Notes under the pieces: model-generated
The model's input: the letters and a program-made list of their open reading frames with translations, nothing else
The model's database searches: none
Told to the model about the DNA's origin: nothing
Program-made: the position numbers and the translations under genes
In this document: positions 1 to 64,000 of the stretch, piece by piece
How the letters are laid out: each line of letters starts with the position of its first letter
How positions within the stretch are numbered: the first letter of the stretch is position 1
IMG/VR virus record: IMGVR_UViG_3300007511_002249
Span: 1-64,000 of that record
Source of the DNA: a virus
Strand: one strand, 5' to 3'
Length of the DNA: 64,000 bases

Positions 1-72
1 ATGCTCCCGCATTGCATCAAGGCTAAGAAAGCTGAGCTTCGTGCTCAAGGCTATAGCATTGTTGGTTACTAG
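1..72 (+). CDS. C-terminal fragment of a gene entering from the left
   Basis: Frame 1 is open from the window edge to a TAG at 70-72 and reads 23 residues ending in ...GYSIVGY. The ATG at position 1 is probably only where the window starts, so this is most likely the tail of a longer upstream gene. The first copy of the repeated promoter begins directly after the stop codon. Nothing can be said about function. Confidence 0.45.
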   Translation: MLPHCIKAKKAELRAQGYSIVGY

Positions 73-101
73 GTGTAACTCCCGCAAGGGCATGGTACAA
101 T
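73..101 (+). promoter_or_regulatory. Repeated promoter, copy 1
   Basis: GTGTAACT at 73-80 and TACAAT at 96-101. With GTGTAA as the -35 box the spacer is exactly 17 nt, ideal for a sigma-70-type promoter. The same two boxes with the same spacing recur at 396, 760 and 1499. The spacer holds a small inverted repeat (CCC-GCAA-GGG). The gene at 126 follows with a strong ribosome-binding site (AAGGAG). Confidence 0.75.
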
Positions 102-125
102 AGCCGTGAAGATAAGGAGTTAGAG

Positions 126-401
126 ATGGCCATCAAAACTGATAAGAGCGTAGGATATCATCCTGGACAGCTGGTCAAGTTCTTCAACCCCTTCAAGGAG
201 CCGTATGAGGAGCAGATCGCCGAAGGCATCGTAACCTCAGTGGATCATTGGATGCAGACGTTGACCGTAGGTATCGGCAAGGCTCAAGCCCAGGAAGCTG
301 AGTGGTTCGTCGGCGGACACCAGGTGGTGAAGATGAACAACCCTCACATCGAGGTCGTCCCCGACAAGGTGACTCAGATCTCCAACGTGAAAGATGTGTA
401 A
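126..401 (+). CDS. Small hypothetical protein, 91 aa
   Basis: Not recognised as a known family. The start ATG sits behind AAGGAG with good spacing. The 21 nt upstream, including the ribosome-binding site and the ATG (108-128), are identical to those before the gene at 449, so the two genes share a duplicated expression signal. The protein is soluble, with a beta-rich middle ('GIVTSVDHWMQTLTVGIG') that could be a small barrel; this is a guess from the alternating pattern. Its stop codon (399-401) lies inside the GTGTAA box of the next promoter. The setting, tiny genes each with their own promoter, suggests early expressed host-takeover genes, by inference only. Confidence 0.7.
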   Translation: MAIKTDKSVGYHPGQLVKFFNPFKEPYEEQIAEGIVTSVDHWMQTLTVGIGKAQAQEAEWFVGGHQVVKMNNPHIEVVPDKVTQISNVKDV

Positions 402-424
402 CTTCGAGAGCTGTAAGTTATAAT
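396..424 (+). promoter_or_regulatory. Repeated promoter, copy 2
   Basis: GTGTAACT at 396-403 and a perfect TATAAT at 419-424, with 17 nt between GTGTAA and TATAAT. The box overlaps the stop codon of the upstream gene. The spacer contains ACTT...AAGT. It drives the gene at 449. Confidence 0.78.
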
Positions 425-448
425 AGTTCCGAAGATAAGGAGTTAGAG

Positions 449-754
449 ATGACGTTGAATAACATTGACACCCAGTTCGCGGTAGCTCGATCAGAGATCC
501 GTGCCCTGATGAAGCACGTCAACCCCAACACCACCGTAGGTGGCCAGGCCTGTGACGCCTTGCAAGGTATGATCGATGCGCTGGACTCCATCCAGAACGA
601 TAGCTATAAGAGCTCTGACAGCTTTCATCGCTACCCGCTAGATGTTAGAGATCGGCCTCTGCATGCGGATGACGAACCCACCAATCCTAACTTCCGGGCT
701 TTCAAGGACCTGGAAGACGACGAGGAAATGCGGCAGACCGAAAGGTTGTGCTAG
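449..754 (+). CDS. Small acidic hypothetical protein, 101 aa
   Basis: The start at 449 is chosen because AAGGAGTTAGAG precedes it; longer readings of this frame begin inside the upstream gene. The protein begins MTLNNIDTQFAVARSEIRAL, predicted helical in its first half. The second half is acidic and probably disordered (HADDEPTNPN, then DLEDDEEMRQ). No family is recognised. It belongs to the cassette of small genes with copies of the same promoter and may be a host-modulating early protein, by position only. Confidence 0.68.
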   Translation: MTLNNIDTQFAVARSEIRALMKHVNPNTTVGGQACDALQGMIDALDSIQNDSYKSSDSFHRYPLDVRDRPLHADDEPTNPNFRAFKDLEDDEEMRQTERLC

Positions 755-759
755 CACCG

Positions 760-788
760 GTGTAACTCGGCGAGCTACCGGTTATAAT
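760..788 (+). promoter_or_regulatory. Repeated promoter, copy 3
   Basis: GTGTAACT at 760-767 and TATAAT at 783-788, spacer 17 nt. CTC-GGC-GAG forms a small inverted repeat in the spacer, and ACCGGT occurs on both sides (757-762 and 777-782). It drives the gene at 833, which has the ribosome-binding site GGGGAGG. Confidence 0.78.
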
Positions 789-832
789 AAAGACGTAATA
801 AGCCAAACAACATACCTGGGGAGGTAACAAAC

Positions 833-1249
833 ATGGCAAACGCAGAACGCAAAACTTGGATCCACGGATTCTTCCAAAACACATTCAACGCTGAGACTGG
901 CAACTGGCAGCTCCGTGATAGCCGTAACGAGGCTCTGATCGCAGAAGGTCCCAAGGCCGCTAAGATCGGCAAGCTCGGTGCAGCTATGACCAAGACTGAG
1001 AAGGCGTGGGACAAGCTCCGCAACCTGGAACGTCAGATGGAACTGGCGCAGCGCGCTTACAGCAAAGCTCACCGCGTGATGTTGGACCTCCAGCTAGACA
1101 TCGACATGGAAGAGGCATCTCGGGCTAGCGTGGAAGGACTTCGCGAAGAGACTCGCAAGAGCCTCCTCCGCATCGCTAAGCGACGCAACATCGTTGGCCG
1201 TCACAATCTTACCAAGGAAGAACTGGTCAATGCGCTAAGTATCGACTAA
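833..1249 (+). CDS. Helical protein with C-terminal Rho-N/SAP-like motif, 138 aa
   Basis: The ATG at 833 is behind GGGGAGGTAAC. The middle (about residues 45-95) is strongly helical and charged, probably a coiled coil. The C-terminal 30 residues, LLRIAKRRNIVGRHNLTKEEL and onward, match the helix-extended loop-helix pattern of the Rho termination factor N-terminal/SAP-like fold (L..IAK...I.GR..LTK.ELV.AL), which in other proteins binds nucleic acid. That resemblance is seen in the sequence; a nucleic-acid-binding role is inferred. It is followed after 6 nt by a tiny membrane-protein gene. Confidence 0.72.
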   Translation: MANAERKTWIHGFFQNTFNAETGNWQLRDSRNEALIAEGPKAAKIGKLGAAMTKTEKAWDKLRNLERQMELAQRAYSKAHRVMLDLQLDIDMEEASRASVEGLREETRKSLLRIAKRRNIVGRHNLTKEELVNALSID

Positions 1250-1255
1250 GACATC

Positions 1256-1390
1256 ATGGACAGACTAGAGGCAATACTCTTCGTCGTGCTAGGCATCACC
1301 GCTTCGGTGGTGCTTGGCATATTGGGCGAGGCGGTAGAAGAAAGAGTAAGAACCTGGTTGAGAGATCGGAAGTACGGAGATAAGAAGTGA
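1256..1390 (+). CDS. Tiny membrane protein, 44 aa
   Basis: The frame runs from ATG at 1256 to TGA at 1388-1390. Residues 5-24 (EAILFVVLGITASVVLGILG) form one hydrophobic helix, followed by a basic, charged tail (EERVRTWLRDRKYGDKK), so an N-out/C-in single-pass topology is likely. It lies 6 nt after the 833 gene, and its stop overlaps the next start (ATGA), which argues that it is translated. Function unknown; small membrane proteins in such positions may be holin-like or act on host membranes. Confidence 0.5.
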   Translation: MDRLEAILFVVLGITASVVLGILGEAVEERVRTWLRDRKYGDKK

Positions 1391-1521
1391 TGAGAAAGAT
1401 CGCGGCGAAGATCCTATTCCTACTAGCGAGAGTGTTCCTCAGTAGGGGGATGCTAGTGGGACAGTGGTGCCAGAACAAGGCCATACTCCTGCTCAGCGGT
1501 GTAAGTGCGCATCGCGAGTGA
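1390..1521 (+). CDS. Tiny hypothetical protein, 43 aa
   Basis: ATG at 1390 overlaps the stop of the upstream gene in an ATGA junction, and the stop is at 1519-1521. The product begins MRKIAAKILFLLARVFLSRG, an amphipathic/hydrophobic basic helix that could be membrane associated. The last codons overlap the fourth copy of the repeated promoter, so coding and promoter sequence are packed together. No family is recognised. Confidence 0.42.
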   Translation: MRKIAAKILFLLARVFLSRGMLVGQWCQNKAILLLSGVSAHRE

Positions 1522-1527
1522 TATAAT
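1499..1527 (+). promoter_or_regulatory. Repeated promoter, copy 4
   Basis: GTGTAAGT at 1499-1506 and TATAAT at 1522-1527, again with a 17-nt spacer from GTGTAA. It lies largely within the end of the preceding small gene and drives the gene at 1549. Confidence 0.72.
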
Positions 1528-1548
1528 GTCAGCGAATAGGAGATGATC

Positions 1549-1734
1549 ATGGAAGGCTTGTGGCTCTTAGCTGGATTCTTCGTGGTGTGGTTCGTGGTGG
1601 CGTTCTTACGGTCGTTCATCGTGTACGCGTGGAAGAACACGGTCAAGGTGTTCGGCGTGGTCGTGGGCATGTTCGGTGTCCTGGCCCTAGGTGTCGGTGT
1701 TGCCGCACTGCTCGCCGTGCTGGTCTTAGCCTAG
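1549..1734 (+). CDS. Small two-helix membrane protein, 61 aa
   Basis: The start at 1549 is preferred over the ATG at 1543 because AGGAG (1538-1542) stands at the right distance. Two hydrophobic segments are visible, about residues 3-28 (LWLLAGFFVVWFVVAFLRSF) and 36-60 (FGVVVGMFGVLALGVGVAAL), joined by a short basic turn (WKNTVK). Gly/Val/Ala-rich helices of this kind occur in holins and in small inner-membrane proteins, but no family can be assigned. It has its own copy of the repeated promoter. Confidence 0.6.
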   Translation: MEGLWLLAGFFVVWFVVAFLRSFIVYAWKNTVKVFGVVVGMFGVLALGVGVAALLAVLVLA

Positions 1735-1741
1735 TACCGAC

Positions 1742-1850
1742 AGAGGGTACTACGCAGGGGGCCTGGACGCAGGGCGCTAGGGGCGCCGGGCCCTTAGGGG
1801 GCTAGGCGCAGGGGGCCCCCGCAAACTGTGTAGGGGGTACCCGGGGTGGG
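1742..1850 (+). repeat. G-run-rich non-coding tract with CGCAGGG repeats
   Basis: The + strand carries about ten runs of three or more G within about 110 nt, including five-G runs near 1757, 1796, 1811 and 1833. CGCAGGG recurs at 1753-1759, 1768-1774 and 1807-1813. GGGGGCCCCC (1811-1820) is a perfect palindrome, and GGGCGC/GGCGCC/GGGCCC lie close by. The tract has the layout of G-quadruplex-forming DNA and differs sharply from the AT-rich sequence after it. No convincing gene is seen here. It could be a transcription block, a replication or packaging signal, or a recombination site. Confidence 0.6.
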
Positions 1851-1880
1851 CTTGGCCTAAGTCTAGACTCACTCTGCTCC

Positions 1881-2000
1881 AGAATTTTCCGGGAACTTTT
1901 TTCAATACTAAAAAGCCCATTTTCACAAAAATCTCTTCGAGAAAATTTTCGAAAACTTTTTCATGCCCGACATTCGCACGGTACAATTATTATAATTAAG
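1881..2000 (+). promoter_or_regulatory. AT-rich leader: hairpin, palindrome and TATAAT before the gene at 2026
   Basis: GGG-AA-CTTTTT at 1891-1901 can pair with AAAAAG-CCC at 1910-1918, forming a bulged hairpin. GAAAATTTTC at 1941-1950 is a perfect palindrome. TATAAT at 1991-1996 has a weak -35 candidate CCGACA at 1967-1972 (18-nt spacer); this is not the GTGTAA type. Between 1735 and 2025 there is no gene that can be supported. Confidence 0.4.
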
Positions 2001-2025
2001 CACATGTACTAGCAGGAGACATGTA

Positions 2026-2781
2026 ATGTACGATCTAAGAAAACCAGACGGTACCGGTCGGTTCACCTCAGTCGATGAAGCGATGCGTCACGCCCGGTGG
2101 GCGTTCCACTGCGCTAAGAAAGAACAAAGCAGCATCCCTCTCGATCCCACAAATGAAGCGATCCAGCTCTTGAGCCTTCACGGTATGTCAGGATACATGT
2201 ACCGTCACTTGCTCAATAACTTGTGTTCTAGGCAGGGAATCACTTACGGGGAGGTAGGTACGTGGAACGGAAGCACCTGGCTCTCAGCGATCTACAATAA
2301 TCCGCATATCACAGCGTGGACATGCGATAACTGGAGTGAGTTCGGTGGGCCTCAGGCGCAGTTTATTGAGAACTACAAGGTAGTTGGCCGATGGAAAGGC
2401 CAGGCAGATATTTTCAAGAACTCAAATCACAACTCACATGAAGAAGATTTCAGAAAGCTAGATTTCGGCATACATGGCCCAATCGACATCTACTTCTTTG
2501 ATGGGCCGCACAGCCGAGAAGACCAGAAGGATGGTATCGTCTTAGCGTGGGACGCTCTGGCGCCCATTTCTATCGTCTTAGTCGATGACTGGAACTTGCA
2601 GAAGGCGCGCGACGGCACATATATGGCATTTGATCAGGTAGGCGCTAACATTCACATGCAAGTCGAGGTTCACACGCCCCCAGACGGGTGGGTCGCATGC
2701 GATTGGTCTAAACAGACCAAGACAAGATTCGAAACGTCTGAATGGCACAACGGCGCAGCGCTGTTCGTAATCTCTAAGTAG
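2026..2781 (+). CDS. Class I methyltransferase-fold protein (Methyltransf_24-like), 251 aa
   Basis: Start ATG follows GCAGGAGACATGTA. Motif I of the SAM-binding fold appears as GEVGTWNGSTW (about residues 75-85), followed by an acidic residue in TAWTCDNW. A later strand carries DIYFFDGPHS (about 151-160), the D-G-x-H signature shared with the methyltransferase-fold genes at 25286 and 34055 in the glycan cluster. This supports a SAM-dependent methyltransferase fold; the substrate is unknown. It ends 8 nt inside the convergent gene on the other strand. A sugar or glycan substrate is possible by analogy with its relatives in this window, but it lies far from that cluster. Confidence 0.62.
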   Translation: MYDLRKPDGTGRFTSVDEAMRHARWAFHCAKKEQSSIPLDPTNEAIQLLSLHGMSGYMYRHLLNNLCSRQGITYGEVGTWNGSTWLSAIYNNPHITAWTCDNWSEFGGPQAQFIENYKVVGRWKGQADIFKNSNHNSHEEDFRKLDFGIHGPIDIYFFDGPHSREDQKDGIVLAWDALAPISIVLVDDWNLQKARDGTYMAFDQVGANIHMQVEVHTPPDGWVACDWSKQTKTRFETSEWHNGAALFVISK

Positions 2782-3370
2782 CACACACCGCTAGACACGC
2801 GAGACACAGCCCGAACACCAGTGTATTCACTACCCTCTCCTCAGTGCGCCTTAAGGCTCGCTTAGTACGGCGCTTCCATCGCCTTCTGCTCTTCTTCGTC
2901 GTGATTCTAAACATCCATGAGAACAGCTGCCAGAGTCCCGAGGTTGCTGCGCATATGCAGCGCCAGACCCAATCCACTAAAACCATCATCCCTTGACCGA
3001 ATGATTCTACGTGAGAAGGGTCTAACGCGCGCAAGTGTCGAGTGATCTCCGCGGGAGTCGTACGAAACCACTCTTTGCCGGGAACATCCGTTATATGCCT
3101 ACTCTTCAGTCTGCTATGCAAGGAGCGCTCTAATAGGGAGGCGTGTTCGCATGAGATCTCCAATAGGAGGATGGGGGTTTCCGCGTTAGACGCCCCGAGC
3201 TGCTGCGCTATCCTACGCTCCGCACTGCCTGCGCGCGTCATGCCCACCTTGATCGGATAGGGACCGGCTGCGCGTTGATACGAGGAGAATGTGTAAGCGT
3301 ACACCCGTTCGCTCCCGCGACCCATGCGCCTCGCGCCCTCTGTGATGACTCTGCGTTTCTTTTTTGCCAT
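2774..3370 (-). CDS. GIY-YIG-type (T5orf172/MUG113-like) protein with C-terminal membrane segments
   Basis: Residues 22-115 show the T5orf172/MUG113 branch of the GIY-YIG superfamily: VYAYTFSS, YPIKVGMT (38-45), an R-rich helix ERRIAQQ, LLEISC, ERSLHSRL (81-88) and GKEWFRTTPAEI (98-109). Family members are nucleases or nuclease-like proteins. Unusually, the C-terminal 80 residues carry two hydrophobic stretches (about 128-144 and 181-198) around a very basic linker (KKSRRRWKRRTKRALRR), suggesting membrane anchoring. It is the only minus-strand gene in the first 18 kb, is convergent with the 2026 gene (8-nt overlap), and may be a homing-like or anti-competitor nuclease. The nuclease activity is inferred. 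Confidence 0.7.
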   Translation of the reverse strand: MAKKKRRVITEGARRMGRGSERVYAYTFSSYQRAAGPYPIKVGMTRAGSAERRIAQQLGASNAETPILLLEISCEHASLLERSLHSRLKSRHITDVPGKEWFRTTPAEITRHLRALDPSHVESFGQGMMVLVDWVWRCICAATSGLWQLFSWMFRITTKKSRRRWKRRTKRALRRTEERVVNTLVFGLCLACLAVCAT

Positions 3371-3661
3371 GACTATATCTTACTGTGAGGGTGGACCGTT
3401 GTTTTAGCCTGAGAGGGGGTCTGAGAGGGTTGAGATTGGTTCGGGTTTGATTTAATGGGATGATTTGGGTGTATACGAAGCCCCTATAAAAAAATGTCTT
3501 TAAAAGTTACCGGGCGAGATCGGCATAAGATTTGACAAAATCTTTGAGATCTGACTGGTTTCCTCTCTCATCTAAAGATTGTATAATAATAGCAGCCTTT
3601 TTGCATATTTAAAATATGAAAACCTGCACTTTTCAAGTGCGCGTCGCCCAAGGGATTTAAA
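3371..3661. promoter_or_regulatory. Non-coding junction with hairpins and a TATAAT box
   Basis: About 290 nt without a supportable gene. AAGATTT-GACA-AAATCTT (3527-3544) is a perfect 7-bp hairpin. TATAAT at 3582-3587 is the likely -10 for the gene at 3662; its -35 is not clear. CATATTTAAAATATG (3604-3618) is an imperfect palindrome, and GCACTT-TTC-AAGTGC (3626-3640) is a 6-bp hairpin in the leader. On the minus strand AAGATATAGT (about 3371-3382) could be the -10 of the GIY-YIG gene. Base composition drops from GC-rich to AT-rich across this stretch. Confidence 0.5.
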
Positions 3662-4645
3662 ATGAAGATAAATGAAGTAGGCCTCCGAGCTATTATTGAA
3701 GAAGAACTCAAAGCTTTCAAAGATCGAAAAAACGTCGCCAACTCGAAACATCCTTCGGATGTGGAACCTGTTGAAGATCCAAATGTTAATGGAATACTCT
3801 CAGATGATTTTGAGCATGTCCCGGAAGATGTCCCCGCAGATGTTGAAAAACCGCAGGCGCGCGTCCAAGACTTGACACCGATCGTTAAAGAGCGCCGATA
3901 CAGCCTTCGTGCCTTATTGGAACAGGATCAAGGTGTTACCGCAGAAGATGATCTAGATGGGTGGGCCAAGCAGCCAAAAAATGCTAAAATAGTCCAGGCA
4001 TGGGCGGATGTCTTTAAAACAGCAGGAACTACGAAATCAGGAACTGACGATCAGCGCCATGAAACACATAAAATCTTAGCTGCCGTAATGGGACATCCAA
4101 AAATAGGTAAAGACGAGGATCTAACTACTGTTATGCACAAAATCCAACGGTGGTACCCAGGGCAAGAACGCGGTGAGGTTGAGATAGGTTATGACTTTGA
4201 TGAGCTTATTGCCGGCATTCAGAATGCAGCTACATATGCTGGGTATGCTACGGGCGGTAGAGATTCTGCAGGTGAAGTTGATATCAATGAAGCACGTTTT
4301 GCAGGCGGGCTTGGCTTTTCTAACGGTGGCATTTCAGAAGCACATTGTGGATGTGGTGCACCAGATATGAGTATGTCTCACGTCCCATCAGACCACGTTG
4401 TAATGGATCTTGCGGCCGCGGCCAAAGAAGATGAAGAAGTTCGCGATCTAGATCATAGCGATGACGAAGGATCAATGGCTCGATCTCAGTTACGACGTTC
4501 TGCTAAATACTCCCAGAAACTCGAACACATGATTCGTGAATCCGATGACCTTCCTGAGTGGGTTGAGTCCAAGATTACTAAAGCCTCGGACTATCTCGGT
4601 TCTGTATATCACTACTTGGATTATGAGATCAACGGGAAAAAATAA
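3662..4645 (+). CDS. Putative virion-internal protein with targeting-type N-terminus, 327 aa
   Basis: The N-terminus MKINEVGLRAIIEEELKAF resembles those of the genes at 4648, 6388 and 8649. It recalls the T4 capsid-targeting peptide (MK..., with an I/L-x-E cleavage site). A second similar stretch, RYSLRALLEQD, occurs near residue 80. The middle is acidic and low in complexity, with a CGCG motif near residue 240. The C-terminal 45 residues (LPEWVESKITKASDYLGSVYHYL) form an amphipathic module of the kind I associate with large marine phages, though I cannot name the family. Head-internal location is inferred from the tag only. Confidence 0.6.
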   Translation: MKINEVGLRAIIEEELKAFKDRKNVANSKHPSDVEPVEDPNVNGILSDDFEHVPEDVPADVEKPQARVQDLTPIVKERRYSLRALLEQDQGVTAEDDLDGWAKQPKNAKIVQAWADVFKTAGTTKSGTDDQRHETHKILAAVMGHPKIGKDEDLTTVMHKIQRWYPGQERGEVEIGYDFDELIAGIQNAATYAGYATGGRDSAGEVDINEARFAGGLGFSNGGISEAHCGCGAPDMSMSHVPSDHVVMDLAAAAKEDEEVRDLDHSDDEGSMARSQLRRSAKYSQKLEHMIRESDDLPEWVESKITKASDYLGSVYHYLDYEINGKK

Positions 4646-4647
4646 GC

Positions 4648-6387
4648 ATGAAGGTTTCTCTCTCCTCTCTTAATACCCTCCTCGAGCAGGTTGAGGAAAA
4701 AAACGATATCATACTTTCTGCAGACCGCGGAGATTTCCAGGATGTTATGAAGGGTGATCCCTTTGACTACGAGTATAGCCCGGAGAAAGATAATTTTACA
4801 GTTATCGGCCTTAATAGCAAGCGTGAAAGACTAAGTGATAAAAAAGTTGATCGCCTGGAGAAGGCTGTCGGGAAAAGCTTTGATTCTTCATCTAAAGCTT
4901 ACCAGACTTTATTTAAAAGGATGTCAAAAAAGAAGCCGTCAGGAGCAGTAAAATCATCTGCCGATAAAGATGAAAGAGCCAGAGCCCTTAGCAGACATAC
5001 GTCTAAATCTGTAAATGACAGACTTAGATCTCTTAACAGCGAGACAGATCCTGACTTTTTAAAAGCAGAAGCTAAGCGCCTTATATCAGGTACAGGAGTA
5101 GAGACTGCGGTCAAAAAACTTTACTTAAATGCTCTCACATCAAAGGCATGGTTTAATGACTTTAAAAGTGAGTCTCAAAAGGGATTTGATTCGTATAAAG
5201 GTGAGCTCAGCTGGAAGTCGACCGTGATGAAAGTAAAGATAGGAATCGTCTTAACTTTGTGGTTTATAGTCATGGCCGGCGCCTTTGTCCTTAGTGGTGG
5301 TACGACTGCTAAGGCGATGCCGGCTGCAGCTGTTTGGCTGTTCGAGATTTTACTGACCGCTTCCGATATGATTGCCGTTGAGGAGGCTGAGTCTTTATTG
5401 CAATCTTGGGATTCTGATGAATTTCAAGATTTCGGATTAGCACTATATCCTCTTTTTCTTCTTCCGGAAGTAAAAACTCGCAAAGATCTAAGAAGGCAAG
5501 TTGCGAACCTGATTGGAGATGACATTCTCCAGCCTTTCGCTTATATTGAATCACCTAGTTTATTCGCAGCGTCGGGTACCGGTTCTTACGAGAAAGAATC
5601 AGATGCTACTATTCTCTACGATGAGATGGATGGCTTTACCTCAAAGGGAGCTTGGGGAGTTGAAGGTTCTTCCGGAGAAGCTATTGTAGCAGATATCATA
5701 AAAAGACGTTCTGGAAAGCTAGGTGGAAAAAACGACTTGCACAAGCTCTATGACGAGTTCAGCAAGGCCGTAGAGAAGAGAGAAGGACCTCGGGTTCCTG
5801 AGCGCCGCGGGGATACTATATACTATCACGATCTTATCGACTGGATAGAGGATGAGACTAAGGGTCTTTGGGGCGGTACTCAGTTTGGTGGTGAAGGAAA
5901 ACTACAAAACGTTGCCGGGATGGTTCGAAAAGCCCTTAGAGATAATAAAAAAGAAAGATACTCGCCGGGAACGATTCCGGGAGAAACATCCGATGATGCT
6001 GCCACGCTTTACACAGCAATGGCAGGAGAAGATATACAGCTTATACCTGGATGGCTTGAAGCTTGGGGCACAGATGAAGATGCCATCGATGGAGTGCTAG
6101 ATCGTCGAAAAAGTGATATTCCTGAGCTCTATGCAGAGTTTAATACTTACCTTGCCAGAAAGGGTGAAGCCGATGATGGCGACTTGATTGACTGGCTAAA
6201 AGGTGAAGGTGAGACAAGGTCTGCACAGATAGTTATTAAAGCTCTCAAAGACGAGGGCATGGAAAGATATAAACCTGGTGAACGCCGAAAGTCATCAAAG
6301 AGAGATTCTGAACGCCGAAATGCATTGCGAACATTGACCCCTGCTGAATTAGATGACTTCAGGGACACCGGGGACGGAGATACATAA
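4648..6387 (+). CDS. Large putative virion protein with tandem annexin-like modules, 579 aa
   Basis: The N-terminus MKVSLSSLNTLLEQVEE is of the same tag type as its neighbours. Two hydrophobic stretches (about residues 195-235: ...GIVLTLWFIVMAGAFVLS..., then ...AAAVWLFEILLTASDMIA) may cross a membrane. The C-terminal half holds two tandem modules ending ERYSPG and ERYKPG. The second contains WGTDEDAIDGVLDRRKSDI and then ELYAEF...GDLIDWL, close to the annexin repeat pattern (G-T-D-E-x-x-I, then Y..EF...DL...L). This similarity is visible by eye; calcium or lipid binding is not implied. It lies 2 nt after the 3662 gene and directly before the 6388 gene. Confidence 0.6.
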   Translation: MKVSLSSLNTLLEQVEEKNDIILSADRGDFQDVMKGDPFDYEYSPEKDNFTVIGLNSKRERLSDKKVDRLEKAVGKSFDSSSKAYQTLFKRMSKKKPSGAVKSSADKDERARALSRHTSKSVNDRLRSLNSETDPDFLKAEAKRLISGTGVETAVKKLYLNALTSKAWFNDFKSESQKGFDSYKGELSWKSTVMKVKIGIVLTLWFIVMAGAFVLSGGTTAKAMPAAAVWLFEILLTASDMIAVEEAESLLQSWDSDEFQDFGLALYPLFLLPEVKTRKDLRRQVANLIGDDILQPFAYIESPSLFAASGTGSYEKESDATILYDEMDGFTSKGAWGVEGSSGEAIVADIIKRRSGKLGGKNDLHKLYDEFSKAVEKREGPRVPERRGDTIYYHDLIDWIEDETKGLWGGTQFGGEGKLQNVAGMVRKALRDNKKERYSPGTIPGETSDDAATLYTAMAGEDIQLIPGWLEAWGTDEDAIDGVLDRRKSDIPELYAEFNTYLARKGEADDGDLIDWLKGEGETRSAQIVIKALKDEGMERYKPGERRKSSKRDSERRNALRTLTPAELDDFRDTGDGDT

Positions 6388-8649
6388 ATGAAAATAAAAC
6401 TAAATCTTAGCTCGCTGAATGAAGAACTAGAAACAAGCAAAGACCCACTTAACGAGGTACTAAGGCAATTAGGCAGCTTTTGGAAGCACCTCTCTACGGC
6501 TGGTAAATTAGTAAGACTTGACGACTTTGCAGACGTGGTTAGTAGATCAAGAAGAGTACTCGATAATCTTGAACTACCTAGAAAATTGGCCGCGGCAGGA
6601 CTTGACAGTAAAGTCATTTTTAGAAATATTTTTGATTCTAACCCACAGCTTGAAAAACAAATGAATGAAGTTATTGCATCTGTTGTGGATCAACTAAGAA
6701 GAGGAGAAGCTGTCCCTCTCGGGGATGGAAGAACTTCTACAGGAGCTGCACGGATCTCTTTTGACGGAAGCGTAGATTTCCCGGAAGGCCTAATTGATGC
6801 TTCTGGAAAGCCTATTCCTAGCGGCCCTACCCCCATTAAAATTTACATGGCAATCGACAAAGACGGAGTTATTGAGGGATCTGCAGGTATCGGTGCAACA
6901 GGACGACGTCGTTCAATGAAGTCGTGGAAAGAAAGCGGAGGAAAAGCAAGTTCGGGTACCCGGGCGGCAACCCGAAGAGGTGCTGATGCTGCCGACCAGA
7001 CCTCTTCCCTACACCCCGAGGATCTAAAGTGGTTGGAGGAGAATAACATCGATAATGCGTCTGCGAGAGAGTTCTATGAAAAGAAGGTGCTTAGTATCAG
7101 AACGACAATTGCATCGGACCCGGCGGCCGCCGAGGTTTTGATTCCTTATTTGGAAGCAATTCAAACAATTGTTAAAAGAATACAAGATGGCAATGTGGTG
7201 GTTCTAAACGCAGATCAGACCAAGAAGATCTTCAACAAGATGGAAAACAAGATAGTTCAAGCAGCCGAAGATGCTGGCAAGATTAAGCCTGGTGAAGAAT
7301 TATATCTTCCTCTAGTAGATGAGGCCGGAAGGGTAGTCATTAATCAAGATGGGCAAACGGCGATCATTGTCTTGGGAGAGGGTGAAACCGTTTATGCAAC
7401 TGGTAGAGTAGCAGATATTAGATACACTAAGTCGGGACAGTCCAGGCTCTCAGGAGGAGGAGAGCTGAACGTGCTCAAGCTAGCTGACGAGCTCGGGGAG
7501 ATGGTACAGGCTATGGAAAACCTTAATAATGCTAACAGAACTTTTTATCAAGCGTGGAAAAGATTTCAAGAACGATGGGAAGCGGCCGGAGACGACAGGT
7601 GGCGTAAATTTGATATTCTTCTTAAATGGAGGGAGGAGGCCTGGGAAGGGTATAAGAATATTTTTAATCAAGAGTTTAAATTATGGATGGTACCCTGGGC
7701 AGATGATGCAATCAAGTTCAGTGATCTACCTGCCTGGAAGAAAGCTATGGCCGGTGTTGATTTCTTTGGCGGGTTTGGTGGGACAAAGATGTTCGCGGCT
7801 GGGTTGACCTCGATCCTACGATCATCAGGAAAAGTGTCCAGATCTTATGGGTTAGGTGCATCAAGAAGTGCTGCAAAGCTATTTCTAGTGATACAGGGTA
7901 GCTACTACGCGATGATGACTTTCTGGATTATAACGTACATCTTGTCAGACAGCCTCGAGGAAGAGAGAAAAAACTATGAATTTGTCATGAATCCTCCGGA
8001 GGGTGCTGATGCTCGAAAACTTCTAATTGAGTACCTCCATAGCCTAACGGATTTTTATAAAAAACATAATGAGGTCATGCCAAAATGGAATGTGGATATG
8101 TCTCTACAGCAACTTCGATATGCTGTCAAAGAAACTCATAAAAATTATTTAAAGATTGTTGAGGATAAGTCCGGGGCTTCTCCAGCGGAAATATATTCCT
8201 TTCACCAAAATGTTGGTATTCCATTAATTCCTGATAGTGTCTGGGATTTGGTAGAGAATTATTATGGTGATGTTGAAAATATTGCTGATCTTTCTCCTGA
8301 AGATCGAAAGATAGCTAATGATGAACATCGGGAAGCAGGAAGCGCTCTTGATAAAATCCAGCAAACTTCTGATGATGCTCTCGAAAAGGTTCGAGGGCTA
8401 GGGGTGGATTTCGGTGTAGGAAAAGAAAAGGCAAAGAGGGGTCAGAAACCTAGGCCTAAGATTGATCCTAAAGCTAAAACACCAACACAGGGAACACCAA
8501 GCGATCCGGGCACACAGGATAGCTCTTTAGGAGATCTATCTGGGATTGATGATTCCCTTTTTGAAATCTTTAACACTGGAAAACCTATAAGTATTAAAGT
8601 TAAAAGCTCCTCGCCGCGGGTGAGAGTTAATATTACGGAGAAGAAGTAA
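6388..8649 (+). CDS. Large putative virion/ejection-type protein, 753 aa
   Basis: It begins MKIKLNLSSLNEELETSKD, the third member of the tag set. The body is helical with charged linkers. A hydrophobic segment near residues 498-525 (LFLVIQGSYYAMMTFWIITYI) could span a membrane. The C-terminus is low in complexity and Pro/Lys-rich before a short basic beta-like tail. No enzyme motif is recognised. A large, partly membrane-spanning protein with a head-targeting-like N-terminus would fit an internal protein ejected with the DNA; this is inference. It abuts the upstream gene and its stop overlaps the ATG of the next. Confidence 0.55.
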   Translation: MKIKLNLSSLNEELETSKDPLNEVLRQLGSFWKHLSTAGKLVRLDDFADVVSRSRRVLDNLELPRKLAAAGLDSKVIFRNIFDSNPQLEKQMNEVIASVVDQLRRGEAVPLGDGRTSTGAARISFDGSVDFPEGLIDASGKPIPSGPTPIKIYMAIDKDGVIEGSAGIGATGRRRSMKSWKESGGKASSGTRAATRRGADAADQTSSLHPEDLKWLEENNIDNASAREFYEKKVLSIRTTIASDPAAAEVLIPYLEAIQTIVKRIQDGNVVVLNADQTKKIFNKMENKIVQAAEDAGKIKPGEELYLPLVDEAGRVVINQDGQTAIIVLGEGETVYATGRVADIRYTKSGQSRLSGGGELNVLKLADELGEMVQAMENLNNANRTFYQAWKRFQERWEAAGDDRWRKFDILLKWREEAWEGYKNIFNQEFKLWMVPWADDAIKFSDLPAWKKAMAGVDFFGGFGGTKMFAAGLTSILRSSGKVSRSYGLGASRSAAKLFLVIQGSYYAMMTFWIITYILSDSLEEERKNYEFVMNPPEGADARKLLIEYLHSLTDFYKKHNEVMPKWNVDMSLQQLRYAVKETHKNYLKIVEDKSGASPAEIYSFHQNVGIPLIPDSVWDLVENYYGDVENIADLSPEDRKIANDEHREAGSALDKIQQTSDDALEKVRGLGVDFGVGKEKAKRGQKPRPKIDPKAKTPTQGTPSDPGTQDSSLGDLSGIDDSLFEIFNTGKPISIKVKSSSPRVRVNITEKK

Positions 8650-9008
8650 TGAAGATCAATGCGACACAACTGAGGAAGATTATCCTCCAAGAGATGTGCG
8701 ATATGCACCGCCAACATGACACACATGATCAAGGTCATGAAGATTTAATGTCTGCAGTAATGGTCGCTGCTGGTGATTGCCCAATCAAGGCCAGAGCTCT
8801 TCTTCAAAGAATGCTGCAGCATGTTGAACCCAGGGCTCATGAGAAAGAAGCGGGTATGCGTCAAGATATCCCTAATCCTGCAACTTCTGGTGAAATTCCT
8901 CGAGGTGAAAGACTGATGGGTGACGATGCTTACATGGAGCAAAAGAAACCTACTGCAGTTGATGGACCAGGATTCTCTAAGGGCATATTTGGCCCTGGAT
9001 TTAGATAA
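8649..9008 (+). CDS. Small tagged putative virion protein, 119 aa
   Basis: The N-terminus MKINATQLRKIILQEMCD is the fourth copy of the tag-like peptide and the closest to that of the 3662 protein. A His-rich stretch follows (MHRQHDTHDQGHED, about 19-32), then a helical segment. The C-terminus repeats GPGF (GPGFSKGIFGPGFR). The start ATG overlaps the previous stop, so it is translationally coupled. No known family is recognised; grouping with the three preceding genes as virion-internal proteins is inferred from the shared N-terminus and gene order. Confidence 0.55.
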   Translation: MKINATQLRKIILQEMCDMHRQHDTHDQGHEDLMSAVMVAAGDCPIKARALLQRMLQHVEPRAHEKEAGMRQDIPNPATSGEIPRGERLMGDDAYMEQKKPTAVDGPGFSKGIFGPGFR

Positions 9009-9009
9009 A

Positions 9010-9057
9010 AAAATTATACGTTCTCTCTTTTCTCTGTAATTATAAAATAAGAGAGAA
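9010..9057 (+). repeat. Intergenic element with 9-bp hairpin, copy A
   Basis: AAAATTATACG then TTCTCTCTT (9021-9029) pairs with AAGAGAGAA (9049-9057), a perfect 9-bp stem with a 19-nt loop that contains TATAAAAT. The first 30 nt are repeated with small gaps at 9598-9625. It lies just upstream of a TTG-start gene and may be a promoter/terminator or an mRNA processing element. Confidence 0.45.
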
Positions 9058-9063
9058 TGAGCC

Positions 9064-9360
9064 TTGAGCAAGATACCATCTCACAAAAAACAATCTAAAG
9101 CTCTTAAGAAAAAGAGAAAAGATAAACAGAGATATCAGAGAATTAATAAGAAGAAAGAATCTGAGAAGATCTTTCAAAAAGAGATGTCTAGACAATTAGA
9201 AAAAGTAGAGAATTTTATCTCTAACATGCCTAAATCTTGCACATCTTGTAGTAAGCAATTTGATCCTTCAAGCGATGACCATCTAGATGATTGGAATCTC
9301 ACGATATCAGAGGGTGCAATGTCTTTAGTTTGCAAGGAATGCGGAGAAGGTAATGACTGA
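9064..9360 (+). CDS. Small basic zinc-ribbon-like protein, 98 aa
   Basis: The gene starts at TTG 9064 behind GAGAGAATGAGCC. The first 45 residues are extremely Lys/Arg-rich and helical. The C-terminus holds two CxxC pairs, CTSCSKQF near residue 58-65 and CKECGEGND at the end, consistent with a zinc ribbon of about 35 residues. Nucleic-acid binding is likely for such a composition but is inferred. The end overlaps the start of the 9353 gene by 8 nt. Confidence 0.6.
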   Translation: MSKIPSHKKQSKALKKKRKDKQRYQRINKKKESEKIFQKEMSRQLEKVENFISNMPKSCTSCSKQFDPSSDDHLDDWNLTISEGAMSLVCKECGEGND

Positions 9361-9595
9361 ACGTAGAAGATTCAATCCCCAAACTATGGCAAAAGAACTT
9401 GCCTACATTAAACTTAAGATCAATGAGGTCTTAACTAACGATGATATGCCCGTCATGGGAAAAGATATCGATAAGATAAATAGAGAGATTGAATTTCTGC
9501 GTGAGAATCAAAAGTCCCTAAAGAAAAATACTTCTCTTCTAGTCTGGTGCGTACCTGTTCTACTTTTTATCGATATTTTACTAAGATTTTTTTAG
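9353..9595 (+). CDS. Small C-terminally anchored helical protein, 80 aa
   Basis: The ATG overlaps the end of the zinc-ribbon gene (ATGACTGA). Residues 10-60 are helical and charged with a coiled-coil look. The last 20 residues (SLLVWCVPVLLFIDILLRFF) are a transmembrane helix, so the protein is probably tail-anchored. A similar plan, coiled coil then C-terminal helix, is seen in the 9709 gene 114 nt downstream. A role in lysis or in holding phage factors at the membrane is possible, but no motif proves it. Confidence 0.55.
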   Translation: MTERRRFNPQTMAKELAYIKLKINEVLTNDDMPVMGKDIDKINREIEFLRENQKSLKKNTSLLVWCVPVLLFIDILLRFF

Positions 9596-9597
9596 CT

Positions 9598-9625
9598 AAA
9601 AATTATAACTTCTCTTTTCCTGTAA
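9598..9625 (+). repeat. Intergenic element, copy B
   Basis: AAAATTATAACTTCTC...CCTGTAA closely follows the first part of the element at 9010-9039, differing by a few deletions. The hairpin partner is reduced to a short GAAGT-type match (9625-9630). Copies A and B bracket two small genes, which suggests a shared regulatory function. Confidence 0.4.
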
Positions 9626-9708
9626 GAAGTTTTTAAACCTAGTCTGTCACCTGGTTTAAGCATCACAAAGCACCAGCGGCTTATATTTACATTTGTGAGG
9701 AGAATAAA

Positions 9709-10164
9709 ATGCCAGAGCTACCCACAGCTATACTGAATAAGTTGTCTCAGATCGAGTCCCTGCTTAGTTCTTCACACGTTCTTAATGGTGGCTTTGAAAA
9801 ACTGGTTCAAGACGTTCAGCATACTAATGATCAGCTCGGCGAAGTCAAAGAATCCTTAGAAGCTATGAATAACACCATTAATGATCCGGAGAGTGGGGTT
9901 CGATCCCGTGTAAGAGACTTAGAGGCAGAATCTCAGAGGCGTTGGCTATTTGTCCAAGAAGCCCAGCATAAGATGGATGAATTTGACGATCTCCTCTCAT
10001 GGAAAAGAGATGTTGAAGACAAGGTAAAAACTATTGATCTTCATAACTTAGAGCTAGATAGGCTCAAAATATGGCAGTCCAATCTTAGTAAATTGCAATG
10101 GCTTTTCGGTTCGACACTCGCCATCCTTATAATTCAAGCGCTTTTTGGGGTATTATTACCTTAA
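9709..10164 (+). CDS. Coiled-coil protein with C-terminal membrane helix, 151 aa
   Basis: Start ATG follows GTGAGGAGAATAAA, a strong ribosome-binding site. Residues 1-125 are helical with heptad-like spacing (LNKLSQIESLLSS..., then LGEVKESLEAMNNTI). The final 22 residues (LFGSTLAILIIQALFGVLL) form one transmembrane helix. This plan resembles small phage membrane proteins of the XhlA type, which also join a coiled coil to a C-terminal helix, but the resemblance is architectural only. It precedes the DUF444 gene by 6 nt. Confidence 0.58.
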   Translation: MPELPTAILNKLSQIESLLSSSHVLNGGFEKLVQDVQHTNDQLGEVKESLEAMNNTINDPESGVRSRVRDLEAESQRRWLFVQEAQHKMDEFDDLLSWKRDVEDKVKTIDLHNLELDRLKIWQSNLSKLQWLFGSTLAILIIQALFGVLLP

Positions 10165-10170
10165 GCGACC

Positions 10171-11340
10171 ATGAGTACTTTTAGAAAACACAAATCTATA
10201 GCAGATCGATCAGCCACCGATCGATCGCGCCATAAGCAAAAAATTGAAAAAGCTTTAAAAGAAGGTATTCGAAATATCGTTGCCGAAGAGTCCATTATTG
10301 GCCAAGATGGTAAGAAAAAAGTTCGGATTCCTGTAAAGGGCATAAAAGAATACCAATTTATCTACGGTGACAACTCTAAAAAGGTTGGTTCCGCACCGGG
10401 CAAAGATATTCACAGAGGTCAAAAGATTGCTGAGGATAAGGAAGGCAAGAAATCAGGTAACAAGCCTGGGGATAAACCAGGTGAGGAGTTCTACGACGTA
10501 GAGATTACATTAGAGGAGCTTGCAGAATACCTCTTTAGTGATCTTGAGCTTCCTGATCTAGATAAGAAGAAATTTAAGTTTCTGTCGTCCGACACTTTTA
10601 GAAGAAAAGGTGTTCGGCCTAAAGGTATTAGGCCGCGCCTCTCTAAGAAAGAGACTCTTAAACAGAAGATTCGTCGAAAGAAAATGTCTCAAAAAGCTGG
10701 GACCTTTAACGAAGAAGAAGATGAAAGATTTCCTTTTCATGAAGATGATCTTCGATACAAGCATTTCAAAGTAAAAGAAACAGAGATCTCATCTGCAGCA
10801 ATATTTTTCATTATGGATATCTCAGGTTCAATGAGTACTGAAAAGAAGTACATTGCCCGGAGCTTCTTCTTTCTTCTCTACCAGTTTTTGCGACACAAAT
10901 ATGATAATGTTGAAGTTGTATTTATTGCTCATACAACCACGGCAAAAGAAGTCAGTGAGAATGATTTCTTCAGTCTAGCACCATCCGGTGGAACATTTAT
11001 CTCACCTGCACTTGATCTTACACTCGAGGTCGTTGAGAAAAGATATCACCCCAGCAATTGGAATATATACTCTTTTCATTGTTCAGATGGGGATAACTGG
11101 TCAGAAGATGAGGAAAAAGCTTTCAATGCTTCTAAGAAACTTAAGTCAATATCACAGCTTTACGCTTTTTGTGAAATAGATCCTAACGGTGAGTCATCAC
11201 AGTGGCGCCAGAATAATAATTCTAGAATGTGGGAAATTTATCAACCACTTGTAGACAAAGCTTTTAAGACTTTAAAGATGGTTAATGCTAAAGATATCTG
11301 GCCTTCATTTAAGAAGCTTTTTGGTGGGAGATCAGAATAA
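10171..11340 (+). CDS. yeaH: DUF444/YeaH-like protein with a von Willebrand A-type domain, 389 aa
   Basis: The N-terminal 130 residues are basic and charged, with the low-complexity GKKSGNKPGDKPGEEFYDVEI segment typical of YeaH/YhbH, followed by the helical ELAEYLFSDLELPDL. A vWA fold follows, with the metal-site motif DISGSMS at 216-222 and a later TFISPAL. In bacteria YeaH/YhbH is encoded with PrkA kinase and SpoVR, and the trio takes part in stress, stationary-phase or sporulation programmes. Here the stop codon overlaps the spoVR start by 1 nt. The family assignment is strong. Slightly shorter than the roughly 420-430 aa bacterial proteins. Confidence 0.88.
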   Translation: MSTFRKHKSIADRSATDRSRHKQKIEKALKEGIRNIVAEESIIGQDGKKKVRIPVKGIKEYQFIYGDNSKKVGSAPGKDIHRGQKIAEDKEGKKSGNKPGDKPGEEFYDVEITLEELAEYLFSDLELPDLDKKKFKFLSSDTFRRKGVRPKGIRPRLSKKETLKQKIRRKKMSQKAGTFNEEEDERFPFHEDDLRYKHFKVKETEISSAAIFFIMDISGSMSTEKKYIARSFFFLLYQFLRHKYDNVEVVFIAHTTTAKEVSENDFFSLAPSGGTFISPALDLTLEVVEKRYHPSNWNIYSFHCSDGDNWSEDEEKAFNASKKLKSISQLYAFCEIDPNGESSQWRQNNNSRMWEIYQPLVDKAFKTLKMVNAKDIWPSFKKLFGGRSE

Positions 11341-12647
11341 TGGGATGGACATTTGAAGAACTCCATGCATGGGACGAAAAAATTGTTAAGCTAGCCAAGA
11401 AATATAACCTTGACTGGTATCCAATTGACTACGAAGTTTGCGACTATCATGATATGATCGGTTACATGTCATACATTGGAATGCCCACTCACTACCAGCA
11501 TTGGTCGTACGGCAAGTCCTTTGAACGAACACACACCATGTATAACCTCGGCATGGAGGGATTACCCTACGAGATGATCATCAATAGCGATCCCTCGATA
11601 TCGTATTTGATGACTGAGAACCCTCTTCCTTTGCAAGTTCTTATCATGGCACACTGCGTTGGTCACTCCGACTTCTTCAAAAATAATCGGATGTTTAAGC
11701 ATACCGATGCAGCTAATGTGATATCAAGGTTTCGTAATTCTGCAAAGAGGATCAAGAAATATTCTGACAATCCTCACATCGGTGTTGAAGCTGTTGAAAA
11801 AGTAATAGATGCATGTCATGCTTTAAAGTATCATAACTATCGCGAGTTTGGAATTAGTCGAAAATCTCATCAAGAAATAAAGCAAGCCTATGTTGATATT
11901 GCTAACTTTAAACCTGAGAAACTCCCAGAAGATTTTGATATCAATAAGATCCCATTAGAGCCTGACTATGATATTCTTGGATTTATAGGAAAACATTCTA
12001 GAAATTTAGAGGACTGGGAAAGAGATATTATTGATATTGTTCGTCAAGAATCAATGTACTTTATGCCGCAGGCAATGACAAAAATAATGAATGAAGGATG
12101 GGCATCATTTTGGCACTATAAAATAATGTCAGAGCTTGATCTCCCGCAAGAGTTTCACTTGTCTTTTCTTAAATTTCATAATCAGGTTCTCCGGCCAATG
12201 GTAGGAAGAATTAATCCCTATCATCTAGGATTCACAATTTTTAAATGGATTGAGAAAAATAAAGGGCTAGAGGAATGTTTTATAGCAAGGTCTTCTCATA
12301 ATGACGAATCTTTTATCAGGTCATATCTCAACAAAGAAATATGTGAAGAACTTAATCTTTTCTCTTACTCTAAAAAGAAAAAAGAATGGACGATAGACGA
12401 TATATCGGATCAAGATGGCTGGAAACAGATTAGATCCGATCTCATAAAAAATGTAGGCCTTAACTCTTTGCCAAATATTTATGTCAAGGAGCTTCAAAAG
12501 GATCAAACGCTGGTTTTAGAACACGAGCATGATGGTAGGGATCTAGATCTAGATTACGCACACAATGTATGTGATCATCTTTTAGACCTGTGGGGCGATG
12601 ACTTTAAATTCTTTACTGTTATCGAAGATGAGCCTTTCGAGATTTAA
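11340..12647 (+). CDS. spoVR: SpoVR family protein (YcgB-like), 435 aa
   Basis: Hallmarks of SpoVR are present: W.FEEL..WD..I...AK...LD.YP..YE.. near the N-terminus, then MPTHYQHWSYGKSFERTHTMY (about 49-69), YEMIINSDPSISYLM, and MAHCVGHSDFFKNN. The NEGWASFWH motif (about 257-265) supplies the conserved Glu/His cluster. Bacterial members are about 500 aa, so this one is somewhat short at the C-terminal end. The biochemical role of SpoVR is not known; it is genetically linked to PrkA and YeaH. The gene is coupled to yeaH by an overlapping start, and prkA follows after 46 nt. Presence in a phage is notable. Confidence 0.92.
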   Translation: MGWTFEELHAWDEKIVKLAKKYNLDWYPIDYEVCDYHDMIGYMSYIGMPTHYQHWSYGKSFERTHTMYNLGMEGLPYEMIINSDPSISYLMTENPLPLQVLIMAHCVGHSDFFKNNRMFKHTDAANVISRFRNSAKRIKKYSDNPHIGVEAVEKVIDACHALKYHNYREFGISRKSHQEIKQAYVDIANFKPEKLPEDFDINKIPLEPDYDILGFIGKHSRNLEDWERDIIDIVRQESMYFMPQAMTKIMNEGWASFWHYKIMSELDLPQEFHLSFLKFHNQVLRPMVGRINPYHLGFTIFKWIEKNKGLEECFIARSSHNDESFIRSYLNKEICEELNLFSYSKKKKEWTIDDISDQDGWKQIRSDLIKNVGLNSLPNIYVKELQKDQTLVLEHEHDGRDLDLDYAHNVCDHLLDLWGDDFKFFTVIEDEPFEI

Positions 12648-12656
12648 ACTCCTACA

Positions 12657-12673
12657 TATTAGTGTGTATTATT
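12657..12673 (+). promoter_or_regulatory. Promoter-like TATTAGTGTGTAT element before prkA
   Basis: TATTAGTGTGTATTATT stands 20 nt before the prkA start. Closely similar sequences lie at 44508-44525 and 45371-45391, each in a short intergenic gap ahead of a gene. The shared core is TA(T/A)TAGT followed by G-T-A-T and an AT-rich -10-like end. Confidence 0.45.
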
Positions 12674-12693
12674 GAAAGTGTGGAGCATCAAGA

Positions 12694-14625
12694 ATGACTA
12701 AATCTAAATTTGCTGATTTAATTAGCCAGCAGAGATCTGAAAAGAAGGATGTATCCTTTAAGGGTACTTTTCTAGAATATCTGGAAGTTGTTGAGAAAAA
12801 TCCAAAGATTGCAGCCTTGGCTCATAGAAGACTTTTTGATGTTCTTGCAGAAGACGGTATTGAAGTACTAGATGAAACAGATGAGAGATGCCGCCGCCTA
12901 TTTGATAGTGAAAAGACAAAGACTTACAACTATTTCCAACCGCATTTCTTCGGCATGGAAAGATCTCTAGCAAAAGTGATGAGATTCCTCAGTTCTGCTG
13001 CTATGAAGGGTGAGGAAAGTCGACAAGTACTTCTACTCCTAGGCCCGGTCGGCGCCGGAAAATCTGCCCTGATCGAACACATTAAAAGAGGCCTAGAAAG
13101 AGCAGAGCATATCTATCATTTAGATGGCTGCCCAATCAGAGAAGAACCTCTACATCTCGTACCTCGCTCTCTCCGCAGCAAGTTTGAGGAAATGCTCGGC
13201 ATTAAAATAGAAGGCGATCTTTGCCCTGTATGTCGACACCGACTTTTAGAAGAGTTTGGTGGGAAATATGAGAATTTTCCTGTAAAACAATCCTCTTTCT
13301 CAATTAGAGGTAGAAGAGGTGTAGGTGTTGTACCCCCTGTCGATGCCAACACTCAAGATACTTCAATTCTTATAGGCTCAGAGGACATCTCGAAGTTGGA
13401 TCTGTATCCCGAGGATGATCCCAGAGTGCTTTCCTTGAACGGGGCCTTTAATGTTGGTAACAGAGGTATCGTTGAGTTCGTAGAGGTCTTTAAGAATGAG
13501 ATTGAATTTCTACACACAATGATCACGGCAACACAGGAGAAGGCAGTTCCCTCTCCTGGTAAAGGTGCCATGATTTACTTTGACGGTGTCATCCTTGCAC
13601 ACTGCAACGAAGCGGAATGGAACCGATTTAAATCCACACACACAAATGAAGCTATACTTGATCGAATCGTCAAGGTTAATGTCCCGTACTGCCTAGAACT
13701 TGACGAGGAGGTAAAGATTTACCAGAAGATGTTGAAGATGTCTGATTTCGATGCCCACATTGCACCACACACACTTGAGGTTGCATCGATGTTTGCAGTT
13801 ATGTCTCGATTAAAACCTTCTGGTAAAGTTGATCCTTTGGTTAAGATGAAGATTTATAACGGGGAGGACATCATCGAAAAGGGAAGAGTCAAGAAGGTCG
13901 ACATCAAAGATCTTCGTGAGGAATCCCGCGATGAAGGTATGACCGGTATCTCAACACGCTTCATCACCAAAGCGATCGATTCAGCGCTTTCTGATTCTGA
14001 TAGAAATATGGTTACCCCAATTTCAGTTAGAGATTCCCTTATCAAGCAAGTCAAAGAACAGATTATCGATGAGGAAGCTAGAGAGCGCTATCTCCAATAC
14101 CTTCAAAAAGATCTTCATGAAGAATACTTAAGGATCTTGGAGAAGGAGATTACCAAGGCTTTTGTAAGTGCTTACGAAGAACAAGCAGAGGCCCTTTTTG
14201 ATAACTACCTTGATCATGCCGAGGCTTATGTTAATAAGTCAAGAGTAAAAGATAAGGTGACACGTGAAGAGATGGAGCCAGATGAAAACTTCATGAAATC
14301 CATCGAGGAAAATATTGGCATTACAGGCTCTGCTAGAGACGGATTTAGATCTGATGTTACTACTTACATGTTTACTCTTCTTCGCGCTAAAAAGAAGATT
14401 GACTGGAAAGCTTATGGCCCTCTCAAGGAAGCCATTGAGAATAAACTGATGTCATCTGTAAAAGATATGTCCAGAATTGTTACAAAGTCAAAATCCCGCG
14501 ATAATAAACAGCAAAAGAAATACGGTGATATGGTGTCTACGCTTATCGAAGACTACGGCTACAATGAAGATTCTGCAGAAGAAGTAATTAAATTTGCGGC
14601 CAATAATCTCTGGAGAGATGGTTAA
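12694..14625 (+). CDS. prkA: PrkA-type serine protein kinase (AAA+), 643 aa
   Basis: The length equals that of the bacterial PrkA/YeaG proteins (about 640 aa). The N-terminal AAA domain has Walker A GPVGAGKS (117-124), followed by the PrkA-specific stretch around HLVPRSLR and a CPVCRHRL motif (about 177-184). An acidic Walker B-like strand is MIYFDGVILAHCNEAEWNRF (about 292-311). The C-terminal kinase-associated region starts around residue 400. In E. coli and Bacillus PrkA acts with YeaH and SpoVR; phosphorylation and, more recently, protease-like activities have been described for the family. All motifs look intact. Likely role: reprogramming host stress or starvation signalling during infection (inference). 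Confidence 0.93.
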   Translation: MTKSKFADLISQQRSEKKDVSFKGTFLEYLEVVEKNPKIAALAHRRLFDVLAEDGIEVLDETDERCRRLFDSEKTKTYNYFQPHFFGMERSLAKVMRFLSSAAMKGEESRQVLLLLGPVGAGKSALIEHIKRGLERAEHIYHLDGCPIREEPLHLVPRSLRSKFEEMLGIKIEGDLCPVCRHRLLEEFGGKYENFPVKQSSFSIRGRRGVGVVPPVDANTQDTSILIGSEDISKLDLYPEDDPRVLSLNGAFNVGNRGIVEFVEVFKNEIEFLHTMITATQEKAVPSPGKGAMIYFDGVILAHCNEAEWNRFKSTHTNEAILDRIVKVNVPYCLELDEEVKIYQKMLKMSDFDAHIAPHTLEVASMFAVMSRLKPSGKVDPLVKMKIYNGEDIIEKGRVKKVDIKDLREESRDEGMTGISTRFITKAIDSALSDSDRNMVTPISVRDSLIKQVKEQIIDEEARERYLQYLQKDLHEEYLRILEKEITKAFVSAYEEQAEALFDNYLDHAEAYVNKSRVKDKVTREEMEPDENFMKSIEENIGITGSARDGFRSDVTTYMFTLLRAKKKIDWKAYGPLKEAIENKLMSSVKDMSRIVTKSKSRDNKQQKKYGDMVSTLIEDYGYNEDSAEEVIKFAANNLWRDG

Positions 14626-14639
14626 ACCCGCGTGGAAAA

Positions 14640-15965
14640 ATGAGATCCCGAGTAGAGAGAAAAAATCTAAAGAAGGAATCAAGACAGTTCTTAAAAAACC
14701 TTGAAGCTCTTACTCGTATTCAAGAGCGCAACTCAAAGGTTGCATTTTTAATGTCTAATTCCCCAAGAACTTCTGGAAGCATTCTTCTTTCTTTGCTTTC
14801 TTATTCACCTGCAAACAGAACTGAAAATATTTTCAAGCAGATCGTGATTAATCACGTCTTAAAATGTGAAAAAACATCTGCAATGTCATCTTCTACTATG
14901 ATTAAAATGCTTATAGACCTAACCAGGAAATCTGATAATCTAAGCAGCATGGGTATCAAAGATAAAGAAAAATCTATAAGAAAAGATGTAGATGACATAT
15001 TTGATGCCATTCAGGAAAAAATGTCTAGGCCAACTTTGAGAACCTTAGAGGATTACCTAAAAATAAATTTTGACAAAACAACATCTTCTCTTGTTTTGGA
15101 GTCTCTAAAATTATCAGGAATGTCAGGAAAGTTATCTTTTGAGCATAGCAATATTCCTAATCCCATTATAGAATCTAATGCCAGCTATATCTTTGAAATA
15201 GAACCAGACCCTAACCTTCTTTTACAGTCAGACTTCATGTGGGCAAAAAAAGATGTTTCTGTCTTGTGCATAGAAGGCTTTATAGAAAAAGTTTCCGAAA
15301 TAGATGTAATACTTTCTTCATTAGCAGAAAGAAAAGGTAATGCAGTCATTATCTGTCTCGGATACTCTCCTGAAGTTGTCTCAACTATTATAGCGAACAA
15401 CGCCCGCGGAACATTTAATGTAATGCTTTGTAAGCCCAGCCAAGAAGAAGAAGCCATAAATGATATTTTCGACATGTCAGCCGCATCAGGATCATGCTTC
15501 TACGGATTCCAGACAGGTACAATATCTACTTCATTTTCTCCCGAGCACCTAGATAGCACAAATGAAGAGGTCGTAATAACTGAGAATAAGATAAGCATCA
15601 AAAGCTCTATATCCAAGAATTCTGCTAACACAAGGGCAGAAAAGATAAGAGAGCAGCTCGGTGAGAGTGATTTAAAAGATGACTACCTTAAAAGAAGAAT
15701 AACCTCGCTTACATCCAACCAGGTTAAAATAAATCTGCCTGAAAAAACGTCACAGGAAAAATTTAGTCAAATTGAGAAAATTGATACTGCACTTAGATGT
15801 GCCAATGCGATTACTAGATTTGGGATAATCGATATTCCGGAATCAAGCATTATACCAGGTAGCGGACGACAGATAGCATCTTCAATTTACATTGGATGCA
15901 AATATGGATATGAATTATTTAAGCAGTTATCTTCTATCGACACTGCGATCGTTTTAGATGACTAA
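14640..15965 (+). CDS. Divergent GroEL-like chaperonin, probably unable to hydrolyse ATP, 441 aa
   Basis: The chaperonin order can be followed end to end. Residues 101-131 (SSMGIKDKEKSIRKDVDDI...MSRP) align with GroEL AAGMNPMDLKRGIDKAV...LSVP. Residues 205-262 align with the apical domain, with IEKVSEIDVILSSLAERKGN, VVSTIIANNARGTFNV and the GroEL-like RGTLNV site. Residues 332-410 match IRQQIEE...VEDAL...VAGGG as IREQLGE...IDTAL...IPGSG. Nucleotide motifs are degraded: GPKGR becomes SPRTSG (41-46), DGTTT becomes MSSST (82-86), and the GroEL D398 position is Thr. The final equatorial segment is also shortened (GroEL is about 548 aa). It follows prkA by 14 nt. Either a scaffold/decoy subunit or a highly specialised phage chaperonin. 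Confidence 0.75.
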   Translation: MRSRVERKNLKKESRQFLKNLEALTRIQERNSKVAFLMSNSPRTSGSILLSLLSYSPANRTENIFKQIVINHVLKCEKTSAMSSSTMIKMLIDLTRKSDNLSSMGIKDKEKSIRKDVDDIFDAIQEKMSRPTLRTLEDYLKINFDKTTSSLVLESLKLSGMSGKLSFEHSNIPNPIIESNASYIFEIEPDPNLLLQSDFMWAKKDVSVLCIEGFIEKVSEIDVILSSLAERKGNAVIICLGYSPEVVSTIIANNARGTFNVMLCKPSQEEEAINDIFDMSAASGSCFYGFQTGTISTSFSPEHLDSTNEEVVITENKISIKSSISKNSANTRAEKIREQLGESDLKDDYLKRRITSLTSNQVKINLPEKTSQEKFSQIEKIDTALRCANAITRFGIIDIPESSIIPGSGRQIASSIYIGCKYGYELFKQLSSIDTAIVLDD

Positions 15966-15976
15966 GGAGAGAAAAA

Positions 15977-16198
15977 ATGAGTTTGCAAAATGATGTAACT
16001 TACAGCGTAAAAGCAATTATCGAAGAGGTAAAAGCACAGATTGAAAGAAATTTCAATACAGCAATCAACAATAATATGCTGACTATCGACAAGGAAAAGC
16101 TTCCTGGAATTTGTAAGCTTGCTAATGATTCAGTAGATCAGGCTTTCATTGAGAAATCTGACTTGCTAATTAACGCTCTTAGACGCCATAGCAAGTAG
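15977..16198 (+). CDS. Small helical hypothetical protein, 73 aa
   Basis: Strong ribosome-binding site AAGGAGAGAAAAA before ATG 15977. The protein is entirely helical in appearance, with alternating hydrophobic and charged positions (VKAIIEEVKAQIERNFNTAI..., then LLINALRRHSK). It lies 11 nt after the chaperonin-like gene and 4 nt before the next, so it is in the same transcript. No family is recognised; a partner or assembly factor for the neighbouring protein is a possibility only by position. Confidence 0.6.
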   Translation: MSLQNDVTYSVKAIIEEVKAQIERNFNTAINNNMLTIDKEKLPGICKLANDSVDQAFIEKSDLLINALRRHSK

Positions 16199-16202
16199 TT
16201 TA

Positions 16203-16679
16203 ATGAAAAGTGCTGAGAAGCATTTAATTCAATGCCACTGTATTCTGCCCCAGTACAGAGGCAAGCCAGACCCTGTTTTTCATAAGTTTACAGTTTTTTC
16301 TATTCTTGAAAACGATAAGGTAGTTGAAAAGCTGGCACAGTGTCCAAACTGCGGCGTCATTCACAAAGTTGTAGATGTTTGCAAAAGTGAGATTGCGTCA
16401 GGAAAAGATGAAACAAAGTCTATCATTGAAATTAAAGACATTAAGTTCGGATTACCACCTCGCCTAGTTGAAATTCTAGAATCCTATAGCTGTGATCTTC
16501 CTGCATGGGAGCATGCACAGTTTATATTAGATGAAAAAAGGTGGGGAGAAAAAGTAAGAGTTTCCTACGAGGAAAATGAGGATGATACTTTTGCAAAGTT
16601 TCTGGTATTTGTAGATGAAGACCAGTATAGGATATCTTCGTCATCAAGTCAAAGCTTTTTAGGAGATAGTGATGAGTGA
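16203..16679 (+). CDS. Hypothetical protein with a Cys/His metal-site-like N-terminus, 158 aa
   Basis: Cys/His pairs lie in the first 60 residues: HLIQCHCILPQY (about 7-18) and CPNCGVIHKVVDVC (about 47-60). Together they could hold one zinc ion in a ribbon-like fold. The remainder is an alpha/beta region with LVEILESYSCDLPAWEHAQFIL and an acidic Ser-rich tail. I do not recognise the family; the combination looks like a conserved phage protein. The end overlaps the next gene by a few codons. Confidence 0.58.
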   Translation: MKSAEKHLIQCHCILPQYRGKPDPVFHKFTVFSILENDKVVEKLAQCPNCGVIHKVVDVCKSEIASGKDETKSIIEIKDIKFGLPPRLVEILESYSCDLPAWEHAQFILDEKRWGEKVRVSYEENEDDTFAKFLVFVDEDQYRISSSSSQSFLGDSDE

Positions 16680-16926
16680 AATAAAGAAATACGGTGAAAA
16701 TGATACTGATAAATGGGTAAAAGAAATGTCTATGTCTCGAGAGATAGTCCTAGAAATTCTTAGGCATGGCGTAAGTCAATCCCAGATAAATCAGATAATT
16801 GGCCTCCTGGCTCTTGAGCTTGAGAATAGAGAGCTTCTAACAGGATATAGAGGCATCTATAAGATGTCCCAAGGTGAAACAGTCGAGGGTGTTAAATCTA
16901 CCTCAAAGATTATTCTAGATAGCTAA
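16672..16926 (+). CDS. Small helical hypothetical protein, 84 aa
   Basis: The start at ATG 16672 is preferred over GTG 16669 because AGGAG (16661-16665) lies at the usual distance. It overlaps the 3' end of the preceding gene by 8 nt. The middle reads EIVLEILRHGVSQSQINQIIGLLALELENR, a probable helix-turn-helix-like or helical hairpin region. The C-terminus is polar. No family is recognised. Confidence 0.55.
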   Translation: MSEIKKYGENDTDKWVKEMSMSREIVLEILRHGVSQSQINQIIGLLALELENRELLTGYRGIYKMSQGETVEGVKSTSKIILDS

Positions 16927-16969
16927 AATACATACATTTCAATATTTACTCTTCGATGAGGGCTCTCAA

Positions 16970-17680
16970 ATGACAAGAGTGAATAGATTGCTTAACAGGA
17001 ATATCTGGGACACGGTCTGCGATGATCCTTCGTGCGGTGAATTCAAAGTAGAACTCAAACCTGAGATAAGAAAAGCGCTTCTTAGAATCGCGTATGACTT
17101 TCTTGAGTCGATTGATCCTAAGATGACATTTACTGATATCACGCTCACAGGATCTATGGCAAACTACAATTATACAGACCAAAGCGATCTGGATCTCCAC
17201 ATACTTTTTGATTTCTCTTCAATGGGGGAAACCGGAGAACTCATTCAAGATCTTTTCAATGCTAAGCGTCGATTATGGAATGATGCACATGATATAAAGA
17301 TTAAGGATCACGACGTTGAACTCTACGCACAAGATTCTAAGGAGCCCCACCATTCTACAGGGGTTTTCTCTGTTTTAAGAAACAAGTGGCTTGTCGTCCC
17401 CCAGAGAACCAATCCTGAGATCGACGAGGAGTATGTCCTTAAAAAATCACAAGATATTATGGATAGAATAGACCATGTAGTAGAATTAGAAGAAAAAAGA
17501 AAAGCCCTGGATATTGCCAAAGACAAGATTATGAAAATGAGAAAAGCAGGTCTTGAGAGAAAAGGCGAATTTGCTGAGGAAAATTTAATTTTTAAAACTC
17601 TGCGAAACACCGGGTACATTGGAAAGTTAAACGATGCCATACGTAATGAATATGATCGTTCTGTTTCATTAGATCAATAG
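16970..17680 (+). CDS. Nucleotidyltransferase-fold protein, 236 aa
   Basis: The pol-beta nucleotidyltransferase signature is clear: TLTGSMANYNYTDQSDLDLHIL (about residues 62-83), with the GS, the two catalytic carboxylates in SDLDLH, and the start of the third strand nearby. A third acidic residue may be D113 or E115 in KIKDHDVELYAQD. The C-terminal half is helical. Such proteins transfer a nucleotide to RNA, protein or small molecules; the substrate is unknown. The gene stands alone with a 43-nt leader and a GAGGG ribosome-binding site. Two unrelated-looking members of the same superfamily occur at 36576 and 37555. Confidence 0.72.
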   Translation: MTRVNRLLNRNIWDTVCDDPSCGEFKVELKPEIRKALLRIAYDFLESIDPKMTFTDITLTGSMANYNYTDQSDLDLHILFDFSSMGETGELIQDLFNAKRRLWNDAHDIKIKDHDVELYAQDSKEPHHSTGVFSVLRNKWLVVPQRTNPEIDEEYVLKKSQDIMDRIDHVVELEEKRKALDIAKDKIMKMRKAGLERKGEFAEENLIFKTLRNTGYIGKLNDAIRNEYDRSVSLDQ

Positions 17681-17701
17681 CTACGCGAAAGGAAGTAGGA
17701 A

Positions 17702-17884
17702 ATGAGCAAAGTCATAGATAAGTGGGAAGAATTGAAAGTTCTGATAGAGAGCTTGGAGCTGGATATTCACAAGAATGCCCGAGGAAACAAAAGTGCAGGA
17801 ACTCGTGCACGAAAAGGATTGCGTCTCTTGAAGAACGCAGCAGCAGACTTAGTCAAGACTTCGCTAGAAGAAGGCAAAGACTAA
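17702..17884 (+). CDS. Hc1-like (histone H1-like) small basic protein, 60 aa
   Basis: Ribosome-binding site AAGGAAGTAGGAA precedes the ATG. The 60 residues (DIHKNARGNKSAGTRARKGLR at 26-46) follow the pattern of the chlamydial Hc1 N-terminal domain, helix, A-x-GNK-A-x-x-x-R-x-R-x-G, helix, which is also found as small stand-alone proteins in other bacteria. Such proteins bind and compact DNA. It ends 14 nt before the tmRNA gene. Whether it acts on phage or host DNA cannot be seen. Confidence 0.6.
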   Translation: MSKVIDKWEELKVLIESLELDIHKNARGNKSAGTRARKGLRLLKNAAADLVKTSLEEGKD

Positions 17885-17898
17885 ATTTAAACTTTGAT

Positions 17899-18220
17899 GG
17901 GGCCGACACGGTATCGACGTGGTCGGATGTTGAAGGTGATGCAAGTCCTGGAGGTGCCCGGCCAGGTAAAAAGGCACAAAATAATAATCGCAAACGACGA
18001 TTTTGATATATACGCAATCGCTGCTTAAAAACCAGTAGATGTGTGAGGCGGCAACAGCCAATAAACAGAAAGTTGCTTGAGATAAGGTTCGACTTACTCC
18101 TTTTAAAAGTAAGCATTTTTTTGAGATGAGCTTGCTGGAGCCAAAAACCAGCTAAACTTGTAAATGAATCCCTACAATTGATGGTTGCGGACGCGGGTTC
18201 GATTCCCGCCGGCTCCACCA
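17899..18220 (+). ncRNA. ssrA: tmRNA (ssrA), one-piece, phage-encoded
   Basis: The RNA begins GGGGCCGACACGGTATCGACG and ends CGGCTCCACCA, giving a 7-bp acceptor stem (one G-U pair) with an encoded CCA. The T-arm is GCGGG-TTCGATT-CCCGC. The tRNA-like domain brackets a tag reading frame whose resume region AATCGCAAACGACGA closely matches the E. coli tmRNA. The length, 322 nt, is slightly shorter than the bacterial form (about 360 nt). tmRNA releases stalled ribosomes, with SmpB, and tags the unfinished protein for proteolysis. No SmpB gene is in this window, so host SmpB would be needed. Confidence 0.95.
17990..18028 (+). other. tmRNA tag reading frame: ANDDFDIYAIAA
   Basis: Resume codon GCA at 17990-17992 followed by AAC GAC GAT TTT GAT ATA TAC GCA ATC GCT GCT and TAA at 18026-18028. 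The tag starts AND like the E. coli tag ANDENYALAA. It ends AIAA rather than ALAA and is two residues longer. The terminal Ala-Ala needed for ClpXP-type recognition is kept. Confidence 0.9.
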
Positions 18221-18252
18221 TTGTTTATCAAAATAAATAGAAAGAAAGATAC

Positions 18253-18495
18253 TTAATCAGGAAGGGAAGACTTAAGCTTGCCCAGAATACTTTTCTCTAT
18301 TTGGCAGATTCTCATTCGTGTCAAGTCAAACACTTCCCCAATTTCCTGCAATGTCTTAGGACCTTCTTTGGCACTTATCAAAACACAATTAAAGTCTTTT
18401 TTGCAGTCGATCCAATTTTTACACTCTTTTTTGCGACATGGCATGTTTTTATCAGAGTGCGCATCAAAACATGTTTGCTTTAAAAAAATACTCAT
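18253..18495 (-). CDS. Sigma-70 region 4-like protein with Cys-rich N-terminus, 80 aa
   Basis: The C-terminal half TLQEIGEVFDLTRMRICQIEKSILGKL (about 48-74) matches sigma-70 region 4 (T..E.G..F..TR.R..QIE...L.KL), the part that contacts the -35 box. The N-terminal half holds C9, C20, C25 and C31 (CFDAHS, CRKKECKNWIDCKK), consistent with a zinc site. Region 2 is absent, so it is not a full sigma factor; it may be a promoter-recognition adaptor or anti-sigma-type regulator. It is divergent from the PhoH gene with only 27 nt between them, and is the second minus-strand gene in the window. Confidence 0.75.
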   Translation of the reverse strand: MSIFLKQTCFDAHSDKNMPCRKKECKNWIDCKKDFNCVLISAKEGPKTLQEIGEVFDLTRMRICQIEKSILGKLKSSLPD

Positions 18496-18522
18496 AAATT
18501 TAACTCGAGAGACGGAGACATT

Positions 18523-19836
18523 GTGAAAAAGACATTTATTCTTGATACTAACGTTCTTCTCTATGATGCAGAATGTCTGCTGTCCTTTGATGATAATAAT
18601 ATAATCATTCCTCTAATTGTTTTAGAAGAATTAGATGATCATAAGCGCAGACCTGACGAAGTAGGAAAAAATGCGCGAAAATCAGTTAGGCTTCTCGATA
18701 AGTTTAGAGAGAAAGGATCCTTAAGCGAAGGGATCGAGCTGGATAGCGGCGGAACGCTTACTATCCTGGGAAGCGAACAGATTACATGTCCTTTCCCAGC
18801 AGACTTAGATAAAAGCTCTGTAGATAACGTAATTCTTGCGATGACAAAATGCCTCCAAGATACTCGAGAAGAAAAAGTAATACTTGTAACAAAGGACATA
18901 AACGTAAGAGTGAAATGTGATGCCCTGGGAATCACATGTGAAGATTTCAATAAGCACAAGATAATCGACAAATCAGAAGGGCTTTACACAGGGGTAAGGA
19001 GGCTAAGTGCGCCGCAATCCTTGATTGACAAAGTCTATACAGATCGAGAGATACCTGTCCCTGAAGAAATCATTGGTGAAGAACTTTACGCAAACGAATT
19101 CATAGTAATGAAAGATGAAAGTACCGGTCAGGGCTCAGCAATCGTTCGACATATTAAGAAATCTAATACGCTCAGACTTATTCCAGAAATAAAAAGCTCC
19201 TGGGGCTTAATTCCTAGAAACAAGGAGCAGAAATTTTCATTTGATATACTTTTCGATGACAATATTAAGCTCATTACGTTGGTAGGAAAAGCCGGAACTG
19301 GGAAAACGTTGCTTGCAGCATCTGCAGCACTAGAGCAAGCATTCTCTAAAGACGGTAAGTATAAAAAGGTGGTTATCTCCCGCCCCGTCCAGGCTGTAGG
19401 CAAAGATATCGGATATCTCCCGGGAGATATCTACGATAAGATGGCACCCTGGATTGCACCAATAAGGGACAATCTCCGGTATCTTTTCGGAGACGATAAA
19501 GACACGCTGGACATGTACATTGAAAGCGGAAAGATAGAGATTGAAGCCATAACTTACATCAGAGGAAGATCGATCTCCGACGCGATTATAATAATTGATG
19601 AAGCACAAAATCTAACAACTCATGAGCTTAAGACAATCATCACCCGGGTAGGTGAAAACACAAAGATAATATTGACAGGTGATGTTGATCAAATCGATAA
19701 TACATACCTGGATGCCACATCAAACGGCTTAAGTTACACGGTGGAAAAATTTAAAGAATATGATATTTCTGCACATGTAACGCTCTTAAAGGGTGAAAGA
19801 TCAGAGCTGGCAAGCTTAGGCGCTGAAATCCTATAA
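18523..19836 (+). CDS. phoH: PhoH2-type protein: PIN nuclease domain fused to PhoH ATPase, 437 aa
   Basis: Start GTG 18523 behind GACGGAGACATT. Residues 1-140 are a PIN domain: FILDTNVLLYD (5-15), VLEELD (33-38), and DNVILAM (101-107), with the acidic residues needed for metal binding. Residues about 225-437 are the PhoH ATPase with Walker A GKAGTGKT (255-262) and Walker B IIIIDEAQN (355-363). PhoH2 proteins in bacteria are RNA-unwinding and RNA-cleaving enzymes, and PhoH-family genes are common in marine phages. All motifs look intact. A role in host RNA turnover during infection is likely but inferred. Confidence 0.93.
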   Translation: MKKTFILDTNVLLYDAECLLSFDDNNIIIPLIVLEELDDHKRRPDEVGKNARKSVRLLDKFREKGSLSEGIELDSGGTLTILGSEQITCPFPADLDKSSVDNVILAMTKCLQDTREEKVILVTKDINVRVKCDALGITCEDFNKHKIIDKSEGLYTGVRRLSAPQSLIDKVYTDREIPVPEEIIGEELYANEFIVMKDESTGQGSAIVRHIKKSNTLRLIPEIKSSWGLIPRNKEQKFSFDILFDDNIKLITLVGKAGTGKTLLAASAALEQAFSKDGKYKKVVISRPVQAVGKDIGYLPGDIYDKMAPWIAPIRDNLRYLFGDDKDTLDMYIESGKIEIEAITYIRGRSISDAIIIIDEAQNLTTHELKTIITRVGENTKIILTGDVDQIDNTYLDATSNGLSYTVEKFKEYDISAHVTLLKGERSELASLGAEIL

Positions 19837-19857
19837 TTTAATCTCCTGCACGTTATA

Positions 19858-21810
19858 ATGAATAAAACGACCAGGAGTGTACAGTCTGCTATGTTCAATA
19901 CCAGCCTTTTTGATACAAAACCCCAGATAAAAATCCCCGCTGAAGCTAAAGTAGTTTTTGTTTCAGATATGTTTGTTGAAGATTACGTTGGAGGTGCGGA
20001 ACTTACTTCCGAAGCTTTAATCCAATCATCTCCCTTTACTGTCTATAAGCTTCACTCCAAAGACGTGAATTTGGATACTCTTTCCCAGGGTCACGACAAG
20101 TTCTGGATATTTGGTAACTTCTCGGCGATGGACTACAAGCTGATCCCGTCTATTGTTGCTAATATGAGATATGCGATCTTAGAATATGATTATAAGTTCT
20201 GCAGGTATCGATCACCCGAAAAGCACCTGGAAATAGAAGGAAATAAATGCGACTGTCATGAGCACATTCATGGAAAAATAGTCTCTGCATTGTTTGAGGG
20301 TGCAAAATCTATATGGTGGATGTCTGAAAAGCAGATGGAAATCCAGCATTCTCGATTTCCCTTTCTGTCTAAGAAGCCAAACACAGTATTATCGTCAGTT
20401 TTTGATGAGGATTTTTTCTTAACTGCAAAAGCCTTGCGCACTAAGCACAAAGATAAAAAAAGCAATAACTGGATTGTTATGGGATCTGCTTCTTGGATAA
20501 AAGGAGTAGATGATGCAAAAAAATATTGTGAAGATAACAATTTAGAATATGAGGTTGTCTGGAACCTTCCTTATGAAGAGTGTTTAGATAAGTTAGCTAG
20601 CAGTAAAGGCCTGGTATTTCTCCCCAAGGGGGCTGATACATGTCCCCGACTTGTAATCGAGGCAAAGATTTTGGGTTGCGAACTAGTCTTGAATGACAAT
20701 GTTCAACATAAAGATGAGGAATGGTTTTCAACTGATGATATGATCGATACTGAGTCATATCTTTACGCTGCAAGAGATAGATTCTGGAATGGGATTAAGA
20801 GCGATATGGAGTTTAAAACAACAATAAGCGGTTACACTACAACTAAGGATTGCATCGAGCAAAATTATCCCTGGAAAGAATGCATTACATCTATGTTGGG
20901 TTTTTGTAATGAAGTAGTAGTAGTTGATGGAGGATCCAAGGATGGGACTTGGGAAGAGCTGAAATCCTGGTCTGAAAAGGAAGAAAAGCTTGTAATTCAT
21001 CAAGAAGTTAGAGATTGGAATCATGAGCGGTTCGCCGTATTTGACGGACTCCAGAAGGCTCTTGCAAGATCTCTTTGCACAGGCGAATACTGCTGGCAAA
21101 TGGACTGTGATGAAGTTGTTCATGAAAATGATTATGAAAAGATAATCGGGTTATGTAGAAACTTTCCTCACAATATTGATCTTATAGCAATGCCTGTTAT
21201 AGAGTTTTGGGGAGGTCCTGAGAAGGTCCGTGCCGATATTTTTCCCTGGAAGTGGAGAGTAAGTAGGAATAAACCTCACATTACTCACGGAATTCCAGCA
21301 AATTTAAGAAAGTTCGATGAGAACGGACATGTATATTCAGCACCAGGCTCGGACGGATGTGACTACATTAGGTCTGATAGTTTCCAGATTGTCCCGTGTG
21401 GAAATTTCTATACACAGGATGTGGATAATGTTAGACAGCAAGTTAACGTAAACTACCAAGCAAAAGAAGCATACCAGAATTGGTTCAACCAGGTTCTCGA
21501 TGCTTTCCCATGCGTTTACCACTTTTCATGGTGGGATCTTGAGCGAAAAATTAGAACATACCGAGATTACTGGGGGAAACACTGGAAGTCACTTTATAAC
21601 GAGGGGAAAGAAGATACTTCTGAGAATAATATGATGTTTGACACCCCGTGGAGTGAAGTAACAGAAGAAATGATCGTGGAAAGAGCTGCCTTAATGAAAG
21701 AAAAGTTAGGTGGCTGGGTATGGCACACCAAGTGGAATGGTGAGGATGAAACTACGCACATTGAATGCAGCAAGGACCTTCCGGAAGTGATCAAAAAATG
21801 GATCAACTAA
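19858..21810 (+). CDS. Two-domain glycosyltransferase (GT-B-like plus GT2), 650 aa
   Basis: Residues about 25-310 look like a GT4-type GT-B protein (IVMGSASWIKGVDD, then PKGADTCPRLVIEAKILGCE, the nucleotide-sugar binding helix). Residues about 320-600 are a GT-A/GT2 domain with EVVVVDGGSKDGTWEEL and a DxD-type motif MDCDEVVHENDYEKI. A bifunctional enzyme adding two sugars in sequence is the simplest reading. TATAAT (19854-19859) overlaps the first ATG, so translation may really begin at the ATG at 19891. This is the first gene of the long glycan cluster and ends 13 nt inside the next gene. Confidence 0.82.
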   Translation: MNKTTRSVQSAMFNTSLFDTKPQIKIPAEAKVVFVSDMFVEDYVGGAELTSEALIQSSPFTVYKLHSKDVNLDTLSQGHDKFWIFGNFSAMDYKLIPSIVANMRYAILEYDYKFCRYRSPEKHLEIEGNKCDCHEHIHGKIVSALFEGAKSIWWMSEKQMEIQHSRFPFLSKKPNTVLSSVFDEDFFLTAKALRTKHKDKKSNNWIVMGSASWIKGVDDAKKYCEDNNLEYEVVWNLPYEECLDKLASSKGLVFLPKGADTCPRLVIEAKILGCELVLNDNVQHKDEEWFSTDDMIDTESYLYAARDRFWNGIKSDMEFKTTISGYTTTKDCIEQNYPWKECITSMLGFCNEVVVVDGGSKDGTWEELKSWSEKEEKLVIHQEVRDWNHERFAVFDGLQKALARSLCTGEYCWQMDCDEVVHENDYEKIIGLCRNFPHNIDLIAMPVIEFWGGPEKVRADIFPWKWRVSRNKPHITHGIPANLRKFDENGHVYSAPGSDGCDYIRSDSFQIVPCGNFYTQDVDNVRQQVNVNYQAKEAYQNWFNQVLDAFPCVYHFSWWDLERKIRTYRDYWGKHWKSLYNEGKEDTSENNMMFDTPWSEVTEEMIVERAALMKEKLGGWVWHTKWNGEDETTHIECSKDLPEVIKKWIN

Positions 21811-22517
21811 AAGTAGTATTTATTGTTCCTTCTTACAATATTTCTACTAATATTTCCAAGCTATTAGGATCTCTAACTGAGCAGGAAAATAAAAACTGGG
21901 AGTGCATCATAATAGATGATATCTCAACAGATGATACTTGGGAAAGTCTAAAAAAACATACAAATAATGACGATAGAGTCTCAGTCATAAAAAACGAAGA
22001 GAAAAAATACGCTCTTCGAAATATTGTAGACCACGCCCGAAAACTACAATTTGATGAAAATATTATTATTGCTGTAGTTGATGGCGATGACTCTCTTTGT
22101 AACCCTAAAACAGTTGATATCCTTCTAAATGAGTACGAAAAAGGTAGTCAAGTAGTTTGGACAGCACATCGTTGGGACACAAACGGAATGAACATCTCAG
22201 GACCAATCCCGCATCACATTAATCCCTACTTTTGGCCCTGGAGATCATCTCATTTAAGAACATTCAAGGCGTCGCTACTGAGCAAGATAAGTGATAGAAA
22301 CTTTAAAAACATAAGAGGTGAGTGGTTTAAGAGAGGATATGATCAAGCACTTATGCTACCCTTGATGTACGTAGCAGATTTGTTTACTTACGTTCCTGAA
22401 GTCTGCTACCTCTACAATATAGACTCTTCGTCAATTCCCTCGGAAGAACGTAATTGGTGTGAAAGAGACCAGATATCAACAATCAATTTTGTTCGGGCAA
22501 GAGGGTTTGTTAAATGA
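21798..22517 (+). CDS. GT2 family glycosyltransferase, 239 aa
   Basis: The start at 21798 (MDQLKVVFIVPSYN) is preferred; a longer reading only adds 11 residues inside the previous gene. The GT-A pattern is plain: VPSYN, IIDDISTDDTWESL near residues 37-50, then IAVVDGDDSL near residues 93-102 (DxD). It overlaps the preceding stop and its own stop overlaps the next start (ATGA). Acceptor and donor are not predictable from sequence. Confidence 0.85.
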   Translation: MDQLKVVFIVPSYNISTNISKLLGSLTEQENKNWECIIIDDISTDDTWESLKKHTNNDDRVSVIKNEEKKYALRNIVDHARKLQFDENIIIAVVDGDDSLCNPKTVDILLNEYEKGSQVVWTAHRWDTNGMNISGPIPHHINPYFWPWRSSHLRTFKASLLSKISDRNFKNIRGEWFKRGYDQALMLPLMYVADLFTYVPEVCYLYNIDSSSIPSEERNWCERDQISTINFVRARGFVK

Positions 22518-23407
22518 GATTTCTATTCGATAACATAGATTTCAATTCTAATTCTGGCCCAAATAGCTTTGGAAGAAAGCTAGCACTCTCGCTAATAAAA
22601 AGAGGGCACACCATCAATAGTACAGATGAGGTAGACGTCCAGCTATCATTTATTCAGGCAACACAAAAAGTTGCACCACTAATCCAGAGATTGGACGGAA
22701 TATACTTCAACTCCGACCAAGACTGGAAAAAACTAAATGATCCTATCAAGAAAACATACGATGCTGCTGATGGTGTAGTCTATCAATCTAATTTTAATAA
22801 GATGCTGACTGAGAAATATTTCGGACTAAAAGAAGTGAGCACAGTTATTCACAATGGTACAGATCTTAATGCTATAGAGGCGATAGAGCCGCTAAAAAAT
22901 GCTACTATTGATAATTTTGAGAATGTGTGGTGCTGCGCTTCTTCTTGGCGCCCTCATAAAAGATTAACTGAAAATATTAGATATTTTCGAGAGCATTCGT
23001 CTGAGAATGACTGTCTAGTAATAGCCGGAGATAATGCAGATCTTGAAATTAATCATGACAGGATTTTCTTTTGTGGAAATCTGCAATGGGACCAGCTTAT
23101 CTCTCTCTATAAAAGATCAAGATACTTCCTTCACTTAGCACTAATGGATCACTGTCCAAATGTAGTTATTGATGCTCGAGCATCTGGGTGCCACATTATT
23201 TGTGCAAGTTCTGGGGGAACTAGTGAGATAGCAGGATTAGATTCCACGATAGTTCAAGACATGACGTGGGATTACTCACCATTTAAGCTTTACTCACCCC
23301 CTGCTTTGGATTTTACTAAAACCGTGACCGGAAACATAGAATCAAATTTAGATGTAAATTATTGTGCAGATCAATATATTCAATTTGCGGAGACTCTAGT
23401 TTTATGA
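22514..23407 (+). CDS. GT4-like (GT-B) glycosyltransferase, 297 aa
   Basis: Begins MRFLFDNIDFNSNSGPNSF, then a Rossmann-like N-terminal domain. The donor-binding C-terminal domain shows WCCASSWRPHKRLTENI (about 138-154), VIAGDN, FCGNL and the E/D-rich region HLALMDHCPNVVIDARASGC (about 211-230), in which the usual Glu of E.fP..v.EAmA is replaced by D/H. That makes activity less certain. Start and stop overlap neighbours on both sides, in keeping with one long operon. Confidence 0.75.
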   Translation: MRFLFDNIDFNSNSGPNSFGRKLALSLIKRGHTINSTDEVDVQLSFIQATQKVAPLIQRLDGIYFNSDQDWKKLNDPIKKTYDAADGVVYQSNFNKMLTEKYFGLKEVSTVIHNGTDLNAIEAIEPLKNATIDNFENVWCCASSWRPHKRLTENIRYFREHSSENDCLVIAGDNADLEINHDRIFFCGNLQWDQLISLYKRSRYFLHLALMDHCPNVVIDARASGCHIICASSGGTSEIAGLDSTIVQDMTWDYSPFKLYSPPALDFTKTVTGNIESNLDVNYCADQYIQFAETLVL

Positions 23408-24321
23408 AGATTTTTGTATTGGCACCAAGAGAAAATTGGATTTGTGATCGAATAGCTGATGAGTGGAAGAGGAATACTAGAGATATTTCTACCGACAACA
23501 TAGAAGAAGCAGATGTTATCTGGTTGCTTGCAGGCTGGTGCTGGAACCACATACCTCAGCAATTGCTGGCTACCAAGAAGGTAGTTTTGACTGTGCACCA
23601 CATCGTCCCTGAAAAATTTAGCGAGCAAAAACAGCAAGAATTCGCTTTTAGAGACCAGTTTATTGATGCTTATCATGTTCCTAATCGAAAGACAGCAGAT
23701 CTGGTAAGTCAAATGACGAGCAAACCTATTTTTATTGCTTGTTATTGGTATGATCCAGAATCCTGGAAAGAGATGCCTCGAGAAGAATGCAAGAAGTCTC
23801 TTGGTCTACCTGAGGAAAAGTTCATCGTAGGGTCTTTTCAACGGGATACTGAGGGTGGAACTCGGAGCCCTAAGCTGGAAAAAGGTCCTGATCTTTTCTG
23901 TGATTATTTATCCATTTTAAAAAATGAGAAAGATATTCATGTTCTCCTCGGAGGATGGAGAAGGGAATACGTTATTGATCGGTTAGAGGCAGAAAAAATA
24001 CCCTATACTTTTATTGAGAAAGCATCTTTAGAAATGCTAGGGACCATGTATAATGCATGTGATCTTTATGTTGTAGGGTCTCGCTATGAAGGAGGCCCCC
24101 AAGCTATTCTTGAAGCAGCGTCAACTAAAACCCCTATAATTTCACGAGATGTTGGAATTGCAATTGATGTTCTTGATCCCTACTGTATTGTGGATATTCC
24201 CTGCCAGTCTTGGATCCCCCACCAAGAAAGTGTTGAGAGAAATTATAAAAATGTTCAAAAATTCAATATTATTAATCACAAGAACAACTATCTGCAAATG
24301 TTTGAGAGAATTAATAAATGA
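23404..24321 (+). CDS. GT4 family glycosyltransferase, 305 aa
   Basis: Translation probably begins at ATG 23404 (MKIFVLAPRENWICD), overlapping the upstream TGA; a longer reading adds 14 residues inside the upstream gene. The GT-B donor domain has FIVGSFQRDTEGGTRSPKLEKGPD, VLLGGWRREYV, and the retaining-GT signature GSRYEGGPQAILEAASTKTPII (about residues 221-242). The putative catalytic Glu (E225 or E233) is kept. Part of the overlapping gene chain. Confidence 0.85.
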   Translation: MKIFVLAPRENWICDRIADEWKRNTRDISTDNIEEADVIWLLAGWCWNHIPQQLLATKKVVLTVHHIVPEKFSEQKQQEFAFRDQFIDAYHVPNRKTADLVSQMTSKPIFIACYWYDPESWKEMPREECKKSLGLPEEKFIVGSFQRDTEGGTRSPKLEKGPDLFCDYLSILKNEKDIHVLLGGWRREYVIDRLEAEKIPYTFIEKASLEMLGTMYNACDLYVVGSRYEGGPQAILEAASTKTPIISRDVGIAIDVLDPYCIVDIPCQSWIPHQESVERNYKNVQKFNIINHKNNYLQMFERINK

Positions 24322-25289
24322 ACAAGCGCGCACTAATTACCGGAATTAACGGGATGGATGGAAGTCATTTAGCGGATCTTTTGCTCGATAAGGGTTATGA
24401 AGTTTTCGGCATGGAGAGAAGGTCTTCATCTAAAAACAGGTCAAATACCCAGCATCTTGAAGGAAATATTTCCTTTGTAAACGGTGACCTGACTGATCAA
24501 AATTCCCTTATGAGGGTTTTAAAAGATTGCAAACCTAACGAAATCTATAACCTAGGAGCCCAGTCTTTTGTGGGTGAAAGCTGGAATACACCTGAGCATA
24601 CATCAAATGTAACAGGACTGGGTGTCCTACGAATGCTCGAGGCAATTAGGGAAACTGACAAGAATATTAAATTCTACCAGGCCAGCAGTTCAGAGATGTT
24701 CGGCAGAATGGTAGAGAATCCAGCGAGGGAAACTACGCCTTTTTATCCTCGAAGTCCTTACGGGGTTTCCAAGCTTTATGGACACTGGATCACTAAGAAT
24801 TATCGAGAATCATATGAGATGTTTGCATGCTCTGGCATTCTGTTCAACCACGAGTCAGAGCGCCGCGGCCATGAATTCGTAACTAGAAAGATATCAGATG
24901 GCGTTGCAAAGATTCACCTAGGCCTAGCTGATCATATTTCTCTCGGTACTCTTGATTCTAAGCGTGACTGGGGATACGCTCCTGACTATGTAGCAGCAAT
25001 GTGGTTAATGATGCAGCAAGACAACCCAGAGGACTTTGTTATCTCCACTGGAGAGACCCACTCTATAAGAGAATTTTTAGATGTAGCATTTTCTTGTATC
25101 GGTATTACCGACTGGAAAGATTATATTAAGCAGGATCCAAGGTTTATGCGACCTGCAGAAGTCGACGTGCTTAGAGGGGATTCTTCTCAGGCATTGAGTA
25201 AATTAGGGTGGAAGCCTAAAACAACATTTAAGGAGCTTGTGGAAAAAATGGTACGTCATGACATTAAGCTCTTAGGGGGTTCCTCATGA
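24318..25289 (+). CDS. gmd: GDP-mannose 4,6-dehydratase, 323 aa
   Basis: Short-chain dehydrogenase (extended) with nucleotide motif TGINGMDGSHL (8-18), the GMD-specific RRSSS, NGDL, YNLGAQSFV and SSSEMFG (123-129), and catalytic YGVSK (148-152). FNHESERRG (about 178-186) is diagnostic for GMD. The enzyme turns GDP-mannose into GDP-4-keto-6-deoxymannose, precursor of fucose, rhamnose, perosamine and related deoxysugars. No fucose synthase (Fcl) is recognised in the window; a later gene or host enzyme would complete the path. Full length. Confidence 0.93.
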   Translation: MNKRALITGINGMDGSHLADLLLDKGYEVFGMERRSSSKNRSNTQHLEGNISFVNGDLTDQNSLMRVLKDCKPNEIYNLGAQSFVGESWNTPEHTSNVTGLGVLRMLEAIRETDKNIKFYQASSSEMFGRMVENPARETTPFYPRSPYGVSKLYGHWITKNYRESYEMFACSGILFNHESERRGHEFVTRKISDGVAKIHLGLADHISLGTLDSKRDWGYAPDYVAAMWLMMQQDNPEDFVISTGETHSIREFLDVAFSCIGITDWKDYIKQDPRFMRPAEVDVLRGDSSQALSKLGWKPKTTFKELVEKMVRHDIKLLGGSS

Positions 25290-26068
25290 GCCAGAGCCAT
25301 ATCATAGACTTTTCTAAACTCACAACAGGGGCGCAAGAATTGACTATTCCAGAAAGAACTGGAAACATAAAAAAAGTGATGATTCATGAAAAACTTAAGT
25401 CTCTTGGATTGTCTGTAGAAGATTTAAGACTCGGAGATTTTGATCAGATAGGTGAATTGACTGCTAAGAAAAAGAGGGATCCAGGTTCTGAACTTTACAA
25501 ATCAGTTGGAGCATTTTTTAGACCTAACTATGAACGCGGGATTTTAATTTATTCTCTCATTAAGCACTACAATATCAAGTCTTTTCTGGAGATAGGTTTT
25601 GGAAGAGGATATGGGACTATGTGTGCCGCCTTAGCCATGTCCGAAAACGGAGGAGGAAAGATAACATCTATCGACCCAAATTTTGACCAAGACTTTCTGA
25701 ATCAATTATCGAATGTCTTTCCCCAAGAGTGGTTCCAAATGATGCAGTTCATTCAGGGTAAATCACAAGATTATCTTCCTACTACTGAAGAAAAATTTGA
25801 TTTCATCTATATTGATGGAGACCACACTTATGCTGCAACAAAAAGAGACTGGGAGCTTTGCAAAGATCGATATAATAAGCTTCTCCTCTTTGATGACTAC
25901 CATCTTCCTGGGAAAGTTCAAAAAGACATTGAGTGCTCAAATCTTATTGATCAAATTGAGGATGATTCTAAAGAGTTGATCATCCAGGATAGAAGAATAT
26001 TCCTCGATGACAGGGGATATACAGATGATCAAATTGATTATGGGCAGGTTCTTTTAACTAAGACATAA
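25286..26068 (+). CDS. Class I SAM-methyltransferase-fold protein, 260 aa
   Basis: Motif I SFLEIGFGRGYGTMCAAL (about 94-111) and the acidic residue after the second strand (SIDPNF) mark a SAM-binding Rossmann fold. FDFIYIDGDHTYAATKRDW (about 170-188) carries the DGDHTY signature of the Methyltransf_24 family, shared with the genes at 34055 and, more weakly, 2026. The sequence position among glycan genes suggests O-methylation of a sugar or polyisoprenyl glycan. Overlaps gmd by 4 nt. Confidence 0.8.
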   Translation: MSQSHIIDFSKLTTGAQELTIPERTGNIKKVMIHEKLKSLGLSVEDLRLGDFDQIGELTAKKKRDPGSELYKSVGAFFRPNYERGILIYSLIKHYNIKSFLEIGFGRGYGTMCAALAMSENGGGKITSIDPNFDQDFLNQLSNVFPQEWFQMMQFIQGKSQDYLPTTEEKFDFIYIDGDHTYAATKRDWELCKDRYNKLLLFDDYHLPGKVQKDIECSNLIDQIEDDSKELIIQDRRIFLDDRGYTDDQIDYGQVLLTKT

Positions 26069-26069
26069 G

Positions 26070-26966
26070 ATGAAGATACTGATCAATCGCAAACCAGTAA
26101 TTGGACCGTGGGGAGGGGGCAACTTATTCGTATCCTCTTTTTGCGATTATATGAAAAGAAAAGGTCATTCAATCGTACACCAGCTTGATGAAGACATTGA
26201 CATTATTTTCATGCAAGATCCTCGTTATAGCGATCTAGGAATTTCAGTTAATGAAATATCTGCATTTAAGAATGACCACCCAGGTGTACGAGTAGTTCAT
26301 CGAGTAAATGAGTGTGATGCCCGAAAGGGAACTAATGACATGGATCAAATTTTAAGGGCTTGTAGCACTATCACAGATCATACTATTTTTGTATCTAATT
26401 GGATGAAAGATTACCATCAAGCAAAAGGCTGGAAATGCCCTAAAAACTCTGTGGTCTACAATGGTGTCAATACAGCACACTTTAGGCCTGTCGAAAAACT
26501 TAAGAACAACAAGATAAATTTAGTTACACACCACTGGTCTGATAACCCGCTTAAAGGTGCTGATATTTATGATGCAATCGATACATGGGTGGGCGAAAAT
26601 GATGAATACACGTTCACGTACATTGGGAGATATTCTAGGCCTCTCAAGAATACCAAGCTAATTCCACCCTTGTCAGGAAAGGATCTGGGGGATGAGCTAG
26701 GAAGATATGATATCTACATTAGTGGATCTAGGTTTGATCCTGGGCCAAACCATATCATTGAAAGTATTGCCGCAGGACTTCCTACAATTGTTCATGCCAG
26801 TGGTGGAGGAGCTGTGGAGTTCGCAGGTGAAGATTATTCCTTTTCTAGTTTTAGTGATATGATTAAGCTAATTCAGGCAGTTCCTAACAAAGATCACCCT
26901 TTAGTTCCTCAGGATTGGGATACATGCATGGAAAATGTCTTGAAAATTATAGAGGAGAAAACATGA
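26070..26966 (+). CDS. GT4-like glycosyltransferase, 298 aa
   Basis: Begins MKILINRKPVIGPWGGGNLF, a GT-B glycine-rich opening. The C-terminal half has NLVTHHWSDNPLKGAD, TYIGRYSR, and ISGSRFDPGPNHIIESIAAGLPTIVHASGGGAVEFAG (about 224-260), the retaining glycosyltransferase signature with the HASGG donor loop. Catalytic Glu of the E-x7-E motif is replaced by D/H-I-I-E, so activity is likely but substrate unknown. The next gene starts within its stop codon. Confidence 0.8.
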   Translation: MKILINRKPVIGPWGGGNLFVSSFCDYMKRKGHSIVHQLDEDIDIIFMQDPRYSDLGISVNEISAFKNDHPGVRVVHRVNECDARKGTNDMDQILRACSTITDHTIFVSNWMKDYHQAKGWKCPKNSVVYNGVNTAHFRPVEKLKNNKINLVTHHWSDNPLKGADIYDAIDTWVGENDEYTFTYIGRYSRPLKNTKLIPPLSGKDLGDELGRYDIYISGSRFDPGPNHIIESIAAGLPTIVHASGGGAVEFAGEDYSFSSFSDMIKLIQAVPNKDHPLVPQDWDTCMENVLKIIEEKT

Positions 26967-27421
26967 TCCTTATTTCGCATCGAGGAAATCTTTTGGGGCC
27001 CGACGCTAATACTGAAAATAATCCATCTCAAGTAAGTAAAGTATTAGACATGGGATTCGAAGCAGAGATTGATGTCTGGAATATCAATGGAAATTGGTTT
27101 CTGGGGCATGATAATCCGCAGTATCCTATTGACCCTATTTTTCTTAGAAATACTGCTCTTTGGTGTCATGCCAAAAATCTTGAAGCCCTGGATTTAATGA
27201 CCAGAATGGGTGTCCACTGTTTTTGGCATCAAACTGACGACTATACACTTACATCAAGCGGATTCCTTTGGACGTACCCAGGAAAGCCTTACACATCACG
27301 ATCTATTGCAGTTAATCCTGAGAAAATCACAGATAATGTAAGGTTGTGCTATGGCGTTTGCAGTGATTGGGTATTGAAATTTAGAGAGGAGTTGCAGAAT
27401 GATCAAATGCGTATTGTTTGA
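26963..27421 (+). CDS. Short GDPD-like (PLC-type) TIM-barrel protein, 152 aa
   Basis: The start at ATG 26963 overlaps the upstream TGA. The first residues ILISHRGNLLGPDANTENNP, then AEIDVW and FLGHDNPQYPI (His/Glu/Asp/His in order) match the active-site pattern of glycerophosphodiester phosphodiesterases (H-R-G..., E-x-D, H). At 152 residues it is well short of the usual 240-300, so it may be a minimal or partial barrel. GDPD-like genes in glycan loci could act on glycerol-phosphate or phosphocholine groups; that function here is inferred. Overlaps the next gene by 23 nt. Confidence 0.68.
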   Translation: MILISHRGNLLGPDANTENNPSQVSKVLDMGFEAEIDVWNINGNWFLGHDNPQYPIDPIFLRNTALWCHAKNLEALDLMTRMGVHCFWHQTDDYTLTSSGFLWTYPGKPYTSRSIAVNPEKITDNVRLCYGVCSDWVLKFREELQNDQMRIV

Positions 27422-28031
27422 TTTAGATGGCGTTCTAGTAGACGCTTGCGAGTGGCACTACGAAGCCTTGAATTTAGCTCTTCAAGAAGTTGCAGGCATA
27501 GAGATAGGAAGAGATGAGCACGAGTCTACCTTTAATGGTCTTCCTACTAGGACCAAGCTTAACATGCTAACAGAGCAAGGAAGGTTAAGCTCTAGTGATC
27601 ACGATGCAGTGTGGAATAAAAAGCAAGATGTCACAGAAGATGTCATTAAGGGAAAATCTCTTGAAAGGGGTGGCCCAGACGAATCTAAAGTGGAGCTTAT
27701 TTCGATGCTCAAGGCAGAAAATATAAAAATGGGATGTGTTACAAATAGCATCAAGAGGTCAGCTATTCTTATGCTGGACTCAACAGGGCAACTTGGCACC
27801 GGTCTTGAAATAATAGTGACTAATGAGGATGTAGAAAATCCCAAACCTGACCCCGAGGGATATCTCAAGGCAATGACTCATTTTGGCTTTGAGGCTGAAG
27901 AATTTCTAATCGTAGAAGATTCAGATAAAGGTTATCAGGCTGCCTCGGCATCGGGCGCCCATATCATGAGAGTTGCAAATGCAACAGAAGTAACTTTTGA
28001 AGCAGTCAAAGCCCACATAGAAAGCTTATAA
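27399..28031 (+). CDS. HAD family sugar phosphatase/phosphoglucomutase-like hydrolase, 210 aa
   Basis: Motif I is FDLDGVLVDACEWHY (residues 7-21), with nucleophile Asp and acid/base Asp. Motif II is MGCVTNSIKRS; motif III/IV is KPDPEGYL and IVEDSDKGYQAA. The cap helices EALNLALQEVAGIE suggest the beta-phosphoglucomutase/GS-like subgroup. Likely dephosphorylates or isomerises a sugar phosphate made in this cluster. Good ribosome-binding site (AGAGAGGAG) inside the upstream gene. Confidence 0.87.
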   Translation: MIKCVLFDLDGVLVDACEWHYEALNLALQEVAGIEIGRDEHESTFNGLPTRTKLNMLTEQGRLSSSDHDAVWNKKQDVTEDVIKGKSLERGGPDESKVELISMLKAENIKMGCVTNSIKRSAILMLDSTGQLGTGLEIIVTNEDVENPKPDPEGYLKAMTHFGFEAEEFLIVEDSDKGYQAASASGAHIMRVANATEVTFEAVKAHIESL

Positions 28032-28032
28032 A

Positions 28033-28749
28033 ATGAAGATATTGATTCCAATGGCGGGAGAGGGATCTCGCTTTAAAAAAGAGGGATATACGTTTCCCAA
28101 ACCCTTGATTGATGTCAATGGCAAGCCGATGATTCAGTGCGTCGTAGAAAACCTAGACTTTGATGCAGAATACATTTTCCTGGTTAGAAAAGAGCACCTT
28201 GAAAAGTATGAGATAGCTTCTTTGCTGGATGTCATTACAAATGGAAGAAGCACTGTTGTCATAGTAGATGAGCTTACAGAAGGTGCCGCCTGCACTGCGC
28301 TGTTAGCTGAGAAGTACATTGATAGTGATGAGGAGCTCTTAATAGCCAACTCTGATCAAGTGATTGAGTATAGCAAAGAAAACTTCAACACACTTAGAAG
28401 ATTCGCATCTATACACGCGATGGTTTATACTTTCAATGCAGTCCATCCAAAGTGGAGTTTTGTCAAGGTCAATTCAAGGGGAGTTGCTACAGAAGTTGCT
28501 GAGAAGAATCCTATTTCCGACATCGCAACATGTGGCATCTACTACTACAAGAAAGGTTCTGACTTTGTTCGCTATGCCAAACAAATGATTGAGAAGGATA
28601 TTCGTGTCAACAATGAATTCTACATATGCCCAGTATACAACGAACTCATTCAGGATAACAAGACTTTAATCCCTTACTTTGTCCATAAGATGCACGGGCT
28701 AGGGACGCCCGAAGACCTTAATAAGTACTTGTCCGGAAATGGAACCTAA
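28033..28749 (+). CDS. Sugar-phosphate (NDP-sugar) nucleotidyltransferase, 238 aa
   Basis: The hallmark PMAGEGSRFKKEGYTFPKPLIDVNG (about 5-29) is the NTP-binding loop of the NTP_transferase family (G-x-G-x-R, and the PKP motif). A metal-binding ANSDQVIEY (about 103-111) and later VKVNSRGVATEVAEK support it. It activates a sugar-1-phosphate or similar phosphorylated alcohol with NTP. Sequence alone does not tell glucose-1-phosphate from others. It lies between the HAD gene and a glycosyltransferase, consistent with one pathway. Full length for the compact subgroup. Confidence 0.85.
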   Translation: MKILIPMAGEGSRFKKEGYTFPKPLIDVNGKPMIQCVVENLDFDAEYIFLVRKEHLEKYEIASLLDVITNGRSTVVIVDELTEGAACTALLAEKYIDSDEELLIANSDQVIEYSKENFNTLRRFASIHAMVYTFNAVHPKWSFVKVNSRGVATEVAEKNPISDIATCGIYYYKKGSDFVRYAKQMIEKDIRVNNEFYICPVYNELIQDNKTLIPYFVHKMHGLGTPEDLNKYLSGNGT

Positions 28750-28753
28750 GATT

Positions 28754-29584
28754 ATGAAAAAGTCTTGTACGATCTTACTCCAGAGAAACTTACCTGAAGT
28801 CACAAACAAGTTCGCTGAAAATCTCATGAAATACAATTCAGATCTAACAGACTTCTACGTTGTAGAAAGCGGCTCTGACGATGATAAACTAACTAGTCAT
28901 AAGACATTTCATGCCAATTGGGAAGATGCAAGGATCAATGGCTTGAGGACAGGACGAGGTTTTAACTATGCCTTGAAAGAGCTTTTAGATCGAGGCCTAA
29001 ATTATGACTATGTGATGATGGCAACAGGCGATGCTGAAATAGCCGAAGAGCCCGTGATCGATATCTTGATAAAAGAATTCGAAGAAAATCCAAGATTAGG
29101 CATCCTGTCTCCGATAACATGGAACTGGGGTGAAAGAGTTACTAAATTTAAAAACCAAAAAGCGACCAAAGCAATGAGCATTCCCATACCTCACATATGC
29201 TGGATGTTTCGGAGAGAGTGCATCGAAGACCTAATAGATGGAAGAGAGCCCTCTGTATACGAGGAGTTTCTGTACGATGGCACCAACTTCAGGTGTTATG
29301 CTGCAGATACAGAGCTCAAGATGCGTGCCTACGCTAAAGACTGGGCTTTTGGAATTACATCAAAAACTTCTCACAAAGAAGACTATGATCTTACAGACCA
29401 AAACTATGTTGCCATGAAAACTGACTCCCACAATAAGCACAGAGAGCTAATGTGGAAGGAAGGCTTGGAGTGGATGAAGAGAAAGTATGGATTTGATGAT
29501 AAGTACGGGCTCATGAATTTGCTTCGCAAAGAATACGATGGTTTTTTTAATAGAAATCCTGACATGTTAAAATTGAAATATTGA
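28754..29584 (+). CDS. GT2-like glycosyltransferase, 276 aa
   Basis: ATG 28754 is chosen; another ATG at 28739 would add five residues and overlap the upstream gene. The protein opens CTILLQRNLPEVTNKF, then VVESGSDDDKLTSH and a central MMATGDAEIAEEPVIDILI segment with a carboxylate pair, resembling the GT-A fold with the DxD replaced by GDAE. The C-terminal portion is helical. Function: likely glycosyltransferase; donor and acceptor unknown. Middle of the cluster. Confidence 0.72.
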   Translation: MKKSCTILLQRNLPEVTNKFAENLMKYNSDLTDFYVVESGSDDDKLTSHKTFHANWEDARINGLRTGRGFNYALKELLDRGLNYDYVMMATGDAEIAEEPVIDILIKEFEENPRLGILSPITWNWGERVTKFKNQKATKAMSIPIPHICWMFRRECIEDLIDGREPSVYEEFLYDGTNFRCYAADTELKMRAYAKDWAFGITSKTSHKEDYDLTDQNYVAMKTDSHNKHRELMWKEGLEWMKRKYGFDDKYGLMNLLRKEYDGFFNRNPDMLKLKY

Positions 29585-29600
29585 ATAAAGAGGAAGAAAT

Positions 29601-31310
29601 ATGTTGATACTAGGATTGCCTTCATTCCATCATAGTGGATGGGGTCTTGTGAAAGACGGGGTACCCCTTCGAGCCGTCCAGGAGGAGCGCCTGAACAGAA
29701 TTAAGCATTATCCTTACTATACAGATTTAATAAAGCACCCTATGTCTTTAGGGGTAGAATACCTGTTTAGAGGATTTGATTTCTCTGTTGCTGACTGTGA
29801 CGCCGCGACGATACCAATGCTTCCTAGGGATAATAGTCTAAAGCATCTTGAAATGTATGTTGTTGACAGTGTGGACGAAGTTATAAATAGAAATCTTAAG
29901 GCGGACTATAACCAGGTTCTTAAGTTTATCAAGTCTCAAGGCTTTAATGGAAAGATAGTTTTTGTAAATCACCAGCTTTCACATGCTGCATATGCATATA
30001 ATCTTTCTGGTTATGAGTCATGTGATATTCTTTCATATGATGGTGCAGGATGCGGCGATCCTCCAGAAGTGGTAGTAGCCTATCATGTTGATAATCACGA
30101 ATATAAAAGAGTTTTTTCCTATCGGGTTCCTCACAGCTTAGGACATGTTTACAGTAATACCACTAATCGTATTTTTGGAGAGAGATCTGATGGATGTGAA
30201 GGTAAGGTGATGGGATTAGCACCGTATGGATCACCACGTCCAGAGCTAAAAATGCTCACGCACAATCCTGATGAAAACATGTACGTGTCAACGTATCAGA
30301 ATACAACAAAAATGCAGTATTCAGGTGTAGAGCCCCACGCGTCCATCTTTGGCCTGAGGCAGTCAAACATACCTCAGCGAGAAAGTAGGAAAAAATGGGA
30401 TTTTGAAGATGCTGAAGATAATTTTTATGCAGACCTTGCAGCATCCGCACAGAACTCTGTCGAAGAAGCAGGGATTCATTATGTTAAAAGACTTAATTCC
30501 GAAACAGGGGAAGAAAATCTATGCCTCACAGGAGGGGTAGCTCTTAATAGCTGTCTAAACGGGCTTATAAGAAGAAACAATATATACTCTTCAACATTTG
30601 CTCCTCCAGCTTGTCATGACGGAGGTCATGGTCTTGGTGCCCCACTTTTCTACAGTAATTTTGTTTCACCCATAAAGTCTGAGCGCGTAAAAAGCGATTT
30701 CTTTGGTTATCCCTACACGACAGATGACTGTGTGGAAGCAGCAAATGAACTTGGCGCTTCTTTTGAGAGGTTTGATAATCTCGACAAGCTCGGTGAAGAT
30801 ATTGCACGAACAGTTGCAGATCAAAAAATTATTGCCATCTTTAATGAAGGATCGGAGTTCGGTCCAAGAGCGCTAGGACATCGAAGTATTGTTGTGGATC
30901 CTCGTACAGCAGAAATGAAAGATGTGCTCAATGCAAGAGTTAAGTTTAGAGAAGCTTATCGACCTTTTGCACCAATAGTTTTAAAAGATCATGCATTGGA
31001 ATTTTTTGAATTCGATGAGTCTGACTTTATGCTTTTTGTAGCGAAGGGCACTGATCGAGCCAAGAAAGAAGTTCCTGCTGTTATTCACGTAGACGGAACA
31101 GCAAGAATGCAAACTGTAACAGAGGAGAATCAGCCATTTCACAGTATGCTTTCTCACTTTAATAAGCTTACAGGAACTCCAGTTCTTCTAAATACCAGTT
31201 TCAATATTGCGGGCGAACCTATTGTTGAAACACCCCAGGATGCAATTAGGTGCTTCATGGGAACCTCTATTGATGTGCTTTACTTAAACTTGTTGAAAAT
31301 AACCAAATAG
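29601..31310 (+). CDS. NodU/CmcH-type carbamoyltransferase, 569 aa
   Basis: The N-terminal Kae1-like domain begins MLILGLPSFHHSGWGLVKDG and contains the metal-binding NHQLSHAAYAYNL (His pair, about 117-129) and a SYDGAGCGDPPE stretch. The C-terminal YrdC-like-type domain holds GSEFGPRALGHRSIVVDPR (about 418-436), diagnostic for carbamoyltransferases. These enzymes carry carbamoyl groups from carbamoyl phosphate to sugars. Full length. A 16-nt gap with ribosome-binding site AAGAGGAAGAA separates it from the gene before. The likely target is the cluster glycan. Confidence 0.9.
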   Translation: MLILGLPSFHHSGWGLVKDGVPLRAVQEERLNRIKHYPYYTDLIKHPMSLGVEYLFRGFDFSVADCDAATIPMLPRDNSLKHLEMYVVDSVDEVINRNLKADYNQVLKFIKSQGFNGKIVFVNHQLSHAAYAYNLSGYESCDILSYDGAGCGDPPEVVVAYHVDNHEYKRVFSYRVPHSLGHVYSNTTNRIFGERSDGCEGKVMGLAPYGSPRPELKMLTHNPDENMYVSTYQNTTKMQYSGVEPHASIFGLRQSNIPQRESRKKWDFEDAEDNFYADLAASAQNSVEEAGIHYVKRLNSETGEENLCLTGGVALNSCLNGLIRRNNIYSSTFAPPACHDGGHGLGAPLFYSNFVSPIKSERVKSDFFGYPYTTDDCVEAANELGASFERFDNLDKLGEDIARTVADQKIIAIFNEGSEFGPRALGHRSIVVDPRTAEMKDVLNARVKFREAYRPFAPIVLKDHALEFFEFDESDFMLFVAKGTDRAKKEVPAVIHVDGTARMQTVTEENQPFHSMLSHFNKLTGTPVLLNTSFNIAGEPIVETPQDAIRCFMGTSIDVLYLNLLKITK

Positions 31311-31336
31311 GCATTTGTAAAAGTGCTTCCCGTGCA

Positions 31337-32170
31337 ATGTTCAACATAGAAGGAAATTCAGGATGTGAGATCAGGGTTTTTAACAAAGCAGATCAGGCTT
31401 TTGTAAGAAAAAAATCGGCCGGCCCAGGCTACGACCAGCGCCTGCTGGCCCAAGCTGAAAAGCAGAAGAAGTTTAAAAAGTATTTGACTTCTTTAGAAAA
31501 TATATGTGTACCTGATGTTGTCGAAGTCGGAGATGACAGCTTTGTCATGAGCTTCTTTCACGGGGATGACGCAGTAACCTTCCTGGATAATTGCAGTGTC
31601 CAGCAACTTGATTCCCTTGTAGGCACGCTAACTAAATTTATCGAACACGAAATCAGCGCCTCTTCGGAATCTCTTTTCGATAAAGATATCTTTCTCGATA
31701 AGTTCCTGACGGTTGAAAAGAAAATCAACCATTCAGAATTAGATTTCGATAAGATCAGGTCTTACTTTGAGTCTCTTCCAGTTAAACCTATTCCAGCAGG
31801 AACTTGCCACGGAGACTTAACATTTTCAAATATCTTGTTTAGCAAGAGCGACAAAATATGTCTGATCGACTTTCTTGATACGTTTTATGAGACACCTTTG
31901 CAAGACATGGTAAAAATTCGACAAGATACGGTGTATAATTGGACTAAGCTAATGTGTAGCCAAAATCATGATGATACAAGGTATGGTATGGTAATGAGTT
32001 ATTTAGACAGTAAACTTCATGCTTTTTTCAAGCAGTATGACTTTTATGATGTGTATTACAAGCCTTTCCAGATCATGAACCACTTGAGGATTCTTCCTTA
32101 TGCCAAAAACCAGATAGTTAAAAATCATGTGACGACAAAATTGAAAGAAATGGTGGCAGCATGGACCTAA
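31337..32170 (+). CDS. APH-family kinase (choline/sugar-kinase-like), 277 aa
   Basis: Catalytic loop CHGDLTFSNILFSKSDKICLIDFLD (about 157-181) has the H-G-D-x-x-x-x-N and D-F motifs of the aminoglycoside phosphotransferase/choline kinase fold. The N-terminal lobe is less typical (a G-loop is weakly visible). LicA-type choline kinases belong here and often stand beside nucleotidyltransferases like the next gene, hinting at phosphoryl-group decoration of the glycan; that is inference. Overlaps the next gene by 10 nt. Confidence 0.8.
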   Translation: MFNIEGNSGCEIRVFNKADQAFVRKKSAGPGYDQRLLAQAEKQKKFKKYLTSLENICVPDVVEVGDDSFVMSFFHGDDAVTFLDNCSVQQLDSLVGTLTKFIEHEISASSESLFDKDIFLDKFLTVEKKINHSELDFDKIRSYFESLPVKPIPAGTCHGDLTFSNILFSKSDKICLIDFLDTFYETPLQDMVKIRQDTVYNWTKLMCSQNHDDTRYGMVMSYLDSKLHAFFKQYDFYDVYYKPFQIMNHLRILPYAKNQIVKNHVTTKLKEMVAAWT

Positions 32171-33222
32171 TCATACCAGCAGCAGGAAAGTCTAGCAGAT
32201 TTCCCAATATGAGGCCAAAGTGGTTGCTCACCCAGCCAGATGGTAAGCTAATGGTAATATCAGCAATTAGCGGCCTGGAATTAGATAAGTTTGCTAACAT
32301 CTACTTGATTGTCTTGAAAGAGCATCTTGAGAAATATAATTGCGAAGCCGGAATTAAAAAGGCATTTGAAGAAGAGGGGCTGATTGAAAAGCTTAATCTA
32401 GTAGTTCTAGAAGAACCAACTTCCAGCCAGCCAGAAACAGTTTATCAAGCTCTAAAATCTGAAAACATAGAAGGCTCATTTTTCATTAAAGATTCTGACA
32501 ATTATTTTCATACTCCCATTGTTGATCAAAATTCTGTCTGCACTTTTAATTTACATGACATGGATAGCGTAAACCCAGGAAACAAAAGCTACATTTCAAA
32601 AAATGAAAAAGGCTTTGTAACAAATATTGTAGAAAAACAGATCATATCTTCGGAGTTTTGCTGCGGAGGTTATACCTTTAAAGATCCCAAAGATTTCATC
32701 GCAGCTTATGAAATCTTAAAAGACAGTAAAAATCTCTATCTCTCCCATTTAATCTTTTACCTAATTCTAGAAGGCAGAGTATTTGTTAGCACATCGGCTA
32801 GAAATTATGTAGACTGGGGTACCCTTAGGGAATGGAACGCATATAAAACAAGATTTGCAACGATTTTTCTTGACATAGATGGAGTGCTTGTAAAAAACTC
32901 AGGCAAATATTTTGAACCTCGATGGGGAGAGACAGAACCAATCACCCCTAATAAGAGTATTATTAATGAGCTTTACGATTCTGGGAATGTTGAAATAATT
33001 TTAACTACTTCAAGAGGTTATGAATTTGAAGATGCAACCAGGCACCAACTTGACCAAAATGGAATAAAATACCATCGACTAATAATGGGTCTTATGCACT
33101 GTAGAAGAATAATAGTAAATGACTTTGCAGATTCAAATCCTTATCCGTCTTGTAGTGCAGTCAATATTAAAAGAAATGACAAAGATCATCTTCGAAAAAT
33201 GATCGAGTCTATTATGAATTAA
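32161..33222 (+). CDS. Fused sugar nucleotidyltransferase and HAD-like phosphatase, 353 aa
   Basis: N-terminal domain: IIPAAGKSSRFPNMRPKWLL (about 3-22), the NTP_transferase signature, then FFIKDSDNYFHTP (metal site). C-terminal domain from about residue 235: TIFLDIDGVLVKNSG (HAD motif I), IILTTSRGYEF (motif II), and a motif IV-like IIVNDFADSNPY (about 321-332). The two activities in one chain would act on the same substrate, as in bifunctional enzymes that make activated, unphosphorylated end products. The pairing with the APH kinase is suggestive. Confidence 0.85.
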   Translation: MDLIIPAAGKSSRFPNMRPKWLLTQPDGKLMVISAISGLELDKFANIYLIVLKEHLEKYNCEAGIKKAFEEEGLIEKLNLVVLEEPTSSQPETVYQALKSENIEGSFFIKDSDNYFHTPIVDQNSVCTFNLHDMDSVNPGNKSYISKNEKGFVTNIVEKQIISSEFCCGGYTFKDPKDFIAAYEILKDSKNLYLSHLIFYLILEGRVFVSTSARNYVDWGTLREWNAYKTRFATIFLDIDGVLVKNSGKYFEPRWGETEPITPNKSIINELYDSGNVEIILTTSRGYEFEDATRHQLDQNGIKYHRLIMGLMHCRRIIVNDFADSNPYPSCSAVNIKRNDKDHLRKMIESIMN

Positions 33223-33233
33223 GAGAGGTGTGC

Positions 33234-34025
33234 ATGAGTGTGAAACTCGGAGTCGCAATATCAGTTTATAATAAGGGCGCATTTGTTGCCACTAATCTCA
33301 ATGTATTTGAGAATGTCTGGAAAGATGTGAATCCTTATGTGGCAGTATCTTGCAATGATCCTGAAACTTTTCAAAAACTTTCTAGCTTAAAAATTGACAA
33401 ACTCGTAGAAGGTCTAGATATACCTGTAAGAGGCAAGAATGATCTAAGGCTAAGGCAGTATGATACGATCAAAAAATCAGTTTCGGCTGCCGCCGAAAAT
33501 TCTGACTATTTGATTCATTGGCACGGAGATGCATTCGCGCTCGATCCTGCCCCCATACTAGAGATAGTCAGACACATGCAGGAAAACAACTTGCTTTTTT
33601 CTGGCAGGGGATTTTGGAAGGATTGCACTAATCCGAAAATTCCTGACGGGGATATCGATGATCATTTCTTTATTTTGAATTCAGAGCACGTGAGAGAGTC
33701 CGGGCTATATAATGACGATGACCAGATAGAATATGTTTCTAGGCTAACAATGCAAGGACTGTGCTCAGAGGGAATACTTTCGCACTTAATTCAAAAAGCT
33801 GTTCCCAAAGACAAAGTATTCATATATTCGGATATGAGCGAGTGTGAAGTTTTACCATCTAAAAGAAGAGATTCGAGATACAAAGATAATATTGCTCACC
33901 GAACCTTACCCCCTGTCAATCTGGACCCCAATCGTAAATTTTTACACTGTGATGATATGAATCATCTAGAGAGAATATTTTCTGAGCTAGGAATAGACAC
34001 AGATCTTATCGTGAAACAATTTTAG
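33234..34025 (+). CDS. Putative glycosyltransferase, GT2-related, 263 aa
   Basis: ATG 33234 fits the AGAGAGG ribosome-binding site better than the GTG 33228. The sequence AISVYNKGAFVATNLNVF then LIHWHGDAFALDPAPILEIV resembles a GT-A fold with HGDAF where a DxD motif usually is. The C-terminal half includes CSEGILSHLIQKAV and a Cys-rich SECEVLPSKRR stretch. The assignment rests on the opening and context rather than a full motif set. Confidence 0.5.
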   Translation: MSVKLGVAISVYNKGAFVATNLNVFENVWKDVNPYVAVSCNDPETFQKLSSLKIDKLVEGLDIPVRGKNDLRLRQYDTIKKSVSAAAENSDYLIHWHGDAFALDPAPILEIVRHMQENNLLFSGRGFWKDCTNPKIPDGDIDDHFFILNSEHVRESGLYNDDDQIEYVSRLTMQGLCSEGILSHLIQKAVPKDKVFIYSDMSECEVLPSKRRDSRYKDNIAHRTLPPVNLDPNRKFLHCDDMNHLERIFSELGIDTDLIVKQF

Positions 34026-34054
34026 AAAAAACAAATCGAAAGAGAGAAATTTAA

Positions 34055-34735
34055 ATGTTCAACCAGCAACTAGCATATCAAATGTACGGGGTTACGAATG
34101 AAACTGATCTTCGGATGAAGCTCTACGGAACCAGAACAGACTTGTCACAGGGTGAAGTTGATGCCATCACAGAGTGCTTAGGAGAGTTTGATTCTCCTCG
34201 CTACTGCGAGATAGGAGTTTATTTCGGAGGAAACTTCAAGATAATCAATGAGTGGCTGAGAGAAAATAAAGATGAATTCCACATGTACGGTGTCGACTTA
34301 TTCGAAGATCTCCAAAGTGAAATCCAGCAAGGGCAGACACATGATCTTTATAATAAGTGGAATATTCTCAATGTAGCATTTTGCAAAGAGCTTGAAAATG
34401 CTCTCCAGAATCTAGGGTGCAAAGATTTCACGCTTCACAAAGGAAGATCTGAGAATGAAACCAAAGTTCTTCCTGAAAAATGTGATGTTTTTTTCATCGA
34501 TGGAAATCACACTTATGCACAAACGCTAGCCGACGCAGAAGCATGCCTTGAGAATTGCAAAGAAGGATCTTACCTGATTTTTCATAATGCATCTGACAAT
34601 ATTCAACCAGACCCACAGTATGTTGCAATCGATGGGGGTCCATGGGCAGTATGCGAGCTTTTAAAATCTAGAGAAAATTTAACATACAAGAAAATTATTG
34701 ATCGTTGTGCAATTATAAGGGTAGAAAATGTCTAG
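34055..34735 (+). CDS. Class I methyltransferase-fold protein (Methyltransf_24-like), 226 aa
   Basis: Motif I is YCEIGVYFGGNFKIINEWL (about 50-68), then GVDLFEDLQ, and VFFIDGNHTYAQTLADAEAC (about 148-167). The IDGNHTY motif matches the gene at 25286. The usual E/D and glycine residues are kept, although motif I is GVYFGG rather than GxGxG. Such enzymes methylate sugars or glycolipids. Its own leader and AGAGAGAAA ribosome-binding site follow a 29-nt gap. Confidence 0.72.
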   Translation: MFNQQLAYQMYGVTNETDLRMKLYGTRTDLSQGEVDAITECLGEFDSPRYCEIGVYFGGNFKIINEWLRENKDEFHMYGVDLFEDLQSEIQQGQTHDLYNKWNILNVAFCKELENALQNLGCKDFTLHKGRSENETKVLPEKCDVFFIDGNHTYAQTLADAEACLENCKEGSYLIFHNASDNIQPDPQYVAIDGGPWAVCELLKSRENLTYKKIIDRCAIIRVENV

Positions 34736-35504
34736 CATAGAGGTTACTTTACATGTAACATCTTACAATAGGCCTCACCGACTAAAGTCCTGCATTGATT
34801 CATTTTTTAAATCATCCACTTATGACATGTCTAAACTGGAAATGATCATAGTGGACAATGGGTCTACAGACAAAAATGTCATAGAATACATTAAGAATCT
34901 AGACCCGCCGTGCCAAAAATACTCTTATGTACTGAACCCTAAAAATGACTACCCAAGCTGCCTAAGGTATGCCAAGATCCAGGCTAGAGAGATAGCTCTT
35001 GGAAATATTTTTATAGATTGCCCTGATGATCACCTGTTTGTTGTTCGATCTAACTGGCTTGAGACCTGCATTGATCACCTGGAAAAAGATAAGACAGCTG
35101 GATGCACTGTTCATTTTGCGCAACCTGGCTATCGATTTTTAAAACAAAACAATAAGATGACAAAAAACGAAAAGAGTGAAAAATTCTTCAGGTCGCACTT
35201 AAAAGGGTATGCAGACTACCACGTTATGAAAAAAGATGTTTATGAGAAGCTAGGGCCCTACGCCCATACTCTTGGTAGAAAAGCTGAAGATGAATACATG
35301 GTAAGAGCCCTGGAAAACGGGTATTTTAGAAATCTCATAAAATTCCCAGTAGCAATAGTAAATGATGACCTTTATGAAAGCGTTGATGTCGTAGATCAAA
35401 AAGATTATGAGGAAATTTTCAAGGACCTAGAGATACCTGTTTCAAATGAGCAGCTAACAGAGCTGGGTCTTCGCCTAGGCGCAATTCAAGGGATGAAAAA
35501 ATGA
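34728..35504 (+). CDS. GT2 family glycosyltransferase, 258 aa
   Basis: GT-A fold: TSYNRPHRLKSCIDSF (about 10-25), MIIVDNGSTDKNVIEYI (about 38-54), then FIDCPDDHLFVVRSNWL (about 100-116), in which CPDDH holds the DxD acids. The overlaps (ATGTCTAG at its start, ATGA at its end) show translational coupling. Donor and acceptor unknown. Confidence 0.83.
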   Translation: MSSIEVTLHVTSYNRPHRLKSCIDSFFKSSTYDMSKLEMIIVDNGSTDKNVIEYIKNLDPPCQKYSYVLNPKNDYPSCLRYAKIQAREIALGNIFIDCPDDHLFVVRSNWLETCIDHLEKDKTAGCTVHFAQPGYRFLKQNNKMTKNEKSEKFFRSHLKGYADYHVMKKDVYEKLGPYAHTLGRKAEDEYMVRALENGYFRNLIKFPVAIVNDDLYESVDVVDQKDYEEIFKDLEIPVSNEQLTELGLRLGAIQGMKK

Positions 35505-36613
35505 AACTAGCTTTCATTATCGATAAGACGCAAACATTCCAAGCAGTTGCAGGCGCCTTATATGAAGCCCTCGCCCGTGGCCACGAATGCTCTTTGTTTT
35601 GTAATTTCTCTGTAAGCGATTTAGGTGTGATTTTAAATGCCACCCCTAAGATAACTGATTTTCCAAACCTTAAGTGGATCCAGCACCCTGATAAAGACTG
35701 GCTTATCCAAAATCTTGCATCTGGAAGAAAAGAATATGACGCTGTCATTGGAATAAATCTTTTCAACAAAGGCTGGAAAAGATTATATGAAAATGACCAG
35801 ATGAAAAACTATAGCCTTGAGTATTGCTGGAATGAAATCTACAACCAGGTAAATCCCTTCAATAGCAAAACAGTCTTGCTATGCAATACTGATACCTCTA
35901 AACAGATAATTGAAGATCTGTCATCTTATTCTTTCTTGGAATCTAATGGAAGCCCGTGGCTAGAGTTTCTGTCCAGGTTTTCCCAGGATGGCTCGGAGAA
36001 TAGAAGAATAACTTTCCTAGCCCCCCACAACAGTCTATACATTAGACATGACAGACTAGGGAAAAGCGTAGAGTCAATCTTATCTAGGCTGAGATCATGG
36101 TGTGATGAAAATAGATTTGAGCTAATATTGAAATCAAGGGCAAAATATAGTCACAACTTCAAGAATTCGGTTAGATTTGACCGTGTCGTAAGTGACAGTG
36201 ATGCATCAAGTCACATCGCCTTGTACTCTAGCTCTAGTGCCGTGATACATTTTTGCTCGTCAGCGATTAATGAGCTTTCTTTTCTAGAGACACCTTATTT
36301 GGCGCTTGCGCCTGATTTCCAAAAGCAGCTTCATCCCGACAGGATCCATCACCCCGGCATACAGAGAATTCATCAGGCTTACTATAGCGGGGACATATTC
36401 GATGGAATTCACTGCGATGGTTTAAGTTCTAATGAGATGGATTCTGAGTTAATCACTAAAAAGCTTGAGAAATTACTCCACTCTAAAAAAGACTGGAAAA
36501 GCTTTCAGCAGTCTCACTTCCCAGGAAAACACCAGGGTGCATCAAGCCGAATAATGGATCGAATAGAGGAAGACCATGTCAAACTTAAGCAGTCTTCAAG
36601 TAACAACAAATAA
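35501..36613 (+). CDS. GT-B-fold protein, possible glycosyl/glycerophosphotransferase, 370 aa
   Basis: Begins MKLAFIIDKTQTFQAVAGAL, an N-terminal nucleotide-fold start. The second half has ILKSRAKYSHNFKN and DASSHIALYSSSSAVIHFCSSAINELSFLETPYLALAPD (about 227-265), a pattern resembling the donor domain of CDP-glycerol glycerophosphotransferase- and polysaccharide-type GT-B enzymes (S-s-s-x-i-x-E-l). It is too divergent to name. It overlaps the next gene by 38 nt. Confidence 0.5.
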   Translation: MKLAFIIDKTQTFQAVAGALYEALARGHECSLFCNFSVSDLGVILNATPKITDFPNLKWIQHPDKDWLIQNLASGRKEYDAVIGINLFNKGWKRLYENDQMKNYSLEYCWNEIYNQVNPFNSKTVLLCNTDTSKQIIEDLSSYSFLESNGSPWLEFLSRFSQDGSENRRITFLAPHNSLYIRHDRLGKSVESILSRLRSWCDENRFELILKSRAKYSHNFKNSVRFDRVVSDSDASSHIALYSSSSAVIHFCSSAINELSFLETPYLALAPDFQKQLHPDRIHHPGIQRIHQAYYSGDIFDGIHCDGLSSNEMDSELITKKLEKLLHSKKDWKSFQQSHFPGKHQGASSRIMDRIEEDHVKLKQSSSNNK

Positions 36614-37565
36614 TCTTTTAAACTGGGTTTTTCAAGACAAAGATGGCGTCATTAAGGATAAGCCTGGCTTTGTATTTGATATGTTCGCTGATCACTTGGA
36701 GTCGACGTATGAAGCGTGGGATATCGCGGGTCCAACTCGAGTAATCGAATTATGCGAACTTGATCAAAAAGATTATTCAGATCCTGACATAGATTTCATT
36801 TTGCAAATACAGGCTGAGATAGCTAAGAGCGAAATCTTTGCAGCCTTTCTGGTCCACGGAAGCTGTGCCGACCTCAGGATGATCCCTGGGTGGAGTGATT
36901 TTGACTCTATTGGAATCCTGAAGCATGAGTCTCTTTCAAGGCCTAGCAGAGTAAAGACATTCAATACTTGTCAAAAGATTGATCACATGATGAGGTCTCT
37001 GGATCCGTACCAGCACCACGGAATTCATTTCATACATGAAAAAGAGCTAAGGTCATTTCCTGATCTTTATCTTCCGGTTGAATTACTTAAAGATTCAAAA
37101 TGCCTACTAGGAAACAAATCTATTAGCATAGAAAAAGCGGTCTCAAGATCCCAGGAGATAGCTAGATTTCTAGGAATAGTAAAGACGCTGTCTTCTGCTG
37201 CAACATCTGGGATCTTAAAACATCACGCCAAAAATGGAAGATATCTCTTAGAGAACTATAAAGATCCGGAGACAATGTACCAGCTCAAGTACCTCATGTG
37301 TGTTGTCATGCTTTTACCCACATTGTGGCTAAACCTTCGAGGAAACTATTGCCGAAAGTCAGAATCTTATGAGTTAATAAGGCGGCACTTCACAGAAGAA
37401 GATCTTGAGTTTTTGGAGGCTTGTTCTTCCGTAAGATTCGGGTGGAAGAAAAGCTATCACATCGGCAATGTTATACCCGAACAGATAAAGAAAGCTCTAG
37501 GAATTAACTACCTCACAAGAGCTGCCAAATTTGCTAAGCTTCTGGAGAGCAGCCTTGACACTTGA
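36576..37565 (+). CDS. Nucleotidyltransferase-fold protein, 329 aa
   Basis: AFLVHGSCADLRMIPGWSDFDSIGIL (about 89-114) contains the GS(x)D and the two-carboxylate SDFDSI pattern of pol-beta nucleotidyltransferases of the aminoglycoside adenylyltransferase type. The remaining two thirds are helical, with an RKSESYELIRRHFTEEDLEFL segment near 268-288. Strong ribosome-binding site GAGGAAGACC inside the upstream gene. It may adenylylate a small molecule or a protein; the setting suggests a sugar-related substrate, by position only. Confidence 0.65.
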   Translation: MSNLSSLQVTTNNLLNWVFQDKDGVIKDKPGFVFDMFADHLESTYEAWDIAGPTRVIELCELDQKDYSDPDIDFILQIQAEIAKSEIFAAFLVHGSCADLRMIPGWSDFDSIGILKHESLSRPSRVKTFNTCQKIDHMMRSLDPYQHHGIHFIHEKELRSFPDLYLPVELLKDSKCLLGNKSISIEKAVSRSQEIARFLGIVKTLSSAATSGILKHHAKNGRYLLENYKDPETMYQLKYLMCVVMLLPTLWLNLRGNYCRKSESYELIRRHFTEEDLEFLEACSSVRFGWKKSYHIGNVIPEQIKKALGINYLTRAAKFAKLLESSLDT

Positions 37566-38421
37566 GGGAAAAACATATGAAGATTACCAGGATGTAATTC
37601 GAAAATTCTGTAGTGATAATCCTGAGCTTACTATCTACTTGGCGGGTGAGATAAGTCATCCCGGAATATCTGATCTTGACTTCGTGGTAGTGGATGATTT
37701 TCCTGTTGTTTCTTCTGATGTAGAAGAGTTTCTAATGGGCGGTAATGTGATTGTCATGCCTAAAGATTGCATGTCTAGAATTACTATGATTGAGAACTTC
37801 AATTTAAACCTTGTTCAAGGGGAAAAAACTGATCTTGTTAGAAGTAATAGCGATCACTTTAAGATTGTAGAAATTCTGGAATGGCTTCCTGAAAGAATAT
37901 TGCTTTTGGAAAGCCTCGATATTGAATCACTTTCTCCTCACCAAATACTTCTTTATTTAAAGTCTGCAGACAGATCCATTAAAAACGTAGAATCAATAAC
38001 GGGAAAAGAATTTGTTCGTGTTTCGACAGATAATCTACGAAGCAATTTCAAAGTTATTAATCTGCAGCAAGTACTAAAATCTTACTTAGCAGCCTGTGAA
38101 GCTGCATGGGAAGAATTTTCTTCTTTTTGCAAGGTGCTTGAATCCTCAATCATTGGAAATGCAAAGATCTCAAGCTATTATAAGTTTGATCACAATCGTT
38201 TTCCAATACTCTTAAGCTATCTAAATCAACTAGCCGCGGAAGAATCAAAGCTAGCAGTAAAACTCAGAGAAAGAATGTCGATCGATAAGTTTGAATGTAA
38301 ATTTGATCAAGATTTTTTACAATTCATAAGAAAGAGATTTTCTTTGATTGGCGAAGTGTATGACTTCCATGTTTCTAAAGGAAGTAAAAGCGGGATGATA
38401 AAGTATGGCTGGCTCCTCTGA
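37555..38421 (+). CDS. Second nucleotidyltransferase-fold protein, 288 aa
   Basis: Probably starts at TTG 37555 with GGAG (37543-37546) upstream; the alternative TTG 37531 adds eight residues. YLAGEISHPGISDLDFVVVDDFP (about 24-46) keeps the G..PG.SDLDF core of the pol-beta fold, although the Ser of the GS motif is Glu here. The body is helical. It is adjacent to and overlapping the 36576 gene, so the two may form a heteromeric or sequential pair. Function otherwise unknown. Confidence 0.55.
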   Translation: MTLEGKTYEDYQDVIRKFCSDNPELTIYLAGEISHPGISDLDFVVVDDFPVVSSDVEEFLMGGNVIVMPKDCMSRITMIENFNLNLVQGEKTDLVRSNSDHFKIVEILEWLPERILLLESLDIESLSPHQILLYLKSADRSIKNVESITGKEFVRVSTDNLRSNFKVINLQQVLKSYLAACEAAWEEFSSFCKVLESSIIGNAKISSYYKFDHNRFPILLSYLNQLAAEESKLAVKLRERMSIDKFECKFDQDFLQFIRKRFSLIGEVYDFHVSKGSKSGMIKYGWLL

Positions 38422-39565
38422 ATCAGGAAAAGTATTAGTCGTTCACTGTATTGATACTGAGGGTCCAATCGGTGGTGATGTTAGGCGTCGACCTGACGGA
38501 TCTAAAGAGTTTATGGATAACTGGGGCGACATTAAGTCGTCTCTCCGAGAGATAACATGCCCAGAGTTTAGAGAAAAGCACATTGACTCAGAGGGAAATC
38601 CATACGTTTATAACTGGTTCATCATGGACTTTATGGGCTTTAAGACTAATCCAAAGAACAGGGTTCAAGAATTTCATGACACATATGATAACATAAAGTT
38701 GCTAAATACTTCACATGATTTTTTCCATTGGCACTACCATCAACCTCCAAAAACAGGGATCGGTGACCAGTGGAGTCCTGACTGGGATGAGTCTGATATC
38801 CACTATGAGATTCTCGGGCGCAGAGCTTTAGAGAGGAATGACTTTCCTGAGGTTTATCGCGCCGGAGGAACGATCGAAGACAACAAGTGCTCTCATTGGC
38901 TTGAAGATCACTTTATGCTTGACTATTCCAATCGTGTGTCACATAGGTCTACTCCTACTACGAACATCTTTGACTTTAACTGGTTCGGCGCCCCGTCGCA
39001 CTGGGGATACTATCACCCAAGTGAAGATGATCTAACTCAGCCTGGAAAGATGAAGAGAATGATTGCGAGATCTGTGGATCTTGAGTCTAGGTTACACCAT
39101 TTAGAGCAGTGGCAGGTAGATGAAGCATTTTCTTATGCCAAGCAATTTGATCAACCTGTACTTCTTTCGTATTTCAGTCACGACCATCGAGACATGAGAC
39201 CTGAGACTTATCGGGCGATTCAAATGATCGAGAAAGCTGCTGCTAAGTTTAATGTGCCTTTCTCATATTGTGATGCCAAAGCTGCCTTGCAGCATATCGC
39301 AAAGATCCAGCCTGAGAAAGTAGAGGTCAATATCAGACAATACCCAGAAGAAATAGCTTTTTCTTTCTCTTCCCGACCCTACCAGAAAAAGGCTTTTATT
39401 TTCGCTCTCACATCGTCGAATAAGTTCGAGCATATTGAGGGGGTGATGCAGAAAGAAGGAAACTCTTGGTCTTGTTCGGTTCCCCTGAAGCCAGATTACA
39501 AATCCATCGCCACCGCCGGTCACTCGCGGTCTGGTGATAAGTTTGTGAAAGTGGTAGAGCTTTGA
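38405..39565 (+). CDS. Putative NodB-like polysaccharide deacetylase, 386 aa
   Basis: VLVVHCIDTEGPIGGDV (about 9-25) resembles the first catalytic Asp strand of NodB-fold deacetylases (D-x-E). FHWHYHQPPKTG (about 108-119) gives an H-x-x-x-H-type metal pair, and EVYRAGGTIED (about 154-164) resembles the R-x-P/G motif. LLSYFSHDHRDMRPETY (about 254-270) is a possible last His motif. The C-terminal 90 residues are a beta-rich extra domain. Removal of N-acetyl groups from an amino sugar would fit the amino-sugar theme of this locus. Confidence 0.6.
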   Translation: MAGSSESGKVLVVHCIDTEGPIGGDVRRRPDGSKEFMDNWGDIKSSLREITCPEFREKHIDSEGNPYVYNWFIMDFMGFKTNPKNRVQEFHDTYDNIKLLNTSHDFFHWHYHQPPKTGIGDQWSPDWDESDIHYEILGRRALERNDFPEVYRAGGTIEDNKCSHWLEDHFMLDYSNRVSHRSTPTTNIFDFNWFGAPSHWGYYHPSEDDLTQPGKMKRMIARSVDLESRLHHLEQWQVDEAFSYAKQFDQPVLLSYFSHDHRDMRPETYRAIQMIEKAAAKFNVPFSYCDAKAALQHIAKIQPEKVEVNIRQYPEEIAFSFSSRPYQKKAFIFALTSSNKFEHIEGVMQKEGNSWSCSVPLKPDYKSIATAGHSRSGDKFVKVVEL

Positions 39566-40137
39566 GAATATTGACTGTCATTCCAGCTCGAGGAGGAAGC
39601 AAGCGCCTTCATAGAAAGAACATCTATCCTATTCTCGGACGGCCCCTCATGAGCTATGCGATCGAAGCTTGCAAAGGAAGTCAGTACCTGGATGATCAAA
39701 ACATATACGTCTCGACTGAGGATGAAGAAATTGCAGGAGTTGCTATTCAATATGGTGCAAAAGTAATCGATCGACCTGACGAGCTATCCGAAGATCACGT
39801 CTGGACACAAGATGTACTCTCACACGCCCTAGAATGGTCCGAGAGACAAACGGGAGATGAGTTTGATGTGTTGGTAAGAGTGCAAGCAAACTCTCCCCAG
39901 ATAACATCTGAGAAGATCGATGAGTGCATAAAAAAGCTACAAGATCATGATCTTTGGGAAGTTTTCACTGTTGATGGGGAAGGAATCGAGGACGCCGCAG
40001 TACATGTCATGCTAAGAAGATGCGTAAATCAAAAAGCACTGTCAGTGTATAAAGGTGTAGTTATAACTGATTACATAGATGTTCACACAATAGATGACGT
40101 AAGGGTCATTGAGGATAAGATGATGAGAAAGCTATAA
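39562..40137 (+). CDS. neuA: CMP-sugar synthetase (acylneuraminate cytidylyltransferase-like), 191 aa
   Basis: TTG start at 39562 overlaps the upstream stop. ILTVIPARGGSKRLHRKNI (3-21) is the CTP-binding signature of NeuA/KdsB-type enzymes (PARGGSKR..KN). STEDEEIAGVA, VIDRPDELS and VLVRVQANSP (T-S-P replaced by NSP) follow in the proper order. At 191 residues it is shorter than the usual 220-230. It activates a nonulosonic acid or KDO-like sugar with CTP, matching NeuB at 41700. Confidence 0.85.
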   Translation: MRILTVIPARGGSKRLHRKNIYPILGRPLMSYAIEACKGSQYLDDQNIYVSTEDEEIAGVAIQYGAKVIDRPDELSEDHVWTQDVLSHALEWSERQTGDEFDVLVRVQANSPQITSEKIDECIKKLQDHDLWEVFTVDGEGIEDAAVHVMLRRCVNQKALSVYKGVVITDYIDVHTIDDVRVIEDKMMRKL

Positions 40138-40138
40138 G

Positions 40139-40828
40139 ATGGAAAAAAAGCCGGGCATCCTCGTCAGTGTAATCATTACTTGCTATAACCTCGAAAAATA
40201 CATTAGCCGGGCAATCAATAGCTGTATCAACCAGACGCTACCAGAAAAACAATATGAGGTTATTGTTGTGGATGATTGCTCCACGGATAGTTCATGGGAA
40301 GTAATCTCACAATTCCAGGGCCTCGTAACGGCTATCAAGTCTGAAAAGAATGGCGGTGTATCTGCGGCATCTAACAAGGGGATATCTGCTAGCAGTGGAA
40401 AGTATGTGGTCCGGGTTGATGGCGATGATTTTATTAATAAGAATTTTCTTCACACAATGTCAGAAGTTTTAGAGTGGAACGATGATATCGGTTTTGTCTA
40501 TTGTGATCAGATTGTTGTTGAGAAAGACTTGAGTCGCAAGCAAGAAATTAATACGCTTGATAAACTTCTTGATCACGGCGCTGGAGTGATGTTTAGGCGA
40601 AGGTACCTAGACGCCGTTGGTTTTTACGATGAGACGCTCCGAAACAGAGAAGACTATGATCTCATTCTACGCTATATTAAAAACTTTGACGGTCACCGAT
40701 TAAGATTACCTTATTACAGGTATTGTAAGCGACAAGGTTCCCTTTCATCCCATGCAGAGCAACGCCAATTGTTAAAGAATGAAATCGATAAAAAGCTTAA
40801 GCCCCAGGAAGAGTTAAAAGATGAGTGA
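40139..40828 (+). CDS. GT2 family glycosyltransferase, 229 aa
   Basis: Textbook GT-A features: VSVIITCYNLEKYISRAINSC (about 9-29), VIVVDDCSTDSSWEVI (about 41-56), GVSAASNKGISASSGKYVVRVDGDDFI (about 76-102) with the DxD. The C-terminal part (NREDYDLILRYI) carries the (E/D)D-x-D base-like motif. A compact stand-alone transferase; the preceding NeuA-like gene suggests a CMP-sugar or ordinary NDP-sugar donor. Overlaps the next gene by 8 nt. Confidence 0.87.
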   Translation: MEKKPGILVSVIITCYNLEKYISRAINSCINQTLPEKQYEVIVVDDCSTDSSWEVISQFQGLVTAIKSEKNGGVSAASNKGISASSGKYVVRVDGDDFINKNFLHTMSEVLEWNDDIGFVYCDQIVVEKDLSRKQEINTLDKLLDHGAGVMFRRRYLDAVGFYDETLRNREDYDLILRYIKNFDGHRLRLPYYRYCKRQGSLSSHAEQRQLLKNEIDKKLKPQEELKDE

Positions 40829-41690
40829 ATTAGAAGATCTCCCGGATCACGGGCTATCAAGAAAAGAAATTCTGAACATCCAGGCTCAAATGAATGCTTT
40901 TATAGACAAGCATGAGCACCGCTCTGTAAATTACCGGCTCGGTATGCATCAAATTAGAGACCTGGAGATTGAAAGTCATTTTCTTTTTAACCGCTGGTCA
41001 ATGACCAAAGATTTAGAAAAAAGATGGCAGTCAGTGTGGGAGAGTTCAAAAAGATTGAGAGAGATGCTTATCGAAAGCAAAGCCGGAAAAAAAGATATTA
41101 GAGTTCTTGATATCGGGTGTGGTCACTGTGCGTACTGGCCTATTCTAAGCAAATATAATGTCACAAAATTCACAGGAATAGATTTGTTTGACCTAACTAC
41201 TATAGCCAGAGTCCAGGAATCATTAGGAGGCCTGTTCGAGCCTAAGGTGGCGCAACCAGTGCTAGGGACCGTATTGAGTAGCGAGAATATCGGCCTATTT
41301 GAGGTAGACAAAGTCTTCGATAAAAATCTTCGAATTCCTGAAAGCGCCGAAGTATCAAACTATTTTGCTGCAATTCTGATGGTATGCGCAACATCCGTCG
41401 GCGCCTTAAGCGCATTAAACAACTTAGATCTTACTCACAAGCTGATCAAAAATATGTTACCTGATGCTAGCACTCGTCTTTTAATGTCGAAGGCTGAGAA
41501 TTTTGAGGCTATGCTAGGAGAAGATGAAAAATTTGATATCATCATGTGCGCCGGCGCCCATCCAGGGAAACCAATTCCCGGTGAAGGTGGAGGTGGCAAA
41601 AACATAGGAGTGCCGCCAGATCTTCTTGATAAAATAGCAGCAAAGCACTTAGCCTCCGGAGGTGCAGTAGCACATGTGCATAATGTTTAG
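40821..41690 (+). CDS. SAM-dependent methyltransferase-like protein, 289 aa
   Basis: VLDIGCGHCAYWPIL (about 94-108) is a strong SAM-binding motif I, followed by FTGIDLFD as the acidic motif II. The rest is unusual: a long segment with KVAQPVLGTVLSSENIGLFEV and a C-terminal GEGGGGKNIGVPPDLLD loop (about 255-271). It may be a methyltransferase with an extra C-terminal domain or an inactive relative. It precedes neuB by 9 nt. Confidence 0.65.
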   Translation: MSELEDLPDHGLSRKEILNIQAQMNAFIDKHEHRSVNYRLGMHQIRDLEIESHFLFNRWSMTKDLEKRWQSVWESSKRLREMLIESKAGKKDIRVLDIGCGHCAYWPILSKYNVTKFTGIDLFDLTTIARVQESLGGLFEPKVAQPVLGTVLSSENIGLFEVDKVFDKNLRIPESAEVSNYFAAILMVCATSVGALSALNNLDLTHKLIKNMLPDASTRLLMSKAENFEAMLGEDEKFDIIMCAGAHPGKPIPGEGGGGKNIGVPPDLLDKIAAKHLASGGAVAHVHNV

Positions 41691-41699
41691 GATACATCA

Positions 41700-42773
41700 A
41701 TGAATGAATTAGATTTTCTGTGGGAAAAAATAAGATCAGGGAAACCTTTTTTCATCGCAGAGGCAGGGGTAAATCACTTAGGGTCTCTTGATCTCGGTGA
41801 GCGCCTTATTAAGGAAGCCGCAATGGCAGGAGCTCACGCAATAAAGTTCCAGTCATATAAGGCAGCAAATCTCTGTACGAAAGATGCGCCTAGATTCTGG
41901 GACTGGGAAGGCGAGCTCGAAGAGGATGGATCACAATTTGATTCTTACTCTCATTTAGATTCTTTCGGGGAAGCTGAGCATGCTGAACTAAAGAGAATGT
42001 GCGATGAGTATGACATTGAGTTTATGTCTACTCCGTTTGATGATGAAGCTACAGACTACTTAGATAGAGTCGGCATCAATGCTTATAAGATTGCATCATG
42101 TGATGTTACCAATCACCCCCTTTTAAAGCATGTGGGATCGAAGAAAAAGATTGTAATGCTATCCACGGGAGCGGCTAGCTTACAGGACATAGAAGAAGCA
42201 GTTGAAGTTCTAGAAGAAGCAGGAACAGACAAGATTGTTATTATGCACTGCAATCTAAAGTATCCTACTGATCCTGATCAAATAAACCTGTCAATGATCA
42301 AGTCAATTCAGGAAAAGTTCGGGGAAAAATATGCATACGGACTTTCAGATCATACTATGACTGTTGAGACGCCTGCATTCAGCCTTATGCTCGGTGCAAA
42401 CGTAGTCGAAAAACACTACACTGTAGACAAGACGCTCGATAAAAGCGCCGACCATTGGCTTTCTGTGGATCCAGCCCAAGTTAAAGAAATTGTTCGTCTT
42501 ATGGACCTGTCACATGTAATGATGGGTACATCTGAAGTTAAAGAATGTACTGAAAGTGAAGAGCGCGCCAAAATGTATGCTCGAAGAAGCGTCGTATCTC
42601 TAAAGCCCATTAAGGCCGGAGAAGCTTTCACATCTGATAATATTGGGTGCAAGCGACCGGGCACTGGGATATCACCAAAGATGTTTGATAAGATTTTAGG
42701 TACTACTGCAGCGCAAGACATTAAAGATGACACTCTTTTGACAACTGACGATTTGACAGAGCTAGGAAAATAA
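41700..42773 (+). CDS. neuB: N-acetylneuraminate/nonulosonate synthase (NeuB), 357 aa
   Basis: Full-length NeuB: FFIAEAGVNHLGSLDLG (18-34), AHAIKFQSYKAANLCTKDAPRFWDW (about 45-69), STPFDDEATDYLDRVG, YKIASCDV, GLSDHTMT (about 215-222) and, at the C-terminus, the SAF/antifreeze-like domain RRSVVSLKPIKAGEAF...KRPGTGISP. It condenses phosphoenolpyruvate with a hexosamine (ManNAc or a bacillosamine-type sugar) to give a nine-carbon nonulosonic acid. No clear UDP-GlcNAc 2-epimerase (NeuC) is seen, so the first sugar may come from the host or from another gene. Confidence 0.92.
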   Translation: MNELDFLWEKIRSGKPFFIAEAGVNHLGSLDLGERLIKEAAMAGAHAIKFQSYKAANLCTKDAPRFWDWEGELEEDGSQFDSYSHLDSFGEAEHAELKRMCDEYDIEFMSTPFDDEATDYLDRVGINAYKIASCDVTNHPLLKHVGSKKKIVMLSTGAASLQDIEEAVEVLEEAGTDKIVIMHCNLKYPTDPDQINLSMIKSIQEKFGEKYAYGLSDHTMTVETPAFSLMLGANVVEKHYTVDKTLDKSADHWLSVDPAQVKEIVRLMDLSHVMMGTSEVKECTESEERAKMYARRSVVSLKPIKAGEAFTSDNIGCKRPGTGISPKMFDKILGTTAAQDIKDDTLLTTDDLTELGK

Positions 42774-42774
42774 T

Positions 42775-43632
42775 ATGAAGATTGGTATTTGCGGCCAAGG
42801 TTTTGTAGGAACTGCTGTTCGAGAGGGCATGAGAGATTTTTTTGATCTTGCCACTTATGACAAGTTTAAAGCGGAGGACTTTGCAGTCGAGAGCCTTGCA
42901 GTGCTTGCTCGAGACTGTGAGGTTATTTTTGTTTGCTTGCCAACACCGATGAGAAAGTCAGGTGAGTGCGACACAAGAATAGTCGAAGGTGTTGTAAAAG
43001 AGATCGATGAGATTTGTGGAGCAAATAATCTTGAAAATCGCGTAGCTGTGATCAAGTCAACTATTCCGCCAGGCACTACAGCAGGTCTCAACAAAGTAGT
43101 AAAAAACATCCAGGTTGTTTTTAATCCAGAGTTTTTGACAGAAGCCAATGCAATCAACGATTACAAGAATCAGACCAGAATTATTTTAGGTGGCCCAAGA
43201 CCTGGAACTTCGAAAATGAAGACAATATTTGCGAAGGCTTTTCCTAACGCATCGATCATTAAGACGGGATCCAATACTGCCGAGATGGTTAAATACTTTA
43301 CTAACTGCTTTCTTGCCACCAAAGTTAGCTTTTCTAATGAGCTACGTCAGATTTGCGAGAAGTCTAAAGTTGATTATGACAAGGTCGTAGAATACGGTCT
43401 TTACGACCCGAGAATAGGGAAGTCTCACTTTTCATCTCCTGGCCCAGATGGCTCATACGGTTTCGGAGGTCACTGCTTTCCAAAAGATATCAATGCCTTA
43501 ATGTTTCTTGCAAGAGAAAAAGGCATCGATCCCAGTGTATTGCAAGCTGTCTGGGCTAAAAATCTTGAGGTAAGATCCCCTGAGCATCGTGATTGGGAAG
43601 CAATGTCTGGTAGAGCGGTGTCGGAGGATTAA
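42775..43632 (+). CDS. UDP-sugar/GDP-mannose dehydrogenase family protein, 285 aa
   Basis: NAD-binding GICGQGFVGTAV (3-14), VCLPTPM (53-59), IKSTIPPGTT (93-102), VFNPEFLTEANAINDY (115-130) and the catalytic GGHCFPKDIN (241-250, Cys244) follow the UDP-glucose dehydrogenase order. The C-terminal UDP-binding domain is missing (285 versus about 430 residues), and GGxCFPKD is the active-site cysteine motif. A short form may need a partner or may act on a different nucleotide-sugar. It overlaps the epimerase gene by 1 nt. Confidence 0.82.
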   Translation: MKIGICGQGFVGTAVREGMRDFFDLATYDKFKAEDFAVESLAVLARDCEVIFVCLPTPMRKSGECDTRIVEGVVKEIDEICGANNLENRVAVIKSTIPPGTTAGLNKVVKNIQVVFNPEFLTEANAINDYKNQTRIILGGPRPGTSKMKTIFAKAFPNASIIKTGSNTAEMVKYFTNCFLATKVSFSNELRQICEKSKVDYDKVVEYGLYDPRIGKSHFSSPGPDGSYGFGGHCFPKDINALMFLAREKGIDPSVLQAVWAKNLEVRSPEHRDWEAMSGRAVSED

Positions 43633-44513
43633 TGAAAGCTCTGGTTACCGGCGGCTGCGGATTTATCGGTTCTCACATAGTCGAAGAACTCCTGTCCATG
43701 GGCAATAGGGTTATCGTGATTGATGATGAGTCTGCTAACGAGAATCATAATTTCTATAAGTTCGATGGCGCAGAATATCATAAGCTTGATATCTGTGATG
43801 ATACCACGTCAAGTCTTTACGAAGGAGTGGATGTCGTGTTTCATCTTGCAGCAAGATCAAGGATTCAGCCGACCATCGACGATCCTTCAGGAGCATTTGA
43901 TGTTAATGTTCTCGGAACATCTCGGGTTCTTAATCATGCTAAAAATGGAGGCGTTAAAAAGGTAATCTACTCTAGTAGCTCTTCTTGCTATGGTCACAAG
44001 AATAAGCCTCCGCACCACGAGGAGATGACACCTGACTGTCTTACACCTTACTCTCTTTCAAAGAAGCAGGGTGAAGAGCTCTGCAAGATGTTCTCAGACC
44101 TATACGGTTTAAGCACAATAACATTACGCTATTTTAATGTGTATGGTCCAAGGGAGCCGTTGAAAGGCCAATACGCCCCTGTTGTAGGCCTTTTCAAGCG
44201 CATGAAAGAAACAGGTGAGAAGCTAACCATTGTAGGAGATGGTGAACAGCGAAGAGATTTTACGTACATTAAAGATGTCGTTCGAGCTAACATCATGTCT
44301 GCAGACTCCAAAGTTCATCATGGTCTCTTCAATATTGGTACAGGTAGAAACTACTCCATTAATCAGGTAGCAGATCTTGTCGGAGGAGAGAAGTCTTACA
44401 TTCCTTCTCGATCTGGTGAAGCCCGCGAGACTATGGCTGATATCTCCAAGGCCACGCAAATCCTAGGGTGGTCACCTAGCCACCGATTAGAAGATACTGT
44501 ACTTTCTTATTAG
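43632..44513 (+). CDS. NAD-dependent UDP-sugar epimerase/dehydratase, 293 aa
   Basis: Extended SDR: TGGCGFIGSHIVEEL (6-20), FHLAARSRI (about 75-83), SSSSCYG (115-121), catalytic YSLSK (136-140) and LRYFNVYGPRE (162-172). It resembles UDP-glucose 4-epimerase/WbpP-type enzymes. With the dehydrogenase just upstream, one sugar could be oxidised to a uronic acid and epimerised. Shorter than full UDP-Glc 4-epimerases (about 310-340 aa), yet the active-site motifs are complete. Last gene before a break in the overlapping chain. Confidence 0.88.
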   Translation: MKALVTGGCGFIGSHIVEELLSMGNRVIVIDDESANENHNFYKFDGAEYHKLDICDDTTSSLYEGVDVVFHLAARSRIQPTIDDPSGAFDVNVLGTSRVLNHAKNGGVKKVIYSSSSSCYGHKNKPPHHEEMTPDCLTPYSLSKKQGEELCKMFSDLYGLSTITLRYFNVYGPREPLKGQYAPVVGLFKRMKETGEKLTIVGDGEQRRDFTYIKDVVRANIMSADSKVHHGLFNIGTGRNYSINQVADLVGGEKSYIPSRSGEARETMADISKATQILGWSPSHRLEDTVLSY

Positions 44514-44525
44514 TTGGTATACTAT
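44508..44525 (+). promoter_or_regulatory. Promoter-like TATTAGT..GTATACTAT element
   Basis: TATTAGTTGGTATACTAT ends 6 nt before the ATG of the nuclease gene and resembles the elements at 12657 and 45371. If TATACT is the -10, the transcript would be almost leaderless, which is compatible with the absence of a clear ribosome-binding site. Confidence 0.4.
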
Positions 44526-44531
44526 TAGAAT

Positions 44532-45356
44532 ATGATATTCCCTACCGGTAAACCCCATATCTCATTTTCTGAGCTCTTTGCTTGGAAAGAATGCCCGTAT
44601 CGGCATAAACTTTTACATATTGACAAGCTCGGTTCTTTTGAGCCCTCACCCTATCTTGGTTTTGGAACCGGTGTTCATGCTTCTTGCGAAGAGTATATCG
44701 AATCTAGAGAGATGAATAAGGAGTTAGCTTTCAAGGAGATCGACGATTACTGGGATGAGAATCAAGAGGGGATCACAGCCTATATTAAGGCCAACGGTTT
44801 TTGTAAGTATTCACCTGAGCGTGAGCAGTGGAAGCAGATAGCCTCTGACATTCTCGACGATGTCCCTGGTTTCTTAGACGAGACTTTTCCTGGGTGGAAA
44901 GGTGTTCAAGCTGAGGAAGACCTCTACGAATCAATCCAGAATGATGAGATGCAGTTCAAGGGTTTCATCGATGCAGTTATCATCAATAAGAATAAGAAGG
45001 GACAGCCAAAGATATGGCTCCTTGACTGGAAAACTGCCGGCTGGGGATGGAGACCTCAAAAGAAGCAGGATTTTAATTACCAAATGCAGCTTCTTCTTTA
45101 CAAGCACTTTTGGTCTGAGAAACACAATGTCAATCCCAAAGATGTAAAGATAGGCTTTGTCCTCCTCAAGAGAGACGGGAAGAACGGAAAGCGCTGCGAG
45201 CTGGTTGAAGTTTCTGGTTCTGAGGCTAAGCTAGAGAAGGCAACCAAGGTTGTAAGATCCATGCTCGCTGCAGTGCGCAAGGGCTTCTTTCCAAAAAATT
45301 ACAGTGCATGCCGATGGTGTGAGTTTAAAGGTACGGAGCACTGTAGCGGTTCTTGA
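44532..45356 (+). CDS. RecB/Cas4-like PD-(D/E)XK nuclease with iron-sulphur cysteines, 274 aa
   Basis: FSELFAWKECPYRHKLL (12-28) is the typical opening of AddB/Cas4/RecB-type nucleases. FGTGVHASCEEYI holds the motif His. The active site is GFIDAVIINKNKKG (Asp) and IWLLDWKTAGWGW (D-x-K, motif III). C21, C260, C263 and C271 form a likely [4Fe-4S] staple as in AddB and Cas4. Single-strand exonuclease activity in DNA processing or recombination is expected. It interrupts the glycan cluster and has its own promoter-like element, so it may be a later insertion. Confidence 0.85.
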   Translation: MIFPTGKPHISFSELFAWKECPYRHKLLHIDKLGSFEPSPYLGFGTGVHASCEEYIESREMNKELAFKEIDDYWDENQEGITAYIKANGFCKYSPEREQWKQIASDILDDVPGFLDETFPGWKGVQAEEDLYESIQNDEMQFKGFIDAVIINKNKKGQPKIWLLDWKTAGWGWRPQKKQDFNYQMQLLLYKHFWSEKHNVNPKDVKIGFVLLKRDGKNGKRCELVEVSGSEAKLEKATKVVRSMLAAVRKGFFPKNYSACRWCEFKGTEHCSGS

Positions 45357-45370
45357 TTTTTTATAAAAAT

Positions 45371-45391
45371 TAATAGTGTGTGTATGATAAT
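45371..45391 (+). promoter_or_regulatory. Promoter-like TAATAGTGTGTGTATGATAAT element
   Basis: The third copy of the TA(T/A)TAGT...GTAT type element, in the 54-nt gap before the GT4 gene at 45411. TATGATAAT provides a -10-like box; GAGGACTAG (45402-45410) is the ribosome-binding site. Confidence 0.45.
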
Positions 45392-45410
45392 ACGCAACCC
45401 TGAGGACTAG

Positions 45411-46676
45411 ATGAAAAAGAAGAAAATTCTATTGTTGAGCGATCACTTATTAAGCACGTCAGGTGTTGGGTGTCAATCTAGGTTTTTATCGCTTGGGCTA
45501 GCCCAAAAGGGTGATTGGACAATCAGGCAACTCGGTGCTGCCATTAAGCACGAAAGTTATGACATGGCACAACCCCACCCGGATATCTTAATTAAGCCCG
45601 TCGACGGTTTCGGCAACAGAGACATGATTCGACAGCTTTTGGCAGTTGAAAAGCCAGATGTGCTTCTGCTTTTCACAGATCCGCGATTTTTTGTCTGGAT
45701 TTGGCAGATGGAAGATGAGATACATCAGGTTTGTCCCATCGCATATTGGCATGTGTGGGATAACGATCCATATCCGGAGTTTAATAATGTGTTCTACCAG
45801 TCAACAGATCTTATTAACTGCCACTCCTACAAGACTTATGAGCTTGTTAGTCAGAGACACCCGACAAAAACTAATTTTATACCTCATGCTCTTCCGGAAG
45901 ACATTTACTTTCCTATGAAACCCGAGGAGGTTAAGTCAAATAAAAAGCTTCTTTTAGGTGAAGATAGACTAGATCACTTTACTGGAATCTGGATTAATCG
46001 AAACGCTAAGCGCAAAAGACCGAATGATGTCTTGATGTCTTGGAAGATGTTTTTAGATGACCTGGAAAAAAAGCACGGTCATAGAAATGCAACTTTGATC
46101 ATGCACACTGACCCTTTTGATCAAGAGGGCCCAAATCTACAGAGCACAATGGAGCTACTTGGTATTGTAGATAACGTCTCTATATCAGCGCAGAGGATAG
46201 ACTTTAATCAAATGAATGTCCTTCATAACATATCTGATTTCTGTGTCAATATTGCTCTGAATGAAGGATTTGGGTTAACCACCCTAGAATCAATGCAGTG
46301 TGGAAAACCGATAATCGCACTTAAGACAGGAGGCCTAACAAGGCAGGTAGTAGATCATAGAGATGGATCTGAGAACGGAATAGCGCTAGATCCTGATGTT
46401 AGATCTCTTGTGGGGAGTCAAATGGTCCCCTATATTTACGAAGACTACTGCAAAAATGAAAGTACTTCTGAGGCTTTTATGAAGATGTATGAGCTCGGAC
46501 CAGAAGGTAGAAAGAAACTAGGGCAAAAAGCTAGAGAATATGTGCTGTCAGAATTCAAGCTTGAAAAGACTGTTGATTTGTGGGATGAGAGCTTAACAAA
46601 GCTCATCGAAGACTGGAAAAATGACAGGGAAAAAATCTATAAACCCTGGAGAATGAAAGAGATGTCAGGAAAATGA
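45411..46676 (+). CDS. GT4 family glycosyltransferase, 421 aa
   Basis: GT-B enzyme: KILLLSDHLLSTSGVGCQSRF (about 4-24), IWINRNAKRKRPNDVL (about 190-205), and ALNEGFGLTTLESMQCGKPIIALKTGGLTRQVVDH (about 281-316), which contains the E-x7-E motif of retaining transferases. Full length. Begins a second, short run of glycan genes. The next gene begins within its stop codon. Confidence 0.9.
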   Translation: MKKKKILLLSDHLLSTSGVGCQSRFLSLGLAQKGDWTIRQLGAAIKHESYDMAQPHPDILIKPVDGFGNRDMIRQLLAVEKPDVLLLFTDPRFFVWIWQMEDEIHQVCPIAYWHVWDNDPYPEFNNVFYQSTDLINCHSYKTYELVSQRHPTKTNFIPHALPEDIYFPMKPEEVKSNKKLLLGEDRLDHFTGIWINRNAKRKRPNDVLMSWKMFLDDLEKKHGHRNATLIMHTDPFDQEGPNLQSTMELLGIVDNVSISAQRIDFNQMNVLHNISDFCVNIALNEGFGLTTLESMQCGKPIIALKTGGLTRQVVDHRDGSENGIALDPDVRSLVGSQMVPYIYEDYCKNESTSEAFMKMYELGPEGRKKLGQKAREYVLSEFKLEKTVDLWDESLTKLIEDWKNDREKIYKPWRMKEMSGK

Positions 46677-47839
46677 GAAAAGTTGTTTTAAGAGCACCTG
46701 TTCTTACACAAAGTGGATACGGAGTTCACAGCAGGCAAGTGGCACGCTGGCTCATCGGCTTAGCAGAAACTAACCAGATCAACTTGACAATTCAATGCGT
46801 GCCCTGGGGTGATACTACGTGGTTTACTAATGGCGATGCACTTGAGGGATTAATTAATAAGATTTTCAAATATTCGGGAGGAGAGGTTCAAGATGCCGAC
46901 GTTTCCTTCCAAGTGATTCTTCCAAATGAGTGGCAAAATATTGCCAAGTATAATGTGGGAATAACTGCAGGAATAGAGACAGATAGGTGTCATCCCAGCT
47001 GGATAAACGCAGTAAACTCTATGCACGCTGTAGTAGTACCGTCAGAGCATGCCAAGAAATGCTTTACAAATACGGGAAGAATAAACAAGGATATTATTGT
47101 TATTCCTGAGTCTTTCCCGGATGTTCTCACCCAAGAACCAGATCTTGAAAAATTTGACTTTAACACCGACTTCAATTTTCTTGTTTTCGGGCAGCTTACA
47201 GCCATGAATTTTCAAGATGATAGAAAAAATATTTTCAACACGCTTAAGGTTCTGGTCAATACTTTCAAAGATAAGGAAGATGTCGGGATTATTCTAAAGT
47301 CTAATGTAGGTCGATCTACAATCATGGATTTTAAGCAAATTCAGGGAGTTTTGACTGCACTCTTAAAATCTATAGGGCACAAAGGAAGTCCAAAAGTTTA
47401 TCTCTTGCATGGAAATATGTCTGATGACGATCTACGTGATCTTTATAAGCACCCGAAAGTTAAAGCCCTTGTAACGATGACAAGAGGAGAAGGCTTTGGC
47501 CTACCGATCTTAGAATCAGCTGCATGCGGAGTTCCTGTCGCCGCCACACGCTGGTCAGCCCATACTGATTACATGAAAAGAGATTCTTATTTGAATATCA
47601 AATACGATCTTGTAGAGGTTAGCGATTCCAGAGTTGACGGTAATCTGTTTATCAAGGGAATGAAGTGGGCAGAAGCAAGTGAAAAATCTGCATCTGAGGA
47701 GTTAGAAAAGCTTTATAAGTATTATTCTGTTTATGATAAAAGAGCTCGTGCACACCAGGAGGTAATCCTTGAAAGTCACAGCTTTGATTCGATTCAGGGC
47801 AAATACCAAGAGCATTTTTATAAGCTACTATGTTCATAG
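46673..47839 (+). CDS. GT4 family glycosyltransferase, 388 aa
   Basis: Begins MRKVVLRAPVLTQSGYGVHS. Middle: LVFGQLTAMNFQDDRKNIFN. Signature region: MTRGEGFGLPILESAACGVPVAATRWSAHTDYM (about 267-299) with both glutamates. The sequence SAHTDYM replaces the more usual G-G. It overlaps the next gene by 10 nt, linking the glycan block to the transcription/structural block. Confidence 0.9.
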   Translation: MRKVVLRAPVLTQSGYGVHSRQVARWLIGLAETNQINLTIQCVPWGDTTWFTNGDALEGLINKIFKYSGGEVQDADVSFQVILPNEWQNIAKYNVGITAGIETDRCHPSWINAVNSMHAVVVPSEHAKKCFTNTGRINKDIIVIPESFPDVLTQEPDLEKFDFNTDFNFLVFGQLTAMNFQDDRKNIFNTLKVLVNTFKDKEDVGIILKSNVGRSTIMDFKQIQGVLTALLKSIGHKGSPKVYLLHGNMSDDDLRDLYKHPKVKALVTMTRGEGFGLPILESAACGVPVAATRWSAHTDYMKRDSYLNIKYDLVEVSDSRVDGNLFIKGMKWAEASEKSASEELEKLYKYYSVYDKRARAHQEVILESHSFDSIQGKYQEHFYKLLCS

Positions 47840-48111
47840 GCCTGATTACATTAAGTATAATATGCGCCATCCAGTTCTTTTTTATAGTTAGATTTGCAAG
47901 AGCTGTATTTCAATTTGAAGACAGGATCGAGATCGCGCTAGATAAGATAGATGAGTCTTACAGCGTAATTAGTGAGATATTAGAGCGACCTCTTTTTTTT
48001 GACAGTCCTGAAATTAGAGAAGTTCATAGGCAGATTGGCATGGTCAACACCTATTTACTGAGTGTCGCAAGCGACTTGGCTAATGTTGAAGTCGATCAAG
48101 AAGAGGAATGA
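47830..48111 (+). CDS. Small single-pass membrane protein, 93 aa
   Basis: Residues 1-22 (MFIGLITLSIICAIQFFFIV) form a transmembrane helix that could equally be an uncleaved signal. The rest is helical and charged, with a coiled-coil look (FEDRIEIALDKIDESYSVISEILE) and an acidic end. Position before the sigma factor gene (3-nt gap) suggests co-expression. No family is recognised. Confidence 0.6.
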   Translation: MFIGLITLSIICAIQFFFIVRFARAVFQFEDRIEIALDKIDESYSVISEILERPLFFDSPEIREVHRQIGMVNTYLLSVASDLANVEVDQEEE

Positions 48112-48114
48112 GAT

Positions 48115-48882
48115 TTGACAACTACCAAAAAAGGCAAAGGTAAGCGCAGAAGAAAAAATACAGATCCCAAAGTAGCCCAAAAGAAAAAGCAGATAAAGCT
48201 GTATTTTAATGAAGGTACGCAGAAAGCAATAGAAGAATTCCAGGCGGCAGAAACTGATGAAGAAAAAAATAAGATCTACACTGAGTCTATTCTTCCGGCA
48301 TTTGACAAGCTTTCAGAAAACTTAATCTTCATTCATAAGTTCACATCACTTCATGAATCTTACGAGGATTTAAAAAATGACTGCGTTACTTTTCTATATG
48401 AGACGCTTTATAAGTTTGATCCATCGAGAGGGACAAAGGCGTTTTCATATTTTAATGTCGTTGCAAAGAATTTTTTGATTATTAAGTCTAAGCAGAAGAC
48501 AGCTTTTTTAAGGAGAAGCGTAAGTATAGAAGATGAAAGAATGTTTTCTGCGGGAGAAAGGCACTCTTACCAAGAAAAAAATGTAGTCGATAGTCCCGTA
48601 GCATCTCTGGTAAAAGAAGATGATCTTAGGCTGATATTTGGTATGCTTAAGCACCTCACAGGAGAGGCGAGAACTGACAATGAAAAAGCTTGCATCAACG
48701 CAATCACTACGCTGTTTGAAAACGCAAATGATCTAGAGTTTCTAAATAAGCGTGCAGTTTTTGTCTATCTTAGAGAGATGAGCGGACTATCACCTAAACA
48801 GCTTACGACTACGATATCCAACCTTAAGAAAAAATATAGAGCATTGAAAGAAAACGATGAGTTCAGAATCTTCTTCGAATGA
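48115..48882 (+). CDS. 55: Late sigma factor, T4 gp55-like, 255 aa
   Basis: Start TTG 48115. The N-terminal 35 residues are a basic tail. Sigma region 2 is visible at about 74-125: ENLIFIHKFTSLHESYEDLKNDCVTFL..., YKFDPSRGTKAFSYFNVVAKNFLI, where the W/Y-F-D-P-x-x-G-x-x-F-x-x-Y segment is typical of gp55-like sigma factors in large T4-related phages. A canonical region 4 is not obvious, as in gp55. It would direct host RNA polymerase to phage late promoters. It overlaps the next gene by 26 nt. Confidence 0.82.
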   Translation: MTTTKKGKGKRRRKNTDPKVAQKKKQIKLYFNEGTQKAIEEFQAAETDEEKNKIYTESILPAFDKLSENLIFIHKFTSLHESYEDLKNDCVTFLYETLYKFDPSRGTKAFSYFNVVAKNFLIIKSKQKTAFLRRSVSIEDERMFSAGERHSYQEKNVVDSPVASLVKEDDLRLIFGMLKHLTGEARTDNEKACINAITTLFENANDLEFLNKRAVFVYLREMSGLSPKQLTTTISNLKKKYRALKENDEFRIFFE

Positions 48883-49180
48883 TCCAAAATCTAAAGAAGA
48901 GATTTGGACAGAAATATATCAGAATGCCTTCCAGGATAGGGAGAAAGCTAGTATGCTGGTTACCAATCTGTGGAAGGAAATAACAGCCGACCCGGAAAAA
49001 CATATCCTGTACGGAACTACAGTATCAAAATACCTAGAAAGAATGGCAAAGTCAAACGACCAGCTTGTTAAGCTAGCAGAGCTTATGCAAAAATCTGATA
49101 TCGTTGCTGAAGAAGAAGATATTGACTTAGACGACGTGTACAGCAAGATGGATACAGTAAAAATAAAGCCGTCAGAGTAA
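48857..49180 (+). CDS. Small acidic protein next to the late sigma factor, 107 aa
   Basis: ATG 48857 overlaps the sigma gene. The protein is acidic and helical (EEIWTEIYQNAFQDREKA..., then AELMQKSDIVAEEEDIDLDD). In T4 the small gp33 co-activator (112 aa) works with gp55; size and position here fit such a partner, but no gp33 motif can be claimed. It precedes the structural cassette by 3 nt. Confidence 0.6.
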   Translation: MSSESSSNDPKSKEEIWTEIYQNAFQDREKASMLVTNLWKEITADPEKHILYGTTVSKYLERMAKSNDQLVKLAELMQKSDIVAEEEDIDLDDVYSKMDTVKIKPSE

Positions 49181-49183
49181 ATT

Positions 49184-50830
49184 ATGAGCATGGAAGATTT
49201 AAAACATGGCGGTGACGTCCTCCCCGTACTTAATCAAAATTCAACAGTCATCAAGCAGGCATTGGTCCTGGAAATTGTTGATAACCCGGCTCAATTCAAA
49301 AATAATGACTTTCTTGATGTATTTCTCAAGAAGATCGGAAATGCTCCTACTCCCTATTTGAAGACTAGTCTACCAGGTCCTCTTAGAAGGCAGCTCAAGA
49401 TGGCTCCGAGAAATGCCGTGATTGCTATCTTGCTAGACGATACAAATGCAGCCTCCGGCGGCGCAAAGCTTTTTTATCCTCTTTTTTCCCAGCATTTATC
49501 CCTCCCAGTAAAACCAGGAGAAAACGTATGGATTATCTCTGAAGCGCTACAAAGTCAATTCAGTGTAACTAAGAGCGAGGTACCGCAAGGAGATTCTGCA
49601 GTCGACGGAGAATTAATTTGTAGCGGATACTGGATGTCAAGAGTAGTAGCTCCTGACTATGCAGACGATATAAATTTCACTCACGCCGATCGAAGCCGAA
49701 GCCAGGAATATGTTAACCAGCAAAAAGGAAAACGGCCAGCCCAGCTGGCACCCCCGCCGTTTCACAATGGTATTTATTCTAATGATCCTGAAAATCCAGG
49801 GTTGGTAAACACTTACACTTTGCCGGCCACTAATGATTACAACAGAATCTACATAGAATCTCAATCTAATAGAAGGACGACTAGAGAGCCTGTTCCAGAA
49901 TTTACCAAGCGCCCGGGTGATATAGTAATTCAGGGTTCTAACAATGCTTTGATCTGTGTAGGTGAGGATCGACCTAATCCTGGTAACGGTGAGTCCAACG
50001 TAAATTACAAATCTGAGGCTCCTCTTGAAAAACCACGCCTCGATGCAAAAGCAGGCACTATTGACATGGTCGCCGGAAGAGCCCTGATTAGAGAGGGCGA
50101 AAGCTTTAAGTTCGATCCAGAAAAAATAACTACGGTTGCTAATGCCCGTGAAGGTGAAACAGAGAAAGAAAAGAGATCCTGGGCAAAACCCAATAATGAG
50201 CCGTCTCAAAAGATAAACGAGGGTGACATAAGCTTTATTAAGGATCTTTCTCGAGTTTATATTTCTATGAAGACAGACGGTGACAAGAACCTTGGATATG
50301 AGGAGCCTAAGTTTCTTCCAAAGATAGGTGAAGAATTTCCTTCTGCTCCTGTAGACAGTTCTGCTTACGTGATATCACGTGCCAAAGAGATAAGAATAGT
50401 TGCAGCTCAAGAAAGAGACGAAGAAGGTGCAATATCCACTGATGTTGCTACTGCAGGCAGCATCCGCATAATCAAAGAAGGTACGAGAGACGAAGATGGG
50501 CACTCAATTGACCAGGGTGTCATCCAGTTCAATCCTGACGGAACATTAGTCATCGACAGTCCATCGATGATCATTGGCTCTGGTAAAGAGGGTGCAAATG
50601 GCGAAGGTACACAGGTCTACATCGGAAATAATGCCACTGAACCCCTAGTTCTTGGAAACGCGCTAAGAGACTTTTTAGGAAAGCTGCTAGGTGCTATGGA
50701 GACAAATGCCCCCAATTTTGTCGCCACGGGCGTTGGGCCGGGCATATTAAACCCTGCAATTCTAAGTGAGATATCAGCTTTTAAAGCCCAGCTGGATACG
50801 ATTCTCAGTAAGAATGCTAAGACTAAGTAG
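49184..50830 (+). CDS. Baseplate hub/spike-type structural protein (putative gp5-like), 548 aa
   Basis: Residues about 60-150 (APRNAVIAILLDDTNAASGG..., LPVKPGENVWIIS) fit the OB-fold of VgrG/gp5-type spike proteins, with the V.PG..VW..S turn typical of the baseplate-hub OB domain. The C-terminal part is beta-rich with regular GSIRIIKEGTRDEDGHS-type strands and an extended IQFNPDGTLVIDS segment. Lysozyme is absent. It begins the structural cassette that includes gp25 and gp6 homologues, which supports a baseplate role. Start ATG 49184; a second ATG lies at 49190. Confidence 0.6.
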   Translation: MSMEDLKHGGDVLPVLNQNSTVIKQALVLEIVDNPAQFKNNDFLDVFLKKIGNAPTPYLKTSLPGPLRRQLKMAPRNAVIAILLDDTNAASGGAKLFYPLFSQHLSLPVKPGENVWIISEALQSQFSVTKSEVPQGDSAVDGELICSGYWMSRVVAPDYADDINFTHADRSRSQEYVNQQKGKRPAQLAPPPFHNGIYSNDPENPGLVNTYTLPATNDYNRIYIESQSNRRTTREPVPEFTKRPGDIVIQGSNNALICVGEDRPNPGNGESNVNYKSEAPLEKPRLDAKAGTIDMVAGRALIREGESFKFDPEKITTVANAREGETEKEKRSWAKPNNEPSQKINEGDISFIKDLSRVYISMKTDGDKNLGYEEPKFLPKIGEEFPSAPVDSSAYVISRAKEIRIVAAQERDEEGAISTDVATAGSIRIIKEGTRDEDGHSIDQGVIQFNPDGTLVIDSPSMIIGSGKEGANGEGTQVYIGNNATEPLVLGNALRDFLGKLLGAMETNAPNFVATGVGPGILNPAILSEISAFKAQLDTILSKNAKTK

Positions 50831-51460
50831 ATGGCGCTCGACCAACAAAAGCTTGTAGATGGTCTAAAAGACGCTTTTGCAAAAGGCAGAGAAGTAGAAG
50901 AGAAAACTACACAAGATGACCAGGGAAACGAGGTTAAGGTAAGCGAGGCTAAGAATAGTCAATCTGACATCGCCGGCTTTATCGCAGATGCCATCATCAC
51001 CTATGCTAGTGATGCCGAGATAATGATTCCCATACCTTCGACGTTAATAGTGATAGCACCTCCAGCCCCACCCGATGCAGCCTCTGCAGGCGCGAAGCTG
51101 AAAGTGAAAACTGCCCAAGTGGGAAAGCCCGCGCTTCAGACAGCTATTCTTACCAGCATGAACACACAAGATGTGGCGATGACTGCCATCACGAGCGGGA
51201 TCGTGGCATACGTTGCGGCTTCATTTATTGCGTTTGCAAATTCCATCAATACCATCACAGGTGCAGGAGCTGCAGTGATGGCTGTACCACCTCTGTTGGT
51301 TACGCCTCTTGCTGTAGGAATAGCGGGAGGTGAGGAGGATGATGTGATCAATGCGATGGCTACTGTGATTCACGCTTCTTTTCTGAGTACCCTCTTTACG
51401 GGAGCAGGCGCTAATACTGCTCCACCTGCTGCAGGTCCAATTGTCAGTACTCTCATGTAG
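50831..51460 (+). CDS. Ala/Gly-rich structural or tail-associated protein, 209 aa
   Basis: The start lies one base after the upstream stop. The N-terminus is charged; from residue 75 onward the protein is rich in Ala, Gly and Pro, with hydrophobic segments (IPSTLIVIAPPAPPDAASAG, ITGAGAAVMAVPPLLVTPLAVGIAGG). Such patterns occur in small tail-tip or PAAR-like proteins and in membrane-active ones; no diagnostic motif is present. Baseplate neighbourhood is the main clue. Confidence 0.5.
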   Translation: MALDQQKLVDGLKDAFAKGREVEEKTTQDDQGNEVKVSEAKNSQSDIAGFIADAIITYASDAEIMIPIPSTLIVIAPPAPPDAASAGAKLKVKTAQVGKPALQTAILTSMNTQDVAMTAITSGIVAYVAASFIAFANSINTITGAGAAVMAVPPLLVTPLAVGIAGGEEDDVINAMATVIHASFLSTLFTGAGANTAPPAAGPIVSTLM

Positions 51461-51539
51461 AGTATATTTAACTGTTGAGCATGAATACTGATTAATAAAG
51501 TCAGTGTAGTAGTTAGTTATCTACAGGGTTGTGTACAAA

Positions 51540-52013
51540 ATGGCAGCTATAAGCTTTAAGAACGTGGGTGAGAAACTCGACGAATATCAAAATCGTCAAG
51601 CAGACATTTCACCTACACCTATCGGTATTGCTACTCCCTTAAGGCTGAGTACTACGCAGCAAGATATTTTTGAGATGCACTACGCATTACAAGATCAAAT
51701 TGAGGATAACTTAAGAAACCTTATTTTGACAAACCACGGAGAAAGATTAGGTTTATATGACTTTGGTGCAAATTTACAACCCATACTTTTTTCTTTAACG
51801 GGCGCATCTTTTGAAACTGAGTGCATGAGAAGAATTAAGGTGGCAGCAAGAAAATATTTGCCCTTTATTGATCTGGAGACTTTTGAGGTAGCAACTGACA
51901 ATAGATCAACAAGTAAGAGTCTTGCGACCATAGCAATCACCCTGGCGTATGGAATACCTGCCTTAGGTGTGACTGGTAAAAAGATGAGCGTCTTGCTCAC
52001 TGCAGGAGGATAA
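51540..52013 (+). CDS. 25: Baseplate wedge protein, gp25-like (GPW_gp25), 157 aa
   Basis: ATG 51540 gives MAAISFKNVG; GTG 51531 is a less well-placed alternative. The stretch TTQQDIFEMHYALQDQIEDNLRNLILTNHGERLGLYDFGANLQPIL (about 45-90) is the core of the gp25/W family (I...N..NLLLT..GER...P.FG..L...L), followed by a conserved beta C-terminus. gp25 proteins join the baseplate wedges to the hub and sheath in contractile tails. Preceded by 79 nt without an identifiable gene. Confidence 0.92.
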   Translation: MAAISFKNVGEKLDEYQNRQADISPTPIGIATPLRLSTTQQDIFEMHYALQDQIEDNLRNLILTNHGERLGLYDFGANLQPILFSLTGASFETECMRRIKVAARKYLPFIDLETFEVATDNRSTSKSLATIAITLAYGIPALGVTGKKMSVLLTAGG

Positions 52014-52016
52014 TAA

Positions 52017-53861
52017 TTGTCGACAAATACAAAAAACAGGTTGACTGCGATTAGAAACAGGTCTTTTTTAAACAAAGACTTCGGAGAGTTTCGTTCACAA
52101 CTACTCGATTATGCCCAGACGTATTTCCCAGATAGGATCCAAGACTTTTCAGAAGCCTCACTTGGCGGTTTATTCCTGGACATGGCAGCATATGTCGGAG
52201 ACGTAACTGCGTTCTACCTAGATCACCAATTTAGAGAGCTTGATCCAGAAACTGCTGTTGAAAGAGAAAATATCGAACGCCTCGCGCGTAACGCGGGTGT
52301 AGATATTAGAGGAGCCTCACCCGCTGTATCTGAAGTAACATTCACATTAAAGGTCTCTTCTCAAAAAGTTGGAACAATTTACCAGCCGGCACAATTCTCA
52401 TTACCCGTGATCAAGAAGGGCACAACGGTTTCTTCTGATAGCGGAATTACATTTGAACTAACAGAAGACCTAGACTTTGCAGAAAGAAATGAGTTAAATC
52501 AATTTTTAGCAGAAGTAGAAGTAAACGAGTTCAACTCAGATGGGACTCCTAAGAATTATTTTGTATCACGAAAAGGAACTTGCGTCTCAGGAGAAAGAGC
52601 GACAGAAAACTTCACAATTCCGGATGATCATGTCCCTTTTAGAACGATCGTTCTTGCTAATAGCAATGTAAGCGAAATACTAGATGTTAGAGATGATGAC
52701 GGGAACGAATACTATGAAGTGGACGCCCTTACGCAAGATACTGTATTTACAGCAATTCCTAATTTAGACGATGACAATAAAATTGTTAATGACATGATTG
52801 CCATCAAGTCGGCACCTCGTCGATTTGTAAAAGAGGGATCTTCAACCACGGGATTGACTACCCTTCGATTCGGATCTGGAAATCCAGGAACACTCGATGG
52901 AGATCTTATTCCTGATCCATCTGAATTGGCGCTACCTCTTTTTGGAAAGAAGACATTTTCTAAATTCACTATAGACCCAAACAATCTTTTAAAAACAAGA
53001 ACGCTCGGTCTCTCGCCTAGAAATACAACCCTGCAAGTTCAATATAGATCCGGAGGAGGCTTGACGCATAACGTATCTGCAAGATCAATAAGCTCAGTTG
53101 CCGGACTTATCCTGGTATTTGAAAAATCTCCAACAGCAGCCGAAGCCCAAGCAGTTAGGGCATCGCTGTTTGTTACGAATGATGCCGAGGCATCGGGAGG
53201 AGAAGATCCTCTCACAATTGAGGAGATAAGAAGCCTTATCTCCGCTGCAAAAAATTCTCAAAATAGAATTGTAAGCAAGCAAGATCTACTATCTAGAATT
53301 TATACGATGCCTTCAACATTTGGAAGGGTTTTCCGAGCTGGAGTATCTGCCAGCGCCAGGAATCCTCTAGCAACTTCTCTTTTTATAGTCAATAGAGATA
53401 TCGACGGAAGGCTTACACTTTCTCCTGATGCTCTCAAGAAAAATTTAGTGACGTACCTAAATGAGTTCAGGTTGATATCAGATGCGATTGACATACTTGA
53501 TGCACCGATCGTTAATATAGGAGCTGAATTTAAAATAGCAGTTGATCCAAATTTTAGTCCTGATGCAGTTCTTAGATCTTGTATTGGAAAAATTATTAAC
53601 TACACTAATGTTGAAAATTTTCAAATCGGAGAACCGATAAGGCAGTCTGATTTGATCAATTTAGTTTATAACACCCCGGGAGTTCTTTCTGTCGTCGATT
53701 TAAAGGTTGTCAATAAGACGGGCAGTGAAGGTACTAGAAGTTACTCTCAGGTTGTCCACAATATACCTGTTAATACACGCAAGGGTTTGATCTTTCCTCC
53801 TGAGGGAGGAATTTTTGAAGTTAAATTTCCTAGCCTAGATATTAAAGGTGCGATAGTTTGA
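52017..53861 (+). CDS. 6: Baseplate wedge protein, gp6-like, 614 aa
   Basis: TTG 52017 with AGGAGG (52004-52010). The N-terminal part DFGEFRSQLLDYAQTYFPDRIQDFSEASLGGLFLDMAAYVGDVTAFYLDHQ is typical of T4 gp6/gpJ-type wedge proteins, whose members bind gp25 and gp7. The C-terminal DIDGRLTLSPDALKKNLVTYLNEFRLISDAIDILDAPIVNIG is the conserved J-like domain. T4 gp6 has 660 residues. Position right after gp25 supports it. Confidence 0.9.
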   Translation: MSTNTKNRLTAIRNRSFLNKDFGEFRSQLLDYAQTYFPDRIQDFSEASLGGLFLDMAAYVGDVTAFYLDHQFRELDPETAVERENIERLARNAGVDIRGASPAVSEVTFTLKVSSQKVGTIYQPAQFSLPVIKKGTTVSSDSGITFELTEDLDFAERNELNQFLAEVEVNEFNSDGTPKNYFVSRKGTCVSGERATENFTIPDDHVPFRTIVLANSNVSEILDVRDDDGNEYYEVDALTQDTVFTAIPNLDDDNKIVNDMIAIKSAPRRFVKEGSSTTGLTTLRFGSGNPGTLDGDLIPDPSELALPLFGKKTFSKFTIDPNNLLKTRTLGLSPRNTTLQVQYRSGGGLTHNVSARSISSVAGLILVFEKSPTAAEAQAVRASLFVTNDAEASGGEDPLTIEEIRSLISAAKNSQNRIVSKQDLLSRIYTMPSTFGRVFRAGVSASARNPLATSLFIVNRDIDGRLTLSPDALKKNLVTYLNEFRLISDAIDILDAPIVNIGAEFKIAVDPNFSPDAVLRSCIGKIINYTNVENFQIGEPIRQSDLINLVYNTPGVLSVVDLKVVNKTGSEGTRSYSQVVHNIPVNTRKGLIFPPEGGIFEVKFPSLDIKGAIV

Positions 53862-53870
53862 GGTACATAG

Positions 53871-55421
53871 ATGTATAGACGACTAAAGGCTACTAAAGAC
53901 ACTTACATTACTAATAAGATTATTCGTAATAGTTTTAGGGCAACTGATTCCAATGTAGGCGAAGCAGCCACGCTAGATCTTTTTAAGCTTTATAACGAGA
54001 ATAAGATTGCTGGTGATGATACCCCTATTGAGCTTACTCGGATTCTAATAAAATTTGACTTGAATCCCTTGCGTGCCCTCACGGGAAGCATACTTGATAT
54101 AGACAGTACTTCGTTTAGATGCGACTTAAAGCTTCACGATGTGTACGGGGGTCAATCTCTTCCTTCTAATTTCAAGGTTGCAGTCTTTCCTCTTTCACGA
54201 TCATTTGATGAAGGAGTAGGAAGAGATGTTGTAAAGTTCCAAGACATCGACGCCGCCAACTTTATCACATCATCTGTGACAAATGCATCTCCCACGACCT
54301 GGCACCTTACAGGGGCAAATAAGCAAGGCCTTTTGGGTGCAGCGGATCTGGATATAATATCGTCTGGTAACTTAAACGATGGCGACGGTGTCGCTTTCTT
54401 GTATAGCGAGCAGACTTTCTTAGATGGTACTGAGGATCTTTCTGTCGATGTGACAAAGGTAGTTTCTGCTACATTAGCAAACCAGATACCTGATTTTGGA
54501 TTTAGAATATCCTTTTCAGGAACGCAAGAGACAGATACAAAATCTAGATTTGTTAAGCGCTTTGCATCTCGCCACAATAGCAACACAAGAAAACAACCCT
54601 CTCTAGACGTTAGATATGACGATACTATTCAAGATTATCATAAGTCCTTCTTTTTTAACCTCTCAGGATCAATCTTTCTAAACAATTTTGAAAGAGGGCA
54701 TGCGGCAAACGTAGTATCAGGCGCCGCCCTAACCCAGATCTCAGGCGACGATTGCATGAATTTAAAATTGCAGACGGGGTCGTACCAGAAAGTAGTATTG
54801 GCATCGCAGCACTCTTACCCTGGAGGAACTTTGTTTGCCACCGGCGTATACTCAGCTTCATTTGCAATTGATAGCTTTGGTTCTTCTTCTGTAGACAATA
54901 ACAATACGCTTGAGGATTTCATAAGGGACAGCGGATCAGTAACATTCACAACGTTTTGGCAGTCTATAGATGAAACAGTAGGTTACCATACGGGAAGCCT
55001 TAAAGTTATGGCTTCTGATACAACAGCATTTGATAATGATCCTGTTAGGTACACCCTGAATATAGCAAATCTTAAGGGAGCTTATAAGTCTGGACAAAAA
55101 GTTAGGCTAAGAATGGTTGCTTTTGATGCAGACGAACAAGTAAAAGCCCTTAAGCTTCCGCTTTATCGATCTAGCATGATTTTAACCAAGTGCTATTATA
55201 GAATTAGAGACACATACTCAGACGATGTAGTTATTCCTTTTGATGATGGCGACGGATATAATGGTACCCTTATGTCAACCGATTCAAAAGGAATGTATTT
55301 TGATATTTTTACCGACGACCTGGACATGGGAAGAGTTTTCACAATTGATGTGAAGATAAAGAGAGATAACTCAACTCAAATATTCAAAAATGTCGGAGGA
55401 ACTTTTAGGATAGATCCCTAA
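53871..55421 (+). CDS. Tail/baseplate structural protein with DNRLRE-like domain, 516 aa
   Basis: Residues 1-135 (ATKDTYITNK, NVGEAATLDLFKL, RILIKFDLNPLRAL, FRCDLKLHDVYGG, FKVAVFPLSRSFDEGVGRDVV) show the alternating beta pattern of DNRLRE-type domains (D-T-Y-I..., N-G-x-x-x-L-x-L, R-x-L-x-x-F-D-L, W-D-E-G). This domain is found in extracellular surface proteins. The C-terminal two thirds are beta-rich. The gene ends inside the next start codon. Confidence 0.6.
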   Translation: MYRRLKATKDTYITNKIIRNSFRATDSNVGEAATLDLFKLYNENKIAGDDTPIELTRILIKFDLNPLRALTGSILDIDSTSFRCDLKLHDVYGGQSLPSNFKVAVFPLSRSFDEGVGRDVVKFQDIDAANFITSSVTNASPTTWHLTGANKQGLLGAADLDIISSGNLNDGDGVAFLYSEQTFLDGTEDLSVDVTKVVSATLANQIPDFGFRISFSGTQETDTKSRFVKRFASRHNSNTRKQPSLDVRYDDTIQDYHKSFFFNLSGSIFLNNFERGHAANVVSGAALTQISGDDCMNLKLQTGSYQKVVLASQHSYPGGTLFATGVYSASFAIDSFGSSSVDNNNTLEDFIRDSGSVTFTTFWQSIDETVGYHTGSLKVMASDTTAFDNDPVRYTLNIANLKGAYKSGQKVRLRMVAFDADEQVKALKLPLYRSSMILTKCYYRIRDTYSDDVVIPFDDGDGYNGTLMSTDSKGMYFDIFTDDLDMGRVFTIDVKIKRDNSTQIFKNVGGTFRIDP

Positions 55422-58400
55422 TGTCTTCGAAAGACAGATTACAAAACCAGCGCCCAGGCGTTTTTAGACCTTCCGTCGTGAGGGATGAAGGCGGTGGAGC
55501 AGGAGTAGTTAGATTCATTACCCGGGCCGATCTTGATGCTGGGATATCTTATGAAGACTATTTCATTTACGATGAAAGTACGGGAATAAAATCAACGCAA
55601 CAAATCCCGGTTGATTTTAGCAAGTTTCAAAATCATACATTTTTTAATTCTGCCCAAGCTAATGTCAATGTCACTTTTAACAGTCTTATTAATCACTATC
55701 CTTTCGATGGATCACGAAAAGAATTAGAAAAGTTTTTGAACGGCCTTACGGGTTTTGATAATTACGTTCTTTCACAGTTTCCTACAAATTTAGGTGCACT
55801 CGTATTCTCCGGATCGACGTCCGGAGCAGCAGATTCTGGGACATACATCGAAGTAAAAGACTTTTCAGGTGCAGATTTTGTCGACTTCTCATCAGATCGA
55901 TCTGGAAAGAGCGTGCTCGCCCTGGATGAGAAAAGCTATACTGTAGAAACTCAGATTTTCCCTGCACCTCTAGCCAACGGTAATGAAGTACTTTTTCAAA
56001 AAGTTTCTGGTAGTACAAACGGCTACACGATGGCTATGAAATCTAACGTATCTACGACGGCTGCCGAAGTGATGTTTGCAATACGATCTGGGTCCGCCAA
56101 CTTAATAGTATCAGCTTCTATCCCTAAAAATGAATTTAGCCACATTGCTGCTGTTTACGACAGATCTAAAGATGAGGGCAGGTTAAAGCTATATCTTAAT
56201 TCTAAGCTTGTTGGGACTTCTTCCAATACTGCGATTTTCGGGCCCATAGACTTCAATAATTCATCTCTCTTTATTGGAACCGGCAGCATTCACCAGGGAA
56301 TCTTGCATGATAGCGCAAACTTCACCCCCAGCAGGACATTCTCTGGCTCTTTGGACGAAGTGAGAATTTTTCAAGAAGCAAGAACTGAGCATCAATTAAA
56401 GTCCAATCAAGAGAGAAATGTATTCGCATCAGATCCGCTTCGTCTTTACTATAAGTTTAATGAGCCCTCATCTAGTTTCGGAGATAATTCAATTGTCTTA
56501 GATAGCAGCGGAAAATCCCTGCATTCTCGTGTATCTAACTACACGGTTTATAACAGGGTTACATCAAGTTATCCGGCAGCTCTTTCGTCTGAAGAAAGAA
56601 AATTCAATCCGGTGCTTTTCCCACAATTTGAAAAAGTTATCGATCTTAACGAAAAGTTGCTGGCATCTGCTAGCACATATGATAATGCGAATCCAAACCT
56701 TATAACAAGGCTTGTTCCATCACACTATTTTGATGAGGGCAAAAATTACTTTGCCATGAACACTACAGACGGTGACCTGATACTGCCGTACACCGGATCT
56801 TCAATTCCGGGATCTGGTGATCTAGGCAGCTCACAGGTTCTAACTGCAATGCTTTTTGTGTGGGCTAAGTTTTTTGACGAGCTTAAAACATCCACAGACC
56901 AGTTCTCTAAAGTCTTAGATCCTGCATACACAAGCGATGAAGGGCTATCAGATTCATTCATTATGTTCCTCGTGAATCATTACGGTTTTGAACCGCCACC
57001 TATTCTTACAAAAGCGACCGCAGAGCAGTACTTTCACGGAGAAAATGTAAAGGGAACCTATACTAACATAGCAGAAAGCCTGCAGTCTATCAGGAACCAG
57101 ATCCTTAGAAGGTTCCTTGTAAACATAAAGGATATCATTAGTTCGAAAGGTACGATCCACAGTGTCAAAGCAGCTTTGAGAGCTACTGGCCTGGATCCTG
57201 ATATCTTAGTTAGAATCAAAGAATACGGCGGCCCTAAAAAATTTAGCTTCGCTCAGATGAGAACCAATCGATCAACCATACAGTCTTCTATAGACTTTAG
57301 TGGGTCAATGAACAATACCCGAAATGAGACCATCGATGCGCAAGGATTCACAACATCATCTCCTCGGTTAATAGCTGACTTTTTGACAGGATCGAGAAGG
57401 TCTGTAGGTTTTCCTGAGCCCGTAGGTACATTTGTTCAGCCAAATACAACCTTTGGTGGCTACCACGGAGTAAGCAATGATCTCTCCGACGGATTGTTAA
57501 CATCTGGGTCTTGGTCTTATGAGGGAATATATCGATTCCCAGTATCGGGTAGCTTTGCGCTTACACAATCAGCGGCCAGAATCCACATAACAGGAACAAC
57601 AGCACCTTCTACCAAGCACGGTGTCGCCGCCAACTTGCTAGTGATGTCCGGCGCGTCTCCTTCTGTTAAGCTCTTTCTTCGGGCTACCACAGATGCCTAT
57701 ACTGCCGCTGCAAAGAGGCCTCTTGAGATAACGCTTCCTGGGCCAGATGTGATGGATGGTGAAAAATGGAATCTTTCCTTTGGCAGGATAAGAAACGACC
57801 AGGCAGGAACTCATCTCTCATCATCGTACTTCTTGAGATGTGCCAAGCAAGAAGGTGGTAGGATATTTGAGTCTTACACGACAGCTTCTTTTTACAAGGA
57901 AGACCCGACAGGCACTGCGTCAAAAGTAGTTTTCCAAAAATCAGGATCCCTAAACACCTCAGGATCGTTTATTGTCATCGGATCCCAGTCTCTGGATACA
58001 TCTGCAAATTTATTCTTAAACGGGCCAGATATTGATGATCAGGCCCAGATAACAAATTTCAGCGGCGAAGTAGCTCAGGTCCGATTTTGGTCAAAAGCGC
58101 TCACTGAACCTGAGTGGAAAGAACATGTAAGGAATCCAACTTCTGTAGGCGTTGAAGCCCCTAGAAAGAATTTTAATTTCAACACAGCGATTACAGGTGC
58201 TTTTGAAAGGCTAAGAATGGATCTTTCCATAGACCAGCCGATCTCAGCATCAGATTCCTCCGGCCAGATTATCTTGACAGACTTCTCGCAAAACAATATT
58301 CATGGCACAGGATCTGCTTTTGAAGCTTCTAAGACACTGTTTAATTTTGAGAAAGTCAACTTCACTACACTTCCGCCCGCATTTGATGATCTTGAAAACT

Positions 58401-58933
58401 CTAACAAGATTCGACCGCGAAGCTTTGTAAGCTCTTCTAATATTACTGATTTTAGCGCTGCAAAAGCTCCTCTTTATGAGATACCTCCCAACGATCAGCC
58501 CCAGGATGACGCAAGGTTCTCTATAGATTTCTCAGTAACGTCTGCGTTAAACGAAGATATTGTCACTATGTTTGGAACGCTTGACGAGATAGATGACGCT
58601 CTTGGCGGAGCCAATTTACAGTTTTCAGCTGATTATCCCCAACTCCAGGTTTTGCGTGATAATTACTTTAACAAGCTAGAGGAAAAAGTAAGCTTTAAGC
58701 AATTTTTAGAATTCTTTAGGTGGTTTGATACATCTGTTGGAACCATGCTTGAACAACTCGTTCCAAAAAATTCTAATTTCTTAGGTGTTAACTTTGTTAT
58801 AGAGCCTCACAGTCTAGAGCGAGCCAAAGTTCAGTACCAGTATAATGGACAGTATATCGGCGAAGACTTTAGGACTGATCTTAAGGGCCAGTATCTATTA
58901 CAGCTAATTGAAGGAAGAGCGAGCAAGTTCTGA
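55421..58933 (+). CDS. Very large baseplate/tail protein with two LamG-like lectin domains, 1170 aa
   Basis: LamG/concanavalin A-like domain 1 lies about residues 165-345 (YTVETQIFP, YTMAMKSN, HIAAVYDRSKDEGRLKLYLNSKLVGTSS, GSLDEVRIFQEART). A second, similar domain lies about 740-925 (GEKWNLSFGRIRNDQ, ITNFSGEVAQVRFWSKALTEPEW). The stretch around 470-620 resembles the T4 gp7-type wedge by position only. LamG folds in tails bind polysaccharides, which would suit binding to capsule or O-antigen on the host. Stop overlaps the next start. Confidence 0.8.
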   Translation: MSSKDRLQNQRPGVFRPSVVRDEGGGAGVVRFITRADLDAGISYEDYFIYDESTGIKSTQQIPVDFSKFQNHTFFNSAQANVNVTFNSLINHYPFDGSRKELEKFLNGLTGFDNYVLSQFPTNLGALVFSGSTSGAADSGTYIEVKDFSGADFVDFSSDRSGKSVLALDEKSYTVETQIFPAPLANGNEVLFQKVSGSTNGYTMAMKSNVSTTAAEVMFAIRSGSANLIVSASIPKNEFSHIAAVYDRSKDEGRLKLYLNSKLVGTSSNTAIFGPIDFNNSSLFIGTGSIHQGILHDSANFTPSRTFSGSLDEVRIFQEARTEHQLKSNQERNVFASDPLRLYYKFNEPSSSFGDNSIVLDSSGKSLHSRVSNYTVYNRVTSSYPAALSSEERKFNPVLFPQFEKVIDLNEKLLASASTYDNANPNLITRLVPSHYFDEGKNYFAMNTTDGDLILPYTGSSIPGSGDLGSSQVLTAMLFVWAKFFDELKTSTDQFSKVLDPAYTSDEGLSDSFIMFLVNHYGFEPPPILTKATAEQYFHGENVKGTYTNIAESLQSIRNQILRRFLVNIKDIISSKGTIHSVKAALRATGLDPDILVRIKEYGGPKKFSFAQMRTNRSTIQSSIDFSGSMNNTRNETIDAQGFTTSSPRLIADFLTGSRRSVGFPEPVGTFVQPNTTFGGYHGVSNDLSDGLLTSGSWSYEGIYRFPVSGSFALTQSAARIHITGTTAPSTKHGVAANLLVMSGASPSVKLFLRATTDAYTAAAKRPLEITLPGPDVMDGEKWNLSFGRIRNDQAGTHLSSSYFLRCAKQEGGRIFESYTTASFYKEDPTGTASKVVFQKSGSLNTSGSFIVIGSQSLDTSANLFLNGPDIDDQAQITNFSGEVAQVRFWSKALTEPEWKEHVRNPTSVGVEAPRKNFNFNTAITGAFERLRMDLSIDQPISASDSSGQIILTDFSQNNIHGTGSAFEASKTLFNFEKVNFTTLPPAFDDLENSNKIRPRSFVSSSNITDFSAAKAPLYEIPPNDQPQDDARFSIDFSVTSALNEDIVTMFGTLDEIDDALGGANLQFSADYPQLQVLRDNYFNKLEEKVSFKQFLEFFRWFDTSVGTMLEQLVPKNSNFLGVNFVIEPHSLERAKVQYQYNGQYIGEDFRTDLKGQYLLQLIEGRASKF

Positions 58934-60324
58934 TGAAGACAGGTAAAAATACATCAAAATTCCAATATAATTCATCAAAAGAGAACCAGATAACGGGTTC
59001 AAGCGCCCAGTTTCCTGTTCGTAGACTCTACGGGGGCATACCACCTGTCGCTGCTACTTCAACACTAACGTTTACCGGGACAGGGTCTATCGGAGCCACT
59101 ATAACATTAGTAAATACTGCCCAGCTAAGCAGGACCTATACAGTCGCTTCTTCACTCGACGCTGCAGCAAGAGAGTTCCGAGCAACATCTGCGACCCAGG
59201 CCCGAGATGATCTGACAACATGCATCGAAGCTTCAGCAGGCCACAATGGAACAATCATCACTTCAGGGACCTCGACCACCATATTGACCCTCACCCAAGC
59301 TGAAGTCGGTAAGGCTGGAAATACTATAATTCTCTCAAGCAGCTTGAACGTGACCCTGTCTCCCCTAACAGGGAGCTTCTCAGGTGGTCAGGATGGTCGC
59401 GACCAGAAATATAACCCGCATGCTAAAGAGTACGTTATTGGTGGGGGCTCCGGGAGCTTCACAGCCCAGATTGATCCTTATCGTCAAGGTGTTTCAATAC
59501 TAACAGATAATCAGCGCGCCCAGGCAGCACTTCCAACTTTTGATCCAAAGAATACAGGCATTGAAGAAAAATATATTTTTGGGCAGTCCACGCTCTCAGA
59601 ATTTGCTTGGCCCTTCATAGAGAAGCCAAACATGGAAAACATCGGTGCAACCGAAGGGCTTTTTGCTTTTGCTCAGGGTAGTATAGCAACTTCATCATTT
59701 GTCGATCTAGAGTATGAAGTTATACAGGCAGATAAGCGATATATTCTAGGAAACATCCTTAACGGGACTGCGGAAGTTTTATCAAGCGTCCGATCAGCAT
59801 TTGATCCAAAGATTTTCTCTCGATCCCTTGATCCAATAGGATCTGATACCCGAACAGGAATCAAAGCGGATATCATGGAGGGAAATTCTTTCTATATGAA
59901 GGGTACAAGCACGGTTAAGCCCTTAATCCCAATGACTGTGTTTGGCAATTCTCCTTTCGTAGATGGATTTGGAGTTGCAGGTATTGGAATCACAGGTAAT
60001 CCTGCCAGTATGTCTCTAGCATCAGGTACAGTTTTTGCTCCTAATAGAAGACATGCCCTGGGAGAGAAATTATACTTTAATGAGACTTACGGCCCAGTAC
60101 CCTTCGATGAGACAGATTTTGAGAGCAGAATGTTTACAAAGGCCCAGATAAACAGTCTTAATTTAGATGCTGACTTTAAGACTGCGCTGCTTAACAATGT
60201 GTCAGGATCCACAGAAGATCTAATCCCAGACGGTTTTAAATCCGCACGAACAGGATTTATATTTACAAACAATGGATTAAACGTGGACTCCATCGCGTTT
60301 GGAGGCCTGAGAAGAGATGCCTAA
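58933..60324 (+). CDS. Tail structural protein, 463 aa
   Basis: ATG 58933 overlaps the previous TGA. The N-terminal region reads STLTFTGTGSIGATITLVNT and then SSLDAAAREFRATSATQARDDL, a domain type often seen in phage tail proteins that alternate beta strands with Asp/Thr-rich turns. The second half contains PRTYIFGQSTLSEFAWPF-like segments (YIFGQSTLSEFAW, about 213-225). No enzymatic motif. Its place between two LamG-containing proteins supports a tail/baseplate role. Confidence 0.6.
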   Translation: MKTGKNTSKFQYNSSKENQITGSSAQFPVRRLYGGIPPVAATSTLTFTGTGSIGATITLVNTAQLSRTYTVASSLDAAAREFRATSATQARDDLTTCIEASAGHNGTIITSGTSTTILTLTQAEVGKAGNTIILSSSLNVTLSPLTGSFSGGQDGRDQKYNPHAKEYVIGGGSGSFTAQIDPYRQGVSILTDNQRAQAALPTFDPKNTGIEEKYIFGQSTLSEFAWPFIEKPNMENIGATEGLFAFAQGSIATSSFVDLEYEVIQADKRYILGNILNGTAEVLSSVRSAFDPKIFSRSLDPIGSDTRTGIKADIMEGNSFYMKGTSTVKPLIPMTVFGNSPFVDGFGVAGIGITGNPASMSLASGTVFAPNRRHALGEKLYFNETYGPVPFDETDFESRMFTKAQINSLNLDADFKTALLNNVSGSTEDLIPDGFKSARTGFIFTNNGLNVDSIAFGGLRRDA

Positions 60325-63300
60325 GAAGAGACCAGAAAGACTATTAAAGTATGACCTAAAGAAGAAGTTCACGTCAGTGAGCGGTAGCGTATACTTCTCT
60401 TCGGGAGACCCTACTGAGCACTTGATTCTATGGGCTCGGGCAGCTACAAAAGCCGCTGTGCCCACTACAGCTGAAGACGCTTCCGGCGTAGGGCACTCTG
60501 TGGAATTCCAAGATTCAGGAGGCTCGGGCGGAGGCGGTCAAAACCAGACTGCTCTTACTACACCCTTCTCTTCTCTAAATCTAGCTAATGTAAATTCCGC
60601 GGCTCGATTTCCTAAGTCATCTACTGTCTATGTAAATGTGGAAGATGCCGCCGATCTCTCATTCGGTGACGGATCAACAGACAGCTCATTCAGCTTATCG
60701 ACTTGGGTTCAAATAACGAGCGCATCTTCTACGGTAGGGCTAGTCCAGAAAGGCTTAGGAACCGGCCTCTCTCCTAATGAATATAAAATCTTTTATCATG
60801 ATGGTGATCTCACGGGTTCTCTTTCTGACGTTTCTGCAAGTGCCGCTCTTAACTTCTTGGCGTCCCCTGGCGCATTATTTTCTGAGAATACTTGGCACCA
60901 CATAGCATTCACATACAATAATTCACTTACCAAAACCGGAAGAGGTAAGTTCTACTTTGACGGTAGGTTTATTTCGGGTTCGTGCAGTGAAACTGGAACT
61001 TATGTTGCTATGGAGGCAGGCGCCGGCGACCTTAGAATAGCAGAAAACATGAACAACCAACCGATGGAGTTCATGCAAGCCGCAATTTGGACAGGAAAGG
61101 TTCTCTCTGCAGAGGATATCAATGCGCTCTACAATGCCTCAAAGGGTATAAAAGATGTTGCTAAGCAGCGTGTTTACGTAGGGTCTACTGGTATCACCTC
61201 GCTCCCAGTGCGCCCCTATCTGCAGTCAATCGATAATGCTACAGGATCTTATCCTTCCACATATCGGCTCGGTGATTCCAGGACAGGTCACTATTCCTCC
61301 TCTTTCGACGACACCTCGGCGATAAGGTTTCAAAAGCAAGGCACAAATTCAGGCCTAAGTGCTCAAGTAACCCTAGGGCAGCAACTTAGACAGGGAAGTC
61401 AGTACTCTGGATCTCTGGTGGTTGCCCCTAATTCACTACCTGATCTAGCGCTAACTAGTTCTGCTACTAGTGTGATACCAGGGGTCTCTGACGCCCGGGT
61501 TCGATTTACCCCAGGTGACGATTTCACTCCTTATGTTGAAGCCAACCAATACGCCGCCGACGAAACGGCAACAGGAGATGCATTTTGGGCCACGGGAACA
61601 CTTCCTTCTATAGTGGGGCAAGGTTTTACGAACCCCTTGTGGTCAAAAACAAAGATTGAGATTGACCTTAATCCCACGACCACATCTGAGATCTTTTGGT
61701 CGACAGGATCGTCGGCGTCTCCTATTGGATCTGGTTTCTCGTACTATAATTTCGATCTTAACCAGTGGGAGATGTTAGGATGTGATATTACTGGAAGTGC
61801 GGTTGATTACGTTAACGCTATTCCTGCGGTCGCTACGGGATCTCTTCTGGCATATGTTCCTGGGCAAAACACATCCTGGGCAGGCCTAGATTCAGTTAGT
61901 GATATTATTCGACTCCAGTCCGGATATCCTACTACTTACGCAGGCTTCCCGTCAGCCACTCAGTTTAATGCAACTTCTTCGCAGCTTTTTGATGTAAGCT
62001 CTGTTATAAGACACCCTTTTATGGTCGAAAAAATCGCCTATGAGTTTAGCGGATCTCTTCCCCTAGGGACACAAAATAACCTAGCAGAAAAGACGTATTT
62101 CAATTTTGGGATCCTCAATCATCACCAAAATTCTCGACTTTTAAATTCCTTTGCTACAACTTACTTTAACAGTGGGACAAACCAAACAGGTACTCCCAGC
62201 ACAAATCCATCCAACTATAGCATGGAGCAAATGCGAGCAGTTGCTGAACGACGCATTACTGTTCCTAAGGACCTCGTCGCCAATGGTGTAGTTGCAATAT
62301 GTGAAAATTTTGTTACCAAGCCTATGCAGAGAAGAGATCTGAATATTCAAGTTCCTGCATCACCTTCCCCTTCTGGCAACTCATACAGGGGAACGACGGG
62401 ATCATTTGTGCTTAGCATGTCTGCAAATACTCCAGTATATGCGCCAACACTCCAGTATCATAAAGCTTTCACTTCCGGCGGAGGCAGAAAAGGGTGGTCG
62501 GGAAACAGTAATGATCTTTATAGGTTTTTGTCTTACCAGGGCGGCGGCCGAAGCGGCCTTACTAACGGGATAGACGGAGGTCTTCTTTCTACTGGGCGAT
62601 CATTCGCAAGATCGAATGCTGCCGCAAATTTATCAGGCTCACTTAAAATAATTAGATTTGATGTTGCAACTTCTGGGTTAGGATTCCAGGTATACGATAA
62701 AGTTCGACAAGATTCACCTTATCTTCTCATGCCCGGTGACAAGCTTAGTTTTTACTGGGCTAACCAGAAGTGGATCGAGTACTCTAATACAACTGAGGAT
62801 GATGTTAGCAAGTTTAAGCTCCAGATACACCCAGGACAAGGGAAGCTCGTCCTATATGGCTCCATGATCCGCGATGGAAGAGAGTTTCACCAAGGGCTTA
62901 ACCAGCACTTGACATCGGATGCCATCCACGAGGACGTTCAAAGTTCTGCTACAGATAGCACACCGTACTGCCTCGACCAGTTTAACGTAGAGTATTATCA
63001 AACCTATTCAGGGTCTTACAGTGACTACGCTGTGAAGGGAATACAGTCTAGAAATCCCACGGTAGGCGCTGGAAGGTTAAGCCTAGTACCTCACAGCGTC
63101 GTCGGGGGTCAAGCAGGTACCACAGGTTCTATTTTAAGGGGCGTTCGCTTGGTGGATCTGAATGAACGCTACTTGGATTCCCTGTTCGTGGATCCGAACA
63201 CTGTTGCCAGGGTAAATGAGCAAGCTTTTGTGAAACAGCTCAATAACACAGTAGGAACAATATCGCCTGACAGCTCCTTGGGATATTATGTGCTAGGCAG

Positions 63301-64000
63301 TGCAGATAGCAATTCTAGCGTTTCCAAGTCAGACAGAGTTTGGCCAAGGTCATTTCCTTTTGATGACAGGTATGGCGGAAGCAACCTTGAAAGAGTGGAA
63401 TCACCGTCTGCAGCAAGAGTATTAAAAGATTTTACCAATACCGACAACGGAAAAACTCGCAAAAGAAGCGCTAGTATGCTAACAGTCCTCGCAGGACCTC
63501 AAGATTCAGGAGACTCAAGCACTCAAGTCTACACAGTTATGGACTTTGTGAACACTACTACTTATGAAGCCCTCCAGGAGCAAAGCAGGCAGTTTCTTAA
63601 GTACTTCTTTGGCTTTGGAGACAGTATTGATTATAACCTTCCTCGTGCTGTAAAAAATATGGGGACAGGAACAAACAACTCTTTTCACATCGGCAACGAT
63701 GTGGAGATCCGAGGCTTTAAGTACGGGCTCATAAGTGCACTACCGACATTTACTTCCGCTGTTTATCGAAGAGATAGGTTCGGACAAGCTCGGGATATGT
63801 TTGAGCAAAGGCAGTACAGCGCATTTGAGAAGCATAGGTTTGAAATGGAAAGTCCTAACCCTAGGGACAACGAAGGAGAAAGAAAGGACATTCCAGGGCA
63901 GTTAGCTTCTGCTGTGTCCATAGAATTTAAGAAAGTTTCTGCAACAGGTGAAGTCGCTGAAATATTACCCTTGACCAAAACAGATTTTGAAAACATAAAA
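60317..64000 (+). CDS. Giant tail protein with LamG-like domain, partial (runs off the window)
   Basis: ATG 60317 (MPKKRPERLLKYDLKKKFTS) lies 5 nt upstream of the previous stop, in a different frame; the frame is open for 1228 codons to the last base, so the C-terminus is missing. Residues about 100-270 form a LamG-like domain (SFSLSTWVQITSASS, NTWHHIAFTYNNSL, GKFYFDGRFISGS, MEFMQAAIWTGKVLSAEDINALYNAS). Further on are repeated beta stretches. The nearest comparison is the 55421 protein. It is probably a tail-fibre or baseplate-associated adhesin. Confidence 0.82.
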   Translation, partial: MPKKRPERLLKYDLKKKFTSVSGSVYFSSGDPTEHLILWARAATKAAVPTTAEDASGVGHSVEFQDSGGSGGGGQNQTALTTPFSSLNLANVNSAARFPKSSTVYVNVEDAADLSFGDGSTDSSFSLSTWVQITSASSTVGLVQKGLGTGLSPNEYKIFYHDGDLTGSLSDVSASAALNFLASPGALFSENTWHHIAFTYNNSLTKTGRGKFYFDGRFISGSCSETGTYVAMEAGAGDLRIAENMNNQPMEFMQAAIWTGKVLSAEDINALYNASKGIKDVAKQRVYVGSTGITSLPVRPYLQSIDNATGSYPSTYRLGDSRTGHYSSSFDDTSAIRFQKQGTNSGLSAQVTLGQQLRQGSQYSGSLVVAPNSLPDLALTSSATSVIPGVSDARVRFTPGDDFTPYVEANQYAADETATGDAFWATGTLPSIVGQGFTNPLWSKTKIEIDLNPTTTSEIFWSTGSSASPIGSGFSYYNFDLNQWEMLGCDITGSAVDYVNAIPAVATGSLLAYVPGQNTSWAGLDSVSDIIRLQSGYPTTYAGFPSATQFNATSSQLFDVSSVIRHPFMVEKIAYEFSGSLPLGTQNNLAEKTYFNFGILNHHQNSRLLNSFATTYFNSGTNQTGTPSTNPSNYSMEQMRAVAERRITVPKDLVANGVVAICENFVTKPMQRRDLNIQVPASPSPSGNSYRGTTGSFVLSMSANTPVYAPTLQYHKAFTSGGGRKGWSGNSNDLYRFLSYQGGGRSGLTNGIDGGLLSTGRSFARSNAAANLSGSLKIIRFDVATSGLGFQVYDKVRQDSPYLLMPGDKLSFYWANQKWIEYSNTTEDDVSKFKLQIHPGQGKLVLYGSMIRDGREFHQGLNQHLTSDAIHEDVQSSATDSTPYCLDQFNVEYYQTYSGSYSDYAVKGIQSRNPTVGAGRLSLVPHSVVGGQAGTTGSILRGVRLVDLNERYLDSLFVDPNTVARVNEQAFVKQLNNTVGTISPDSSLGYYVLGSADSNSSVSKSDRVWPRSFPFDDRYGGSNLERVESPSAARVLKDFTNTDNGKTRKRSASMLTVLAGPQDSGDSSTQVYTVMDFVNTTTYEALQEQSRQFLKYFFGFGDSIDYNLPRAVKNMGTGTNNSFHIGNDVEIRGFKYGLISALPTFTSAVYRRDRFGQARDMFEQRQYSAFEKHRFEMESPNPRDNEGERKDIPGQLASAVSIEFKKVSATGEVAEILPLTKTDFENIK

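Follow-up and report, generated by a model that had tools for sequence, protein, structure and literature searches.

A DUF444–SpoVR–PrkA trio in rearranged gene order is carried by a widespread lineage of environmental phages

Introduction

PrkA, YeaH (DUF444) and SpoVR are widespread in bacteria, and their biochemical job is unexplained. In this study, we analysed a stretch of 64,000 nucleotides (hereafter the window), which comprises positions 1 to 64,000 of the linear IMG/VR virus record IMGVR_UViG_3300007511_002249 (75,551 bases) and in which genes for all three proteins stand side by side. The locus raises the question of whether a phage genuinely owns this bacterial module, whether such ownership is new, and what the module could do during infection.

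Results

Architecture of the trio

A first-pass annotation of the window, made from the sequence alone, had placed the three genes on one strand in the order yeaH-spoVR-prkA, and open reading frames and Pfam matches bore this out to the base (Table 1). The encoded proteins of 389 (DUF444), 435 (SpoVR) and 643 (PrkA) residues each have full-length Pfam matches far over the curated cut-offs, and one PHROGs family already exists for each of them (phrog_19072, phrog_35217 and phrog_22605). The genes are adjacent and co-directional, as is characteristic of the module, with base 11340 shared by the DUF444 stop and the SpoVR start, 46 bases between SpoVR and PrkA, and 14 bases between PrkA and the next open reading frame, which encodes a GroEL-like protein. 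Based on this tight spacing, the trio and the GroEL-like gene probably form one transcription unit. The gene directly upstream of the trio, whose homologues were found in 12 fetched loci, mainly of close relatives, is probably part of the same unit.

Table 1. Features of the window at and around the trio
Feature	Coordinates	Strand	Evidence or remark
151-aa protein with hydrophobic C-terminal stretch (probable membrane anchor)	9709..10164	+	6-base gap to DUF444
DUF444 (YeaH), vWA/MIDAS domain	10171..11340	+	PF04285, E 1.2e-111; MIDAS residues in 48/48 sequences; vWA fold in AF2 model
SpoVR	11340..12647	+	PF04293, E 2.2e-126, plus SpoVR_C; AF2 model
PrkA, AAA+ ATPase with PrkA C-terminal domain	12694..14625	+	PF08298 (AAA_PrkA), E 1.6e-147; PF06798, E 1.3e-81
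Divergent, truncated GroEL-like protein	14640..15965	+	Family profile against PDB GroEL, E 1e-35
158-aa conserved neighbour	16203..16679	+	22/32 representative contigs
85-aa conserved neighbour	16669..16926	+	19/32 representative contigs
tmRNA (ssrA), tag ANDDFDIYAIAA	17899..18220	+	ARAGORN; Rfam RF00023, 137.8 bits, E 7.7e-54
PhoH-like protein with PIN domain	18523..19836	+	PF02562, E 2e-50; PF13638, E 1.5e-30; homologues in 15/32 representative contigs

The trio is borne on phage DNA

A contig of 235,681 bases (IMGVR_UViG_3300009108_000751), which over a compared stretch of 12.8 kb shares 99.96% identity with the window, encodes a T4-like large terminase, TerL (phrog_2, E 8.5e-49), which places the trio on a contig with a phage hallmark gene rather than in a host flank. 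TerL was also found in all 17 of the searched lineage contigs of at least 114 kb, and each of ten lineage contigs checked had a single SpoVR. The alternative, that the trio came from recent contamination by host DNA or from a chimeric assembly, has a real example in Enterobacter phage LAU1 (MN688132.1), whose YeaG/YeaH genes (positions 1–3308) lie right at the edge of the record, group with those of E. coli and are probably host flanking DNA. For the window, however, about 110 distinct viral trios form one clade, share an order that is absent from adjacent cellular trios, have phage neighbours and occur on contigs that also encode TerL. Trees, gene order, the number of contigs and TerL thus rule out host contamination, to which we leave next to no probability, and the first-pass proposal that the trio is phage-borne stands.

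Two further observations concern the window as a whole. A megablast search of its first 24 kb against known phages returned no match, and within positions 1–4000 its G+C content falls from about 0.53 to 0.40, a shift also present in the 235-kb contig, which is G+C-rich through the further 6 kb fetched upstream.

A widespread lineage with its own gene order

Scans of viral sequences found at least 142 (PrkA) and at least 119 (SpoVR) stretches related to the window, and the trio was complete in 154 fetched loci, representing about 110 distinct sequences. All 154 of the complete trio loci from these first two scans have the order DUF444-SpoVR-PrkA, whereas the order was PrkA-DUF444-SpoVR in 59 of 59 adjacent, co-directional trios of bacterial genomes. 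The window trio therefore departs from the usual, although not strictly defining, cellular order in having prkA last, not first. Since both scans order their matches by how closely they resemble the window, the 154 loci represent one lineage and not independent events. Among bacterial sequences, two Paenibacillus loci have a separate and reversed SpoVR-DUF444 pair. An apparent cellular exception, binned as Methylococcaceae TMED69, is a jumbo phage contig in a bacterial genome bin (NHDW01000006.1, 305,838 bases), as it falls inside the phage clade and has a phage terminase.

Phylogenies of PrkA and SpoVR against host and phage homologues, a check that the first-pass annotation had proposed, resolved the environmental phage sequences as a single clade, as did that of DUF444 (SH-aLRT 100, 99 and 99 for the PrkA, SpoVR and DUF444 trees, respectively). 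In the PrkA tree the neighbours of this clade are clostridial and Flammeovirga-type proteins, to which the window PrkA is 57–63% identical; the SpoVR tree gives the clade a different, weakly supported sister group. The window trio thus belongs to a widespread, unreported lineage of environmental phages with rearranged gene order.

Two wider scans added many viral contigs with the trio in the cellular order (67 and 47 loci), and a T4-like terminase profile matched 17 of 30 of these contigs, some weakly. In a larger, faster tree, viral clades were found within all three PrkA subfamilies, which indicates that the trio has been captured at least three times. A few of the wider-scan contigs resemble flanking DNA of a host or prophage, and we claim no count above three.

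Known phage carriers

Whether the trio had been reported in a phage was a question raised by the first-pass annotation, and the answer is that it is not novel to phages: phiYS40, MN1 and Lalka8 carry it. The Thermus phages, together with three uncultured phages, rule out the window as the first trio in a phage. In the Thermus phages phiYS40, phiLo, MN1 and Lalka8 the order is DUF444-SpoVR-PrkA, as in the window, and in GenBank the entry for phiYS40 (DQ997624) names SpoVR and a serine kinase, next to which lies a homologue of DUF444. However, their PrkA is about 33% identical to that of the window and belongs to another subfamily, near the Bacillus type, so the Thermus-phage trio represents a separate capture; their SpoVR is very divergent. 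A common origin of the two sets of trios, as the shared order might indicate, was unsupported, with PrkA and SpoVR of the Thermus phages in different parts of the trees from those of the window clade, on long branches. The uncultured phages LR745206, LR756504 and LR756511 (595–636 kb) likewise have the trio on phage DNA, but in the cellular order PrkA-DUF444-SpoVR, and two of the three are YeaG-type, the uncultured phages of about 635 kb being placed with that type in the tree. Ralstonia jumbo phage RsoM2USA has SpoVR (ORF28) and PrkA (ORF30) annotated close together (PMC8504454); it differs from the window in that their best matches are bacterial (Vibrio, Alcanivorax) and that no DUF444 gene is reported between ORF28 and ORF30.

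What is new in the window clade is the order DUF444-SpoVR-PrkA and what lies downstream, namely a GroEL-like gene that is degenerate and, for several of the relatives, also a phage tmRNA. No paper was found on the trio as a conserved phage module, on its permuted order or on its repeated capture, which is weak evidence of novelty because subscription journals and preprints were mostly outside the search.

Conserved residues and purifying selection

The first-pass annotation had described the MIDAS and Walker A motifs as intact and had named loss of catalytic residues as grounds against its reading. In alignments that took in both phage and cellular sequences these residues were found to be conserved. 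The DUF444 MIDAS is complete, with D216, S218, S220, T275 and D306 present in 48 of 48 sequences, and in PrkA the Walker A motif GPVGAGKS, E261/E264, N305 and D323-R324 are conserved in 11 of 11, three of which have alanine for one Walker A glycine. SpoVR residues H54, H105, H109, E252 and H259 are invariant in all 47 aligned sequences. Pairwise dN/dS against the nearest relatives, to which the comparison was restricted as synonymous sites are unsaturated there, was 0.02–0.05 for each of the three genes, demonstrating that they are under strong purifying selection.

Likely biochemistry

A solved structure labelled "serine protein kinase" (9xip, E 5e-101) matches PrkA over its whole length, and the next matches of the PrkA profile are the Lon AAA domain and then, weakly and partially, RavA (E 0.0025). 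Against Pfam, PrkA had neither a protein-kinase domain match, as would be expected of a Hanks-type Ser/Thr kinase, nor a match to the MoxR family, of which it is therefore not classed as a member. Judged from its sequence, PrkA probably works like the MoxR AAA+/vWA systems from outside that family.

The first-pass annotation had viewed the trio as a kinase AAA+ system that could steer host starvation or dormancy, and its two halves fared differently: the AAA+ part is upheld by PF08298 and Walker A, whereas Pfam and the literature cast doubt on the kinase part. That PrkA is a protein kinase which reprograms host starvation physiology or dormancy by phosphorylation would fit its family name, a 1996 report of in vitro phosphorylation by B. 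subtilis PrkA (as cited in PMC13001217) and the effect of YeaG on survival of nitrogen starvation (PMC4664914). However, Bacillus PrkA is described as an AAA+ protein with no detectable kinase activity, B. anthracis PrkA having negligible kinase and protease activity in vitro and a C-terminal part without a kinase P-loop (PMC13001217). The negligible activity of the Bacillus homologue and the lack of a kinase-domain match together make the "kinase" label doubtful, and we consider a role by phosphorylation distinctly unlikely.

The AF2 model of DUF444 (pLDDT 76) is good in the vWA part only, and it matches the MIDAS domain of Rea1/MDN1 and NorD of NorQD. The MIDAS domains of Rea1/MDN1 and NorD serve AAA+ ATPases. 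SpoVR was modelled with high scores (pLDDT 93, pTM 0.90), and its model had no fold match in the PDB. A known enzyme fold for SpoVR was therefore rejected, the zincin-like matches being non-significant; its invariant His/Glu residues could form a metal site.

Neighbourhood of the trio

Of 32 representative phage contigs, 25 have the GroEL-like gene downstream of prkA. The product has retained the apical and intermediate parts of GroEL, whereas the GDGTT ATP motif is missing, as is most of the C-terminal equatorial domain (about 100 residues). Further downstream is the conserved 158-aa neighbour, for which no PHROG or Pfam match was found. The tmRNA lies 3.3 kb downstream of prkA in the window, and a further 15 fetched loci also have a tmRNA, with varied tags, in the vicinity of the trio. 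Among 22 large contigs, 12 had a tmRNA over Rfam's cut-off, often far from the trio, and the link between tmRNA and trio is therefore lineage-specific. These data suggest that some members of the lineage have a protein quality-control island made up of the trio, the GroEL-like gene and the tmRNA, a linkage that is not universal.

Genes of several other kinds occur in this region. Upstream of the trio, some relatives have protease genes of ClpP-like (head maturation) or trypsin-like type (L103:1326–2054, L050:1671–2528); the ClpP-like proteases were rejected as part of the module, since their annotation is that of head maturation proteases and few contigs have them beside the trio. A FtsZ/tubulin-like family is present in the lineage, near the trio in some members (L073:11257–12516; 188171–189205 in the 235-kb contig). 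Positions 19858–47839 of the window hold a long run of sugar and surface-glycan genes, including glycosyltransferases, a GDP-mannose 4,6-dehydratase, a carbamoyltransferase, a methyltransferase and an APH-like kinase.

Discussion

Our analyses showed that, in this lineage, the three genes are complete and borne by phages; each forms a single phage clade and is subject to purifying selection, and their order does not vary. The reading we prefer, to which we give about an even chance, is that phages have long harboured the trio as a working version of the bacterial stress module, in which an AAA+ motor, a MIDAS adaptor and SpoVR keep the stressed or starved infected cell suited to the phage. PrkA would form an ATP-driven AAA+ ring that acts as a remodelling motor, and the MIDAS domain of DUF444 would be its adaptor, gripping the client via a metal-bridged acidic residue by analogy with the vWA proteins of MoxR-type and midasin ATPases. 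SpoVR, with its orphan fold and invariant His/Glu residues, may be a third subunit or the client-facing effector. By remodelling proteins, such a machine could hold the stressed or starved cell in the state that the phage needs. The genes next to it, one GroEL-derived and, in several relatives, one for tmRNA, suggest a part in protein quality control while a long infection runs its course. In nitrogen-starved E. coli, metabolism is quiesced by yeaGH (PMC10954441, PMC4664914), from which the phage copy may, by analogy, help infection of starved cells.

The same neighbourhood also bears on a rather unlikely alternative, namely that phage proteins rather than host physiology are the target of the trio, which would be a machine for virion assembly or protein folding. 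In two of the four Thermus phages the trio is near terminase or portal genes: that of Lalka8 (3633–7848) lies between portal/minor head genes and TerL, and that of phiYS40 is three genes from TerL. In addition, a GroEL-like gene follows prkA in the window lineage, and the proteases annotated for head maturation are upstream in some relatives. However, TerL is tens of kb away in the window lineage (114 kb versus about 28 kb in the 235-kb contig), linkage to head genes is not general, and cells retain the trio without any virion. We regard it as very unlikely that the trio is a device for anti-defence or superinfection. Its presence in several phage lineages would suit such a role, and mutations in yeaG swept in T7-selected E. 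coli populations, a weak hint, but yeaG swept without phage as well (PMC10044975) and among the neighbouring families examined none was recognised as a defence or anti-defence gene.

A sporulation role was rejected, as the trio has nothing specific to sporulation and the module is present in many groups not known to sporulate. This touches on the marine virome in which spoVR was the most abundant sporulation-type gene (PMC8940887): genes earlier read as sporulation genes are better read as part of a stress machine, one shared by many bacteria for which no sporulation is known.

At least three acquisitions by large phages, together with three genes kept side by side under strong purifying selection, argue for one functional unit that is useful to a phage within a single infection. 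Tentatively, and with the odds somewhat against it, large phages may have taken up the entire AAA+/MIDAS/SpoVR machine more than once and made it part of a quality-control island, along with a tmRNA and a GroEL-derived protein, that controls the proteome of the starved host. If this is true, phage genetics could reveal the job of a conserved, unexplained bacterial module, and as cultured carriers exist in the Thermus phages, the function of the trio is testable by that route.

Comparison with known systems

The closest counterpart of the window trio is the bacterial PrkA-YeaH(DUF444)-SpoVR module (YeaG/YeaH/YcgB of E. coli, PrkA of Bacillus, and operons of Clostridia and alphaproteobacteria), with which it shares the same three proteins, full domains, catalytic residues and tight co-directional clustering. 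It differs from that module in being phage-borne, in its permuted order and in its place beside GroEL-like, tmRNA and PhoH genes. The MoxR/midasin systems RavA-ViaA, NorQ-NorD and Rea1 resemble the trio in pairing an AAA+ ATPase with a MIDAS vWA partner, whose gene stands in the same operon in the trio. In contrast to those systems, PrkA has a C-terminal domain of its own, and SpoVR is without a counterpart there.
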